In this document: positions 1 to 64,000 of the stretch, in pieces
How positions within the stretch are numbered: the first letter of the stretch is position 1
Layout of the letters: each line of letters begins with the position of its first letter
Assembly (NCBI GenBank): GCA_949751835.1
Contig: CATKHK010000093.1
Coordinates: 1 to 64,000, forward strand
Length of the DNA: 64,000 nt
Direction: 5' to 3'
DNA from: Blepharisma japonicum
Lineage: Eukaryota; Ciliophora; Heterotrichea; Heterotrichida; Blepharismidae
Position numbers and translations under genes: made by a program
Notes under the pieces: model-generated
What the model was told of the DNA's origin: nothing
Databases searched by the model: none
The model's input: the letters and a program-made list of their open reading frames with translations, nothing else

Positions 1-216
1 ATACAAAGAAATCGATTTCCAAGTTTATTAATAGAGGGTAAATCTACAAACATTGCTATGTTTTTCAGATTTTCAATGGGAAGCCAAGTTCTTGCTGACG
101 ACATTAATAAAATTAAAAGAGACATAATAGACACTAGGTACTTTAGCGCAGAACAAAAGCTAAATTTAGAAGAAGCTGATCTGTCAGAAGTTAAGATAGA
201 TATTTCATCGGCGTAA
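1..216 (+). CDS. C-terminal end of a clade A double-flytrap receptor (5' cut by window)
   Basis: The first 71 codons read open from base 1 to a TAA at 214-216. They match the cytoplasmic tails of the next two genes: the block FFRFSMGSQVLADDINKIKR here corresponds to FFRFSIGTKISAEYINNLKR in the gene at 1781. This is the segment just after the last membrane helix, so the rest of the gene lies upstream of the window. The tail ends EVKIDISSA, unlike the MVSE ending of the two following clade A genes. No function can be read from the tail alone; the family assignment rests on the alignment. Confidence 0.85.
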   Translation: MQRNRFPSLLIEGKSTNIAMFFRFSMGSQVLADDINKIKRDIIDTRYFSAEQKLNLEEADLSEVKIDISSA

Positions 217-384
217 ATTTTAAAAGTTGATTATTATTTAGATAAATATAATTATCTTAATATTAAAGCCATCATACAAGTAAATTATTATTAAGCTTTT
301 AACTATGGATTTTCTTTATCAATCGCTTTAAAATCTAATTTTGAAGAAATATATTTTATCTCTTTTAATAAAATTTGAAATCTG

Positions 385-637
385 TTATAAAAAATTAAAT
401 ATAATAAGCAAAACATTATCTTTTATTGGCATTTGCTCAATAGATATTTTCTTTTCGCTATTAGTCAGGATTTTTTCTATTAGGTATTTGCTCAGCAAAG
501 CCGCTTTTTTTTTGACCAAATATCCTGATGAGGGAAAATACTGGGTCTCCACAATAAAATAAGCAAAATTTCAATTATTATTGGGGAGTTTTATTATAGA
601 AATTGAAAATAGTAAATTAATAAGGGTAGATCGAAAA
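385..637 (-). pseudogene. Possible remnant of an unrelated gene
   Basis: On the minus strand about 82 codons stay open, with TGA read as Trp, and end at a TAA (385-387). The core reads FIVETQYFPSSGYLVKKKAA, then LLSKYLIEKIL, a soluble-protein composition unlike random AT-rich translation. No ATG opens it. I do not recognise the family and it has no similarity to the receptors. It could be the last exon of a decayed gene or chance. The plus-strand reading of the same bases (341-562) is a run of Ile, Leu, Phe and Lys and looks like its shadow. Confidence 0.25.
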
Positions 638-689
638 ATTATTTTATGTTAAATTTCTTTTTAAGGAGAAATCTCTTAATATGCATTTT

Positions 690-1290
690 TGCTCATCTGA
701 AATTGCTATTTGTAATTTTTGTACAAACTTTTTATTTGGCACAAAATATGGAAGAGCAAAGGAATCTTAAAGCTACTCGAAAAAAAATTTAACTGTCTTT
801 GAATTAAGCAAATAAGTGCCTTTCACTTATGGCGACAGCATTGATAGCTTAATTTGAGATGACAATTTCTAACAAAATCCTTTTGGGATGAAGGATTCTC
901 AGATGAAGAGTATGACATTGAGAAAGAAAAAGAATTAGGTGAGGATGATTGGAAAGAGGAGAAAATAAGTGACTGGGCACCAACAAAGTTGAGAAGTGCT
1001 TGACGATAGAGAACTGATGCTAGCAGCAAGTTTACTAGGATTAAGTTCATCAATAGGTACAAGTATCAATTAATAATATCAAAGAATTAGCAGAATCTCA
1101 AATCCAATCTGTAGTCCTTTATGCTAAGAAAACTCAAACTATTGCTGATTAAGAAGATAGAAATTTGTGAGAATGAGCACCAAAAAAATTCTAAAGAGCC
1201 CAAATAGTAGATAGAGTAAGACAAATCGCTCCAGGACCAAGGATGATGGATACTAAAAGCACGTGTGAGACTGCGTTAGAATAATTAAAG
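690..1290 (+). pseudogene. Decayed remnant of an unrelated, charged protein gene
   Basis: Several short protein-like stretches lie in different frames with stops between: SDEEYDIEKEKELGEDDW followed by KEEKISDWAPTKL (about 890-990), ELMLAASLLGLSSSIGTS (about 1010-1070), ELAESQIQSVVLYAKKTQTI (about 1085-1145) and VDRVRQIAPGPRMMDTKST (about 1209-1262). The acidic, lysine-rich part is compatible with a cytoskeletal or coiled-coil protein, but I recognise no family. Its broken state and lack of receptor similarity suggest an older gene overrun by the expanding array. Confidence 0.35.
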
Positions 1291-1299
1291 AATAAAAAA

Positions 1300-1780
1300 A
1301 ATATTATAAATAATTCTTACAATGTGCTATTATATCAGCTACGGTAATAGAATAAAAAAAAAGTAAATTTTCTTTAAAATAATTTTAAACAGCGGGCATT
1401 GAAAAAATACTAGAGTTTTGAATTTATAATAACATCTAATATCTGAATTATTAATTACTTAAATATTTGTTCTTTTACTTAATTTAGATCGTCATTTTTG
1501 AAAGTTTTTATAATCTCAGTAAATTTAAAAAGAAATAGAATTTGAAAACTTTGCTATTGCATTCTTTTTTTTGTGTTTACTATGAGTATATAAATTGGAT
1601 CTATTAATCTTCTTTAGGAAATAAAGACCCGATATTATTTAAGAAATCTTTAAAAATTAAAAAATTTTTCTTAATAAATTTATAAATTAAGAAGCATGAT
1701 TTTTAGATGGACTGGGTAAAATAGATATAATGACTTTGATATCTTTCCTTAAATTATATCGTAAATAATAAAAGTTAACA
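1300..1780. repeat. Clade A 5'-flank direct repeat, copy 1
   Basis: This flank matches 5290-5765, upstream of the next gene, along most of its length. Shared landmarks are GTAAATTTTCTTTAAAA, TATAAATTAAGAA and the run TATCTTTCCTTAAAT just before the start codon. The duplication that made the two clade A genes therefore carried its promoter region with it. Confidence 0.7.
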
Positions 1781-4700
1781 ATGGATGTTATGTTAACTTT
1801 ACTGTGTGTAATTATTGTCGTCAAAAGTCAGTTCTCTATCGAAATCGCTTATAGCCCTTTCGCAAATAAATATCTCGCTTTGAACATAACTGCTTTGATT
1901 GAAAATAGTTTTCAAGGCCAGTTTGAAATTTACCTGAAATATATTGAGACTCTTGAAGATGTTTTCCAGAAAATAAATACCCCAGATATAATTTTTGATC
2001 TTACCTTTAGTGCTTCACTATTAGAATCCATCAAAGAGCTCGCAGAAGAAAAGCATTTTATAATTGCTTCTATCAATAGACCATATGGCACTTACTCCAA
2101 TTGAGAATTTTTTCTTCATAATTCATGGGAAAACCAGCTTGAAGCTTTATCAAGCATTATTTCTTATTTTAACTGAGAAACTTTTATTGTGATTTCTGAT
2201 GAAATATATAATGAAAATAATGAATTTTTTACTTATTTTTCTGACAAGAATTGCCAGTGATTCTTTTTCTCAAATAGCAATGATAAAAATTCCTCCGATT
2301 TATTTGTAGGAAAAGTAATTCAAGCCAGTGGAATAAAAAATATTGTGATATTAAATAGAGGGGAAAGTACTGAACTACTATTACAAAGTTTAGAAGAGCA
2401 AAACTTGCTTTCTACTGGAACTGGAGTTATTGCAGGAAGTCAAGGTGCATGAGGTCTATATGGAAACGGAGTTATTGCTTATTCAGAAGAAGGATTAGAA
2501 AATGCTGATAGCTATTATAGTTGCGAAGGTCTGGCTCTTATAAAATTTCTAAAGCTTCTGCTAAATTTTTCTTCGAAACCTGAGCCTTATGATTTGCTTG
2601 AATATTTAAATAAGAAAACAGTCAATCATCATCCTATCTCGAATTTTACACTTCTTAATACAGAAAATAACGCAAATACTGTAGCAGGAAATATTTTTAA
2701 TGGAAATTTGACTATATGAAATTCTTTGAATTTTCCAGGAAACTCTCCTATAATTCCAAACTCTCCAGCAACTAATGTCAATATATGAATTGCAAATGGA
2801 ACTACCAATCCAGGATCATCTCCTAATATAGCAGTCCAATCAGTAGCAAACGGAGAATTTTATGCTCTAAGCTATTGGAAAAGAATTCATGCTTTAGATC
2901 ACTTTGAAATAACAGTAACTAGCACTGATTGTGGAGCCACTCAGTTTGATCCAACTTATGGATATATCTGCTTTTCTAAACTACTAGCTACTCCTGGTGT
3001 AGGCTATTTAGTAACGCCTTATCCATATGTATGCCTTGGCTACATCTATACATTGAGAGCTTTAAATTATTCAATACCACAGATTTCTCAATATTCTACT
3101 TTTGCAGGTTTAGAAAATCAAACAAATTACCCTGAGTTCATGAGAGTGGCTAAAAGTGATATGTTTAATATACAAGTTATCTTTAATCTTGCAGTGATTT
3201 TTGGCTGAAAGCATATCTTGGTTTTCTATACTGATGCTAGCATTGACAATTATCAGTATTTTTTATCTTTAGCTGAAAAATACAATATGAAAATTGTTAA
3301 TAGCCCTGAATTCAGAAAAATTGATACTTTCTACACACCGGCTGACTATCATGAATGAAAGTGATGGTTTGAAGGTATCGTAAAACTGAAGGCAAGACTT
3401 ATCTTTCCTTTATTAATACCTCCTTATGCTTTCTATGTAATTGAGAGTCTTTATGACACAGGAATGAGACGAGGTGATATTATTGTTTTGGTTCAGTCCC
3501 GAATTGCTTATTCCATTGAGTGGGAAACTGATCAAGCACAAATACAAAAACTCATTGAGCTATTTTTTGGAGGAATTGTTACTCAGCAAGCTGAATGGGT
3601 TGGAGAATATGGGCAAATGCTATTCAATGGTTATGTTAAAGAATATGACTCGAGATGAGAATTTCGTTGCTTAGCTTTTGATTCTGCAATGCTTCTTTTG
3701 AATGGAATAAAATTTACTATATTGCAAGGTCAGAATACTAAAGATTACCAAACTATGAATAGAAATCTGAGAAAGCAGAGATTTATCGGATGCTCAGGAA
3801 CAGTGTCAATTGAGCAGGGAAGCAATCAAAGAAGCTTACCTAAAATTGGAATTTACAACCTAAGATATTCATTTACTAATAACAAAATGTATGAAGAACT
3901 TGTAGGATATTATGACCCAGGCAGTTCGGAATTTATTTCTTTAATTAATGATATTATTTGATATGATAACACTACTATCACGCCAACTGATTTAATAAGA
4001 TATGAAAATGGCTGCCCATTTCCTAGCAAAAAAATTTCTTATTCAGAAAAAGGCGCTGGAGTGTTTTATACAATTGCAATAGTGCTTGTTGTTTATACAA
4101 CAATTGGATCTTTTTTAATCTGATATAAATTATGAAAAGCTGTAAAAATTGAAAATTTAAAAGATTCTGTGCCTGTTCAGTTTGAAGATTATATTCTCAT
4201 GGCAATTGTAGCTATAGATTTTTTCCAGTTCATTAGTCAAGGTCCAGATATTGGGTGGCTATTCTTTTGGCTATCTAGACTTTGTTCTTATTCAATGACT
4301 AATTTTGACTATTCTGTTGGTAAAAATGATTATTGAATTTATTTGTATACTGCTATGATAATTTCTTGCTACTGACTTTTTTCAGCTTACATTTTGATTT
4401 TTAAGCTAAATAAGCTTGATGGGTGGCTATTGAAGTATACTAGAATTTTTGCTATTCTTTTATTGCCTATAATTGGAAATATCGTATTTGTGCCTATGGT
4501 TTCAGTACTTTTAAGTATTTTCCAATGCGATGAAGGAATTAGTAATAATTTATCTGATTCTTTTATAAAGCATGACTGCACTACTTATTGCTGAAGTAAT
4601 GAATATATATTATGAGCAGCTTTTTCACTAATTTCATTGATAAGCTATATACCTCTTTCTATCTATTTTAAATACCATTACGAGATTATTAATAGTCAAA

Positions 4701-5236
4701 TGAACATTAGAACAAAACCAATTTTTATTTTACAGAAATCTGTTTTAAAGGTAATTATAATTGCAATGAGCCAAACAGTAAAAATCTATAGCCAATCTTT
4801 GCATGGTCTATGCTGTAGCATTCTTTTCGTTATATTTATATTGATTTGCTTTAAGGAAAGGCCTTATAATTATGGCAGAATAAATTTATGATTATTTATT
4901 TCATATTTTGGAGTCTTATGGAATTTTATTTTATCTTCAATTTATTGGCTTACTGAATTTGACTGTCAAGAATTATGGATTACGCTCCAAGTTTCAGTTT
5001 GAATTTTCTTATTATTGGGAGGCATTATAATCCAATGAAAATTGATCCCAAGTTTATTGTTGACAATTAAGCCGCCAGATATCGCGACCTTTTTTAGATT
5101 TTCAATAGGTACTAAGATTTCTGCTGAGTACATTAATAATCTGAAAAGAGAAATTGTAGGAAATAAATATTTAGTTGAAGAAAAGCTTCCAAATTTTGAT
5201 AATAAAACTTGCTTATCAAATATGGTCTCAGAATAA
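1781..5236 (+). CDS. Clade A double Venus-flytrap, multi-pass membrane receptor
   Basis: Intact, 1151 residues with TGA read as Trp, TAA stop. Residues 1-17 (MDVMLTLLCVIIVVKSQ) form a signal peptide. Residues about 18-330 form a first ANF-receptor-like flytrap: the first strand, then WEFFLHNSW...LSSIISYFNWETFIVIS (the usual 'fgW..v.ii' core), and a closing NFPGNSPIIPNSP comparable to the WPGG...P of that family. Residues about 345-745 form a second one: DCGATQFDP, YPEFMRV, LAVIFGWKHILVFY, RRGDIIVL, RKQRFIGCSGTVSIEQG. Nine hydrophobic segments follow at about 756-778, 803-822, 851-874, 890-914, 943-963, 980-998, 1008-1024, 1037-1057 and 1066-1086, then a 65-residue tail. Expected at the cell surface or ciliary membrane, flytraps outside. 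The flytrap assignment is firm; ligand and output are unknown. Confidence 0.9.
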
Positions 5237-5289
5237 ACTTTATTTTAAAAAATACTCAAGTCAAATAACTTTCTAACTGGAATAATTAA

Positions 5290-5765
5290 GAATCAGATAA
5301 ATTTTATGAATAATTCTTATAAATCGCTATTATTTCAGTGTCAGTAATTTAAATAAAAAAAAATGTAAATTTTCTTTAAAACATATTTTAACAGCATACT
5401 TTAAGTTACAACTAGGGTTTTGATTTTATACTAATGTCTTATATCTAACTTAATATTTTGCTCATTTTTTGTAATTAGATTGTCATTTTTTGAAAACTTT
5501 TATAATCTCATGAAATTATATTAAAAATATGATTAAAGAAAAATCTGATTTAAGCTCCGTATAGTTTTTAAAGCCTAGCATGAGTATAAAGTTTGGATCT
5601 ATTAATATGCTTTAAGAAATAAAGATCTGGCAATATTTTAAGATTTTCTAAAAAAATTTTGTTAATAAATTTATAAATTAAGAAACGTGATGAAAACTAG
5701 ACTAAGTTAATAGCAAATAACGATGATATCTTTCCTTAAATTTATCGTAAATAATAAAGTTAACA
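5290..5765. repeat. Clade A 5'-flank direct repeat, copy 2
   Basis: Second copy of the flank seen at 1300-1780. It is colinear with small indels and ends with the same block TTATCGTAAATAATAAAGTT and then AACAATGGAT at the start codon. It is a candidate promoter and 5' UTR conserved with the gene. Confidence 0.7.
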
Positions 5766-8700
5766 ATGGATCTTCTGTTAATTTTACTATGTTGGATTAT
5801 TTTCGTCAAAAGCCAGCTGATTGTTGAAATCATTTATAGTCCTTACACAAATAAGCACCTTGTTTTGAATATCACTGTTATGCTTGAAAATAATTTTCAA
5901 GGCCAATTTGAATTTTACCTGAACTATGTTGAGACTTTCGAAAATGTTTTCCAGAACACTTATACCCCAGATATAATTTTCGATCTTACATTTAGCACTT
6001 CACTATCAAAATCCATCAAGAGGCTCGCAGAAGAAAAGCACTTTATAATCGCTTCTATCAATAGGCCATATGACACTTACTCAAATTGAGAATTTTTTAC
6101 CCATAATTCATGGCAAAATCAACTTGAAGTTTTGTCAAGCATTATTTCTTATTTTAACTGAGAAACTTTCATTGCGATTTCTGATGAGGTTTATAATGAA
6201 AATGATGAGTTTTTTACTTATTTTTCTAACAAAAATTGCCAGTGATTCTTTTTTTCAAATAATAACGATAAAAATTCCTCTGATTTATTTATAGGAAAAG
6301 TAATTCAAGCAACTGGAATAAAAAATATTGTGATATTAAATAGAGGTGAAAGCACTGAGCTGCTATTAAAAAGTTTAGAAGAACAAAGCTTGCTTTCCTT
6401 CGGAACTGGAATTATTGTAGGAAGCCAAGGTGCATGAGGTTCATATGGAAACGGGGTTATTTCTTATGCAGAAGAAGGATTAGAAAATGCTGACAGCTAT
6501 TACAGTTATGAAGGTCTAGCACTTATAAAATTTCTAAAGATGATGACAAGTTTTTCTTCAAAGCCTGAGCCTTACGAATTGCTTGAGTGTTTAAATAAGA
6601 AAACAGTCAAACATCATCCCATCGCTAATTTTATGCTACTTAATACAGCAGATAGCGCAAATATTGTAGCAGGAAATATTTTTAATAGTAATTTGACAAT
6701 ATGAAATCCTCTGAATTATCCAGGGGGCTCTCCAATAATTCCAAACTCTCCAGTTACTAATGTCAACATATGAATTGCAAGCGGAACTACCAACCCGGGT
6801 TCATATCCTAATATTGCAGTACAATCTGTAGCTAAAGGTGAATTTTTTGCTTTAAGCTATTGGAAAAGAATACATGCTTTAGACGGTTTTGAGATCACAG
6901 TAACTAATACTGATTGTGGAGCTACTCAGTTTGATCCCACTTATGGATACGTCTGCTTTTATAACTTACTCGCTACTCCTGGCGTAGGCTTTTTAGTAAC
7001 TCCTTACCCAAATGTAAACCTCGGCTACATTTATACATTGAGAGCTTTAAATTATTCAATACCACAAATTTCTCAAGTATCTCCTTTTGCTAACTTAGAA
7101 AATCAAAAAGATTTTCCTGAATTCATGAGAGTGACAAAAAGCGACAAATTTAATATACAAGTTATCTTTAATCTTGCAGTGATTTTTGGCTGAAAGCATA
7201 TTTTGGTTTTATATGATGACAGTAGCATTGACAATTATCAATATTTTTTATCTTTAGCTGAAAAATATAATATGAAAATTGTTAATAGCCTTGAACTCAG
7301 GAAAATTGATACTTTCTACACAAGAGATGACTATCCAAAATGAAAGTGATGGTTCGAAGGCATAGTAAAATTGAAGACAAGACTTATATTTCCTTTATTG
7401 ATCCCTCCTTATGCTTTCTATGTGACTGAAGGTCTTTATGATGCAGGAATGAGACGAGGTGATGCCATTTTTTTGGTTCAGTCTCGAATTGCTTATTCTA
7501 TGTGATGGGAATCTGACACATCACAAATACAAAAACTCATTGATCTATTTATTGGAGGAATTATTGCCGTGCAAGCTGAATGAATTGGAGAATATGGGCA
7601 AATGCTATTAAATCGTTATGTTCAAGAATATGACTGAGGATGAGAATTTCGTTGCTTAGCTTTTGACTCTGCAATGCTTCTTTTAAATGGGATAAAATTT
7701 ACTATATTGCAAGGCCAGAACACTAAAGATTATAATACCATGAATGGAAATCTAAGAAAGCAGAGATTTATAGGATGCTCGGGAACAGTGTCAATTGAGC
7801 AAGGAACTAACCAAAGAAGCTTGCCTACAATCGGAATTTATAACCTAAAATATTCTGATGCTATTAAGGGGTTACACGAAGAACTTGTAGGATATTATGA
7901 TCTCGGCAGCGCTCAACCCATCTCTTTATTTAGTGAAATTATTTGGTATGATAACTCTACTGTAGTGCCAACTGATTTAATAATATATGAAAATGGCTGC
8001 CCTTTTCGTAAAAAACAAATTTCTCGTTCAGAAAATGGCGCTGGGGTGTTTTATGCAATTGCAATAGCCTTTGTTGTTTATACTGCTATTGGATCTTTTT
8101 TAATCTGGAATGCATTGTGGAAGGATGTAAAAATTGAAGAATTAAAAATTTCTGCAACTGTTCAGTTTGAAGATTATATACTTATGGTAGTTGTGGCAAT
8201 AGACTTTTTCCAGTTCATTAGTCAAGGCCCGGATATTGGCTGGCTATTCTTTTGACAGTCTAGGTTGTGCTCCTATTCAATGTTTAATTTTGAATCATCT
8301 GTTTCTAAGGGCGATTATTGAATTTATTTATATACTGCTATGATTATTTCTTGTTATTGAGTTTTTTCTGCTTGCATATTGGTTTTTAAGCTGAATAAGC
8401 TTGATAGTTGGCTATTGAGGCATACTAGGAACTTTGCTGAGCTTCTTTTGCCTATAATTGGAAATATTGCATTTGTGCCTATTGTTTCTGTGCTTTTAAG
8501 TATTTTCCAGTGTGATGAAGGAATTAGTAGTAATATATCCGACTCTTTTATAAAGCATGACTGCACTACCTATTGCTGAAATAATGAATATATATTATGA
8601 GCAATCTTCTCATTAATTTCGTTAACTATTTATATACCTCTCTCTATCTATTTCAAATACAATTACGAGATTATTAATAGCCACATCAACATTAGAACGA

Positions 8701-9233
8701 AACCAATTTTTATTTTGCAGAAATCATTTTTACAGGTTATTATAATTGCAATGAGTCAAACTGTAAAAGTCTATAGCCAATCTTTGCATGGATTATTCTG
8801 CTGCGTTCTTTTCGTTATATTTTTATTATTTTGCTTTAAGGAAAGGCCTTATAATTATGGCAGAATAAATTTGTGATTAGTTATTTCATATGTTGCAGTT
8901 TTATGGAACTTTATTTTATCGTCCATTTATTGACTTACCAAATTTGATAATCAAAAATTATGGATTGCACTCCAAATTTCAGTTTGAATTATCTTAATAT
9001 TAGGAGGCATTTTAATCCAAACTAAATTGATCCCAGGTTTACTGTTGACAGCTGAGCCGCCAGATATCGCGACTTTTTTTAGATTTTCAATAGGAACTAA
9101 AATTTCTGCTGAGCACATTAACAAATTGAAAAGGGAAATTGCAGGAAATAAAGATTTAGTTGAAGAAAAGCTTCCAAATTTTGATTATAAATCTTACGTT
9201 TCAATTGAAATGGCAGATATGGTCTCAGAATAA
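5766..9233 (+). CDS. Clade A double Venus-flytrap, multi-pass membrane receptor
   Basis: Intact, 1155 residues, TAA stop. It is the sister of the gene at 1781 in the same orientation, 529 bp after it, and differs mainly by substitutions. The signal peptide MDLLLILLCWIIFVKSQ uses TGG where the neighbour has a non-Trp codon. The second flytrap keeps DCGATQFDP, IFGWKHILVLYDD and RKQRFIGCSGTVSIEQG. The membrane half keeps the outer-loop cysteines (FQCDEG, KHDCTTYCW) and the inner motif KERPYNYGRINLW. The segment at 8052-8114 (YAIAIAFVVYTAIGSFLIW) is the first membrane helix. The tail is slightly longer than the sister's and ends ADMVSE. Probably a recent tandem duplicate with its own flank. Confidence 0.9.
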
Positions 9234-9660
9234 AAATTATTTTTAAAAAATAACGGACTCAAATCAAATAACTTTTAAATAATAAACTTTTTTTTATAAT
9301 TTTATCCTATCAAAAAATTAAAACTTTAAATTAGCCATTCATCCCAAAATTTTGCCTTAATTAAAAATAAAGCCATTCAAATATAATAAAAATTTTCAGT
9401 CTTCGGTATACTCTTTAACCAATTTTTCTCTAATTAATACAGCATTGAAAATTAAAAGGGCTACGCTCGATGAAAAATTAAGGAGAATTTAACTTGATCT
9501 TTTCAAAAGTTATATGTAAATCTTCGCTCCTCCTTTGCCTTGATCTTTGTTTCAAATAATTTTCTATTTATTAATAGTTTTATTTCCACAACCCTCACTT
9601 TTAAAACAATAAATAACTGCAAATACTATAAATTCTCGAAATTAAAAGTAATAATTTGGA
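9234..9660. other. AT-rich spacer
   Basis: About 430 bases between a gene stop and the next relic. I see no receptor homology, RNA gene or repeat. The open stretch beginning near 9540 only becomes receptor-like after 9661, so its upstream part is not supported as coding. Confidence 0.5.
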
Positions 9661-10814
9661 ATGCGAATTGGATAATATGGGAAAATGATACAAAAGGATT
9701 TGAGGGAGCACTAAAAGCAGGTTATAACTTAGGCACAGATTTTCGCTGCTTGAGCTTTGATTCTGCAATGCTTCTTTTGAATGGAATAAAATTTACTATA
9801 CAAAAAGGTCAAAATACTAAGATTATAATGTGATGAATAGAAACCTTAGAAAGCAAAGGTTAACTAGATGCTCGGGGATTGTTTCAATTGAGCAAGGAAG
9901 CAATCAAAGAAGTTTACCACAATGGCATTTATAGCATAAGGTTTGATGCTGATAAGCAAGCATTGTATGAAGAACTGGTAGGGTTATATGTTTCCAGTAG
10001 TGTCCAATTGATTTCTTTATATAATGAAATCATTTGATATGATAGCAATACTAGAGTGCCGTCTGATTTAATAATATATTAAAATGGCTGCCCTTTCCCA
10101 AAAAATGAATTTTTCATTCAGAAAAAGGTGCTGGGGTGTTTTATGCAGTTTCAATAGCCTTTGTGGCTTATACTGCTATTAGGTCTTTTTTAATATGGAA
10201 TTAATTATGGAAAGATATAAAAATCGAAAAACTAAAAAATCTATGCTCTTATTCGATGGCTAATTTTGATTTTCCTGTTTCTAAAAATGATTATTGAATT
10301 TACTTGTATACTGCTATGATCATTTCTTGCCATTGAGTTTTTTCACCTTGCATATTAGTTTGTAAGCTGAATAAGCTTGATAGTTGATTATTGAAGAGCA
10401 CCAGAACTCTTGCTAGACTTTTGCTACCTATAATTGGAAATATAGTATTTGTGCCTATGGTTTAAGTTCTTTTAAGTATTTTCCAATGTGATGAAGAAAC
10501 AAGCAATAAAATTTCTGACTCTTTTATAAGACGTGATTGCAATACTTATTGCTGAAATGATAATTATATATTATGAGCTTTTTTATCATTGATTTCGCTA
10601 ACTATTTATATACCTCTCTATCTTTTTCAGATATCATTATAAAATTATTAACAGACATATCAGCATACGAACAAAGCCAATTTTTATTTTACAAAAATCT
10701 GTTTTACAGGTAATTATTGTTGCTATGTGTCAGACCATAAAAGTTTATAGTCACTCTTTGCATGGTCTTTGTTGTAGTATACTTTTCCTTATTTTTATAT
10801 TGCTTTGCTTTAGC
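9661..10814 (+). pseudogene. Clade A receptor relic, both ends missing
   Basis: It aligns to the clade A genes from the second flytrap (the AEWIGEYG region) to the seventh membrane segment. Recognisable pieces are FDSAMLLLNGIKFTI, the GCSG region, KNDYWIYLYTAMIIS and VYSHSLHGLCCSILF. The signal peptide, first flytrap and tail are absent. Several frameshifts and in-frame TAA codons break it. A deletion near 10230 removes the second membrane helix, so the KIEKLK region runs directly into LCSYSMANFD. Clearly non-functional, and older than its intact neighbours judging by the number of breaks. Confidence 0.85.
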
Positions 10815-10861
10815 CTTGAATTCAATTTAACAATATAATTTTTATTTGATTATTTTTATAT

Positions 10862-11100
10862 TTAATCTAGGATCTTAATTATATTATTCTCTGCATTATC
10901 AAGCTTGTCTTCAAACTTAATATACTTGAGCTGATGGCTAAAATACCTAAAATTCCCAATTTTTGTTTACTGATCTAAATGCAGCATCAGGAATTGCACT
11001 TCCATAGCATCAAATAATATTGTAAAATATTAGCAGACCAGTGGAAATAACGATACTTGGATAGATTTTTACAATATTTGATAACCTGCCAATAGTTTAT
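10862..11100 (-). pseudogene. Remnant of an unrelated membrane-protein gene
   Basis: On the minus strand the frame from about 11095 reads TIGRLSNIVKIYPSIVISTG then LLIFYNIIWCYGSAIPDAAF (its W is TGA). It breaks after NKNWEF and continues one frame over as YFSHQLKYIKFEDKLDNAEN to a TAA at 10862-10864. Upstream, LINCIHFLKLFSIITYKHFY in another frame may belong to it. The layout is hydrophobic helix, short loop, then a charged tail. It resembles no part of the receptors and I do not recognise it. At least two frame breaks argue against a live gene. Confidence 0.35.
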
Positions 11101-11623
11101 CAAATAAATGCATAAAAATGCTTATAAGTGATAATGCTAAATAATTTTAAAAAGTGTATGCAATTTATTAGCTATTTTAATTTGTTTAAAAGGCAAAAAT
11201 AAAAGAAAGAAACTACAATCACCAACTTTTTCTAAAATAAATATTGCTTAATCTATTTTCTATAATTATAAAGAAAAGAAATTCAAAATAAAAACGATAT
11301 AATTCAATTCATAGACGACAAAGAGACTGTTATTTTATTAATTTTCACAAAAAAGAATAAGGCTAGGATAAATTATTCAAAATAAAAATTATCAAAAAAA
11401 TATATTTTATTGAATTTAGAATTCTTAAATACAAAAAATGATCCCAACAACATTATAAAATAAAAAATGAACTAGCGTATGTCATTAGATATTCAAGTTT
11501 TTTTTTTTTATATTCTAAAATATAAAATATAGCCAGAGGGAAATACGATTTATAAATAGTTCGATTGTTTTAATAATGCATTTGCTTTATTTGCTTTGCA
11601 GATTTTTTTATGTCTGATAATAA
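11101..11623. other. AT-rich spacer upstream of clade B gene
   Basis: Very AT-rich with poly-T near 11500. No conserved block shared with the flanks of clades A, C or D was seen. It presumably carries the promoter of the gene at 11624, but no element can be named. Confidence 0.4.
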
Positions 11624-14600
11624 ATGAAAAGCAATTTACTAATTCTATCATTTATCCATCTCATTCAATGCCAACTGCTTTTGGATATATTTTATAGTGC
11701 TTCAACGGATTTAGAATTTAAGAATTCGGTAACTTGTTCTATAATAGAAAATTTTTCAGACCAGTTTGATATAAAAGAAATTTTAGAAACACCTGAATTA
11801 GACATCTTAAATTCCTGGCAAAATCCCAATATTATAATTGATATAACTTCAAGCGCTTCCTTTTCAGAACTACTCAAAGAATACGCCTCAAAAAATCAAA
11901 TAATTCTCATATCACCTGAATATTCAAATTCATTCAATGACTGGCAATTTTTCACTCATTCTTCGTCTAATAGCCACATAAAGGCTCTCGGCAGTTTGAT
12001 TTCGTTCTTAAATTGGGAAAAATTTATAATACTTTCAAATAAAGATTACCAAATTTTGGATGATTATTTCTTAACAGAATTTTCAATTAAAAAAGTTAGC
12101 ACCTTTTATTTTCCAAATATTGAAAATCAGGACTTAGCTGATTTATTTATAGGGAAAGAAATTAAACCAACAGGGATCAGAAATATAATAATTTTAAATC
12201 AAGGCAAAATCGCTGAAAATTTATTAAAAAGCCTCAAACAGAAAAATATTTTAACAAGTGGTTGTGGAATTATTTTGGGCAGTCAAAGTATTTGAAATAC
12301 AAATACAAATGGAATATTAAGTTATATAGAATCAGGCTTAGAAAATGCTACCGATATATCTACCTATGAAACACTTGCAATAGTAAAATTTTTAAATTTA
12401 ATTCTAAAATTTCCTGAAAATTATGACACATTTGCCTTAAGGGAATTTTTAGAAATAAACACTGCTAATCATTATGCAATTGCGAATTTCACTGTAATAA
12501 ATATCCAAAATGAGCAAAAAATAAAAGTAGGAGAAATCACTGAAGGAGTTTTGAATTTTTCAAATAATCTGATTTTCCCAGGAAACTCATTGGAAATTCC
12601 AAACTCTCCATATACAAATGTTCCGATCTGGATGGGAGATGGCCTTACGAATCCTTTAGGATATCCAAATAGTCCTTATCAAATTCTAAAAGATGGAGCG
12701 AAGTTTGGTATTACATATGCTGAGAGGACTCATTTGCTTGATGGTTTCGAAATATCAGTGATTCATACAAACTGCGGAGCTGAAGTTTATGACCCAACAT
12801 TTTCATTAAATTGCTTTACAAAACTAAAAAGCACGCCAGGAGTTGGATATTTAACGTCACAATATCCCTTAATAATCATCGGTAACCTTGCTTCGATGAA
12901 ATATTTAAATATTTCAATGCCTATGATATCTGAATATTCCCCATTTGCTATTTTAGGAGATAAAGGAATGTTTCCAGATCTAATAAGGATGGGCGGAAAC
13001 GATTATTACCATTGCAACGTTCTGGTCGATCTAATTATCATTTTTGGATGAAAAAATGTGCTTATAATTAGTGAAAATTCTATTCCTAGCATGCTTACTC
13101 ATCAATATGTGGTGCAAAAACTGGAGGCTGCTAATATAAACATTGCAAATTCCCCTGAAGACCGATTAGTCATGGAAAATTATAATCACACTCATTATCA
13201 AACATATAAAAGCTGAATGATAAAAATGAAAAATCTGAGAGTCAGGCCTTGCATCATAAATATTGCACCCCCGTCAGAATTTTATATTATGGAAGATCTT
13301 TATGAGTCTGGGTTCAGAAGAGGAGACATCGTCATTTTAGTCCCTAATAGAGTTGCCTTTGCCTTTATTACTGAGACTGATACAGCTCAGTTGCCTAAAA
13401 TCTCAGAACTTGTTTATGGAGCCATAACTATAAGTGAAGCAGAATGGCTTGGAGACTATGGAAAAGCCATTTTGTCTGAATTTTTAAAGGATTATCCTGC
13501 CAAAAGCTCAGCTTGAAAGTGCTTCTCATTTGATGGGGCAACATTGCTTTTAAATGGTATAAAATTTACTATTGATAAAGGAGGAAATGTTGAAAATTCT
13601 ACATTATTGAACAGTAATTTAAGGCAGCAAAAATTTACAGGCTGTTCTGGTACCATTGCAATTGACCCAGATTCAAATGATAGAAGTTCAGCAACTCTTG
13701 GGATATACAATATGAGATATGACAGTGAAGATGGAATTTTATATGAATATATTGTAGGAAGATACGATCCAGGAAGCCAACAGTTATTGGCTTTTTATGA
13801 AGATGTGAATTGATATGATAACACTACGAAAGCGCCTTCTGATAGAATTATTTATGAAAATGGCTGCCCGTTTGAAAATAGTGAAGTTGAATATTCAGCA
13901 AATGGTGCTGGCATCCTTTATGGGATTTCGTTTAGTATAGTCGTGACTACGATGATTGTGACTTTTTATATATGAAGAAAATGGTGGGTAGTTGATATCA
14001 AAGAAATGACTGAAAAAAAAATAATTCAATTCGAAGATTATGTAGCGATGCTTATGATTTTGATAGATTTTTTGCAGCTAATATCAGTTGGGCCTGATAT
14101 TAAAAATTATGATTCTTTTTCTGATATTATTTCGCATTATGCTTCAATAAACTTTGGTTGGCTTACTAAAGGTAAAAATCTATGAGTTTTTACATATTTT
14201 TCAATAGGAACTGTTATCATTTGGATATTTTTTTGCGCAAAGCATATTTTCAAGTGTGGAGAAAAATCAAATAACGTTATATGGGAATACGGTAGAATTT
14301 TATCCAAGATGTCATTGCCGATTATAGGAAATATGCTATTTTTGCCTATAGTTTCAATTTTTTTAAATGTAATTCAATGCGATCAACAAATAGGGCCAGA
14401 AATAAGCCAAACATTTGTAAGAAATGACTGTTCGACATTTTGCTGGCATGACTCTCATATAATATGGGCAACTCTTTCAATGCTTTGCTTAATCTTTTAT
14501 CTCCCTCTAGCAATTTATTTTCGGCCTTTTTGGGATCTTTCCCATGAGTATATAAATATAAAAACTCGGCCGCTATTTTTGATGCTGAAAAGTGTATTCC

Positions 14601-15235
14601 AAGTAAGCGTGATCGTTCTTAATAAAACAGTGAAAACTTTCAGTCAGTCATTGTATGGACTGCTTTACAATATTTTATTAAGCATTTTTCTATTTATCTG
14701 CTATAAAAAGAAGCCTTATAACGACAGCCGCATGAACCTTTGGCAAATTATTTCTTATTTTGCAATTTTGTGAAGCGTTACTCTTTCTTCTTTATATTGA
14801 TTATTACCTAAAAAATCAGCCAAAATCTGACTATTTTTACAATTTATTGGCTGACTTTTTTTAATTGCTATCGGGCTCTACCTACAGAAAAAATATTGTC
14901 CGACGATGCTTTTTAATGAGCCAGGTGTACAAATTGGCAAATTCTTTAAATTTTCATTAGGTAGCTCAATCCCTGCATCGGAAATTAATAAAGACATCAA
15001 AGAAGCATGCCTTAAATATAAACTGCATTCTAGTAATTCTCATCTTTATGGGAAAATTTCAGATTCTACTAGGCATGTGATATATAATAAGAAAGAAAAT
15101 AAGCTTAAAATTGATATTCATTCAGATTCCTCAAGATGCGTGTTTGCAAGCGATACAACAAATCGGCCTAATATTGAACACATACCAGAAACTACCAGGT
15201 GGATTAATCTTAAGATTGAAGATTTAGAAGGATAA
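11624..15235 (+). CDS. Clade B double Venus-flytrap, multi-pass membrane receptor
   Basis: Intact, 1203 residues, the longest complete member. Signal peptide MKSNLLILSFIHLIQCQ. First flytrap: DWQFFTHSSS, LISFLNWEKFIILS, PTGIRNIIILNQGK, NFTVINIQNEQKI and the closing LIFPGNSLEIPNSPYTN. Second flytrap: NCGAEVYDPTFSLNCF, FPDLIRMGGNDYYHCNVLVD, IIIFGWKNVLIISENS, RRGDIVILVPNRVAFAF, RQQKFTGCSGTIAIDPDS. The membrane half shows QCDQQIG, RNDCSTFCW, PLAIYFRPFW and KKKPYNDSRMNLW. The extra length lies mostly in the tail, which carries charged and Ser-rich stretches (HSDSSRCVFASDTTNRP). Its only close relative is the minus-strand copy at 16081-19973, which it faces tail to tail. Confidence 0.9.
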
Positions 15236-16080
15236 TAAATTTAGTACGTAAATTAATATATTTTTAGAATCAAGGAATTATCATTATTAACTTTTTGCCT
15301 TAATTTCTTGCGAAATACCATAAAAAATATAGCATTCGTTCAGATTTTTAAACAAGTTTTAAACGAGAAAAAAAATCATACTTTTTAATCTATGAAAAAC
15401 CCATTTATATAAACTATTAATTAATTAATTAATTGGCACTAATAATATCAAATTTGCCCCATCAGAAATTGTTTTAGCTCACTAAACTCGATTAAAATTA
15501 CTTAAAGAAGAAAAGAACGATTTTTTGTTACTTTCAAAATTTCATGTTCATTGGTTTATGTGAAAAATCTTTTTCATAAATTTTCAATAAGCATATAATT
15601 TTTTTTTAGTTTTAATATTTTAATATCACAATTTTTATTATTTCCTTGCAGTGTGGTTTTCTATGAATAGATCTACTTTAATTTTTATTTATAAAGTAAA
15701 TATAATCATAAGGATTAATTAATTTCATATTTTATCCATAAAAATTTCTCAAATTGGAAAAAAAATTCAGCAACTTTTTCCGCCCACAGAGGACAGATAA
15801 CTTTAATAAAATGTTTATTCTTCGTAATTTTAATTCTCATAATATGATATAAGATATGATAAAAATATTTTTTGATTATGCTATAATCAATATCCCAAGT
15901 GTCTTATTTATATTAAAATCAAATTCAAGAAGTTTTCTTACTAAAACATTCATAGAAGAGACGCAAATTATCATTATTATTAGATATTTAACAAAATATT
16001 TTCTCCTTTAACATTCTATTAAAATTCTTAATTTTTATAAAAATTTCTTAGTTATTGATAACAAATTATCATTTTAATAT
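15236..16080. other. Convergent spacer between two clade B tails
   Basis: The 845-bp gap between two converging stops. It holds a short TTAA microsatellite (about 15417-15434) and poly-T runs. No gene or terminator hairpin was recognised. Read-through from either side would enter the antisense of a paralogue. Confidence 0.5.
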
Positions 16081-18521
16081 TTAGCCCTCAATCCTAGGCC
16101 TATTTGTGGTATCACTTATAGGTATGCACTTTGAGGAATCTGAATGCTTATCAAATTTAAGTTGGCTTTCCATATTATAATTAGCAAGTTTAATAGAATT
16201 TTGAAAATTTTTCATATGCATATAGTAATTGCCATAATTCAACTTATATTTAATTTCTGCTTCTTTGATATCTTTATTAATTTCAGACGCTGGGATTGAG
16301 CTCCCTAGCATAAATTTTATAAATTTTACAATTTCAACACCTTGCTGATTGAATAGCATACTAGGACAATATTTTCTCTGAAGGTACAACCCAAAAACAA
16401 TAAAAAAAAGTAAGCCAAAAATTTGTGGAAGTAGTCAAAGATAAGCTAATTTTTTAGGTAAAATTCAATATAAAGAAGAAATAGAAACACTTCATAAAAT
16501 TGCAAAATAGGAAATAATTTGTCAAAGATTCATACGATTGTCGTTATAAGGCTTCTTTTTGCAGCAGATATATAGAAAAATGCTTAATAAAATATTGTAA
16601 AGCAGTCCATGCAATGATTGGCTAAAAGTTTTTACTGTTTTATTGAGAGCAATTACGCTCACTTGGAACACGCCCTTCAGCATTAGAAATAGTGGCAGAG
16701 TTTTTATATTCATATTTTCATCAGAAAGACTCCAAAAAGGTCGAAAATAAATTGCTAGAGGGATATAAAAAATTAAACAAAGTACAGAAAGAATTGCCAA
16801 TGTGTTATGAGAGCCATACCAGCAAAAAGTCGAGCAGTCATTTCTTACAAAAGTTTGTCTCAATTCTTTTCCTATTTGTTGATCACATTGAATTACATTT
16901 AAAAAAACTGAAATCATAGGCAAAAAAAGCATATTCCCCATAATTGGCAATGAAACTTTAAATAAAACTCTGCTAAATTCACATATAATGTTATTTGAGC
17001 TTTCCCCAAATTTGAATATATGTTTTAGACAAAAAATAACCCACACAAAAACAATCCCCATTGAGCAATATACAAGTATTCACATTTCATTACCTTTCCA
17101 CTCAAAATTTACTGACGTATAATGTGAAAGAATATTCAAATAATTATCATATATATCAGGTCCAACTGACATGAGCTGCAAAAAATCAATAAAAATCATA
17201 ATCATTGCTATATAATCTTCAAATTGAATTAATTTTTTTTCTGTCATTATTTTTATATCAACTAGCCATCATTTTTTCCATATATAAAAAGTTACAATTA
17301 TTGTCACTATCACAATGCTAAACGAAATCCCATATAAAATACTTGAACCATTTGCTGAATATTCAACCTTATTTTTTTCAAATGGGCAGCTATTATCATT
17401 AATAATTACATCAATAGGTGTATTTGTTGTATTATCATACCAATTAAAATCCTCATAAAATGCTATTAGTTGCTGGCTTCCTGGATCGTATCTTCCTACA
17501 ATATATTCATATAAAATCCCATCTTCATCATACCTCATATTGTATATTCCAATGGTTTGTACACTTCTATCATTTGAATCTGGATCAATAGAAACAGTAC
17601 CTGAGCAGCCCAAAAATTTTTGCTGCCTTAAATTGGTGTTCATTAAGATAGGATCTTCTATATTTTCTCCTTTTTCAATGGTATATTTAATTCCATGTAA
17701 AAGCAATAAAGCTGCATCAAAGGCAAAGCACTTAAATTCTGGCCTCTTAGTTGGATAAACCTTTAATAAATCCGATAAAATGGCTTTACCGAAATCTCCA
17801 AGCCATTCTGCTTCACTTATAATTATTCCTCCATAAAGCATTTCTGAAAGTTTTGATAATTGCACTTTAGGTTGAGGAATATAGGTAAAAGCAAGAGCAA
17901 TTCTATTGGGGATTAAAAATATTATGTCTCCTCTTCTAAACCCAGCATCGTACAAGTCCTCAGTTAAAAAAAACTCTCCCGGAGGTGAAAAATTTAAGAT
18001 GCATGGTCTTATTCTAAAATTTTTCATTTTTATCATTCATTCTTTATAACTTTGATAATGATCATGGGTATAACCTTCCATAATAATCCTATCTTCTGGG
18101 GAGTTCGCAATATTTATATTTGAGGATTCTAATTTCTTTATAAGATATTTATGAGTAAGTAAGGCAGCAGTTGAGTTTTCAGTAAATATCAACACATTTT
18201 TCCACCCAAAAATAAGCATAAGGTCGATGAGTACGGTGCAATGATAATAATCATTTCCAGACATCCTAATTAGGTTTGGAAAAGTTTTTTGATCTCCCAG
18301 AATAGCTGTAGTGACATGAGGTTTCCAATTATTACTAATGGATATAATGATGTCAAATATCCAACACCTGGTGTGCTTTTTAGCTTTGCAAAGCAATTTA
18401 TTGAAAATGTAGGGTCATAGACCTCAGCTCCACAATCTGTATGAATTACAGAAATTTCAAAACCTTCAAGAAAATGATTGTTCTCAGCATAAGCAAGTGC
18501 GAGTTTTGCTCCAGTTTTACT

Positions 18522-18535
18522 TACAGTATACAGTA
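18522..18535. repeat. 7-bp tandem duplication (TACAGTA x2) inside the minus-strand receptor
   Basis: Two perfect adjacent copies of TACAGTA. With one copy the gene strand reads SPYTVSKTGAK, as in the clade B paralogue; with two it shifts frame by one. It is a recent slippage event. Confidence 0.8.
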
Positions 18536-19005
18536 TAAGGGCTATCTGGATATCCCAAAGGGTTCTTAACACCATCTGCCATTCATATTGGGATATTTGT
18601 ATATGCAGAATTAGGAATTGTCAATGAATTTCCAGGAAAAATCAAATTATTTGAAAAATATAAAATTCCATCGGCGATTTTTCCTATTTCTATTTTTTGT
18701 TCGTTTTGAATATTTATTATAGTAAAATTAGCTTGTGCATGATGGTTAACTGTATTTTTTTCTAAAAATTCCCTCAGAGTCAATCTATCATAATTATCAG
18801 GGCATTTTAGCAAAAGATTTAAAAATCTTAAAAATGCTAGACTTTCATAATTATAGTAGCTATCCGCATTTTCTAACCCCGACTCTGTATAAGAAATGGC
18901 TCCATTTCCATATAAACCTCATGAGCCTTCATTTCCTACAATAACTCCAGTTCCATTAATTAGCAAATTGAATTCTTCTAAACTTCTCAATAACATTTTT
19001 GCACT

Positions 19006-19400
19006 TTCCCCATGATTATAAGATTTATATGGAGATATCATACCCAGCCACTTAAAACTTTTATTTTTTCTCCTTCCATTCAGTGGTATGGTAGAGGTTT
19101 TTGGGTTAGCAAGTAGCATACCAACAGGGTTTTTGGGGTTTTGGTGGTTTTTTGTCCCTCTTGGCATTTTTAAGAGCATTCCAGAAATTCAGTTTCTGCT
19201 TAAGCCCTTTTTATGGAAAATAGAAAATTTCTATAAGGTTGCATTTCTACGGCACATCACATTCGGCTTCGAGTCATTAGTGAGTTCATTGCAGAAAAGA
19301 AAGATGCATGGAAACAAGAAAAATTAGAAAGTTATAGTATTTCTTTCATCCTCCAGGAACTAAGCAATAATCTTGATTAAATTTAAGATTCCCCATGATT
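19006..19400. mobile_element. 383-bp insertion of unknown origin with 12-bp flanking duplication
   Basis: The 12-mer TTCCCCATGATT occurs at 19006-19017 and 19389-19400. On the gene strand both copies encode the same NHGE residues, so removing 383 bp restores a continuous receptor reading frame. This is the signature of a staggered-cut insertion. The insert has no clear terminal inverted repeat, no poly-A tail and no similarity to the receptors. Its plus strand holds a protein-like stretch, RLRVISEFIAEKKDAWKQEK, followed by LESYSISFILQELSNNLD and a TAA at 19378-19380, so it may contain a captured gene end. It is not a spliceosomal intron: it lacks GT..AG ends in frame and is far longer than heterotrich introns. 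A non-autonomous element or repair filler are both possible. Confidence 0.6.
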
Positions 19401-19973
19401 TAATATCACAATATTTCTTATCCCACTTGACTTAATTACTTTTCTTATAAATAAATCTGAATTATTTTTAGAATTGCTGTTTGGAAAATAAAATCAGCGG
19501 CAATTTTGATCATTAATATATTTGAAAATTTCATCTTTATCACGATAAACGTCATCGGAAATTACAATGAAAGTAGTCCAATTTAAATGAGAAATGATAC
19601 TTGATAAAGCTTTAATTTGATTTTCTCATGAGCTATGAGTAAAAAATTCCCAATTAGAATATAAATTGGTTGGCTTATTAATTTCTAAAAATATAGACTT
19701 TTTGTCCTCGGCGAATTTTTTTAATGTTTTTGATAGTGATGTGCTAAAAGTTATATCAAATATTACCTCTGGGCTATCCATAAGCTTTTCAATATCTCAC
19801 TTGCTCTCGACTGAAACTAAATTAAAAGAAAATTCGTTTGGAAAATTTTGTTGAAGTAAAACTGCCAAGCTTGAAGTCAAGTGTAAATCTGTGAAAGAAC
19901 TAAAACATATGTCAACAGTTATCTGGGATATTGAAAGAACGATTAAGCACACTATATTCTGTAAAGCCCGCAT

Positions 19974-21349
19974 TAATTATTTATTATCATTAGGTCAATT
20001 GTTTTAAAATTTTAATGTTGAGTATGCTTAATTTGTTCTTTTCACACGCACTTGAAGAAAATTAAAATAGATTATAAGTATCAAGTAAACCTCTTAGGCT
20101 TATTTTGATTAAAATAGTTTTAAAATTTTTTAAATATGAGAATAAGGCACTGGGAGAAATGTCCAGTTTATATATAGCATGTTGGAGGAATTAAAATTTC
20201 GATATAAAAATAAATCTTAATGCTTAATTATAATTATAATACTTATGATTTTGATCAATGAATTCGACCTATATTTTTATTTAGGTCTATCCCATTTTTA
20301 GTAGAAACGTGTTATATTAAAAGCTTTAAGAAAATAATACCAAAGGTATCGCAATTAAAATTGTAAGTACTAAAGCTTTTTTTTGAACTAACAATAACGG
20401 AAAGGGAAATATTAACGATCTGCTGAATGATAATTTTTAAAGGTTTTAACATTACTCATGCTTATCTATAAAATTATTTTGATATCTAAATAAAAAAATA
20501 AGGCAGCTTATGAGATCTTTTAGTTATTTAATAGACGAATTTTGTGGTTAAAGCATCTCAATATCTTAAGCACATTTATCTGAAAAATGAATTATTTTCT
20601 TACTTATAAATAGTCTTCAAATTATTCTAAACAGATGAATAGGTTTTATCTATAAAATTAGTTGACTCAATAATTTTAAATGTTTCAATTCCAGAATTAA
20701 CATTCAAATATAAGAACCTCGCAATATTTTTAATTTTATATAATTATGGAGATTATAACTGCAAAATACTAAAATTTATAGTTTTATGGTCTATTTTTTT
20801 AAAAAAAAATTGTATGATAAATTGCTCAGGCTTCTACTGGCTCGTTGCATATTAACTCATGATAGGTTTTACAAATCTTCATAAAGATGTTCCCAGCCTT
20901 GTTAAATAGTGATTTTAGAATATTAATATTTCCTAGAAACCCAAATTTTCCTCTTTTAGTACATAACAGTATTGGAAATTTAAGTAGCTGTTTTCATTTA
21001 AATAGATATTAGGGATTTTAAGGTGCAAGGGTGTTGCAAGCTTTACTCGAGATTATTTGCAAGTGTATATTTAGATATTGAAAAAATAAAGTGATAAATA
21101 AAAATAATAATGATTTCGATTTTGGCTGTAATCTAATTGTAAGCATTAAGAGATTTATATTAAATATAAAGTTTTTGAGAAGCATACATCAGTCAAGGAA
21201 ATCTTTATATTTTTTATATTATAATTTTTAAATAAATATCATAGCAGCTATAATAAGTGTTGCAAAATGATTTTATATATTTTATGAAAAATTTAATATT
21301 TATCTAATGTAATAAAAGTATAATCAATTTTATGGCTTCTTTTACTATA
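19974..21349. other. Spacer between divergent receptor genes
   Basis: About 1.4 kb of AT-rich sequence separating the minus-strand copy from the plus-strand clade C gene. It presumably holds both promoters. Apart from the protein-like stretch at 20799-21008 (listed separately) I see nothing recognisable. Confidence 0.4.
20799..21008 (-). pseudogene. Protein-like open stretch of an unrelated gene
   Basis: On the minus strand 69 codons stay open between TAA codons and contain LKFPILLCTKRGKFGFLGN, INILKSLFNKAGNIFMKIC and KTYHELICNEPVEAW (the last W is TGA). Base composition is noticeably less AT-rich than the surroundings, and residue use is protein-like. There is no ATG at its start, so it would be an internal or 3' fragment. 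I do not recognise the family. Confidence 0.3.
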
Positions 21350-21512
21350 TTATTTATTCAGCACGATCTTTACAATTGGTTCGAATTGTATAAAACTCTC
21401 AAAAGCCATAAAGGAGCATAATTCAAGCTAAGCTAAAAAATCTAGTGTCTCTTTGAGTATTCGACTTGCTAAATTTCTTTTAATAGCCTTTTTTTTAAAA
21501 ATCTTATAATAA
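21350..21512. repeat. Clade C 5'-flank repeat, copy 1
   Basis: It matches 31093-31254 upstream of the other clade C gene. Shared pieces are ACGATCTTTA, AAAGCCATAAA, ATAATTCAAGC and TTTGAGTATTC, ending a few bases before ATGAA. It is a candidate promoter copied with the gene. Confidence 0.7.
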
Positions 21513-24500
21513 ATGAAAGCTGAACTATTAATATTTTTACTTCTCCAGATAGCTGAATGCCAGCTTCTTGTGAATTTATATTATAGCGCTTTAACAGACC
21601 TAGAATTAAAATCAGTCTTATATGAAAAGCTCATTCAAAGTTACCAAAATCAGATAGAAGTAAGAGAGCGGCTAATAAGCTCTTTTAGTGATTTGGATTA
21701 TTTAGAAATAAATCCCAAAATTATCGTAGACTTAACTTTCAGTACTTCAATTTCAGAATTAATTAAAGAATATGTAGAAAAGAATCATATCATTTTAATC
21801 TCAACCCAAGACTCGTCTCATTCATATAGCAGTTGAGAATTTTTTAGTCACATCGCCAAGCAGAACCATGAAAACGCTCTTAGTAATTTAGTCTCTTTTT
21901 TCAATTGAAATGAGTTTATAATCATTTCGAATGACTTAGATGAAAGTTTTCTTGAAATTTTTTCAAATAAAATAATTAGAATTTTTTATTTTCCAAATAG
22001 CGATGATCAAAATTTGGCGGATTTATTTATAGGCAAAAACATCAAGCCTACAGGGATTCGGAATTTGATAATTATGAACCAAGGAGAAACTGCGAATAAT
22101 TTATTAAAAAGCCTGGATAATAAAAAAATCCTTAATTGCGAGGCTGGGGTTATTCTAGGTAGCCAGAGTAGCTGAAATACAAAATTAGATGGATTAGTTG
22201 GTTACACTGAGTCAGGTTTAGAAAATGCTACTGATTATTATAGCTATGAAGTCCTATCAATATCAAAATTATTAAATTTAATTCTCAGCTTTCCAGATAA
22301 TTCAAATTCTCTTGCAATAAGAGAATTTTTAGAAAAAAACACAATAAATCATTATTTGCCTGGAAATTTCACTATAATAAATATCCAAAACTCTCAAAAA
22401 ATCAATGTTGGTAGCATTTCACAAGGATCCTTAGTCTTTTCTAGCACCATAATATTTCCAGGAAATTCCACTGTAATTCCCAATTTCCCATATACAAACA
22501 TTTCTTTATGGATGGGAGATGGAGCTAGCAATCCTCTCGGGATTGCAAATAGCTCCTTCACTGTAATCAAAGATGGGGCTAAGTATGCACTTAAAACTGC
22601 AGTAGCTGACCATTTTCTTGACGGCTTTGAAATTTGGCAGACTCATATAAATTGCGGTGCAGAAGTATACGAACCTGTATTCTCTTTGAATTGTTATAAA
22701 AAATTAGTAAATGACCCTGGAGTTGCATACTTAATACACCCATTCCCAAATGTAGCCTTAGGAGATATTACATCTATGAGGGTGCTAAACATTACAATCC
22801 CTCTAGTAGCTGATCATGCAGCTGTAGGGGTTCTTTCTAGTAAAACTGAATATCCAGAGTTTATGAGAATAGCCGGAAATGATGATTACAGAGTTAACGT
22901 ATTAATTGACTTAATGTGCATTTTTGGATGGAAAAATGTCCTGATCGTGACTGAAAATTCTACAGTCAGCTGGCTAATTTATGATTATTTAATAGAACGT
23001 ATTAAGGCTGCCAAGATTAATATTGTTAATGATCCTGAAAAAATGCTAATTGCTGAAAATTACAATCCCAGCTATTTTGAGGAATATAAAGATTTAATGA
23101 AAAGTCTTCTGACTTATAAAACAAGGCCTTTTATAATTAATATGGCTCCTCCTTCTTCTTTTTATTTTTTAGCAGATTTGCATAATGCAGGAATCTCTAT
23201 GGGAGATCTGATTGTTTTATATCCTAATAAACTTGCCTTTGTGTACACAACTATACCTGATCCAGTAATGCTAGAAAATATGGCACCGATTGCTTATGGT
23301 GGAATTGTTATAAATGAAGCGGAATGGATAGGAGATTATGGCAAACAGGTGTTAAAAGGCTTTTTAAAAGCCTATCCAACTATAAATGCTGATTTTCGGT
23401 GTTTTTCTTATGATTCAGCTATGCTTGTTTTATATGCACTAAAATATACAGTGGACCAAGGACAAGATGTGTACGACTCAAGTCTTTTTAATAGTCATTT
23501 AAGGCAGCAAAAATTTTTAGGCTGCTCTGGGACTGTTTCTATTAATTCTCAGTCAAATGATAGAAATTCAGCACCGATTGGAATTTATAATATAAGGTAT
23601 GACAGTCAACATAATATATTATATGAACAATTGATAGGAGCTTATGACCTAGGGAGTTTGCAATTGTTTACTTTTTATGAAGATATCATTTGGTATAATA
23701 ATAAAACAGATACACCTTCAGATACTGTTGAATATGAAAATGGCTGTCCTTTTAAGAACAGCCAAATTGAATACTCAGCAAATGGTGCTGGAATTCTATA
23801 TGGTATTTCTATTGGAATTATTATCCATACAACCACCTTATCATTCTATATATGAAAAAAGTGATGAAATGTGGATATCGAAGACATAAGAGAGCCAAAG
23901 CTTATTCAATTCGAAGATTATGTTGCAATGATAATGATTTTAATCGATTTCTTACAATTTATATCAGTTGGGCCTGATATAGATAATTATGATATTTTTA
24001 CTTATACACTCACTCATTTTACTTCTATTAATTGGAAAACTCAAGGCGAATACATATGAATTCAAATGTATTTTTCTTTAGTCGGGATTTTAGTTTGGCT
24101 CTTTATTAGTGTAACACTTATTTTTCGTATTGGAGAAAAGTCAGAAAATGATTGCTTAGATAATTGAAAAATGCTTTCAAAGTGTTCACTGCCAATTCTT
24201 GGTAACGCGCTATTTTTGCCTTTTATTTCAGTATTTTTCAGTGTTATTCAGTGTGATCAGCAAATTGGGTCGAAATTGAGTCAATCTTTTGTGCGTAAAG
24301 ATTGCTCAACATTTTGTTGGAAAGATAACCACATATTATGAGCAATCCTTTCTATATTAAGCTTAGTCATTTATATACCTCTTGCAATATATTTCAGGCC
24401 ATATTGAGAACTCTCTCAAGACATTATTAATATAAAAACGAGACCACTTTTTTTGATGATAAAAAGTGTCTTCCAAGTCTGCATTATTGTTCTCAGCAAA

Positions 24501-24995
24501 ACAGTAAAACCTCAAAGTCAAGCACTCCACGGGCTTCTCTACTGCATTTCACTATGCATTTTTATTTTTATTTGTATGAAAAAGAAGCCTTATAACGAAA
24601 GCCGCATGAACCTTTGACAAATAATATCATATTTAGCCATTTTATGGAGTGTGACTCTTTCTTCTTTATATTGAATAATACCAACGACTTCTACTGATGC
24701 TTGAGCGTTATTAGAGTATTTAGGCTGAATTATTTTATTCATAATTGGGGTTTACCTCCAAAAATTATTCTGCCCATCGATGCTATTTAATGAGCCTGGG
24801 ATAAATGTTGTGAAATTGTTCAGATTTTCATTGGGAAGGACTATAGATGCCTCTGAAATTAATAAAGATATTAAAGAACAAGCAAGCAGATACAGCTCTC
24901 ATTTGAGCAGCTCAAGAGCTTTTATTGATCCTAATTATATTTCTCAGATAGCTATTTATAAAATAGAAACCAAGCATTATTGTACAGAGCAATAA
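21513..24995 (+). CDS. Clade C double Venus-flytrap, multi-pass membrane receptor
   Basis: Intact, 1160 residues, TAA stop. Signal peptide MKAELLIFLLLQIAECQ. First flytrap: LYYSALTDLELKS, LVSFFNWNEFIIIS, PTGIRNLIIMNQGETA, NFTIINIQNSQKINVG, IIFPGNSTVIPNFPYTN. Second flytrap: INCGAEVYEPVFSLNCYKKL, EYPEFMRIAGNDDYRVNVLI, MCIFGWKNVLIVTENS, RQQKFLGCSGTVSINSQSND. Most of the second flytrap and the first helix (NGAGILYGISIGIIIHTTTL) lie in a TGA-free run of 499 codons (22356-23855). The outer loop keeps QCDQQIG and RKDCSTFCW. The tail begins MLFNEPGINVVKLFRFSLGR and ends KHYCTEQ. The close copy at 31255 differs by a modest number of substitutions. Confidence 0.9.
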
Positions 24996-25806
24996 AATTT
25001 TTGATAAATTGTGATATTTTAATTATCAAATTAACCGAAATTAAAATTAAATCTTTGGTAGCATCAAGTTTTTGTTTGAAAAGAAGCTCATATAAGATTG
25101 TTTTGATTTAAGAAATAAAATATTAATTTCATTTTTATGATGCAAACTATTTTAAGAATTATTACATAAAATTCCAACACTTCTGTAATTAGAGATGAAT
25201 CTTTTCTCCTATATTTGAAATAGGTTTAATATTAATACGAATGAATAAAATAATAAATTTTTATATGTGAATAAATAGGTTCAATTTAAGCATGCCAAAA
25301 CTTATAGTCGTTTTATATTTTCGTACTTACACATTTTTCTTCAGCTATATTAAATAGAAATAATTTTAAAAAATTCCATAATAAGAAAATGGATTATACT
25401 CCAAAAATAAAGGAATATCATCATTATTGGCCTTATTTTAGAATGTTAATTCTTTTGAAATTCTTATAGGAACATAAAAGATTATAAGTATAAAACTCTT
25501 TAGTATATTTAATAATACTATAAATACAAAAATAAATTTGAATAGTTTACACTATATAAAACAAAGCCAAATGTTGTAATAAATTAAACTTAATACTTGA
25601 AATGAATAGTTTATTTCCAAAAGCTTTCCTTTTTTTATTTCTAGAACTGTCATATTTAATTCTCTTTTTTGCAACATCTAATAAATAATTACTGCTAGAG
25701 AATTTCTCAAATATTTGGCTTATAAATAGCAGAAAGTAATTAATTAACTTAATTAAAGTAATTCTAATTTCTCCATAATAATCAAGGGATATAATTAAAT
25801 ATCGAA
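24996..25806. other. AT-rich spacer
   Basis: No receptor fragment, RNA gene or shared flank was recognised in these 811 bases. The last ~60 bases before 25807 presumably hold the promoter of the next gene. Confidence 0.4.
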
Positions 25807-28800
25807 ATGGGTCTTTTAAATGCCATGCTAGCTGCAGTTATTTTTGTTGAAAGTCAATTGATTGTTGATATAATATACAGTCCTTTGACAGAACTAGACT
25901 TTGTTTTTAGTCTAAAAGTTCTGGTGGAACAAAATTTCCAGGGTCAATTTGAATTTAACCTAACTTATATAGAGAACCTCTGGGATATTGGTCAAGCCAT
26001 AAATAGCCCAAATATAATTTTTGATCTTACTTTCAGTGCCTCGTTATCAGAATCAATCAAAAAGCTGGCTGAGACGAAGCATTTTATTATTGGCTCTATT
26101 GCCAAACCAACTATGTTTTATAGCAATTGAGAGTTTTTTATGCACAATTCATGGAGAGATCAAATAGAACTTTATATACGATAATTTCTTATCTAAATTG
26201 GCAAACATTTGTGGTGATCTCTGATGAAATTCAAAGTGAAATTAATGATTTTTCAGCTTTGTTTTTTGATAAAGATTATCATTGGTTCTATTTCTCTAAT
26301 AGTAATGATGAAAACTCAGCAGATTTATTTACAGGAAGATCAATTCAGCCTACTGGAATAAAAAATATTGTTATATTAAATAAAGGGAAAAGTGCAAAAT
26401 TACTCTTAAAAAGTTTAGAAAAAATAGATTTGCTTGATCTTGGTACTGGGGTCATTGTAGGAACTGAGGGATCGTGAGGGTTATTTGGAAATGGAGTCGT
26501 TTCTTATGCAGAATTAGGATTAGAAAACGCTGATAGTGATTTTAGTTATGAAGGTTACGCCATTATAAAATTTTTAAATTTAGTCGTCAGTTTTTCCCCA
26601 ATTTCTGATCCTTCTGCTTTGCTTGGATTTTTAATAAAAAATACGATTGACCATCATCCAATTTCAAATTTCTCTCTTTTAAATGTTCAAAATAATGTGA
26701 AACTCATATCAGGAAGTATAATCAACGATAAATTAAATATTCTGAGTCCTCTGAGATATCCAGGAGGTTCTTTAGAAATTCCAAATTCTCCTTTTACTTC
26801 TCTCAATATATGATATGATAATGGAACCTCTGGCCAATTTGCTATCAACAATACCATTTGGAGAATTTTATGCATTAGAATATTATAAAACCCTTCACAC
26901 TTTAGACGGCTTTGAAATAACAACCACGCCTTGCAACTGTGGCTACATTCCATATGACCCAGTGACCGGCTTTTCCTGCTTTTCTAAATTACTTACAACC
27001 CCTGCAGTTGGCTTTTTAACATCATTTGCTCCATGAACCAGTATTCCCTATATATATACATTAAGATCTCTAAATTGTTCAATCCCTAATGTTTCTCCAT
27101 ATGCCCCTTCAACTCTTACTGAAAATATAACAGCTTTTCCCGAATTTATGACTATTATAAAAGACGAAAGATTTAATTCACAAGTCACATTAGACCTTGC
27201 CGTCATTTTTGGCTGGAAAAATTTCATTGTACTTTATGACGATAACAATAAAAATACTTATTTATATTTTCTTGCTCTGGTAGAAAAATATAATATGAAA
27301 ATCGCAAATAGGCCTGATTTACAAAAAGTGGACGATGATTATACTAGAGATAAATATCCAATATATAAGGACTGGTTTGATGAAATAATTAGCCTAAAAG
27401 TAAGGCTTTTTGTAATATTTTTGACTCCTCCTTATGCATTTTATATATGTGAAAGCTTTTTTGATGCAGGATTAAGAGAAGGTGATCTGATTATTTTATC
27501 CAATAATAGGCTTGCATATTCGCTTTCATTAGAAACTGATCCTGTCCAAAGAAAAAAGCTTGAGGAGCTCTCTTATGGAGGAATTGCAATAGCGCAAACT
27601 GAATGGATTGGGGAATATGGAAAAATGCTAAAAAATGGTTATGTTAAAGAGTACGGAAATCATACCGATTTTAGTTGCTGGTCTTTTGATGCTGCAATGC
27701 TACTTTTAAATGGAATTGAGTTTACTATAAAGCAAGGTGAAAATGTAAGGGATTATGGGGTTCTTAATAATAATCTGAGGGCACAAAAATTCACAGGGTG
27801 TTCTGGGATTGTATCTATTGAGTCTGGGGGGAACCAAAGAAGTTTTCCAACTCTGGGGATATATAGCTTAAGGTGAGACAAGAGTGATCAATCTATATAT
27901 GAAGATCTTGTAGGGCAATATGACCTTAGTAGCGCACAGCTGATTACTTTTTATAAAAGCATTTTATGATATGATAATACCACAAATGTACCTAGCGATA
28001 TAATTAGGTTTGAAAACGGATGCCCATTTCCTGAAAGAAATGTTTCTAATTCTGATAAAGGCACTAGCGTTTTATATGGAATCGCAGCTATTTTGGTAGT
28101 TCTTACAATTATTGAATCATATATAATTTGGAAACACATTTTTAAAAATATCAAAATACAAAAATTGACCACAGCTGCTCATATACATTTTGAAGATTAT
28201 ATTCTTATGGCCATTTTGGCTGTAGATTTTTTACAATTTATTTCTCAAGGCCCAGATATAAGTGAATTTTATTCATGGCTATCCAAAGCTTGTAGTTATT
28301 CAGTTATTCATTTTGATTCCTCAATTACAAAAGATACTTACTGGGTTTATTTATATTCTGCAATTACTATTTCTTTATATTGACTATTTTCATCGTTTAT
28401 TTTAATCTTCAAGCTAAACAAATTTGATAGCTGAATATTAAGACGCGCTCGAAGACTTGCTTTACTTTTACTGCCCATACTTGGGAATTTATTGTTTATA
28501 CCTATAACTTCAGTCCTTTTAAGCATTTTTCAATGTGATAAAGGAATAGGCTCAAATATTGACGATTCTTTTATTAAGCAAGACTGCACTACATATTGCT
28601 GAAATCATAAATATGCTTTATGAGCAGCCTTATCAATGGTTTCTTTAGTGACTTATATCCCCTTGTCAATTTATTTTCGACAATATTATGAGAATATTAA
28701 TGATCATATCAATATAAAAACAAATCCACTTTTTCTTATAGAAAAAACTATTTGCCAAGTAATCATAGTTTCAATGAATAAAACAATAAAAATTTACGAT

Positions 28801-29253
28801 GAATCTTTGCATGGTCTTTGCTGTATTATCCTTTTTTTCATCATGATTGTCATTTGCATCAAGCAAAGCTCTTATAATTATAGCAGAATGAATCTTTGGC
28901 TAGCTATTTCATATCTAGCCATTTTATGGAATTTTATGTTAGCATCTATTTATTGGCTCACAAAATTTGATTCTGTGATATTGTGAACTATATTGCAATA
29001 TTCGGCCTGGCTTATCTTAATAGGAGCAGGAATTATAATCCAGAAAAATCTTCCAAATTTATTATTCACGCATAAAGGAGCAGACATTACAATCTTTTTC
29101 AAATTTTTAATGGGAAATCTAATTTCTGCAGAAGATATCAATAGCATTAAAATAAAAATAGCAGAAAATAAATATTTAAATGACCAAAATTCTGTAGAAA
29201 TTGATAGCAAAGATGCTCTTTCTTTATCAAATATAAATACTCCTATTAAATAA
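25807..29253 (+). pseudogene. Clade A receptor with two offsetting frame lesions
   Basis: Signal peptide MGLLNAMLAAVIFVESQ; stop TAA at 29251-29253. Compared with the genes at 1781 and 5766, one base is missing at about 26171-26185 (after HNSWRDQIEL), and about 17 bases are missing at about 26830-26862, between the YDNGTSGQ region and GEFYALEYYK. The two net out, so only about 690 bp reads in a shifted frame. The rest is open: LAVIFGWKNFIVLYDD, RAQKFTGCSGIVSIESGGNQ, QCDKGIG, KQDCTTYCW, YNYSRMNLW and a tail starting near the HKGADITIFFKF region. The shifted region covers most of the first flytrap, so the copy is probably dead. Sequence errors at both sites are the alternative. Confidence 0.75.
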
Positions 29254-29650
29254 TTTTTATACTTCATTATTATTTTAAGGTATTAATTAATTTATTTTAT
29301 TAGAATGCTAATTATCTATTTAGCAAATTTTTATTTATTAATTATCTTAAAGACGAGAAATTTTAGTTTTTACACCAAAAGTTATTAAAATTGTCATTAA
29401 TATCGCTCTCCGCTCAAGCTAAGGTATTGACATGCTATCAATATGCTTTCGGATTCTCAATTTCTAGTCATCTTTTTTTTATTTATTTAAAAAATGAAAC
29501 TGAAATTAATATTTCAATTAAAATATCATCCCAGGGCAATTAGGATAATTTTCCTGATCGTAATTAAATTTAAGCTTGATTAAATAACTTTATTGTTTTT
29601 GATAATTTCGTTATCCATATTTGTCAAGGGCTTAAATAAAAATACCAACA
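29254..29650. other. AT-rich spacer
   Basis: About 400 bases between the stop at 29253 and the next clade A relic. No recognisable feature. Confidence 0.4.
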
Positions 29651-30277
29651 ATGGGCTTTTTAAGTATTTTGCTTTTTAAGATTATATTTTTGCAGGCCAG
29701 TTTGCTGTTAATATAATTTATAGTTCCTTTACAGGTTTGGACTTTGCCGAAAATTTAATTGCTTTGGCAAAGAATAATCTCAAAGATGAGTTTGAATTTA
29801 ACCTAGCCGACTTTGAGGAGTTTTGGAATAGAATCCAGTCTATATATAGTCCAGATATAATTTTTGATGTTACTTTCAGCACTTCATTATCAGAATCTAT
29901 CAAAAAGCTTGATGAAGAGAAAAAATTATAATTGCCAGCATTAATAAAGGGCTTGGCGCTCATAGTGATTGAGAATTTTTTATGCACAATTCTTGGAAAA
30001 GTCAAATTGAAGCTCTATGAGGCATTCTTTCTTATTTAATTGGCAAACTTTTATTGTTATTTCTGATGATATAAGTAATGAATTAAGTGAAGTATTTTCT
30101 TACTATTTTTCTGATAAAGAGTACCAATGGTTCTTTTTCCCCAAAAGAAATAGTGAAGACTTAGAAAATTTGTTTATAGGTAAAGTAATCCAGCCAAGTA
30201 ATATAAGAAACATTGTGATTTTAAATCAAGGCGAAAGTACAAAATTACTCTTGAAAGCCTTAAATTTTTCCAATTGA
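29651..30277 (+). pseudogene. Clade A receptor relic: N-terminal half of the first flytrap
   Basis: It starts with an ATG (MGLLSILLF...) aligned to the clade A signal peptide and continues for about 205 residues: IYSPDIIFDVTFSTSLSESI, WEFFMHNSW, FNWQTFIVISDD, YQWFFFPKRNSED, IRNIVILNQGESTKLLLK. It then stops at LNFSN. Frame changes occur near the start (around 29700), near 29930 and near 30016. Everything downstream of the first flytrap lobe is absent. A truncated, dead duplicate lying between the clade A copy at 25807 and the clade C gene at 31255. Confidence 0.8.
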
Positions 30278-30929
30278 TAATAGCTTGAATATTTATTTAA
30301 AATAGTTCAAAGGCTTTTATCAAAATAAGAATTTTTTAAATTCAAATCTGAAGCCATTAACTGATTTCAATGTCTCTTCCGCATCCAATATCTTACGAGG
30401 ACGCAAGAATAGACGTATCATTCAATGAATTTGTTTTGAATAGTAAATTTTAATTCAGAATAATACCTTATACATTATTATTGTGAATTATATTAATGAA
30501 ATATGTTTTTCTATATTACAGGATTATTTATCCGGTCGCTTTACCGTATAATAATCTAAATGCAAGTCATAACCGAAAATGAAACATAAGATGTAATTTC
30601 TATTTAAGAAATTTTTAATAAGGTGAATAAAATTTTTTGCTCGTTAATAAATTATTAAGTAAATATTGTGAAAGTAAAATAATTACAGCTTAATATATTT
30701 CAAAAATATTAGCTTATCTTTCATGCTGTTTATTATCATAATAGCTTTCACCCTTGTAAAATTAATTTTTTGCTCTGTCTTTTGAAAATTTATAATTTAA
30801 GCAAATAAATTTTTAAATTTTTGTTAGCTTATAATCATTTCATTTTTAATCTTATATAACAAAGCTTAAATAATCCTTGAGCAATGACTATTTTGCTGTT
30901 TTCTTCTATACAATTTTTCATTGTAGAGG
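30278..30929. other. AT-rich spacer with one tiny open stretch
   Basis: No receptor homology. A 27-codon ATG-initiated stretch at 30370-30453 (MSLPHPISYEDARIDVSFNE...) reads like protein, but is too short to support as a gene. Confidence 0.35.
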
Positions 30930-31050
30930 TTAAATGGTTATTTACATAATTTATAGCCCTTTTACAGACCATAATGTTGCTTTAAATTTAATAGTTTCCC
31001 TCAAGGAATAATTGATTTTAACCCTGTATATATAGAGAGTTACATTAAGG
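30930..31050 (+). pseudogene. Tiny clade A N-terminal relic
   Basis: The stretch around IIYSPFTDHNVALNLIVSL, then ILTLYIES in another frame, aligns with residues about 20-60 of clade A receptors (IIYSPLTELDF... FNLTYIENL). About 40 residues survive with frame breaks. It shows that another clade A copy once lay here. Confidence 0.5.
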
Positions 31051-31092
31051 CTAATGCATTAAAAGTATTCTCCATTTCTGGCAACAGTTACA

Positions 31093-31254
31093 ATATTATT
31101 ATTCAAAACGATCTTTAGCAATTGACTCGCATTGTACAAAACTCTTAAAAGCCATAAAAGAATATAATTCAAGCCTAGCTGAAATCTAACAGTTATTTTT
31201 GAGTATTCAAATGGTTTAATTTCTTTTAAGATTTTTTTTTAATCATAATAATAA
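31093..31254. repeat. Clade C 5'-flank repeat, copy 2
   Basis: Second copy of the flank at 21350-21512, with the same landmarks (ACGATCTTTAGCAATTG, AAAGCCATAAAAGAATA, TTTGAGTATTCAAA) leading to AATAATAAATGAAG at the start. Upstream of it the two loci diverge, marking the left limit of the duplicated unit. Confidence 0.7.
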
Positions 31255-34200
31255 ATGAAGGCTGGATTATTCGTTTTTTTGCTTCTTCAACTTGCTGAAT
31301 GTCAGCTTCTTGTGGATTTATATTATAGCACTTCAACAGACCTAGAATTAAAATCAGTTGTATATGATAAGCTCATTCAAAATTACCAATATCAGATAGA
31401 AATCAGAGCAAGGCTGATAAGTCAATTTAGTGATTTGAATTATCTTGAAATATATCCAAAAATTATTATAGATTTAACTTTCAGCACTTCTGTTTCAGAA
31501 TGTATTAAAGAATATGTAGCAAAGAATCATATAATTTTGATTTCAACCCAAGACTTGTCATATTCATATAGCAGTTGAGAATTTTTTAGTCACAGCGCCA
31601 AGCAGGATCATGAAAACGCTCTTAGTAATTTAGTCTCTTTTTTCAATTGAAACGAGTTTATAATCATTTCAAATGATTTAGACGAGAGTTTTCTTGAAAT
31701 TTTTTCAAATAACATAGTTAAATTTTTTTATTTTCCAAATAGCGATGATCAAAATTTGGCAGATTTATTTATAGGCAAAAGCATCAAGCCTACAGGAATT
31801 AAGAATTTGGTAATTATGAGCCAAGGAGAAACTGCGAATATTTTATTAAAAAGCCTAGAAAATAAAAAAATCCTTGATAGCGGGGCTGGGGTTATTTTAG
31901 GTAGCCAAAGTAGCTGAAATACAAAATTAGATGGATTAGTTGGTTACACTGAGTCAGGTTTAGAAAATGCCATTGATTATTATAGCTATGAAGCTCTATC
32001 AATATCAAAATTATTAAATTTAATTCTCAGCTTTTCAGATAATTCAAGTTCTCTTGCAATAAGAGAATTTTTAGAAAAAAACACAATAAATCATTATTTG
32101 CCTGGAAATTTCACCATAATAAATATCCAAAACTCTCAAAAAATCAATGTTGGTTACATTTCACAAGGATCCTTAGCCTTTTCCAGTACCATAATATTTC
32201 CAGGAAATTCCACTCTAATTCCCAATTCCCCATATACAAACATCTCTCTATGGATGGGAGATGGAGCTAGCAATCCTCTTTGGATTGCAAATAGCTCCTT
32301 CACTGTAATCAAAGATGGGGCTAAGTATGCACTTAAAACTGCAGTAGCCGACCATTTTCTTGACGGTTTTGAAATTTGGCAGACTCATATAAACTGCGGA
32401 GCAGAAGTATATGAACCTACATTCTCTTTGAATTGTTATAAAAAATTAGTAAATGACCCTGGAGTTGCATACTTAATACACCCATTCCCAATAGTAGCTT
32501 TAGGAGATATTACATCAATGAGGGCGTTAAACATTACAATCCCTTTAGTAGCTGATCATGTAGCTATAGGGGTTCTTTCTAACAAAACTGAATATCCTGA
32601 ATTTATGAGAATAGCCGGAAATGATGATTATAGAAATAACGTATTAATCGACTTAATGTATATTTTTGGGTGAAAGAATGTCCTGATTGTGACTGAAAAT
32701 TCAACAGCCAGCTGGCTAATTTATGATTATTTAATTGCACACATTAAGTCTACGAATATTAATATTGTTAATAAGCCTGAAAATATGCTAATTGTTGAAA
32801 ATTACAATCCTAGCTATTTTGAGGAATATAAAGACTTAATGAAAAGTCTTCTGACCTATAAAACAAGGCCTCTTATACTTAATATGGCTCCTCCCTCCTC
32901 TTTTTATTTTTTAGCAGATTTGCATAATGCAGGAATTGATATGGGTGATCTGATTGTTTTATACCCTAATAAACTTGCTTTTGCATACACAACAATACCT
33001 GATCCAGTAATGCTAGAAAGTATGGCACCAATTGCTTATGGTGGAATTGTTATAAACGAAGCGGAGTGGATAGGATTTTATGGAAAACAGGTGTTAAAAG
33101 GCTTTTTAAAAGCCTATCCTACTATAAATGCCGATTTTCGATGTTTTTCTTATGATTCAGCCATGCTTGTTTTATATGCACTAAAATATACACTAGACCA
33201 AGGACAAGATGTGTATGATTCAAGTCTTTTTAATAGCCATTTAAGACAGCAAAGATTTTTAGGCTGTTCTGGGACTGTTTCGATTAATTCTCAGTCAAAT
33301 GATAGAAATTCAGCACCGATTGGAATTTATAATATAAGGTATGACAGTCAACATAATATTTTATATGAACAATTGATAGGAGCTTATGACTTAGGGAGTT
33401 TGCAATTGTTTACTTTTTATGAAGATATCATTTGGTATAATAATAAAACCGATACACCTTCGGATACTGTTGAATATAAAATGGCTGTCCTTTTAAGAGC
33501 AGCCAAATTGAGTACTCAGCAAATGGTGCTGGGATTCTATATGGTATTTCTATTGGAATTGTTATTCATACAATCGTCTTATCGTTCTTTATATGAAAAA
33601 AGTGACGAAATGTGGATATCGAAGACATAAGAGAGCCAAAGCTTATTCAATTTGAAGATTACATCGCAATGATAATGATTTTAATAGATTTCTTACAATT
33701 TATATCAGTTGGACCTGATATAGAAAATTATGATATTTTTACTTATACGCTCACTCATTTTACTTCTATTAATTGGGAATCTCAAGGCAAATACATGTGA
33801 ATATATATGTATTTTGCTTTAGTTGGAATTTTAGCTTGACTTTTATTCAGTGCAACACTTATTTTTCGTATAGGATCAAAATCAGAAAATGATTGCTTAG
33901 ATAATTGGAAAATGCTTTCAAAATTTTCGTTACCGATTCTTGGTAATGCATTATTTTTGCCTTTTATTTCAGTATTTTTGAGCGTTATTCAGTGTGATCA
34001 GCAAATTGGCTCGAAATTGAGCCAATCTTTTGTGCGTAAAGATTGCTCAACTTTTTGTTGGAAAGATACCCACATATTATGAGCAACCCTTTCAATAGTA
34101 AGCTTATTCCTTTATATACCTCTTGCAATTTATTTCAGGCCGTATTGAGAACTCTCTCAAGAATTCATTAATATAAAAACGAGACCGCTTTTTGTTATGG

Positions 34201-34706
34201 TAAAAAGTGTCTTCCAAGTCTGCATTATTGCCCTAAGTAAAACAGTAAAATCTCAAAGTCAAGCACTTCACGGGCTCATCTACTGCATTTTACTATGTAT
34301 CTTTCTATTTATTTGTATGAAAAGGAAGCCTTATAATGAAAGCCGCATGAACCTTTGGCAAATAATCTCATATTTAGCCATTTTATGGAGCGTGGTTCTA
34401 TCTTCTTTATATTGGATAATGCCAACCACTTCAATTGAAGCTTGAGTGTTAACAGAGTATTTAGGCTGGATTATTTTATTCATAATTGGAATTTACCTTC
34501 AAAGATTATTCTGTCCATCAATGCTTTTTAGTGAACCTGGGATAAATGTTGTGAAATTGTTCAGATTTTCATTGGGAAGAACTATAGATGCCTCTGAAAT
34601 TAATAAAGATATTAAAGAGCAAGTAAGCAGATACAGCTTTCATTTAAGTAGCTCAAGAGCTTTTATTGATCCTAATAATATTTCTCGGTTAGATATTTAT
34701 TCATAA
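31255..34706 (+). pseudogene. Clade C receptor with a single 1-base frameshift
   Basis: Close copy of 21513-24995. It reads open from MKAGLFVFLLLQLAECQ to DTPSDTVEY at 33477. There, GAATATGAAAATGGC of the sister is GAATATAAAATGGC, one G short. The normal frame resumes one register over (CPFKSSQIEYSANGAG) and runs open through every membrane helix to TAA at 34704-34706. The shift falls just before the first membrane helix, so as written the product would be a secreted double flytrap with a 50-residue aberrant end (stop after KSDEMWISKT at 33630). Either a very recent pseudogene, a deliberate secreted form, or a base-calling error. Confidence 0.75.
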
Positions 34707-34967
34707 AAACCAAGCATCACTTCACAGAACAATAAAATTTTTGATAAATAGTAATATTTTTAATTATCAAATTAACCGAAATTAAAAATAAGATAATTTT
34801 TAAAAATATAAAAATAATTTTAATTTTACTTAGATAATAAATTTTGGATAACTGAAACTCAGAAATAGCAATTTTTCTTTAATTGGGCTTTTAATTCCTT
34901 GAAAATTCAAAAAAGATAAACAAAATGATAGTTGCTAAATAAATGGCATTTATTAGTCAATTTATAT
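34707..34967. other. Short spacer ending in a clade D promoter box
   Basis: AT-rich; its last ~27 bases (34941-34967) match the clade D upstream box (AAATGGCATTTATTAGTCAA) and are fused directly to the middle of a relic. Confidence 0.6.
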
Positions 34968-36407
34968 CAATTGCAAAATTATTGAATTTGGTGTTTAGCT
35001 TTTCAGACTATTCTAATTCTTTAGCTCTTAGAAAATTTTTAGAGAGGAACACAATCAATCATTATTTACATGGAAATTTCACTGTAATAAATATCCAAAA
35101 TTCTTAAAAAGTTAATATTGGCAATATTTCTCAAGGTTCCCTAACCTTTTCAATCAATCCAATATTTTCAGGAAATTCCACCCTAATTTCTAATTCCCCA
35201 TATACAAATATCTCCCTATGAATGGGAGATCGACCCACCAATCCTCTTGGATTTCCTGATAGCCCATTCATTATAGTTAAAGACGAAGCAAAAAACGCTT
35301 TCAAAACTGCAGAAGACAGCCATTTTCTTGATAGTTTTAAAATTGTCTTTACCCATATTAACTACGGTGCTGAAATATACGTGCCAACATTTTCTCTAAA
35401 TTGTTACAAAAAATTAGTAAATGAACTAGGATTTGCTTATATGGTGTACCCATGACCAATTGCAACCTTAAGGGATTTTATTTCAATGCGGAAATTAAAT
35501 ATTACAATTTCTATTGTGACAGAGCACGTAACGATCGGTACTCTTTCTCATAAAACAGAATACCCTTTATTTATGAGAATAGCTGGGAATGATTTTTATA
35601 GGTGCAGCGTTTTGGCCGACTTAATGATAATTTTTGGGTGGAAAAAGCTCCCTCATAGTAACAGAAAATACTGCAGCAAGCCTATTAAACTATTTTTGAT
35701 TAAAAAGTGCATAAAGCTGCTAACGTCAATATCGTAAATATCGTAAATAAGCCTGAAGAGATGATGATTATAGAAAATTAGAATCACAATATTTTTAATG
35801 ATTATAAAGATTTACTTGCAGGTCTGCTAAAATACAAAACTCTGCCTATTATTTCCACGATAACTCCTCCAGCTTCTTTTTATTTTTTGGAAGATATGCA
35901 TAATGTAGGAATTTGTAGGGGAGATCTCATTATTATGTTCCCTAATAAAATTGCATATACAACTATGCCTATCAAGCCTATGCTTGATAAAATGACAGAG
36001 CTTTTATATGGTGGTATTACTATCAATGAAGCTGAGTGGATTGGAGAGTTTGGCCAAAATCAACTGAAGGGCTTTTTAAAAGCTTACCCAATGCAGATTT
36101 TAGGTGTTTTGTAGTAGATGCGGGATGGCTGATATTAAATGCGCTGAAATTACAATTGACCAAGGAGAAGATATTTATGATCCTTATATTTTTAATATTC
36201 ATTTAAGACAACATGCTTTTTAATGAGCCTGGGATAAACGTTGTAAAGTTGTTTAGGTTTTCACTAGGCAAATCTATAGAAGCTTCAGAAATCAACAAAG
36301 ATCTTAAGGGATAAGGAATTAAATACAGCTTGCACGTAAGCGGTTCTAGGATGTTTCTCGATGTAAGTTATATACGGAAAAAAATTAAACGTTTAGAAAA
36401 TTATTAA
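34968..36407 (+). pseudogene. Clade D receptor relic with large deletions
   Basis: Homology begins at about residue 250 (ISIAKLLNLVFSFSDYSNSL), directly behind a clade D promoter box, so the signal peptide and most of the first flytrap are deleted. It continues through DGFKIV-like sequence, YPLFMRIAGNDFYRCSVLAD and RGDLIIMFPNKIAY, with frame changes near 35640-35700 and 36090 and in-frame TAA and TAG codons. At about 36212 it jumps from the HLRQ motif of the second flytrap to MLFNEPGINVVKLFRFSLGK of the tail, losing all membrane helices (about 1.2 kb). Dead. Confidence 0.85.
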
Positions 36408-36682
36408 TTAGCTTATAAAATAATTATTTTTATTGTGGATCAATATAACTTTCAATACACTTTCAATATAATATTTTCTCATATCTTCTCTAAAATTCTA
36501 AAAAACCTAAAAACTTTATTTTTGAAGATTTTGATGAAATATAAATTTATCAAAAGACTTATGATGAATCTAAAATATATCTATTTATTATGCTCATATA
36601 AACTTCTTCCACCTTCTTATAGTATTTGATGGTAATTTCTTAAAGAGCACTAAACTATGCTAATTATTTTTTTTTTATTTCC

Positions 36683-36840
36683 TTTATTATAGATTTACCT
36701 TTTAGTACTTCAATTTTAGCTTATATGAAAGAGTTTGTGGCAGAAAACCATATAATTTTGATTTTCAATTCAAGAACTTCCTAGCGGCTGACATTTTTTA
36801 GTCATTCCTCCAGGTAGGATTATAAAAAATGCTCTTAACT
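36683..36840 (+). pseudogene. Clade D N-terminal relic (about 50 residues)
   Basis: IDLPFSTSILAYMKEFVAEN followed by HIILI aligns to residues 70-95 of clade D genes, then WHFFSHSS in another frame. Both sides are lost. The preceding 36440-36680 resembles a diverged clade D spacer. Confidence 0.65.
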
Positions 36841-37159
36841 ATTCCGCATTGCACTAGAAAAATAAATCATATATAATTAACAGGCCAAAATAAACTTACT
36901 TCTTATAAATAAATTTTCGAAATATTCACCTCAGTAATAGATCGGTCATCAAATTTTTGTTATAAGAAAAGCGGAGCTTACGAAACTAATAAAGATCAAG
37001 AGCAGTTTGCTCTTCAGAATAAAATTTATACATGGCTGGAAAAAGGAAAGTCTTAAAAATTTACTTAATTTTATATAATAAAAATTGTTGGAAAACAAAA
37101 ATAGTTTTGATACCAATTTCTTCTAAACTTTTCAAATTTGAATACTGATAAAAAATAAA
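36841..37159. repeat. Diverged clade D 5'-flank block
   Basis: It contains the string of landmarks found before the other clade D genes (TTTACTTAATTTTATATAAT, AAAAATTGTTGGA, TTTGATACCAATTTCTTCT), but is more diverged than those of the 42124-56595 copies. Confidence 0.55.
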
Positions 37160-37190
37160 TAAATGAGATTTATTAGTCAATTTATGTAGA
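37160..37190 (+). promoter_or_regulatory. Clade D upstream box
   Basis: AAATGAGATTTATTAGTCAA plus TTTATGTAGAG, about 37 bp before the ATG at 37227. It is conserved in place upstream of the clade D genes; see the finding on the box. Confidence 0.5.
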
Positions 37191-37226
37191 GATAAGTTTT
37201 GAAAAAATAATTGAGCCAAATATAAT

Positions 37227-40200
37227 ATGAAAAGCTGTCTAATTTATTCTTTAATTTTTCAACTAGTTCAATCTCAGCTTTTAGTGGACTTATATTATAG
37301 TGACTCCACAGATTTCGAATTACAATCATATATACTTGACAAACTCAATCAAAATTATCAAAATCAGATAGAAGTCAGAGAAAGCCTGATAAATTCAGCA
37401 ACTGATTTGTCTCTTTTTACGAAAATTCCAAATATTATTGTAGATTTAACTTTTAGTACTTCAATTTTAGCTTATATAAAAGAATTCGCGGCTGAAAATC
37501 ATATAATCTTGATTTCAATTCAAGATTTGTCCAACTCTTATAATGACTGGCAATTTTTTAGTCATTCTTCCCAGCAGGACCATGATAATGCTCTTAGCTG
37601 TTTGGTCTCTTTCTTTAATTGAGACGAATTTTTAATAATTTCAAGCAATTTAAATGAGAATTTTCAGTATATGTTTTCAGTTAAAAAATTCAACATTTTG
37701 TATTTAGCAGAAACCATAAATGAAAATCTTATTGATTTATTTGCTGGTAAAAAAATTAAGCCAACAGGAATCAGGAATTTGATAATTTTAAATCAAGGAG
37801 AAACTGCAGATAAACTGTTGCAAAGCCTTATAGATAAGAGTATTTTTAAAATCGGGAGTGGGATTATTTTAGGAAGTAAAAGTAGCTGGAATACGAAATT
37901 CGATGGAGTAATAAGCTATTCTGAGTCAGGTTTAGAAAATGCCACTGATTATTATAGCTATGAAGCTTTATCAATTGTAAAAATATTGAATTTGATACTT
38001 AGCTTTTCAGATTATTCTAATCCTTTAGCTCTCAGAAATTTTTTAGAAAGAAACACAGTCAATCATTATCTACCTGGAAATTTCACTGTAATAAATATTC
38101 AAAAACTCCAAAAAACCAATATTGGTAGTATTTCACAAGGCTCTTTGATCATTTCAAGCAATCCAATATTTCCAGGAAATTCCTTACTCATTCCCAATTC
38201 TCCATATACAAACATCTCTCTATGAATGGGAGATGGAGCTACCAATCCTGGGTATACTGATAGCCTTTTCACTGTAGTCAAAAACGGCCAAAAGTGAGCC
38301 TTGAAGACTGCAGAAGACAGTCATTTTCTTGATGGTTTTAAAATTTTCCAAACCCATATCGACTGCGGTGCAGAAGTATACAACCCGACATTTAATCTAA
38401 ATTGCTTCAAAAAATTAATAAATGAGCCAGGATTTGTCTATTTTCCTCATGGATTCCCAATAGCCCTTGGTGACTACATTAGTCTGAGAACACTTAATAT
38501 TACAATTCCTATGGTAGGCGAACACGTAACACTAGGAACTCTTGGTAATAAAACAGAATTCCCTTTATTTATGAGATTAGCTGGAAATGATTATTATAGA
38601 TGCACTGTTTTGGTTGACCTAATGGTTATTTTTGGGTGAAAAAATGTCCTTGTAATTACAGAAAATTCTACAAACAATTTATTAACTTATTATTATCTAA
38701 AAAAGCGTTTAGAAGCTTCCAATATCAATATTGTAAATAACCCTGATGAGATGATGGTTATGGAAAATTACAATCAAAATAATTTTAATGATTATAAAGA
38801 TCTAATGATTAGCCTGCTAAAATACAAAACTCGGCCTATGATTTTCTTAGTTCCTCCTCCAACTAATATTTATTTTTTATTAGGCATGTACGATGTAGGA
38901 ATCCGTAGAGGAGATCTCATTATTATGATCCCTAATAAAATTGCGTTTGTATATATGATCACACCTGATAAATCTATGCGAGATAAAATGACTGAAATTT
39001 TATATGGCGGGATTGCTATAAATGAAGCTGAGTGGATTGGAGATTTTGGTCAAAAGCAGTTTAAGGACTTTTTAAAATCTTACCCAAGTATAAATTCAGA
39101 TTATCGGTGTTTTGGAATCGATGCAGGGTGGCTGGTATTAAATGCGCTGAAATTTACTATTGACCAAGGAGAAGATATTTATGATCCTTATATGTTTAAC
39201 ACCCACTTACGACAGCAAAGGTTTTTAGGCTGCTCAGGAATAGTTTCTATTAGTTCACAGTCAAATGATAGGAACTCAGCACCGATTGGGATTTATAACA
39301 TGAGATATGATTATAGCAATGATATTTTATATGAAAAAATGATAGGAGCTTATGATCAAGGAAGTTTACAGTTATTTACATTTTATGAAGGTATGAACTG
39401 GTATGACAATACAACAAACACACCTACAGATATTATAATAAGTGAAAATGGATGTCCATTTAAGGACAGTCAAATTGAGTACTCAGTAAATGGAGCCTGA
39501 ATTTTTTATGGGATTGCTTTTGGAATTGTTTTGAGTACGATGCTTTTAACTTTTTATATATGAAAAAGGTGGTGAAATGTAGAGATTCAAGCACTAACTG
39601 AGCCAAGGCTAATTCAATTTGAAGATTATATAGCGATGCTAATCATTTTAGTAGATTTTTTGCAGTTTTTATCGGCTGGACCAAATATAAAGGATTATGA
39701 TATTTTTACTTATACACTCGCTCGTTTTGCTTCTGTTACTTTTATGACTCAAGGGAGCTATCTATGAATCTATGTATATTATGCGATAGGTTGCGTTTGT
39801 GCATGGCTTTTATTTGGGATAACTCATATATTTCGAATTGGGGAAAATTCAAATAATGGCTTATTTAATTTTTGAAAAATCTTATCGAAATTCTCGTTGC
39901 CTATTATTGGGAATGCACTTTTTTTACCACTTGTATCAGTATTTTTAAATGTTATTCAGTGTGACCAACAAATTGGCTCAAAAATGACCGAAACTTTTGT
40001 CAGAAAAGATTGCAACACTTTTTGCTGAAAAGATGCCCATATTTTGTGGGCAACCCTCTCTATAGCTTGCTTACTTTTTTATTTGCCCCTTGCGATTTAT
40101 TTCAGACCTTTTTGGGATTTCCATGAAGAAAATATCAATATAAAAGCGCGGCCACTTTTTTTGATGGTAAAAAGTGTCTTCCAAGTCAGCATTATAATTC

Positions 40201-40685
40201 TGAGTAAAACAGTAAAACCACAAAGTCAAGCCCTTCATGGACTTTTTTATGGTATTTTGCTATGCATTTTTCTATTTATTTGTATGAAAAAGAAGCCTTA
40301 TAACGATAGTCGCATGAATCTTTGGCAAATCATCTCATATTTAGCCATTTTATGGAATGTTGTCTTGTCTTCTTTGTATTGGATAACTCCAGTAAGAAAA
40401 ATTGAAGTTTGAATATTACCAGAGTATTTAGGCTGGATTATTTTAATTATTGTTGGGGTTTATATTCAAAAGAATTATTGCCCAAGTATGCTTTTTAATG
40501 AACCTGGGATAAATGTTGTAAAATTGTTTAGGTTTTCGCTCGGCAAATCTATAGAAGCTTCAGAAATCAACAAAGATGTTAAAGAACAAAGAAGTAACTA
40601 TAACTTGCATTTAAGCAGTTCAAGAATGTTTCATGATATCAGTAACTCTGTTTATGGAAAGAATTACAAGTTTTCAAAAATTTAA
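37227..40685 (+). CDS. Clade D double Venus-flytrap, multi-pass membrane receptor
   Basis: Intact, 1152 residues, TAA stop; first of five complete clade D genes. Signal peptide MKSCLIYSLIFQLVQSQ. First flytrap: DFELQSYILDKLNQNYQNQI, DWQFFSHSSQQDHDNAL, GIRNLIILNQGETADKLL. Second: IDCGAEVYNPTFNLNCFKKL, FPLFMRLAGNDYYRCTVLVD, MVIFGWKNVLVITENS (W is TGA), RQQRFLGCSGIVSISSQSND. The first helix begins SVNGAWIFYGIAFGI, with a Trp (TGA) where the sisters have Gly (GGA or GGG): a one-base change reading as substitution under this code. The tail is short and ends SVYGKNYKFSKI. More diverged from the other four clade D genes than the 42124/46843/52482 trio is among itself. Confidence 0.9.
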
Positions 40686-41075
40686 AATCTTTAATTTTGT
40701 CGAGATTTTAGCCGATATAAATTAATTAATAAGTCTTAATGAAATTTCAAATAATCTAAACAAATGATAATAGCTAAATAAATGGCATTTCTTAGGCAAT
40801 TTATATATGAATTTATATTTAAGATAAAAAAATAATGCTGATATGAATAAATTCTATTATTGGATTTTTAATCTAAATAAAATTCATTAAGAACCTTTTA
40901 TGATTTTTTATTCAATATTTTAATTATCAAAATCTCGCCCAAATAAAATTGATTAATTATCCTATAAAAAGCTATCAATGATCATCTTTGGGTTCTGCTT
41001 ATTTATTCCCTCTTTTAGCTCTTTGATAATTTAAGAATTATTGAGAAATTTAAAAATTAATGAGATGAATAAAAT

Positions 41076-41435
41076 ATGAAATGTTGTCTAATTTATTCCC
41101 CAATTTTTCAGCTTGTCCAATCTCAACTTCTTGTAGACTTATATTATATTGACTCTACAGATTTCGAATTACGATCTTATATACATGATAAACTAATCAA
41201 AATTATCAAAATCAGATAGAAGTCAAATTAAGCTTGATAAACTCGGCAATCACTTTAAAAACTCCAAATATTATTTTAGATTTAACTTTCAGTTAGCTTA
41301 TATAAAAGAGTTTGTAGCTGAAAATCGTATAATATAATTTTGATTTTAATTCAAGGTTTTACTAGTTCTTATAACGACTGACATTTTTTAGTCATTTCTC
41401 TCAGCAGAATCATGATAATGCTCTTATCCATTCCA
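41076..41435 (+). pseudogene. Clade D N-terminal relic
   Basis: ATG at 41076 opens MKCCLIYSPIFQLVQSQLLV (signal peptide), then LYYIDSTDFELRSYIHDKL, followed by several frameshifts and lost segments. FVAENRIII and WHFFSHFSQQNHDNAL are still visible before the match stops near 41435. It ends at the same point as the relic at 51543, so both descend from one truncated ancestor. Confidence 0.8.
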
Positions 41436-42059
41436 TTTGTACTTAAAAAATCAGGGCTGGCATGAAATAAAGCACAGTATGCATTTTAGTGAAAATTAAA
41501 ACGATTATTATGAAAAAAGCACAACATTAAAAAAAGTACACTAATACAGAAAAAATAAGGCTTTTTATAATAGAAGAAAAAATGCTCATATAAATAATAA
41601 TGAGCAGAGACTCATTAAATAGAATAAAAAAGTATAAAATATTATCCACTTGTTGGTGATTTATTATGGAGCATTATATTTTTATTGATTTGCTCTCTTT
41701 GTATTTCCTTTATTGCTACTCATTTTACTAGTCACTTTCTTGCTTTATTTTCCATTTTAATTTTATGCACAACTTAGTGACTCTAACAAATATTTATAAT
41801 TATATTAATATAAGGATAAGAGAACTATTAAAAGCAAAAATGTAATTAAAAAATTAGCTTATCCTGTGACAATATTTTAACAATATAAAATAAATTTTTC
41901 TTTGACAAATAAATTCTTGCAATATTAAATTCAAATAGATTCGGTTGAAAGTAGAAAATTTGCTTAATTTTAATATAATAAATTTTTTGGATCAGAAAAA
42001 TACCTTTGATAGCAAATTTTTCTCAAATCTGTCAAATTTCAAAACTAGTAATAATTGAA

Positions 42060-42090
42060 TAAATGGCATTTATTAGTCAATTTATACGAG
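42060..42090 (+). promoter_or_regulatory. Clade D upstream box
   Basis: AAATGGCATTTATTAGTCAA then TTTATACGAGA, ending 34 bp before ATG 42124. Confidence 0.55.
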
Positions 42091-42123
42091 AGAAATTTAA
42101 AAATTCAATAGGGTGAATAAAAT

Positions 42124-45100
42124 ATGAAAAGTTGTTTTATTTATTCTTTCATCATTCAGATTGTCCAATCTCAACTTCTTGTGGACTTATATTATAGTGA
42201 CTCCACAAATTTTGAATTGCAATCATATATGCATGATAAACTCAATGAAAATTATAAAAGCCAGATTGAAGTCAGAGAAAACCTGATAAACTCAGTAACT
42301 GATTTGGCCCGTTTTGCAAAAACTCCAAATATTATTGTAGATTTAACTTTTAGTGCTTCAATTTTAGCATATATAAAAGAGTTTGTGGCTGAAAATCATA
42401 TAATTTTGATTTTAATTCAAGACTTTCCTAACTCTTATAACGACTGACAATTTTTTAGTCATTCCTCTCAGCTTGATCATGATAATGCTCTTAGCTGTTT
42501 GGTCTCTTTCTTTAATTGAGACGAATTTTTAATAATTTCAAGCAATATAAATGAGAATTTTCAGGATATATTTTCAGTTAAAAAATTCAATATTTTCTAC
42601 TTATCAGAAGCCAGCAATGGCAATCTTGTTGATTTATTTGTCGGTAAAAAAATTAAGCCAACAGGGATCAGGAATTTGGCCATTTTAAACCAAGGAGAAA
42701 CTGCAGATAAATTATTGCAAAGCCTTATAAATAAGAGTATTTTTAAAAGCGGAAGTGGGATAATTTTAGGAAGTATGAGTGGCTGGAATACGAAATTAGA
42801 TGGAGTAATAAGCTATATTGAGTCAGGTTTAGAAAATGCCACTGATTATTATAGCTATGAAGCTTTATCAATTGTAAAAATATTGGATTTGATACTTAGC
42901 TTTTCTGATTATTCTAATCCTTTTGCTCTTAGAAATTTTTTAGAGAGAAGTACAGTCAATCATTATTTACCTGGAAATTTCACTGTAATAAATATTCAAA
43001 ATTCCCAAAAAGTAAACATCGGTAACATTTGGCAAGGCTCCTTAGCCATTTCAAGAAATCCAATATTTCCAGGAAATTCCTCAATTATTCCCAATTCTCC
43101 ATATACAAACGTCTCTCTATGAATGGGAGATGGACCTACCAACCCTCTTGGATTTCCTGACAGCCCTTTCATTACAGTCAAAGACGGTGAAAAGTACGCC
43201 TTTAAGACTGCAGAAGACAGCGACTTTCTTGATGGTTTTAAAATTGTCCTAACCCATATAGATTGTGGCTCCGAAGTATACGACCCGACATTTAATCTAA
43301 ATTGTTACAAAAAATTAGTAAATGAACCAGGATTTGTCTATTTTACTCATGGATTCCCAGCTGTAGTCTTAGGGGACATCATTAATATGCGAGCACTTAA
43401 TATTACAATTCCTTCGGTGTGCGAGCACGTAACACTCGGGAGCCTTTCTAATAATACAGAATACCCTTTATTTATGAGAATAGCTGGGAATGATTTTTAT
43501 AGGTCCACTGTTTTGGTTGACTTAATAGCTATTTTTGGGTGGAAAAGTGTCATTCTAATTACAGAAAATTCTACAAGCAACTTATTAACTTATCATCATC
43601 TAAAAAAGCGTTTAGAAGCTAACAATATCAATATTGTAAATAACCCTGAAGAGATGATGGTTATGGAAAATTACAATCAAAATAATTTTAATGATTATAA
43701 AGATTTAATGATCAGCCTGCTAAAATACAAAACTCGGCCTATTATTTTATTAATTCCTCCTCCAGCTAATATTTATTTTTTAGTAGGCATGTATGATGTA
43801 GGAATTCGTAGAGGAGATCTCATTATTATGATCCCTAATAGAATTGCTTTCGTATATATAGCTATACCTGATAAATCTATACGAGATAAAATGACTGAAC
43901 TTTTATATGGTGGGATTGGTACAAATGAAGCTGAGTGGTTAGGAGAATTTGGTCAAAAAGAGCTAAAGGGATTTTTAAAGGCGTACCCAGCTATAAATGT
44001 AGATTATCGGTGCTTTGCAATTGATGCAGGGTGGCTGGTATTAAATGCGCTGAAGTTTACAATTGACCAAGGAGAAGATATTTATGATCCTTATGTATTT
44101 AATGCTCACTTAAGACAGCAAAGGTTTTTAGGCTGCTCTGGGATAGTTTCTATTAGTTCTCAGTCAAATGATAGGAATTCAGCGCCTATTGGGATTTATA
44201 ATTTTAGATATGATAATGGAAATGACATTTTATATGAGCAAATGATAGGAGCTTATGATCTAGGAAGTTTACAGTTATTTACATTTTATGAAGACATGAA
44301 CTGGTATGACAATACAACAATTACACCTTCAGATATTATAAAAAGTGAAAATGGCTGTCCATTTAAGAACAGTCAAATTGAGTACTCAGTAAATGGAGCT
44401 GGAATTTTTTATGGAATCGCTTTTGGAATCACTGTGAGTACGATGTTTTTAACTTTTTATATATGAAAAAGGTGATGAAATGTAGAGATTCAAGCAATAA
44501 CTGAGCCAAGGCTAATTCAATTTGAAGATTACATAGCAATGCTAATCATTTTAGTAGATTTTTTGCAATTTATATCAGTTGGGCCAAATATAAAGAATTA
44601 TGATATTCTTACTTATACACTCACTCATTTTGCTTCTGTTACTTTTATGGCTCAAGGCAGCTATCTATGAATCCATTTATATTATGCAATAGGTTGTGTT
44701 TGTGCATGACTTTTATTTGGGATAACTCATATTTTTCGAATTGGGGAAAATTCAAAAAATAGCTTATTTAATTATTGAATAATTGTATCGAAATTTTCGC
44801 TGCCTATTCTTGGAAATGCACTGTTTTTACCACTTGTGTCAGTATTTTTAAATATTTTTCAGTGTGACCAACAAATTGGCTCAAAATTGACCGAAACTTT
44901 TGTAAGAAAAGATTGCAACACCTTTTGCTGAAAAGATGCCCATATTTTGTGGGCAACCCTCTCTATGGTTTGCTTAATTCTTTATTTACCTCTTGCGATT
45001 TATTTCAGACCTTATTGGGATTTCCATGAAGAAAATATCAATATAAAAACGCAGCCATTTTTTTTGATGCTAAAAAGTGTCTTCCAAGTCAGCATTATTG

Positions 45101-45564
45101 TTCTCAATAAAACAGTAAAGCCACAAAGTCAAGCCCTTCATGGACTCTTTTACAGTATTTTGTTATGCGCTTTTCTATTTATTTGTATGAAAAAAAAGCC
45201 TTATAACGATAGTCGAATGAATCTTTGGCTAATAATCTCATATTTAGCTGTTTTATGGAGTGTAGTTTTGTCTTCTTTGTATTGGATAATTCCATTGAAA
45301 GTAATGGAAGCTTGAATATTACCAGAATATTTGGGCTGGATTATTTTAATAATTGTTGGGATTTCAATTCAGAAAAATCATTGCCCAACTATGCTATTTA
45401 ATGAACCTGGTATAAATGTTGTAAAGCTGCTTAAGTTTTCACTAGGCAAATCCATTGAAGCTTCTGAAATCAACAAAGATGCTAAAGAACAAAGAATTAA
45501 ATATAACTTGTATCATTTAAGCAATTCTAAAATGTTTCTCGATGTCAGTAGCTCTATAGGTTAA
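42124..45564 (+). CDS. Clade D double Venus-flytrap, multi-pass membrane receptor
   Basis: Intact, 1146 residues, TAA stop. Signal peptide MKSCFIYSFIIQIVQSQ. First flytrap about residues 18-333, ending IIPNSPYTNVSLWMGDG. Second about 340-745: IDCGSEVYDPTFNLNCYKKL, ALNITIPSVCEHVTLGSLSN, AIFGWKSVILITENS, PPPANIYFLVGMYDVGIRRG, RQQRFLGCSGIVSISSQSND. First helix 758-780 (GIFYGIAFGITVSTMFL). The fourth helix (SLPILGNALFLPLVSVFLN) precedes the outer loop FQCDQQIG...RKDCNTFCWKDAH. The inner motif KKKPYNDSRMNLW sits before helix 8. The tail is shorter than in 46843 and 52482, ending MFLDVSSSIG. Candidate N-glycosylation sites (NVS, NIT, NNT, NST, NTT) dot the flytraps. Confidence 0.9.
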
Positions 45565-45906
45565 GATATTTATTGAAAATATTTGTGAGCTTTCAAAAAT
45601 TGTTAATTAATTTATAAAAGTATTTTTATGAATTTAAAGCTATGTTAAATAATAATTAAAAGAACTAGTGCTGCTATGAAGAAATTCTATCATTGGATTT
45701 TTAATCTAAATATAATTTATTTAAGAAACTTTAATGATATTTTGTTCAATATTTCAATTATCAAAAATTCGCCTTATATAAAATTGATCGGCCATCCTCT
45801 AAAAAGCTATCAATGATCATCTTTGGGCTCTGCTTATTTATTCCCACTTAAAGCTCTTTGATAATTTAATAATTAGTGAGAAATTTAAAAATTAGATGAA
45901 TAAAAT

Positions 45907-46255
45907 ATGAAAAGTTGTCTAATTTTTTCTTTAATTTTTCAGCTTGTCCAATCTCAACTTCTTGTAGACCTATATTATAGTGACTTCACAGATTCTCTTA
46001 TATACATGATAAACTCAGTCAAAATTATCAAAATCAGATAGAATTCAGAACAAGTCTGATAAACTCGGCAACCGATTTTGATCTTTTACAAAAACTCCAA
46101 ATATTATTGGAGATTTAACTTTAGTACTTCAATTTTAGCATACATAAAAGAGTTTGTAGCTGAAAACCATATAATTTTGATTTTAATTCAAGACTTTTCT
46201 AAATTTTATAGCGACTGACATTTTTTTAGTGATTCCTCTCAGCTTGACCAGATAC
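45907..46255 (+). pseudogene. Clade D N-terminal relic
   Basis: Opens MKSCLIFSLIFQLVQSQLLV, LYYSDFTDS, then broken. It shares a small deletion with the relic at 51543 (LEL/Q residues lost before the LIYMI region). FVAENHIILILIQDFSKF and WHFFSDSSQLDQ remain near its end. Confidence 0.8.
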
Positions 46256-46778
46256 CTAAATAAATTAATCCAAAAGTCTTAAGATGAATCTTAAAAAGGC
46301 TTTACATTATTGCTTCCATATAATGATTTAGTATATATCCTATAAAGCTCTTCCAGCTTTATAAATGCTTGTTAGTAATTTATTATGGAGCAATATTTTT
46401 TGTTGATTTTTTTTTCTTTGTATTTGTTTATTTCTACTCTTTTACTAATCACTTTCCTGGCTTATTTTTCATTATAATTTTATGTACAACTTAGTGATTC
46501 TAACAAATATTTATAATCTATTTATATAAGGATAAAATAACTATAAAAGCAAGCATATAATTAAAAAATTAGCTTATCCTATGGAAATATGTTTTAACAA
46601 TGTAAAATAAATTTTACTCCTGATAAATAAATTCTTGCAATATATAATTCAAATAGATTCGATTGAAAGTAGAAAATTTGCTTAATTTTAATATAATAAA
46701 TTTTTTGGACCAGAAAAATACCTTTGATAACAATTTCTTCTCAATTATGTCAAATTTCGAAACTGGTAATTATTAAAG

Positions 46779-46810
46779 AAATGACATTTATTGTTCAATT
46801 TATACGAGAG
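46779..46810 (+). promoter_or_regulatory. Clade D upstream box
   Basis: AAATGACATTTATTGTTCAA then TTTATACGAGAG, ending 33 bp before ATG 46843. Confidence 0.55.
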
Positions 46811-46842
46811 AAATTTTAAAATTCATTAATGTCAATAAAAAT

Positions 46843-49800
46843 ATGAAAAGTTGTTTTATTTATTCTTTAATCATTCAGATTGCCCAATCTCAACTTCTTG
46901 TGGACTTATATTATAGTGACTCCACAAATTTTGAATTACAATCATATATACGTGATAAACTCAATCAAAATTATAAAAACCAGATAGAAGTCAGAGAAAG
47001 CCTAATAAATTCAGCAAGTGATTTGGACCATTTTACAAAAACTCCAAATATTATTGTAGATTTAACTTTTAGCACTTCAATTTTAGAATATATAAAAGAG
47101 TTTGTTGCTGAAAATCATATAATTTTGATTTCAATTCAAGATTTTTCTAGATCTTATAGCGACTGACATTTTTTTAGTCATTCCTCTCAGCTTGATCATG
47201 ATAATGCTCTTAGCTATTTGGTCTCTTTATTTAATTGAGACGAATTTTTAATAATTTCAAGCAATTTAAATGAGAATTTTCACGATTTATTTTCAGTTAA
47301 AAAATTCAATTTTTTTGCTTTTTCAGAAACTAATGATAGTAATCTCATTGACTTATTTGTTGGTAAAAATGTCAAGCCAACAGGGATCAGGAATTTGGTA
47401 ATTTTAAACCAAGGAGAAACTGCTGATAAATTATTGCAAAGCTTTGTAAATAAAAGTATTTTTAAAAGCGGAAGTGGGATTATTTTAGGAAGTAGAAGTA
47501 GCTGGAATACGAAATTAGATGGAATAGTAGGCTATATTGAGTCAGGTTTAGAAAATGCCACTGATTATTATAGCTATGAGGCTTTATCAATTGTAAAAAT
47601 ATTGGATTTGGTACTTGATTTTTCAGATTATTCTAATCCTTTGGCTCTCAGAAACTTTTTAGAAAAGCACACAGTCAATCATTATATGCCCGGAAATTTC
47701 ACTGTAATAAATATTCAAAATTCCCAAAAAATCAATATCGGTAGTATTTCACAAGGATCCTTAACCTTTTATAGCAATCCAATATTTCCAGGAAACTCCT
47801 CAATGATTCCCAATTCCCCATATACAAATGTTTCTCTATGAATGGGAGATGGGGCTACCAACCCTGGATTTCCAGACAGTCCTTTCACTGTTGTCAAAGA
47901 CGGCGAAAAGTATGCTTTTAAGACCGCAGAAGCCAACCATTTTCTTGATGGTTTTAAAATTACCCAAACTCATATAGATTGTGGGTCCGAAGTATACGAC
48001 CCGACATTTAATCTAAATTGCTACAAAAAATTAGTAAATGAACCAGGATTTGTCTATTTTACTCATGGTGTCCAAGATGTAGTCTTAGGGGATATCAAAA
48101 ATACGCGAGCATTAAATATTACGATACCTATGGTGAGCGAGCATGTAACACTCGGAAGCCTTTCTAATAATACAGAATACCCTTTATTTATGAGAATAGC
48201 TGGGAATGATTTTTATAGGTCTACTGTTTTGGTTGACTTAATAGTTATTTTTGGGTGGAAAAACGTCCTTTTAATTGCAGAAAATTCTGTAAGCAGCTTA
48301 TTAACTTATAATCATCTAAAAAGGCGTCTAGAAGCTGTTCATGTTAATATAGTAAATAAGCCTGAAGAGAGGATAATTGTAGAAAATTACAATCTAAATG
48401 ATTTTAATAACACAAAAGATTTAATGCTCAATCTTATAAAATACAAAACTCGGCCTATGATTAGCTTAATTCCTCCTCCTGCTAATATTTATTTTTTCTT
48501 GAGCTTATATAATTTAGGAGTCCGTAGAGGGGATCTCATTGTTATGATCCCTAATAGAATTGCTTACGTATATTTAGCTGTCCCTGATAAATCTGTGCGA
48601 GATAAAATGACTGAAATTTTATATGGTGGGATTTGTACAAATGAAGCTGAGTGGATTGGAGAATTTGGTCAAAAAGAGCTAAAGGGCTTTTTAAAAGCTT
48701 ACCCAGGTATAAATGTAGATTATCGGTGCTTTGCAATTGATGCAGGGTGGCTTGCATTAAATGCGCTGAAGTTTACAATTGACCAAGGAGAAGATATTTA
48801 TGATCCTTATGTATTTAATGCTCACTTAAGACAGCAAAGGTTTTTAGGCTGCTCTGGGATAGTTTCTATTAGTTCTCAGTCGAATGATAGGAACTCAGCA
48901 CCGATTGGGATTTATAACATGAGATATGATTATAGCAATGATATGTTATCTGAAGAAATGAAAGGGGCTTATGATCTCGGAAGTTTACAGTTATTTACAT
49001 TTTATGGAGACATGAATTGGTATGATAATACAACAAATACACCTTCAGATATTATAAAAAGTGAAAATGGCTGTCCATTTAAGGACAGTCAAATTGAGTA
49101 CTCAGTAAATGGTGCAGAAATTTTTTATGGGATTGCTATTGTAATGACTGCAAGTACGATGCTTTTAACTTTTTATATATGAAAAAGATGGTGGAATGTA
49201 GAGATTCAAGAAATAACTGAGCCAAGGCTAATTCAATTTGGAGATTACATAGCGATGTTAATCATTTTAGTAGACTTTTTGCAGTTTTTATCTGTTGGGC
49301 CAGATTTAAAGAATTATGATATTTTTACTTATACACTCAGTCGATTTGCTTCTATTACTTTTATGACTCAAGGTAGCTATCTATGAATCCATTTATATTA
49401 TGCGATAGGTTGTGTTTGTGCATGGCTTTTATTTGGAATAACTCATATTTTTCGCATTGGGGAAAATTCAAATAGCAGCTTATTTAATTATTGAAAAATT
49501 TTATCTAAGTTCTCGTTGCCTATTCTTGGAAATGCACTATTTTTACCGCTTGTGTCAGTATTTTTAAATGCTATTCAATGTGACCAACAAATTGGCTCAA
49601 AATTGACTCAAACTTTTGTGAGAAAAGATTGCAACACCTTTTGCTGAAAAGATTTACATATATTATGAGCAATCCTCTCTATGACTTGCTTATTTCTTTA
49701 TTTGCCTCTTGCGATTTATTTCAGGCCTTATTGGGATTTCCATGAAGAAAATATCAATATAAAAACGCTGCCACTTTTTTTGATGGTAAAAAGTATATTT

Positions 49801-50322
49801 CAAGTCAGCATTATTGTTCTCAATAAAACAGTAAAGCCACGAAGTCAAGCCCTTCATGGACTCTTTTACAGTATTTTATTGTGCGTTTTTATATTTATTT
49901 GTTTGAAAAAGAAGCCTTATAATGATAGTCGCATGAATCTTTGGCAAATCATCTCATATTTAGCTATTTTATGGAGTGTAGTTTTGTCTTCTTTATATTG
50001 GATAATTCCAGTAAGAGAAATAGAAGTTTGAATATTACCAGAATATTTAGGCTGAGTTATTTTAATAATTGTTGGGGTTTATATTCAAAAACATTATTGC
50101 CGAAGTATGCTTTTTAATGAACCTGGAATAAATGTTGTAAAGCTGTTTAGGTTTTCACTAGGCAAATCTATAGAAGCTTCTGAAATCAACAAAGATCTTA
50201 AAGAAAAAAGAATTAAATACAACTTGTATCATTTAAGCGATTCTGGAATGATTCCCGACATCATTAGCTCTGTAGATCAGGCTATTTATGGAAAAGAACT
50301 AGAAGGTTTAGTTGATTATTAA
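46843..50322 (+). CDS. Clade D double Venus-flytrap, multi-pass membrane receptor
   Basis: Intact, 1159 residues, TAA stop. Signal peptide MKSCFIYSLIIQIAQSQ. The variable part of the first flytrap reads FNFFAFSETNDSNLIDLFVG, different from 42124 (FNIFYLSEASNGNLVDLFVG). In the second flytrap RRLEAVHVNIVNKPEERIIV and LNLIKYKTRPMISLIPPPAN differ from its sisters, while RQQRFLGCSGIVSISSQSND is identical. The short linker WMGDGATNPGF lacks one or two residues seen in 42124. The cytoplasmic loop after helix 1 has QFGDYIAML instead of QFEDYIAML, shared with 52482. Tail ends YGKELEGLVDY, as in 52482. Confidence 0.9.
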
Positions 50323-51233
50323 TAAATTTTTACCTATGATTTTATTCGTTTTTTTAAAATTTTTTCAAAGGCTGAGCTTAATATTAATTTTTCATAAAAA
50401 TATCTTTATAGCATCCTTAATTTTAATTAAGAATTAAAAGTCTAAAAGCTTATTTTTAAAGAATTTGATGCCATTATAAATTAATTCAGCATATAACTAT
50501 ATTTTTTGTTTGCTCTTTATTTAACAATGTGTGAGCACAAATAAATAATTTATATATAATTTTTTGATCAGAAATAGATTATATTGCAATTTCTTCTTAA
50601 TTAGACTCTTAGCAAATAAGTTAAATGTGATGAGACGAGACGAGATGAAGTGACTTGATATATAAATTTAGACTATTGCTTTTTGAAGTAATGGTGCTGC
50701 CATTTTATTTTTATAATTAAATTCCTTTAAGTTCAAACATTAATATAAAAAACTCAATTACTTAAAAATATTCTGTAAATTTGAATTTAACTAATTGTCT
50801 AAATCTGCTATCATAATAGCGTTTATCATTTATTAGTTTTTGCCATGGATATTTTTGTTGATTTATTCTTTTTATTTACTTTATTGCTGCTTCTTGCTTT
50901 AATTTTCATCATAGTTATATGCCAAGCTTAGTCATCCTAAAATGGAATTTAGAATCTTATAAATTCAAGGATAAAAGTATCATTAAAAGCAAGTACATAA
51001 TTAAAAATCTTTGCTTTTGTTGTTGCCAATATATTTAAAAATTTGATAAAAAAAAATATTTTATTTATGATAAATAAATTCTTGAATTATTCACCTCAAT
51101 ATAGATTTTATTGGAAAATAGAAATTTCTTGAGTTTAATATAATAAAAATTTTTGGATCAGAAAAATACTTTAATTGTAATAGCATTCTTAGTTTCGTCA
51201 AATTTTACATATGTAAGCAAATCGATAATAATT
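50323..51233. other. Spacer with an older, diverged clade D 5'-flank copy
   Basis: The first ~500 bases hold nothing clear (a short GAGAC run near 50630 is not telomere-like). From about 50825 the sequence resembles the blocks before other clade D genes (TTTATTAGTTTTTGCCATGG, AAATTCAAGGATAAAAGTAT), but is more diverged, ending at another upstream-box variant. Traces of a lost gene position. Confidence 0.5.
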
Positions 51234-51542
51234 AAATAAATGCTATTTGCTAGGCAATATATATATGAATTTAAAGTTATGTTGAATAATAACTTAAAAG
51301 AAGTAATGCTGCTATGAAGAAATTCTATCATTGGATTTTTAATTTAATATAATTTATTTAAGAACCTTAAATGATATTTTATTCAATATTTTAATTATCA
51401 AAAATTCGCCTTATATAAAATTGATCCGCCATCCTCTAAAAAGCTATCAATGATCATCTTTGGGCTCTGTTTATTTATTCCACATAAAGCTTTTTGATAA
51501 TTTAAGAATTATTGAGAAATTTAAAAATTAGATGAATAAAAT

Positions 51543-51900
51543 ATGAAAAGTTATCTAATTTTTACTTTAATTTTTCAGCTTGTCCAATCTCAACTTCTTG
51601 TAGACTTATATTATAGTGACTTCACAGACAATCTTATATACATAATAAACTCAATTAAAATTATCAAAATCAGATAGAAGCCAGAACAAGATAAACTCGG
51701 CAACCAATTTTGATCTTTTTAAAAAAATTCCATATATTATTGAAGATTTAATTTTAGTACTTCAATTTTAGCACATATAAAAGAGTTTGTTGCTGAAAAC
51801 CATATAATTTTGATTTTAATTTAAGACTTTTCTAGATTTTATAGCGACTGACATTTTTTTAGCCATTTCTCTCAGCTTGATCATGATAATGTCTTATCCC
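51543..51900 (+). pseudogene. Clade D N-terminal relic
   Basis: Opens MKSYLIFTLIFQLVQSQLLV, LYYSDFTD, followed by frameshifts and in-frame stops. FVAENHIILILI and WHFFSHFSQLDHDN remain. Beyond 51900 both this locus and 41435 continue with related non-coding sequence (GAATAAAACACAGTGTAC here; GAAATAAAGCACAGTATGC there), so the truncation predates the duplication. Confidence 0.8.
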
Positions 51901-52418
51901 TTCGATTTTTTACTGCAAAAATAAGAGGTTGACTGAATAAAACACAGTGTACTTTTTTAGTGTTGGTTTTAAAATATCCTATAAGGCTCTTTCCAGCTTT
52001 ATAAATGTTTGTTAGTGATTTATTATGGAGCATTATATTTTTCTTGATTTGTTTTTCTATGTGTTTCCTTTATTGCTACTCGTTTTACTAATCACTTTCC
52101 TGGTTTATTTTTCATTATAATTTTTGTACAACTTAGTGATTCTAACAAATATTTATAATCATATTAATATAAGGATAAGAGAGCTATAAAAGCAAAACAT
52201 ATAATTTAAAAATTAGCTTATCCTGTGGATATGTATTTTAACAATGCAAAATGAATTTTACTCTTGATAAATAAATTTTTGCAATATTCAATTCAAATAG
52301 ATTCGATTGAAAGTAGAAAATTTGCTTAATTTTAATATAATAAATATTTTTGGATTAGAAATACTTTAATGCAATTTCTTCTTAAATCTATCAAATTTTA
52401 AACTGATAATAATTGAAT

Positions 52419-52450
52419 AAATGACATTTATTATTCAATTTATACGAGAG
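52419..52450 (+). promoter_or_regulatory. Clade D upstream box
   Basis: AAATGACATTTATTATTCAA then TTTATACGAGAG, ending 32 bp before ATG 52482. Confidence 0.55.
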
Positions 52451-52481
52451 AAATTTAAAATTCAGTAATGTCAATAAAAAT

Positions 52482-55400
52482 ATGAAAAGTTGTCTCATTT
52501 TTTCTTTAATTATTCAGATTGCTCAATCTCAACTTCTTGTGGACTTATATTATAGTAACTCCACAAATTTTGAAATACAATCATATATAAATGATAAACT
52601 CAATGAAAATTATAAAAACCAGATTGAAGTCAGAGAAAGCCTGATAAATTCAGCAAGTGATTTGGACCATTTTACAAAAACTCCAAATATTATTGTAGAT
52701 TTAACTTTTAGTACTTCAATTTTAGCATATATAAAAGAGTTTGTGGCTGAAAATCATATAATTTTGATTTTAATTCAAGACTTTCCTAACTCTTATAGCG
52801 ACTGACAATTTTTTAGTCATTCCTCTCAGCTTGATCATGATAATGCTCTTAGCTATTTGGTCTCTTTATTTAATTGAGACGAATTTTTAATAATTTCAAG
52901 CAATTTAAATGAGAATTTTCACGATTTATTTTCAGTTAAAAAATTCAATTTTTTTGCCTTTTCAGAAACTAACGATGGTAATCTCATTGACTTATTTGTT
53001 GGTAAAAAAGTTAAGCCAACAGGGATCAGGAATTTGGTAATTTTAAACCAAGGAGAAACTGCTAATAAATTATTGCAAAGCTTTGTAAATAAAAGTATTT
53101 TTAAAAGCGGAAGTGGGATAATTTTAGGAAGTCGAAGTAGCTGGAATACGAAATTAGATGGAGTAATAAGCTATATTGAGTCAGGTTTAGAAAATGCCAC
53201 TGATTATTATAACTATGAAGCTTTATCAATTGTAAAAATATTGGATTTGGTACTTGATTTTTCAGATTATTCTAATCCTTTGGCTCTCAGAAACTTTTTA
53301 GAAAAGCACACAGTCAATCATTATATGCCAGGAAATTTCACTGTAATAAATATTCAAAATTCCCAAAAAATAAATATCGGTCGTATTTCACAAGGATCCT
53401 TAACCTTTTATAGCAATCCAATCTTTCCAGGAAACTCCTCAATAATTCCCAATTCCCCATATACAAATGTCTCTCTATGAATGGGAGACGGGCCTACCAA
53501 CCCTCCTGGAATTCCTGACAGCCCCTTCGTTATAGTCAAAGACGGTGAAAAGTATGCTTTTAAGATTGCAGAAGCCAGCCATTTTCTTGATAGTTTTAAA
53601 ATTATTCAAACCCATATAGATTGCGGTTCTCAAGTGTACGACCCGACATTTAATCTAAATTGCTACAAAAAATTAGTAAATGAGCCAGGATTTGTCTACT
53701 TTACTCATGGATTCCCAGATGTAGTCTTAGGGGATATCATTAGTACGCGAGCACTAAATATTACGATACCTATGGTGTGCGAGCATATAACACTCGGAAG
53801 CCTTTCTAATAATACAGAATACCCTTTATTTATGAGAATAGCTGGGAATGATTTTTATAGGTCTACTGTTTTGGCAGACTTAATAGTTATTTTTGGGTGG
53901 AAAAACGTCCTTTTAATTGCAGAAAATTCTGAAAGCAGCTTATTAACTTTCTATCATCTAAAAGGGCGTCTAGAAGCTGCTCATGTCAATATAGTAAATA
54001 AACCTGAAGAGAGGATAATTATAGAAAATTACAATCAAAATAATTTTAATGATTATAAAGATTTAATGATCAGCCTGATAAAATACAAAACTCGGCCTAT
54101 TATTTTATTAAATCCCCCTCCTGCTAATATTTATTTTTTATTAGGCATGTATGATTTAGGAGTCCGTAGAGGAGATCTCATTATTATGTTCCCTAATAGA
54201 ATTGCTTTCGTATATATAGCTATACCTGATAAATCTATGCGAGATAAATTGACTGAACTTTTATATGGAGGGATTGCTATAAATGAAGCTGAGTGGATAG
54301 GAGAATTTGGTCAGCAAGAGCTAAAGGGCTTTTTAAAAGCGTACCCAAGTATAAACGTAGATTATCGGTGCTTTGGAATCGATGCAGGGTGGCTGGTATT
54401 AAATGCGCTGAAGTTTACAATTGACCAAGGAGAAGATATTTATGATCCTTATGTATTTAACGCCCATTTAAGACAGCAAAGGTTTTTAGGCTGCTCTGGG
54501 ATAGTTTCTATTAGTTCTCAGTCGAATGATAGGAACTCAGCGCCTATTGGGATTTATAGCTTGAGATATGACAATGACAATGATATTTTATATGAAGAAA
54601 TGAAAGGGGCTTATGATCTCGGAAGTTTACAGTTATTTATATTTTATGAAGGTATGAACTGGTATGACAATACAACAAGCACACCTTCAGATACCATAAA
54701 AAGTGAAAATGACTGTCCATTTAAGGACAGTCAAATTGAGTACTCAGTAAATGGCGCAGGAATTTTTTATGGGATTGCTATTGGAATTACTGTGAGTACG
54801 ATGTTTTTAACTTTTTATATATGAAAAAGGTGGTGGAATGTAGAGATTCAAGCAATAACTGAGCCAAGGCTAATTCAATTTGGAGATTACATAGCGATGT
54901 TAATCATTTTAGTAGATTTTTTGCAATTTTTATCAGTTGGGCCAGATTTAAAGAATTATGATATTTTTACTTATACACTCACTCGTTTTGCTTCTATTAC
55001 TTTTATGACTCAAGGTAGCTATCTATGAGTCCATTTATATTATGCGATAGGTTGTGTTTGTGCATGGCTTTTATTTGGAATAACTCATATTTTTCGTATT
55101 GGGGAAAATTCAAATAGCAGCTTATTCAATTATTGAAAAATTATATCTAAGTTCTCGTTGCCTATTCTTGGAAATGCACTATTTTTACCGCTTGTGTCAG
55201 TATTTTTAAATATTATTCAGTGTGACCAACAAATTGGCTCAAAATTGACCGAAACTTTTGTGAGAAAAGATTGCAACACCTTTTGCTGAAAAGATTTGCA
55301 TATATTATGAGCAACCCTCTCTATGACTTGCTTAATTCTTTATTTGCCTCTTGCAGTTTATTTCAGGCCTTATTGGGATTTCCATGAAGAAAATATCAAT

Positions 55401-55964
55401 ATAAAAACGCTGCCACTTTTTTTGATGATAAAAAGTGTATTTCAAGTTAGCATTATTGTTCTCAATAAAACAGTAAAACCACAAAGCCAAGCCCTTCATG
55501 GACTTTTTTACAGTATTTTGTTATGCATTTTTATATTTATTTGTATTAAAAAGAAGCCTTATAACGATAGTCGCATGAATCTTTGGCAAATCATCTCATA
55601 TTTAGCAATTTTATGGAGCGTGGTTTTGTCTTCTTTATATTGGATAATTCCAATAAGAGAAATAGAAGTTTGAATATTACCAGAATATTTAGGCTGGGTT
55701 ATTTTAATAATTATTGGGGTTTATATTCAAAAACATTATTGCCGAAGTATGCTTTTTAATGAACCTGGAATAAATGTTGTAAAGCTGTTTAGGTTTTCAC
55801 TAGGCAAATCTATAGAAGCTTCTGAAATCAACAAAGATCTTAAAGAAAAAAGAATTAAATACAACTTGTATCATTTAAACGGTTCTGGAATGATTCCTGA
55901 CATCAGCAGCTCTGTAGATCAGGCTATTTGTGGAAAAGAATTAGAAGGTTTAGTTGATTATTAA
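52482..55964 (+). CDS. Clade D double Venus-flytrap, multi-pass membrane receptor
   Basis: Intact, 1160 residues, TAA stop. Signal peptide MKSCLIFSLIIQIAQSQ. Closest to 46843 overall (FNFFAFSETNDGNLIDLFVG; QFGDYIAML; tail YLKELEGLVDY-type ending CGKELEGLVDY). Its mid second flytrap reads LLNPPPANIYFLLGMYDLGV and IPDKSMRDKLTELLYGGIAI, nearer to 42124, a patchwork consistent with gene conversion among neighbours. GCPF, present in all other complete members, is DCPF here (GAC for GGC), while the Cys is kept. Helix 1 is GIFYGIAIGITVSTMFL; outer loop QCDQQIG...RKDCNTFCWKDLH. Confidence 0.9.
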
Positions 55965-55989
55965 TAAATATTTAGTAAATTCCATCAAG

Positions 55990-56594
55990 AAGCATTGAAG
56001 CTTATACTTAAATAAATTAATCCAAAAGTCTTAAGATGAATCTTAAAAAGGCTTTACATTATTGCTTCCATTTAATGATTTACTATATATCCTATAAAGC
56101 TCTTCCAGCTTTATAAATGCTTGTTAGTGATTTATTATGGAGCATTATATTTTTGTTGATTTGCTCTTCTTTGTATTTGCTTTATTTCTACTCGTTTTAA
56201 TAATCACTTTCCTGGTTTATTTTTCATTATAATTTTATATACAGCTAGTGATTCTAAGAAATATTTATAATCATATTAATATAAGGATAAGAACTATAAA
56301 AGCAAACATATAATTAAAAAATTAGCTTATCCTGTGGAAATATATTTTAACAATGTAAAATAATTTTACCCCTGATAAAAAAATTCTTGCAATATTAAAT
56401 TCAAATATATTCGATTGAAAGTAGAAAATTTGCTTAATTTTAATGTAATAAATATTTTTGGACCAGAAAAATACCTTTGATAGCAATTTCTTCTTAATTC
56501 TGTCAAATTTCGAAACTGGTAATAATTAAAGAAATGAAATTTATTAGTCAATTTATACGAGAAAATTTTAAAATTCAGTAGTGCGAATAAAAAT
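55990..56594. repeat. Clade D duplicated spacer, copy 4 (without the relic half)
   Basis: From AAATAAATTAATCCAAAAGT (about 56010) it runs colinear with 46262-46842, through TTATTATGGAGCATTATATT, to the box and the start codon at 56595. This copy leads into a truncated gene. Confidence 0.75.
56531..56562 (+). promoter_or_regulatory. Clade D upstream box in front of a truncated gene
   Basis: AAATGAAATTTATTAGTCAA then TTTATACGAGA, ending 32 bp before the ATG at 56595. The promoter is intact although the gene is gone. Confidence 0.5.
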
Positions 56595-56796
56595 ATGAAA
56601 AGTTGTCTTATTTTTTCTTTAATTATTCAGATTGCCCAATCTCAACTTCTTGTGGACTTATATTATAGTGACTCCACAAATTTTGAATTACAATCTTATA
56701 TACATGATAAACTCAATGAAAATTATAAAAACCAGATAGAAGTCAGAGAAAGCCTGATAAATTCAGCAATTGATTTGGATGCTTTTATAACTTTTA
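56595..56796 (+). pseudogene. Clade D N-terminal relic, cleanly truncated
   Basis: Reads without lesions for about 62 residues (MKSCLIFSLIIQIAQSQ ... ELQSYIHDKLNENYKNQIEV ... ESLINSAIDLD), almost identical to 52482. It then departs into unrelated sequence (AFITFNDFY, stop TAA at 56808-56810). The break is sharp and the surviving part undecayed, so the truncation is recent. If transcribed, it would give only a signal peptide plus about 50 residues. Confidence 0.8.
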
Positions 56797-56810
56797 ATGA
56801 TTTCTATTAA

Positions 56811-57665
56811 CAATTTTAATTAGCAAGAGTTTGAATTATATAAAAATTTCTTTATAACCTTATAAAAAATTATCAATGCTCATATCGATTTATCTGCTCA
56901 TTAATTCCTGCAAAAAGCTCTTTGATAATTTAAAAATAATTGAGAATTTTTGAAGAATCAATGAGATGAGTAAAAATTGAATTTTGATTAAAGCATTCTT
57001 AATTTTTCAACTCGTCGAATCTCAACTTCTGATGGACTTATATTATTGTGACTTCTCGGATCTCTAATTAAAATCATATATATATATATATACAGTAATC
57101 ATAATCAACTGAAGAGTTTATTAATCATAGGTTCCTTCTCAATGAATGAAACCAAGTATCAATCACTGCACATAGAAATAAAAATGTTTATGAAGTTTAA
57201 TATTTAATTATCAAATTGCCCAAAATTTGGTATTTTAAAAAAATTACTATATAAATAAATTGTATATCCTACAGTCATAAGCTTTTTTAGCGATATGCGA
57301 GCACAAATTAATAATTAATCTATACCTTTTGGATCAGACAAATAATTTAAATAGCAATTACTTTTTAAGTGAGTCCCATTATTCAAATTTCATATGCCTA
57401 AGTAAAAGCGATTGCAATAAAATAAGTCAGTTTGCATATGAATTCATATTTAATTTAAATTATTTTGATTCAAATCAATTTCTTTTCTTTTGCAATTTTT
57501 TATAATTCTATTCAAAATTTTAATCAGAAAGAGTTTGCATTATAAAAAATATTATTAATTACACTATAAAAAAGGTATCAATATTCTTATTTATTTCTTC
57601 ATAAAACTCTTCGATAATTTAAGAGTCATTGAGAAATTTGGAAGAATTAATGGGTTGAATAAAAA
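56811..57665. other. Spacer with two 5'-flank remnants and an AT microsatellite
   Basis: 56820-56975 and 57500-57665 both resemble the block before clade D start codons (AGAGTTTGAATTAT, AAAGCTCTTTGATAATTTAA). An (AT)n tract lies at 57075-57092, exactly where the relic at 56976 ends. The rest is AT-rich without recognisable features. Confidence 0.55.
56976..57085 (+). pseudogene. Clade D N-terminal relic ending in an AT microsatellite
   Basis: LIKAFLIFQLVESQLLMDLY then YCDFSDL aligns to residues 4-31 of clade D genes. The ATG has mutated and a TAA follows DL. The homology dissolves in the (AT)n tract at 57075-57092. Confidence 0.6.
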
Positions 57666-60600
57666 ATGAAACCTGTCCTTATATTTTCTTTAATTTTTCA
57701 GCTTGTACAATCTCAGCTTCTTGTTGACTTATATTATAGTGACTCCACAGATCTCGAATTACAATCTTATATACATGATAAACTCAATGAAAATTACCAA
57801 AATCTGATAGAAATCAGAGAAAGCCTGATAAACTCAGCAATTGATTTAGATCATTTTACCAAAAATCCAAATATTATTGTCGATTTGACTTTTAGTGATT
57901 CAATTTTAGTATATATTAAAGAGTTTGTGGCTCAAAATCATATAATTTTGATTTTAATTCAAGACTTTCCTAGCACATATAATGACTGGCTTTTTTTTAG
58001 CCATTCCTCCAAGCAGAATCATGAAAACGCTCTTAGTTGTTTAGTCTCTTTCTTTAACTGAGACGAATTTTTAATTATTTCAAGCAACTTAAATGAAAAT
58101 TTTCAAGAAATATTTTCAGTTAAAAAATTCAATATATTCTATTTTCCAGAAACCAGCGATAATAATCTTACTAATTTATTTGTTGGTAAAAAAGTTAAAC
58201 CAACAGGAATCAGGAACTTGGTTATTTTAAATGAGGGAGAAACTGCTAATAAACTATTGCAAAGCCTTATTAATAAAAGTATTTATAAAAGCGGAAGTGG
58301 GATTATTTTAGGAAGTAGAAGTAGCTGGAATACAGAATTAGATGGAATAATAAGCTATTCTGAGTCAGGTTTAGAAAATGCCACTGATTATTATAGCTAT
58401 GAAGCTTTATCCATTGTTAAAATATTGGATTTAATACTTAGCTTTTCAGATTATTCAAATGCTTTAGCTCTTAGAATTTTTTTAGAAAGAAACACAGTCA
58501 ATCATTATATGCCTGGAAATTTCACTGTAGTAAATATCCAAAATTCAAAAAAAATCATAATTGGCAGCATATCACAAGGCTCCTTAATCTTTACTAGCAA
58601 TCCAATATTTACAGGAAATTCCTTACTAATTCCCAATTCCCCATATACAAACGTCTCTCTATGAATGGGAGATGGAGTTACCAACCCTGGGTTTTCAGAC
58701 AGTCCTTTCGCTGCAGTCAAAGATGGTGCAAAGTATGCTTTTAAGTCTGCAGAAGAGAACCATTTTTTTGATGGTTTTAAAGTTGTTTTTACTCATATAG
58801 ACTGCGGTGCAGAAGTATACGACCCAACATTTTCTCTAAATTGTTACAAGAAATTAGTAAACGAGCCAGGGTTTGCCTATATGGTGCATCCACAGCCAAT
58901 GATAGCTTTAGGGAACATCATTTCTATGCGTGCATTAAATATTACAATGCCTATGGTGGCCGAGCACGTAATACTCGGTACTCTTTCTAATAAAACAGAA
59001 TACCCTTTATTTATGAAAATAGCTGGGAATGATTTTTATAGATGTGCTGTTTTGACTGACCTACTAGTTATTTTTGGGTGGAAAAATGTCCTTATATTAA
59101 CAGAAAATTCTACAAGCAGCTTAGTAACTTATCATTATCTAAAAAAGCGTATAGAAGCGGCGAATGTCAAAATTGTAAATAATCCTGAGAAGATGATGCT
59201 TATGGAAAATTACAATCACAATTATTTTAATGATGTGAAAGATTTAATACTCAGCCTGTTAACATACAAAACCCGGCCTATCATTTTAGTATTTCCTCCT
59301 CCAGCTAATCTTTTTTTTCTAGAAGACATGTATAACTTAGGAATTAGGAGAGGAGATCTGATTATTCTAATCCCGAGTAGAATTGCATTTACATATACAA
59401 CTATACCTATTAAGTCCATGCTGGATAAAATGACTGAACTTTTATATGGAGGAATTGCTATAAATGAAGCTGAGTGAATTGGAGAATTTGGTCAAAAAGA
59501 ACTGAAGGGCTTTTTAAAAGCTTATCCAGCAATAAATGTAGATTATCGATGCTTTGCAATGGATGCAGCATGACTGATTTTAAATGCGATGAAATTTACA
59601 ATAGAACATGGAGAAGATGTTTATGATCCTTGGGTATTTAACACCCACTTAAGACAGCAACGGTTTTTAGGCTGCTCTGGGATAGTTTCTATTAGTTCTC
59701 AGTCGAATGATAGGAACTCAGCACCAATTGGGATTTATAACATGAGATATGACAATGAACATGATGTTTTATATGAACAAATGATAGGAGCTTATGATCA
59801 AGGAAGTTTACAGCTTTTTACATTTTATGAAGACATGAACTGGTATGACAATACAACAATTACACCTTCAGACATTGTAAAAAGTGAAAATGGCTGTCCA
59901 TTTAAGGACAGTCAAATTGAGTACTCAATAAATGGTGCTGGAATTTTATACGGAATTACTTTTGGGATTACTCTGAGTACGATGATTATAACTTTTTATA
60001 TATGAAAAAGGTGGTGGAATGTAGAGATTCAAACAGTTACTGAGCCAAGATTAATTCAATTTGAAGATTATATAGCAATGCTTATCATTTTATTAGATTT
60101 TTTACAATTTTTATCAGTTGGGCCAGATATAAAGAATTATGATATTTTTACTTATACAGTCACTCATTTTGCTTCTATTACTTTTATGACTCAAGGCAAA
60201 TACCTATGAATCCATTTATATTTTGCAATAGGTGGTGTTTGTGCTTGGCTTTTATTTGGGATAACTCATATTTTTCGGATTGGAGAAAATTCAAATAATA
60301 GCTTATTAAATTTGTGAAAAATACTATCAAAGTTATCCTTGCCTATTCTTGGAAATGCACTGTTTTTGCCGCTTGTTTCAGTATTTTTAAATGTTATTCA
60401 GTGTGACCAACAAATTGGCTCAAAATTGACCGAAACTTTTGTGAGAAAAGATTGCAACACTTACTGTTGAAAAGATGTGCATATTTTATGGGCAACTCTC
60501 TCTATGACTTGCTTAATTCTTTATTTGCCTCTTGCTATTTATTTCAGGCCTTATTGGGATTTCTATGAAGAAAATATCAATATAAAAACAAGGCCCCTTT

Positions 60601-61142
60601 TTTTGATGCTAAAAAGTATATTTCAAGTCAGCATTATTGTTCTCAATAAAACAGTAAAGCCACAAAGCCAAGCCCTTCATGGACTCTTTTACAGTGTTTT
60701 GTTATGCGTTTTTCTATTTATTTGTATGAAAAAGAAGCCTTATAACGAAAGCCGCATGAATCTTTGGCAAATCATCTCATATTTAGCTATTTTATGGAGT
60801 GTGGCTTTGTCTTCTTTGTATTGAATAATTCCATCACTTGTGATAGAAGTTTGAATATTATCAGAATACTTAGGATGGATTATTTTATTTGTTGTAGGGT
60901 TTTACATTCAAAAAAATTACTGCCCAACTATGCTTTTTAATGAGCCTGGGGTAAATATTGTAAAGCTGTTTAGGTTTTCACTTGGCAAAACTGTGAGAGC
61001 TTCGGAAATCAACAAAGATCTTGAAGAACAAAAGATTAAACATAGCTTGCATTTAAGCAGTTCTAGAATGTTTCTCAACCTTAGTAGCTCAGCACATCAA
61101 ATTATTTATGGAAAAGAGTTAAATGCTTTGGAACATCATTAA
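57666..61142 (+). CDS. Clade D double Venus-flytrap, multi-pass membrane receptor
   Basis: Intact, 1158 residues, TAA stop; the most diverged of the five complete clade D genes. Signal peptide MKPVLIFSLIFQLVQSQ. First flytrap: DWLFFSHSSKQNHENAL, FYFPETSDNNLTNLFVGKK, IFTGNSLLIPNSPYTN (Thr for the usual Pro after F). Second: IDCGAEVYDPTFSLNCYKKL, AYMVHPQPMIALGNIISMRA, LVIFGWKNVLILTENS, RPIILVFPPPANLFFLEDMY, FAMDAAWLILNAMKFTIEHG. Outer loop QCDQQIG...RKDCNTYCW, Tyr for Phe as in clade A. Tail begins MLFNEPGVNIVKLFRFSLGK and ends GKELNALEHH. The upstream box is much weaker than in the trio, so it may be regulated differently. Confidence 0.9.
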
Positions 61143-61812
61143 TTATTTATAAAACTAATTTTTGACTTTATTAATTGTTTAGCATCCTCAATTTAATTTA
61201 AAATTTTTTTTCAAAGTAATAGCTTAATTAAGATATGAAGAAATATTTTTTTTTGCTATCTTCTTTGTTTTGATACTCTCAACTCTTAATAGAGATCTTC
61301 TAGAGTTCATAAATAGACCCAAAATGGTATTCAATATAGAAGCGTCCTTTAATGCGAATTTGCAACGAAATCGAAGTTAAGCTTCAGAAATTAATCATAC
61401 ACAAATTAGAATAAATTTTATTAGAGTGAATTATTTTAAGGGTTATTGAGCTTTATATTCAGAAGCCTTATTGCCAAACTGTGCTTTTTAATCAAGCTTA
61501 GATAAATGTTGTAAAGCTGTTTAATTTTTATCTATAGAAACTTCTGAAGTCAACAAAGATCTTAAGTAACAAATAATTAAATACAGCTTCCATTAAGCAG
61601 TTCTAGAACGCTTTAGATATCAGTAGCTCTGAACATCAAGCTATTTATCGAAAAAATGAAAAATTTTGGAAAAGCATTAATTATTTATAAAAATATTTTC
61701 TAGCTTTATAAATTGAATTATTTTATAATTACAATGGATTAACTTTAGTAATACATCCCAATTTTCTATTAAGAAATTTTCTTTGCCAATTCATTTTTTT
61801 TTTAATAAATAT
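61143..61812. other. Spacer with a gutted relic
   Basis: AT-rich. The relic at 61235-61680 fills most of it. The ~130 bases before 61813 lack the clade D box. Confidence 0.5.
61235..61680 (+). pseudogene. Gutted receptor relic: N-terminal and tail pieces joined
   Basis: 61235-61420 matches the start of the clade E gene at 61813 (CFDTLNS-type region; shared DNA CTCTCAACTCTTAATAGAGA, GAAATCGAAGT). 61432-61680 matches a clade D-type tail (NVVKLF region, GCTTTTTAATCAAGC, AACTTCTGAAGTCAACAAAG). About 3 kb of coding sequence between them is gone, and both pieces carry frame breaks and stops. It lies between the last clade D gene and the clade E gene and joins features of both. Confidence 0.75.
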
Positions 61813-64000
61813 ATGAAGAATTGTTGTATTATCATATACCTTTTTTGCTTTGGGTACTCTCAACTCTTAATAGAGATCTTCTACAGCTCTTTTACAGATA
61901 TGGAAATGGTTTTAAATATAGAAACTTCTCTTAATGCAAATTTTGCAAACGAAATCGAAGTGCAAACTGCTGAAATTAATCCGACACAAAATATAATAAA
62001 TTTTCTTAAAATACCGAATATTGCTATAGATTTGACATTGAGTCCTTCCTGCAGTGTATTGCTGAAAAAAACTGCTGAAAATCTAAAATTTGTTATAATT
62101 TCCCAGAAGAGAGAAATTGGTATAGTTAATGATTGAGAGTTTTTGATCCATATTTCAATTTCTGACAAAATAAGTGCATTAAACAATATTATTAATTATC
62201 TAGGATGGGAGAAATTTATTGTGATACATGATGAAAATAATTACTATTTTTGTAGGAAATGAAAATCTGAATTTCCTACGAAAATAGTTAATTTTTTCCA
62301 TTTTGCGAATAATGCAACTCAAGATTCAGCAGATTTATTTATTGGAAAAACAATAAAACCGATAGGGATTAGAAATTTTATTATTCTTAATAGTGGGAGT
62401 AGTACACAAAAAATAATAAAAAGCTTAAAATCAAAAAATTTGTTGACTACTGGAAGTGGCGTCTTATTGGGAACTGAAATTTTAGAAAATATCAAAGCAG
62501 ATGGAATTCTGGCTTTTACAGAGTCAGAGTTAGAAAATGCAACAGATTCTTATTCCTATGAGTTTTTAGCTATTCAAAAAATCATTAAAAACGTTTTGAG
62601 CTTTCCTTCATACTATGACTCATTTTCATTAAGAGAATTTTTAGAAACAAATATGAAAAATCACAGCCAAATACCAAAATTCTCTTTTATTAACATTCAA
62701 AATCAGCAAAAAATTTTGGTTGGAACTATTGAAAATGAAAATTTAAATTTAAACAAAAATGCTATCTGGCCTGGAAATTCTACAACAATACCTAACTCTC
62801 CATATACAAATATAACTATTTCTTTAGACGATGGGGTGAATAATCCTAATGGGCAGCCTCCTAATGCATTTACAAGGAAAAGCAAAGAGGGTTCTATCTA
62901 TTCTTTTATGTATATCAAAGAAATTCATTTTTTTGATAATTTCGAAATCTTAGTTACCCATACAGAATGCGGGGCTGATGTTTATAATGCTACTTATAAC
63001 TTAAACTGCTTTCGGCAATTAAAGGATCAACTTGGGGTAGGCTTCATAACATCCTCTCTAGGTTTATTAGTTGTTGGAAATATTATTTCTTTGAGAACTT
63101 TAAATATTTCTATTCCTCATATCTCAGATTATGCAATGTCCCATGCCCTTACTCCTAAAAATACTTTTCCTGAGTTTATGAGAGTAGCTAAAGATAGCGA
63201 GTTTAATGCTGCTGTAATTATTAAATTCTGTGCAATTTATGGGTGAAGCAACATCATTGCTATATATGAAAATAATGCAGGACCAACTTTTGCATATAAT
63301 CAACTTGAAAATCAAGCGAAACTACACAATATTAATATAGTGAATACCCCAGACCAAAGAAAGGTAAAGGCTGGATATCACCATACTGATTATGATAGTT
63401 ATAAGCCGTGAATGCAAAATTACATAAAGTCTAAAGTCAGAATTTATGTCGTCTTCATATCTAATCCGTCTCGACTTTATTTTTTTGAAGACTTATATGA
63501 TGCTGGAATTCGGCGTGGAAAAATTCTGTTTTTGTTCTATGACTGAGCTATGACTGGTTTTGACTATGAAACTGATCCAGTCCAAATGTACAAATTAAGA
63601 GAGCTGTTCTATGGATGTTTAATTATAACACAAGCTGAGTGGACTGGGGAATTTGGCCAAAAATTAAAGAAAAGCTTTATGGAAGCTATATCTTATGACA
63701 CACAATTTAGATGTTTTTCTTTTGACGCATCTATGCTTTTATTTCATGGAATAAGATATACGCTAGATCATGGAGGGAATTTAGAAAACTCGACCCTTCT
63801 TAATGCAAATATAAGAGCTCAAAAATTTGTGGGGTGTTCTGGGGTAATTTCTATTGACCCTGAAAGCAATGACAGAAGTTCAAATATTATGGGGATTTAT
63901 AATGTAATAGAAAATAAAACATCTGGAGCTATGTATGAGAATTTAGCGGGAAGGTATGATTTGGATAGTATTCAACTATTTACATTTTGAGATGAAATTA
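61813..64000 (+). CDS. Clade E double Venus-flytrap receptor (3' cut by window)
   Basis: 729 residues are visible, open to the window edge. I chose ATG 61813 (MKNCCIIIYLFCFGYSQ), which aligns with the other signal peptides, over the in-frame ATG 61783. First flytrap: FYSSFTDMEMVLNIET, IINYLGWEKFIVIHDE, IWPGNSTTIPNSPYTNIT; the WPGN is the closest in the window to the WPGG of animal ANF receptors. Second: TECGADVYNATYNLNCFRQL, FPEFMRVAKDSEFN, CAIYGWSNIIAIYEN, LYDAGIRRGKILFL, RAQKFVGCSGVISIDPESND. The most divergent member. A 17-bp near-perfect inverted repeat (62244-62287) lies inside the first flytrap. Confidence 0.88.
62244..62287. repeat. 17-bp inverted repeat inside a coding region
   Basis: Arm CTATTTTTGTAGGAAAT (62244-62260), 10-base loop, arm ATTTCCTACGAAAATAG (62271-62287); 16 of 17 positions pair. 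It encodes FCRKWKSEFPTKI in a variable part of the first flytrap, where paralogues have no such palindrome. Confidence 0.8.

Follow-up and report, generated by a model that had tools for sequence, protein, structure and literature searches.

Class C GPCRs (GABA-B, mGlu, CaSR and T1R) carry a single flytrap per chain together with a 7tm_3 domain. The Blepharisma protein family described here resembles them in placing an ANF-type flytrap before a multi-pass membrane domain, and differs in its second flytrap and in the lack of any match to 7tm_3. Ionotropic glutamate receptors and plant GLRs arrange serial clamshells over a membrane domain; in the ionotropic glutamate receptors an ANF-type N-terminal domain is followed by a second clamshell of type II, a binding domain that the pore interrupts, whereas the present family has type I clamshells in both positions and shows no recognisable pore domain. 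Natriuretic peptide receptor guanylyl cyclases share the ANF-type flytrap, which they possess as a single copy combined with one membrane helix and a cyclase domain. The receptor-type adenylate cyclases of Trypanosoma brucei are described as a protist gene family with two flytraps in the ectodomain of each chain, thought to be environmental sensors (PMC6027212, PMC9481589), and the BvgS/EvgS sensor kinases as dimeric chains with tandem flytraps (PMC5573083). The trypanosome cyclases have a single transmembrane helix and an intracellular cyclase, whereas about nine helices and no cyclase are found here; BvgS/EvgS are bacterial, with a single membrane helix and a histidine kinase output. The flytraps of BvgS/EvgS belong to a different flytrap class. 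The original prediction, which gave the known families one such domain per chain, was thus incomplete (PMC6027212, PMC5573083). Since two flytraps per chain are already known, the novelty resides in joining them to a multi-pass domain that fits no class, a combination for which no named family was found in the open-access papers searched.

The window analyzed is a 64,000-nt stretch, in which the coordinates predicted for gene 1, 1781–5236 on the forward strand, proved right. They enclose a single open frame of 1151 residues with 20 TGA codons read as Trp. The frames are open when TGA is read in this way, and the telomere repeat CCCTAACA yielded 77 and 91 matches versus 0 and 0 in the control; both features are as published for Blepharisma (PMC9942806) and make this heterotrich ciliate the most likely source. 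The chain begins with a probable signal peptide, the hydrophobic N-terminus of residues 1–16 (1781–1828), where hydropathy peaks over residues 4–22 and the cleavage site is putative. It is followed by a diverged ANF-type flytrap 1 (residues 17–331, 1829–2773) with the closing motif NFPGNSPIIPNSP at residues 317–329, and by the ANF-type flytrap 2 (residues 332–740, 2774–4000). Approximately 25 residues with one conserved Cys then lead to a membrane domain predicted to have about nine helices (residues 758–1088, 4052–5044) and a short C-terminal tail (5045–5233), all on the forward strand; the C-terminal piece contains no Pfam family. The sequence motifs on which the prediction was built are present in gene 1, FNWETFIVIS at residue 130, IFGWKHILV at 473, RRGD at 563 and GCSG at 670. 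As to their presence in each complete gene, GCSG occurs in all nine complete proteins of the window and in a tenth that is cut by the window end, but RRGD occurs in eight of the nine, being absent from gene 4, and is also absent from the cut tenth protein.

The Pfam family ANF_receptor scored above its cut-off of 25.4 bits in all seven proteins scanned, which comprised six of the complete proteins and the cut tenth, out of the ten that the window encodes. When the halves of genes 1, 3 and 10 were scanned separately, the second halves yielded 48.5, 52.3 and 78.4 bits, respectively, all above the cut-off, and the first halves 15.8, 30.7 and 18.5 bits, with only gene 3 above it. The separate profile searches proposed in the original prediction placed the second half of gene 1 above the cut-off (E 8.8e-13) and its first half below it. 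A set of 31 members combined the nine complete genes of the window with 22 genome loci chosen because they match gene 3 over its full length. The first half by itself matched ANF_receptor at E ≤ 0.01 in 18 of these, with a best value of 1e-10, and no other Pfam family reached E ≤ 0.01 with any of the 31 first halves. Among four distant members, L031–L034, all second halves exceed the ANF_receptor cut-off. L031 scores 63.6 bits in flytrap 1 and 146.6 bits in flytrap 2; the first halves of L033 (24.6 bits) and L032 (12.4 bits) fall below the cut-off, and that of L034 has no ANF_receptor match. Profile–profile comparison of the two halves with the four distant members included gave a colinear match over 239 columns with E 1.9e-5, and no match of either half to the membrane part. 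The half-to-half match is clear only once the distant members are joined to the set, the 31 nearer members alone giving a probability of 6.5% and E 0.0056 (E 0.068 or worse for five shuffles). Judged from these sequence profiles, the two flytraps of one chain are homologous. Searched against the PDB, the family profile of flytrap 2 matches class C ectodomains (taste, CaSR, mGlu and GABA-B receptors), mostly over residues ~428–552. The flytrap 2 of L031 is nearest in sequence to GLR3.4, and a single-sequence search with flytrap 2 of gene 3 returned a natriuretic peptide receptor guanylyl cyclase, weakly, at E 0.07.

The first half of gene 3 (flytrap 1, 11672–12658) was folded by itself. The best of five models has a pLDDT of 71.4 and a pTM of 0.73, and the remaining four are poorer, with pLDDT values of 53.9–61.7. 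Comparison of the best model with the PDB using Foldseek retrieved type I flytraps, with 460 chains matched at E ≤ 0.001. The best 50 of the 460 are all glutamate-receptor chains, from NMDA and AMPA receptors and including some isolated N-terminal domains, with an E value of 5e-12. The superposition on the solved structures is loose, with a TM-score of ~0.5 and an rmsd of 8–10. The claim of two ANF-type flytraps per chain is thus upheld, by the Pfam scores for the second half and by the fold, the 18 of 31 family matches and the profile–profile match for the first. The full-length model, with a mean pLDDT of 43.1, is not usable for fold or interface, so no flytrap–flytrap interface is visible in it; the best 50 of its 497 Foldseek matches (E ≤ 0.001) are flytrap receptors, to which no weight is given because the TM-scores to the query are 0.10–0.14. 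Neither the flytrap dimer in cis of the original prediction nor the sensing of ligand pairs drawn from it gains support here. The linker between the flytraps is ~20 residues long, which would suit flytraps stacked end to end better than a lateral pairing like that in class C receptor dimers.

The multi-pass membrane region predicted to follow the flytraps was recovered as nine hydrophobic stretches in the hydropathy profile of gene 1. The same scan also flagged a buried stretch within flytrap 2, residues 464–482. The low-confidence full-length model places nine long helices in the membrane region, and given the poor quality of that model the count of nine is an estimate from hydropathy and low-confidence secondary structure. 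Loop charges lend weak support to the predicted topology. The loop between helices 4 and 5 contains three Cys that are invariant in 31 of 31 members. Searches of the membrane domain against Pfam families and the PDB returned no matching family or solved structure, and none of the 31 membrane domains matched Lig_chan, Ion_trans or TRP. No pore motif was recognised. Assignment to 7tm_3 was rejected (0 of 31 at E ≤ 1, with the three 7tm_3 matches in the genome all at other loci), as was assignment to the TRP-like family PF06011 (0 of 31, with 35 genome matches outside the known places of the family). Single matches to DUF7087, S_4TM and similar families, each confined to at most two members and scoring under the cut-offs, were treated as chance. 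In the seven window proteins scanned with Pfam, no match to Lig_chan, the type II ligand-binding domain or a cyclase domain was seen, and the hydropathy profile shows several hydrophobic helices where a receptor cyclase has one. As far as sequence comparison can tell, no domain known from receptors, channels or cyclases is recognised in the rest of the chain.

The window contains nine complete copies of the gene, the tenth cut at its end, and several broken copies, all on the forward strand except where stated. Positions 1–216 hold the C-terminal tail of another copy, which lies upstream and is truncated where the window begins; its translation shows the tail motif FFRFSMG....DIN. Gene 1 is followed by gene 2 (5766–9233, 1155 aa), by a decayed copy of which only short frame fragments with family motifs persist (9456–10838), and by gene 3 (11624–15235, 1203 aa). 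On the reverse strand, 16081–19973 holds three pieces of one or more broken copies. Gene 4 (21513–24995, 1160 aa) is succeeded by a broken copy in several frames (25816–29253), by another whose DNA is ~91% identical to gene 4 and whose reading frame breaks off where flytrap 2 ends (31255–34706), and by a fragment of an additional copy (35222–35737). The complete genes 5 (37227–40685, 1152 aa), 6 (42124–45564, 1146 aa), 7 (46843–50322, 1159 aa), 8 (52482–55964, 1160 aa) and 9 (57666–61142, 1158 aa) then precede gene 10 (61813–63999), which is whole in the genome as locus L017 and encodes 1167 aa. The family is amplified in tandem. Two queries with the membrane domain located 93 and 101 loci in the genome, and their union amounts to at least 160 on 43 contigs, a count of membrane-domain places that is a lower bound on family size.

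Of the 36 gene pairs in the window, 16 are near enough for dN/dS to be measured, and their ratios are 0.18–0.40 in both flytraps and the membrane part. No positive selection was seen among the window pairs, even the tail having ratios of 0.16–0.71. In genes 5–9 flytrap 2 diverges more than the membrane part, an excess reached by 30 of 20000 block permutations. Genes 1 and 2 show no such excess of flytrap 2 over the membrane part (8759 of 20000).

Gene 1 probably belongs to a very large chemoreceptor family of the cell surface whose chains set two serial flytraps above a novel output domain. A rather unlikely alternative holds that the first half has degenerated from a flytrap into a mere spacer, and that the chain works as a one-flytrap receptor. 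The first halves do match ANF_receptor well below the second halves, and 13 of the 31 fall short of E 0.01; against a spacer stand their dN/dS of 0.19–0.40, their conserved closing motif PG.S..IPN, and the full-length first half in L032–L034, three of three. The latter were picked by their flytrap-2 match, whereas the 31 nearer members, chosen as full-length matches, are no fair test of first-half retention. Bacterial transporter flytraps share the fold, and L031 flytrap 2 also matches Peripla_BP_6, as would be expected if the flytraps bound substrate for a transporter-like membrane part to which they are fused, in a nutrient transporter or scavenging protein. This is improbable, as no transporter family matches the membrane domain and a family of at least 160 loci is of a size commoner for receptors than for transporters.

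Within the chemoreceptor reading the output could be a channel, G-protein coupling or something else. The proteins may possibly be ligand-gated ion channels in which the plan of the ionotropic glutamate receptors was invented again, with serial clamshells over a pore formed by the membrane domain. The NMDA and AMPA receptor matches of flytrap 1, the tail without a recognised domain and the electrical nature of ciliate chemoresponses speak for such channels; the lack of a Lig_chan, Ion_trans or TRP match and of a recognised pore motif speaks against them, as does a second clamshell of type I where glutamate receptors have a type II domain. It is doubtful that they are instead highly diverged, GABA-B-like class C GPCRs that gained an extra flytrap, changed their 7TM domain beyond recognition and signal through G proteins. 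The nearest relatives of flytrap 2 are the flytraps of class C receptors and plant GLRs, and the cysteine-rich stalk absent here is likewise absent from GABA-B. The genome also encodes eight RGS domains, two of them directly adjoining 7tm_3-like matches that are below cut-off. On the other side, no 7tm_3 match lies at the family loci, the predicted hydrophobic helices appear to number about nine rather than seven, and no canonical G-alpha was seen in the genome; G-alpha might be too diverged for detection, and the presence of the eight RGS domains weakens its absence as a discriminator. A survey of 27 ciliate species with 7TM and related GPCR profiles reports no family C receptors and does not name Blepharisma (PMC9960496). 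Because such surveys used 7TM profiles, flytrap receptors with a different membrane domain would escape them.

Returning to serial flytraps over a novel output domain, the chain would run from an N-terminal hydrophobic signal through two type I flytraps and the membrane domain of about nine helices to the short tail. Small ligands may close flytrap 2, which lies nearer the membrane, is the better conserved of the two and also appears to differ most among the young paralogues 5–9. Flytrap 1, stacked on top, would modulate flytrap 2 or make chain-to-chain contacts. Closure could move the first membrane helix directly, since just the short segment with its conserved Cys intervenes. Given a tail free of recognised signalling domains and a genome in which a canonical G-alpha was not seen, our tentative guess is a membrane domain that conducts or gates current by itself; G-protein coupling is less likely, and other outputs share the remainder.

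Molecules resembling amino acids are frequent ligands of flytraps of this class, and some family members might be gamone receptors. For any of them to be so is rather improbable, and the great majority of the at least 160 loci cannot be. In the passages considered from a 2024 paper the gamone 1 receptor is termed putative and no gamone 2 receptor is named (PMC10892320). A more inclusive reading, unlikely in its entirety, would be a new receptor superfamily in which serial type I flytraps drive an undescribed nine-helix output domain, possibly an independently arisen ligand-gated channel, and the at least 160 loci constitute a chemosensory repertoire, gamone receptors included. These loci represent a concrete candidate set for chemical discrimination by a large single cell and a place to look for gamone receptors, and the membrane domain offers structural biology a new target. 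If that domain is a channel, flytrap-gated channels would have evolved at least twice.

The window is part of contig 93 of 224 and contains one gene family in tandem: nine complete genes, a tenth truncated where the window ends, the tail of a further copy where it begins, and several broken copies. The region singled out in the original prediction corresponds to the first complete gene (gene 1, positions 1781–5236, forward strand), one of the nine. Decayed copies and fragments, one set of them on the opposite strand, lie amid the intact genes (9456–10838, 16081–19973, 25816–29253 and 35222–35737), a pattern of copy birth and death across the array. The copy at 31255–34706 shares ~91% DNA identity with gene 4 (21513..24995, forward strand), and its reading frame breaks off where flytrap 2 ends; it has either become a pseudogene recently or been misassembled. 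The window DNA is that of a ciliate. Reading TGA as Trp was needed for long frames (the longest being 499 aa with table 11 versus 1146–1203 aa with table 4), and a three-unit pattern of CCCTAACA repeats gave 77 forward and 91 reverse matches in the genome, compared with 0 and 0 for the control pattern read backwards. This telomere repeat and the TGA code are both reported for Blepharisma (PMC9942806), the probable source of the DNA.

The family proteins comprise two consecutive ANF-type domains, flytrap 1 and flytrap 2, followed by a membrane domain and a tail. ANF_receptor (PF01094) matched above its curated cut-off of 25.4 bits in all seven proteins scanned, from the ten in the window. Scanned alone, the second halves of genes 1, 3 and 10 scored 48.5, 52.3 and 78.4 bits, and the corresponding first halves 15.8, 30.7 and 18.5 bits. 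Among 31 members (the nine complete window genes and 22 loci elsewhere in the genome), the E ≤ 0.01 threshold for ANF_receptor was reached by 18 first halves, the best at 1e-10, and missed by 13; no other Pfam family reached it in any first half. The first half of gene 3 (11624..15235, forward strand) was modelled alone with an alignment of 14 window sequences. The best of five models has a pLDDT of 71.4 and a pTM of 0.73 (pLDDT 53.9–61.7 for the other four), and its helices and strands alternate in the order of type I binding proteins. With a limit of E ≤ 0.001, a Foldseek search of the PDB returned 460 chains, and all 50 of those listed were AMPA or NMDA receptor chains, the best with an E of 4.6e-12 and a probability of 1.00. 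The superpositions gave TM-scores of ~0.5 and rmsd of 8–10, and the lobe arrangement in this model is therefore unreliable. The predicted presence of two flytraps per chain is upheld by the Pfam scans of the halves and by the gene 3 model; the refuting case set out in the original prediction, one half with a different fold, was not encountered.

Four distant members from elsewhere in the genome were selected: L031 for two ANF_receptor matches in one frame, L032 for a flytrap match together with a membrane-domain match, and L033 and L034, whose contigs had no membrane-domain match among those listed, for a flytrap match only. In every case the three-part layout is contained in an open frame. 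Flytraps 1 and 2 of L031 scored 63.6 bits (E 2e-17) and 146.6 bits against ANF_receptor; the first halves of L032 and L033 scored 12.4 and 24.6 bits against Pfam, and that of L034 was unmatched. The family first-half profile matched all four (E 5e-8 to 6e-40 in this four-sequence search). With these members included, the first- and second-half profiles matched each other over 239 colinear columns (E 1.9e-5, probability 77.6%) and neither matched the membrane part; when they were left out, the match between the halves was weak. The profile match and the distant-member results indicate that both halves are flytraps, arranged serially and homologous to each other. Codon choice within the family differs strongly, TGA coding 2 of 23 Trp in L031 (280–4047) versus 9–21 of 22–33 in each of the nine window genes.

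In the PDB, the family profile matched taste receptors, CaSR, mGlu and NMDA receptors (best E 1.6e-10) as well as GABA-B (E 0.003), mostly through the first lobe of flytrap 2; the nearest matches of L031 flytrap 2 are plant GLR3.4 (E 5e-18) and GABA-B1 (E 6e-12). Glutamate receptors have two stacked clamshells of different classes, whereas the present family has two type I flytraps. Two flytraps in one chain, as in this family, occur in trypanosome receptor adenylate cyclases (PMC6027212, PMC9481589) and in BvgS/EvgS (PMC5573083). The open-access papers searched contained no description of an unclassified multi-pass domain preceded by two type I flytraps. The Blepharisma gamone 1 receptor was termed putative in a 2024 paper (PMC10892320).

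Hydropathy gave nine hydrophobic stretches after flytrap 2, which is no proof of membrane passages since the scan also flags a stretch within flytrap 2; the low-confidence full-length model has nine long helices at these stretches and one shorter helix. A loop between helices 4 and 5 carries three Cys residues invariant in all 31 members. With the ectodomain taken as outside, this loop would lie outside and the tail inside, with which the loop charges agree weakly. Only ~25 residues with one conserved Cys separate the WYDNTT motif of flytrap 2 (gene 1 residue 727) from helix 1, so the class C cysteine-rich domain is absent there. Scanned alone, the membrane parts of genes 1, 3 and 9 had no meaningful Pfam match, and across the 31 members no Pfam family matched more than two membrane domains, all matches being weak. 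Against the PDB, the 31-member membrane-domain profile found nothing at E ≤ 10 and a profile of 18 diverse members one chance match (E 1.8). Assignments to 7tm_3 and TRP were rejected, as the genome's three 7tm_3 matches (one above cut-off) and 35 TRP matches lie outside the family places.

Two membrane-domain queries gave at least 93 and at least 101 matches in the genome (93 of 279 and 101 of 265 candidates scored), together marking at least 160 separate places across 43 contigs, of which the window's contig holds 27; ANF_receptor gave at least 106 matches (102 of 267 candidates scored). These counts are lower bounds for places, some of which are broken copies. The complete window genes form 36 pairs, and dN/dS was measured in the 16 with membrane-domain dS < 1, yielding 0.19–0.40 for flytrap 1, 0.18–0.39 for flytrap 2, 0.19–0.27 for the membrane domain and 0.16–0.71 for the tail. 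The values of 0.18–0.40 across the two flytraps show that both are kept. Among genes 5–9 the mean pairwise difference was 0.210 in flytrap 2 versus 0.135 in the membrane domain, a contrast reached by 30 of 20000 block permutations; flytrap 1 was not clearly more different than the membrane domain (2336/20000), and between genes 1 and 2 flytrap 2 and the membrane domain did not differ (8759/20000).

The tail has no recognised domain. A survey published in 2023, covering 27 ciliate species, reported no family C GPCR (PMC9960496). The genome search showed no canonical G-alpha: its 19 partial matches (38/38 candidates scored) are to the switch region common to small GTPases and none alone is above cut-off, and on contig 42 a single 676-residue frame holds two that exceed it once summed with neighbours. 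Eight RGS domains are above cut-off, and two of them adjoin sub-cut-off 7tm_3-like matches on the same strand (contig 25, 371502–372662; contig 81, 97450–98616), which suggests that this ciliate has 7TM–RGS fusion receptors outside the window; on the strength of these RGS domains, G-protein-type signalling may be present. For the two-flytrap family itself, a channel-like output is the likeliest single guess, though at less than even odds, G-protein coupling is somewhat less likely, and other outputs share the remainder. The genome also contains 87 guanylate-cyclase domain matches, many paired ~1.5 kb apart, perhaps representing some forty two-domain cyclases.

The last strand of the gene 3 first-half model stops at residue 312, and in L031 the Peripla_BP_6 match of flytrap 2 begins 15 residues past the closing WPG; the analogous start of flytrap 2 in gene 3 would be near residue 332, leaving a linker of ~20 residues. 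The original prediction had read the two flytraps as a dimer in cis. The chain of a type I binding protein enters in lobe 1 and exits from lobe 2, and a short linker would seat flytrap 1 above flytrap 2, in the way that glutamate receptors stack their clamshells. Because of the short linker and this chain path, a serial stack, possibly with two tandems forming a dimer, is preferred to the dimer in cis; stacking would leave the lobe-1 surfaces free for pairing with a second chain. The family proteins are probably cell-surface chemoreceptors in which the ligand would bind in flytrap 2, and flytrap 2 would push helix 1 directly.
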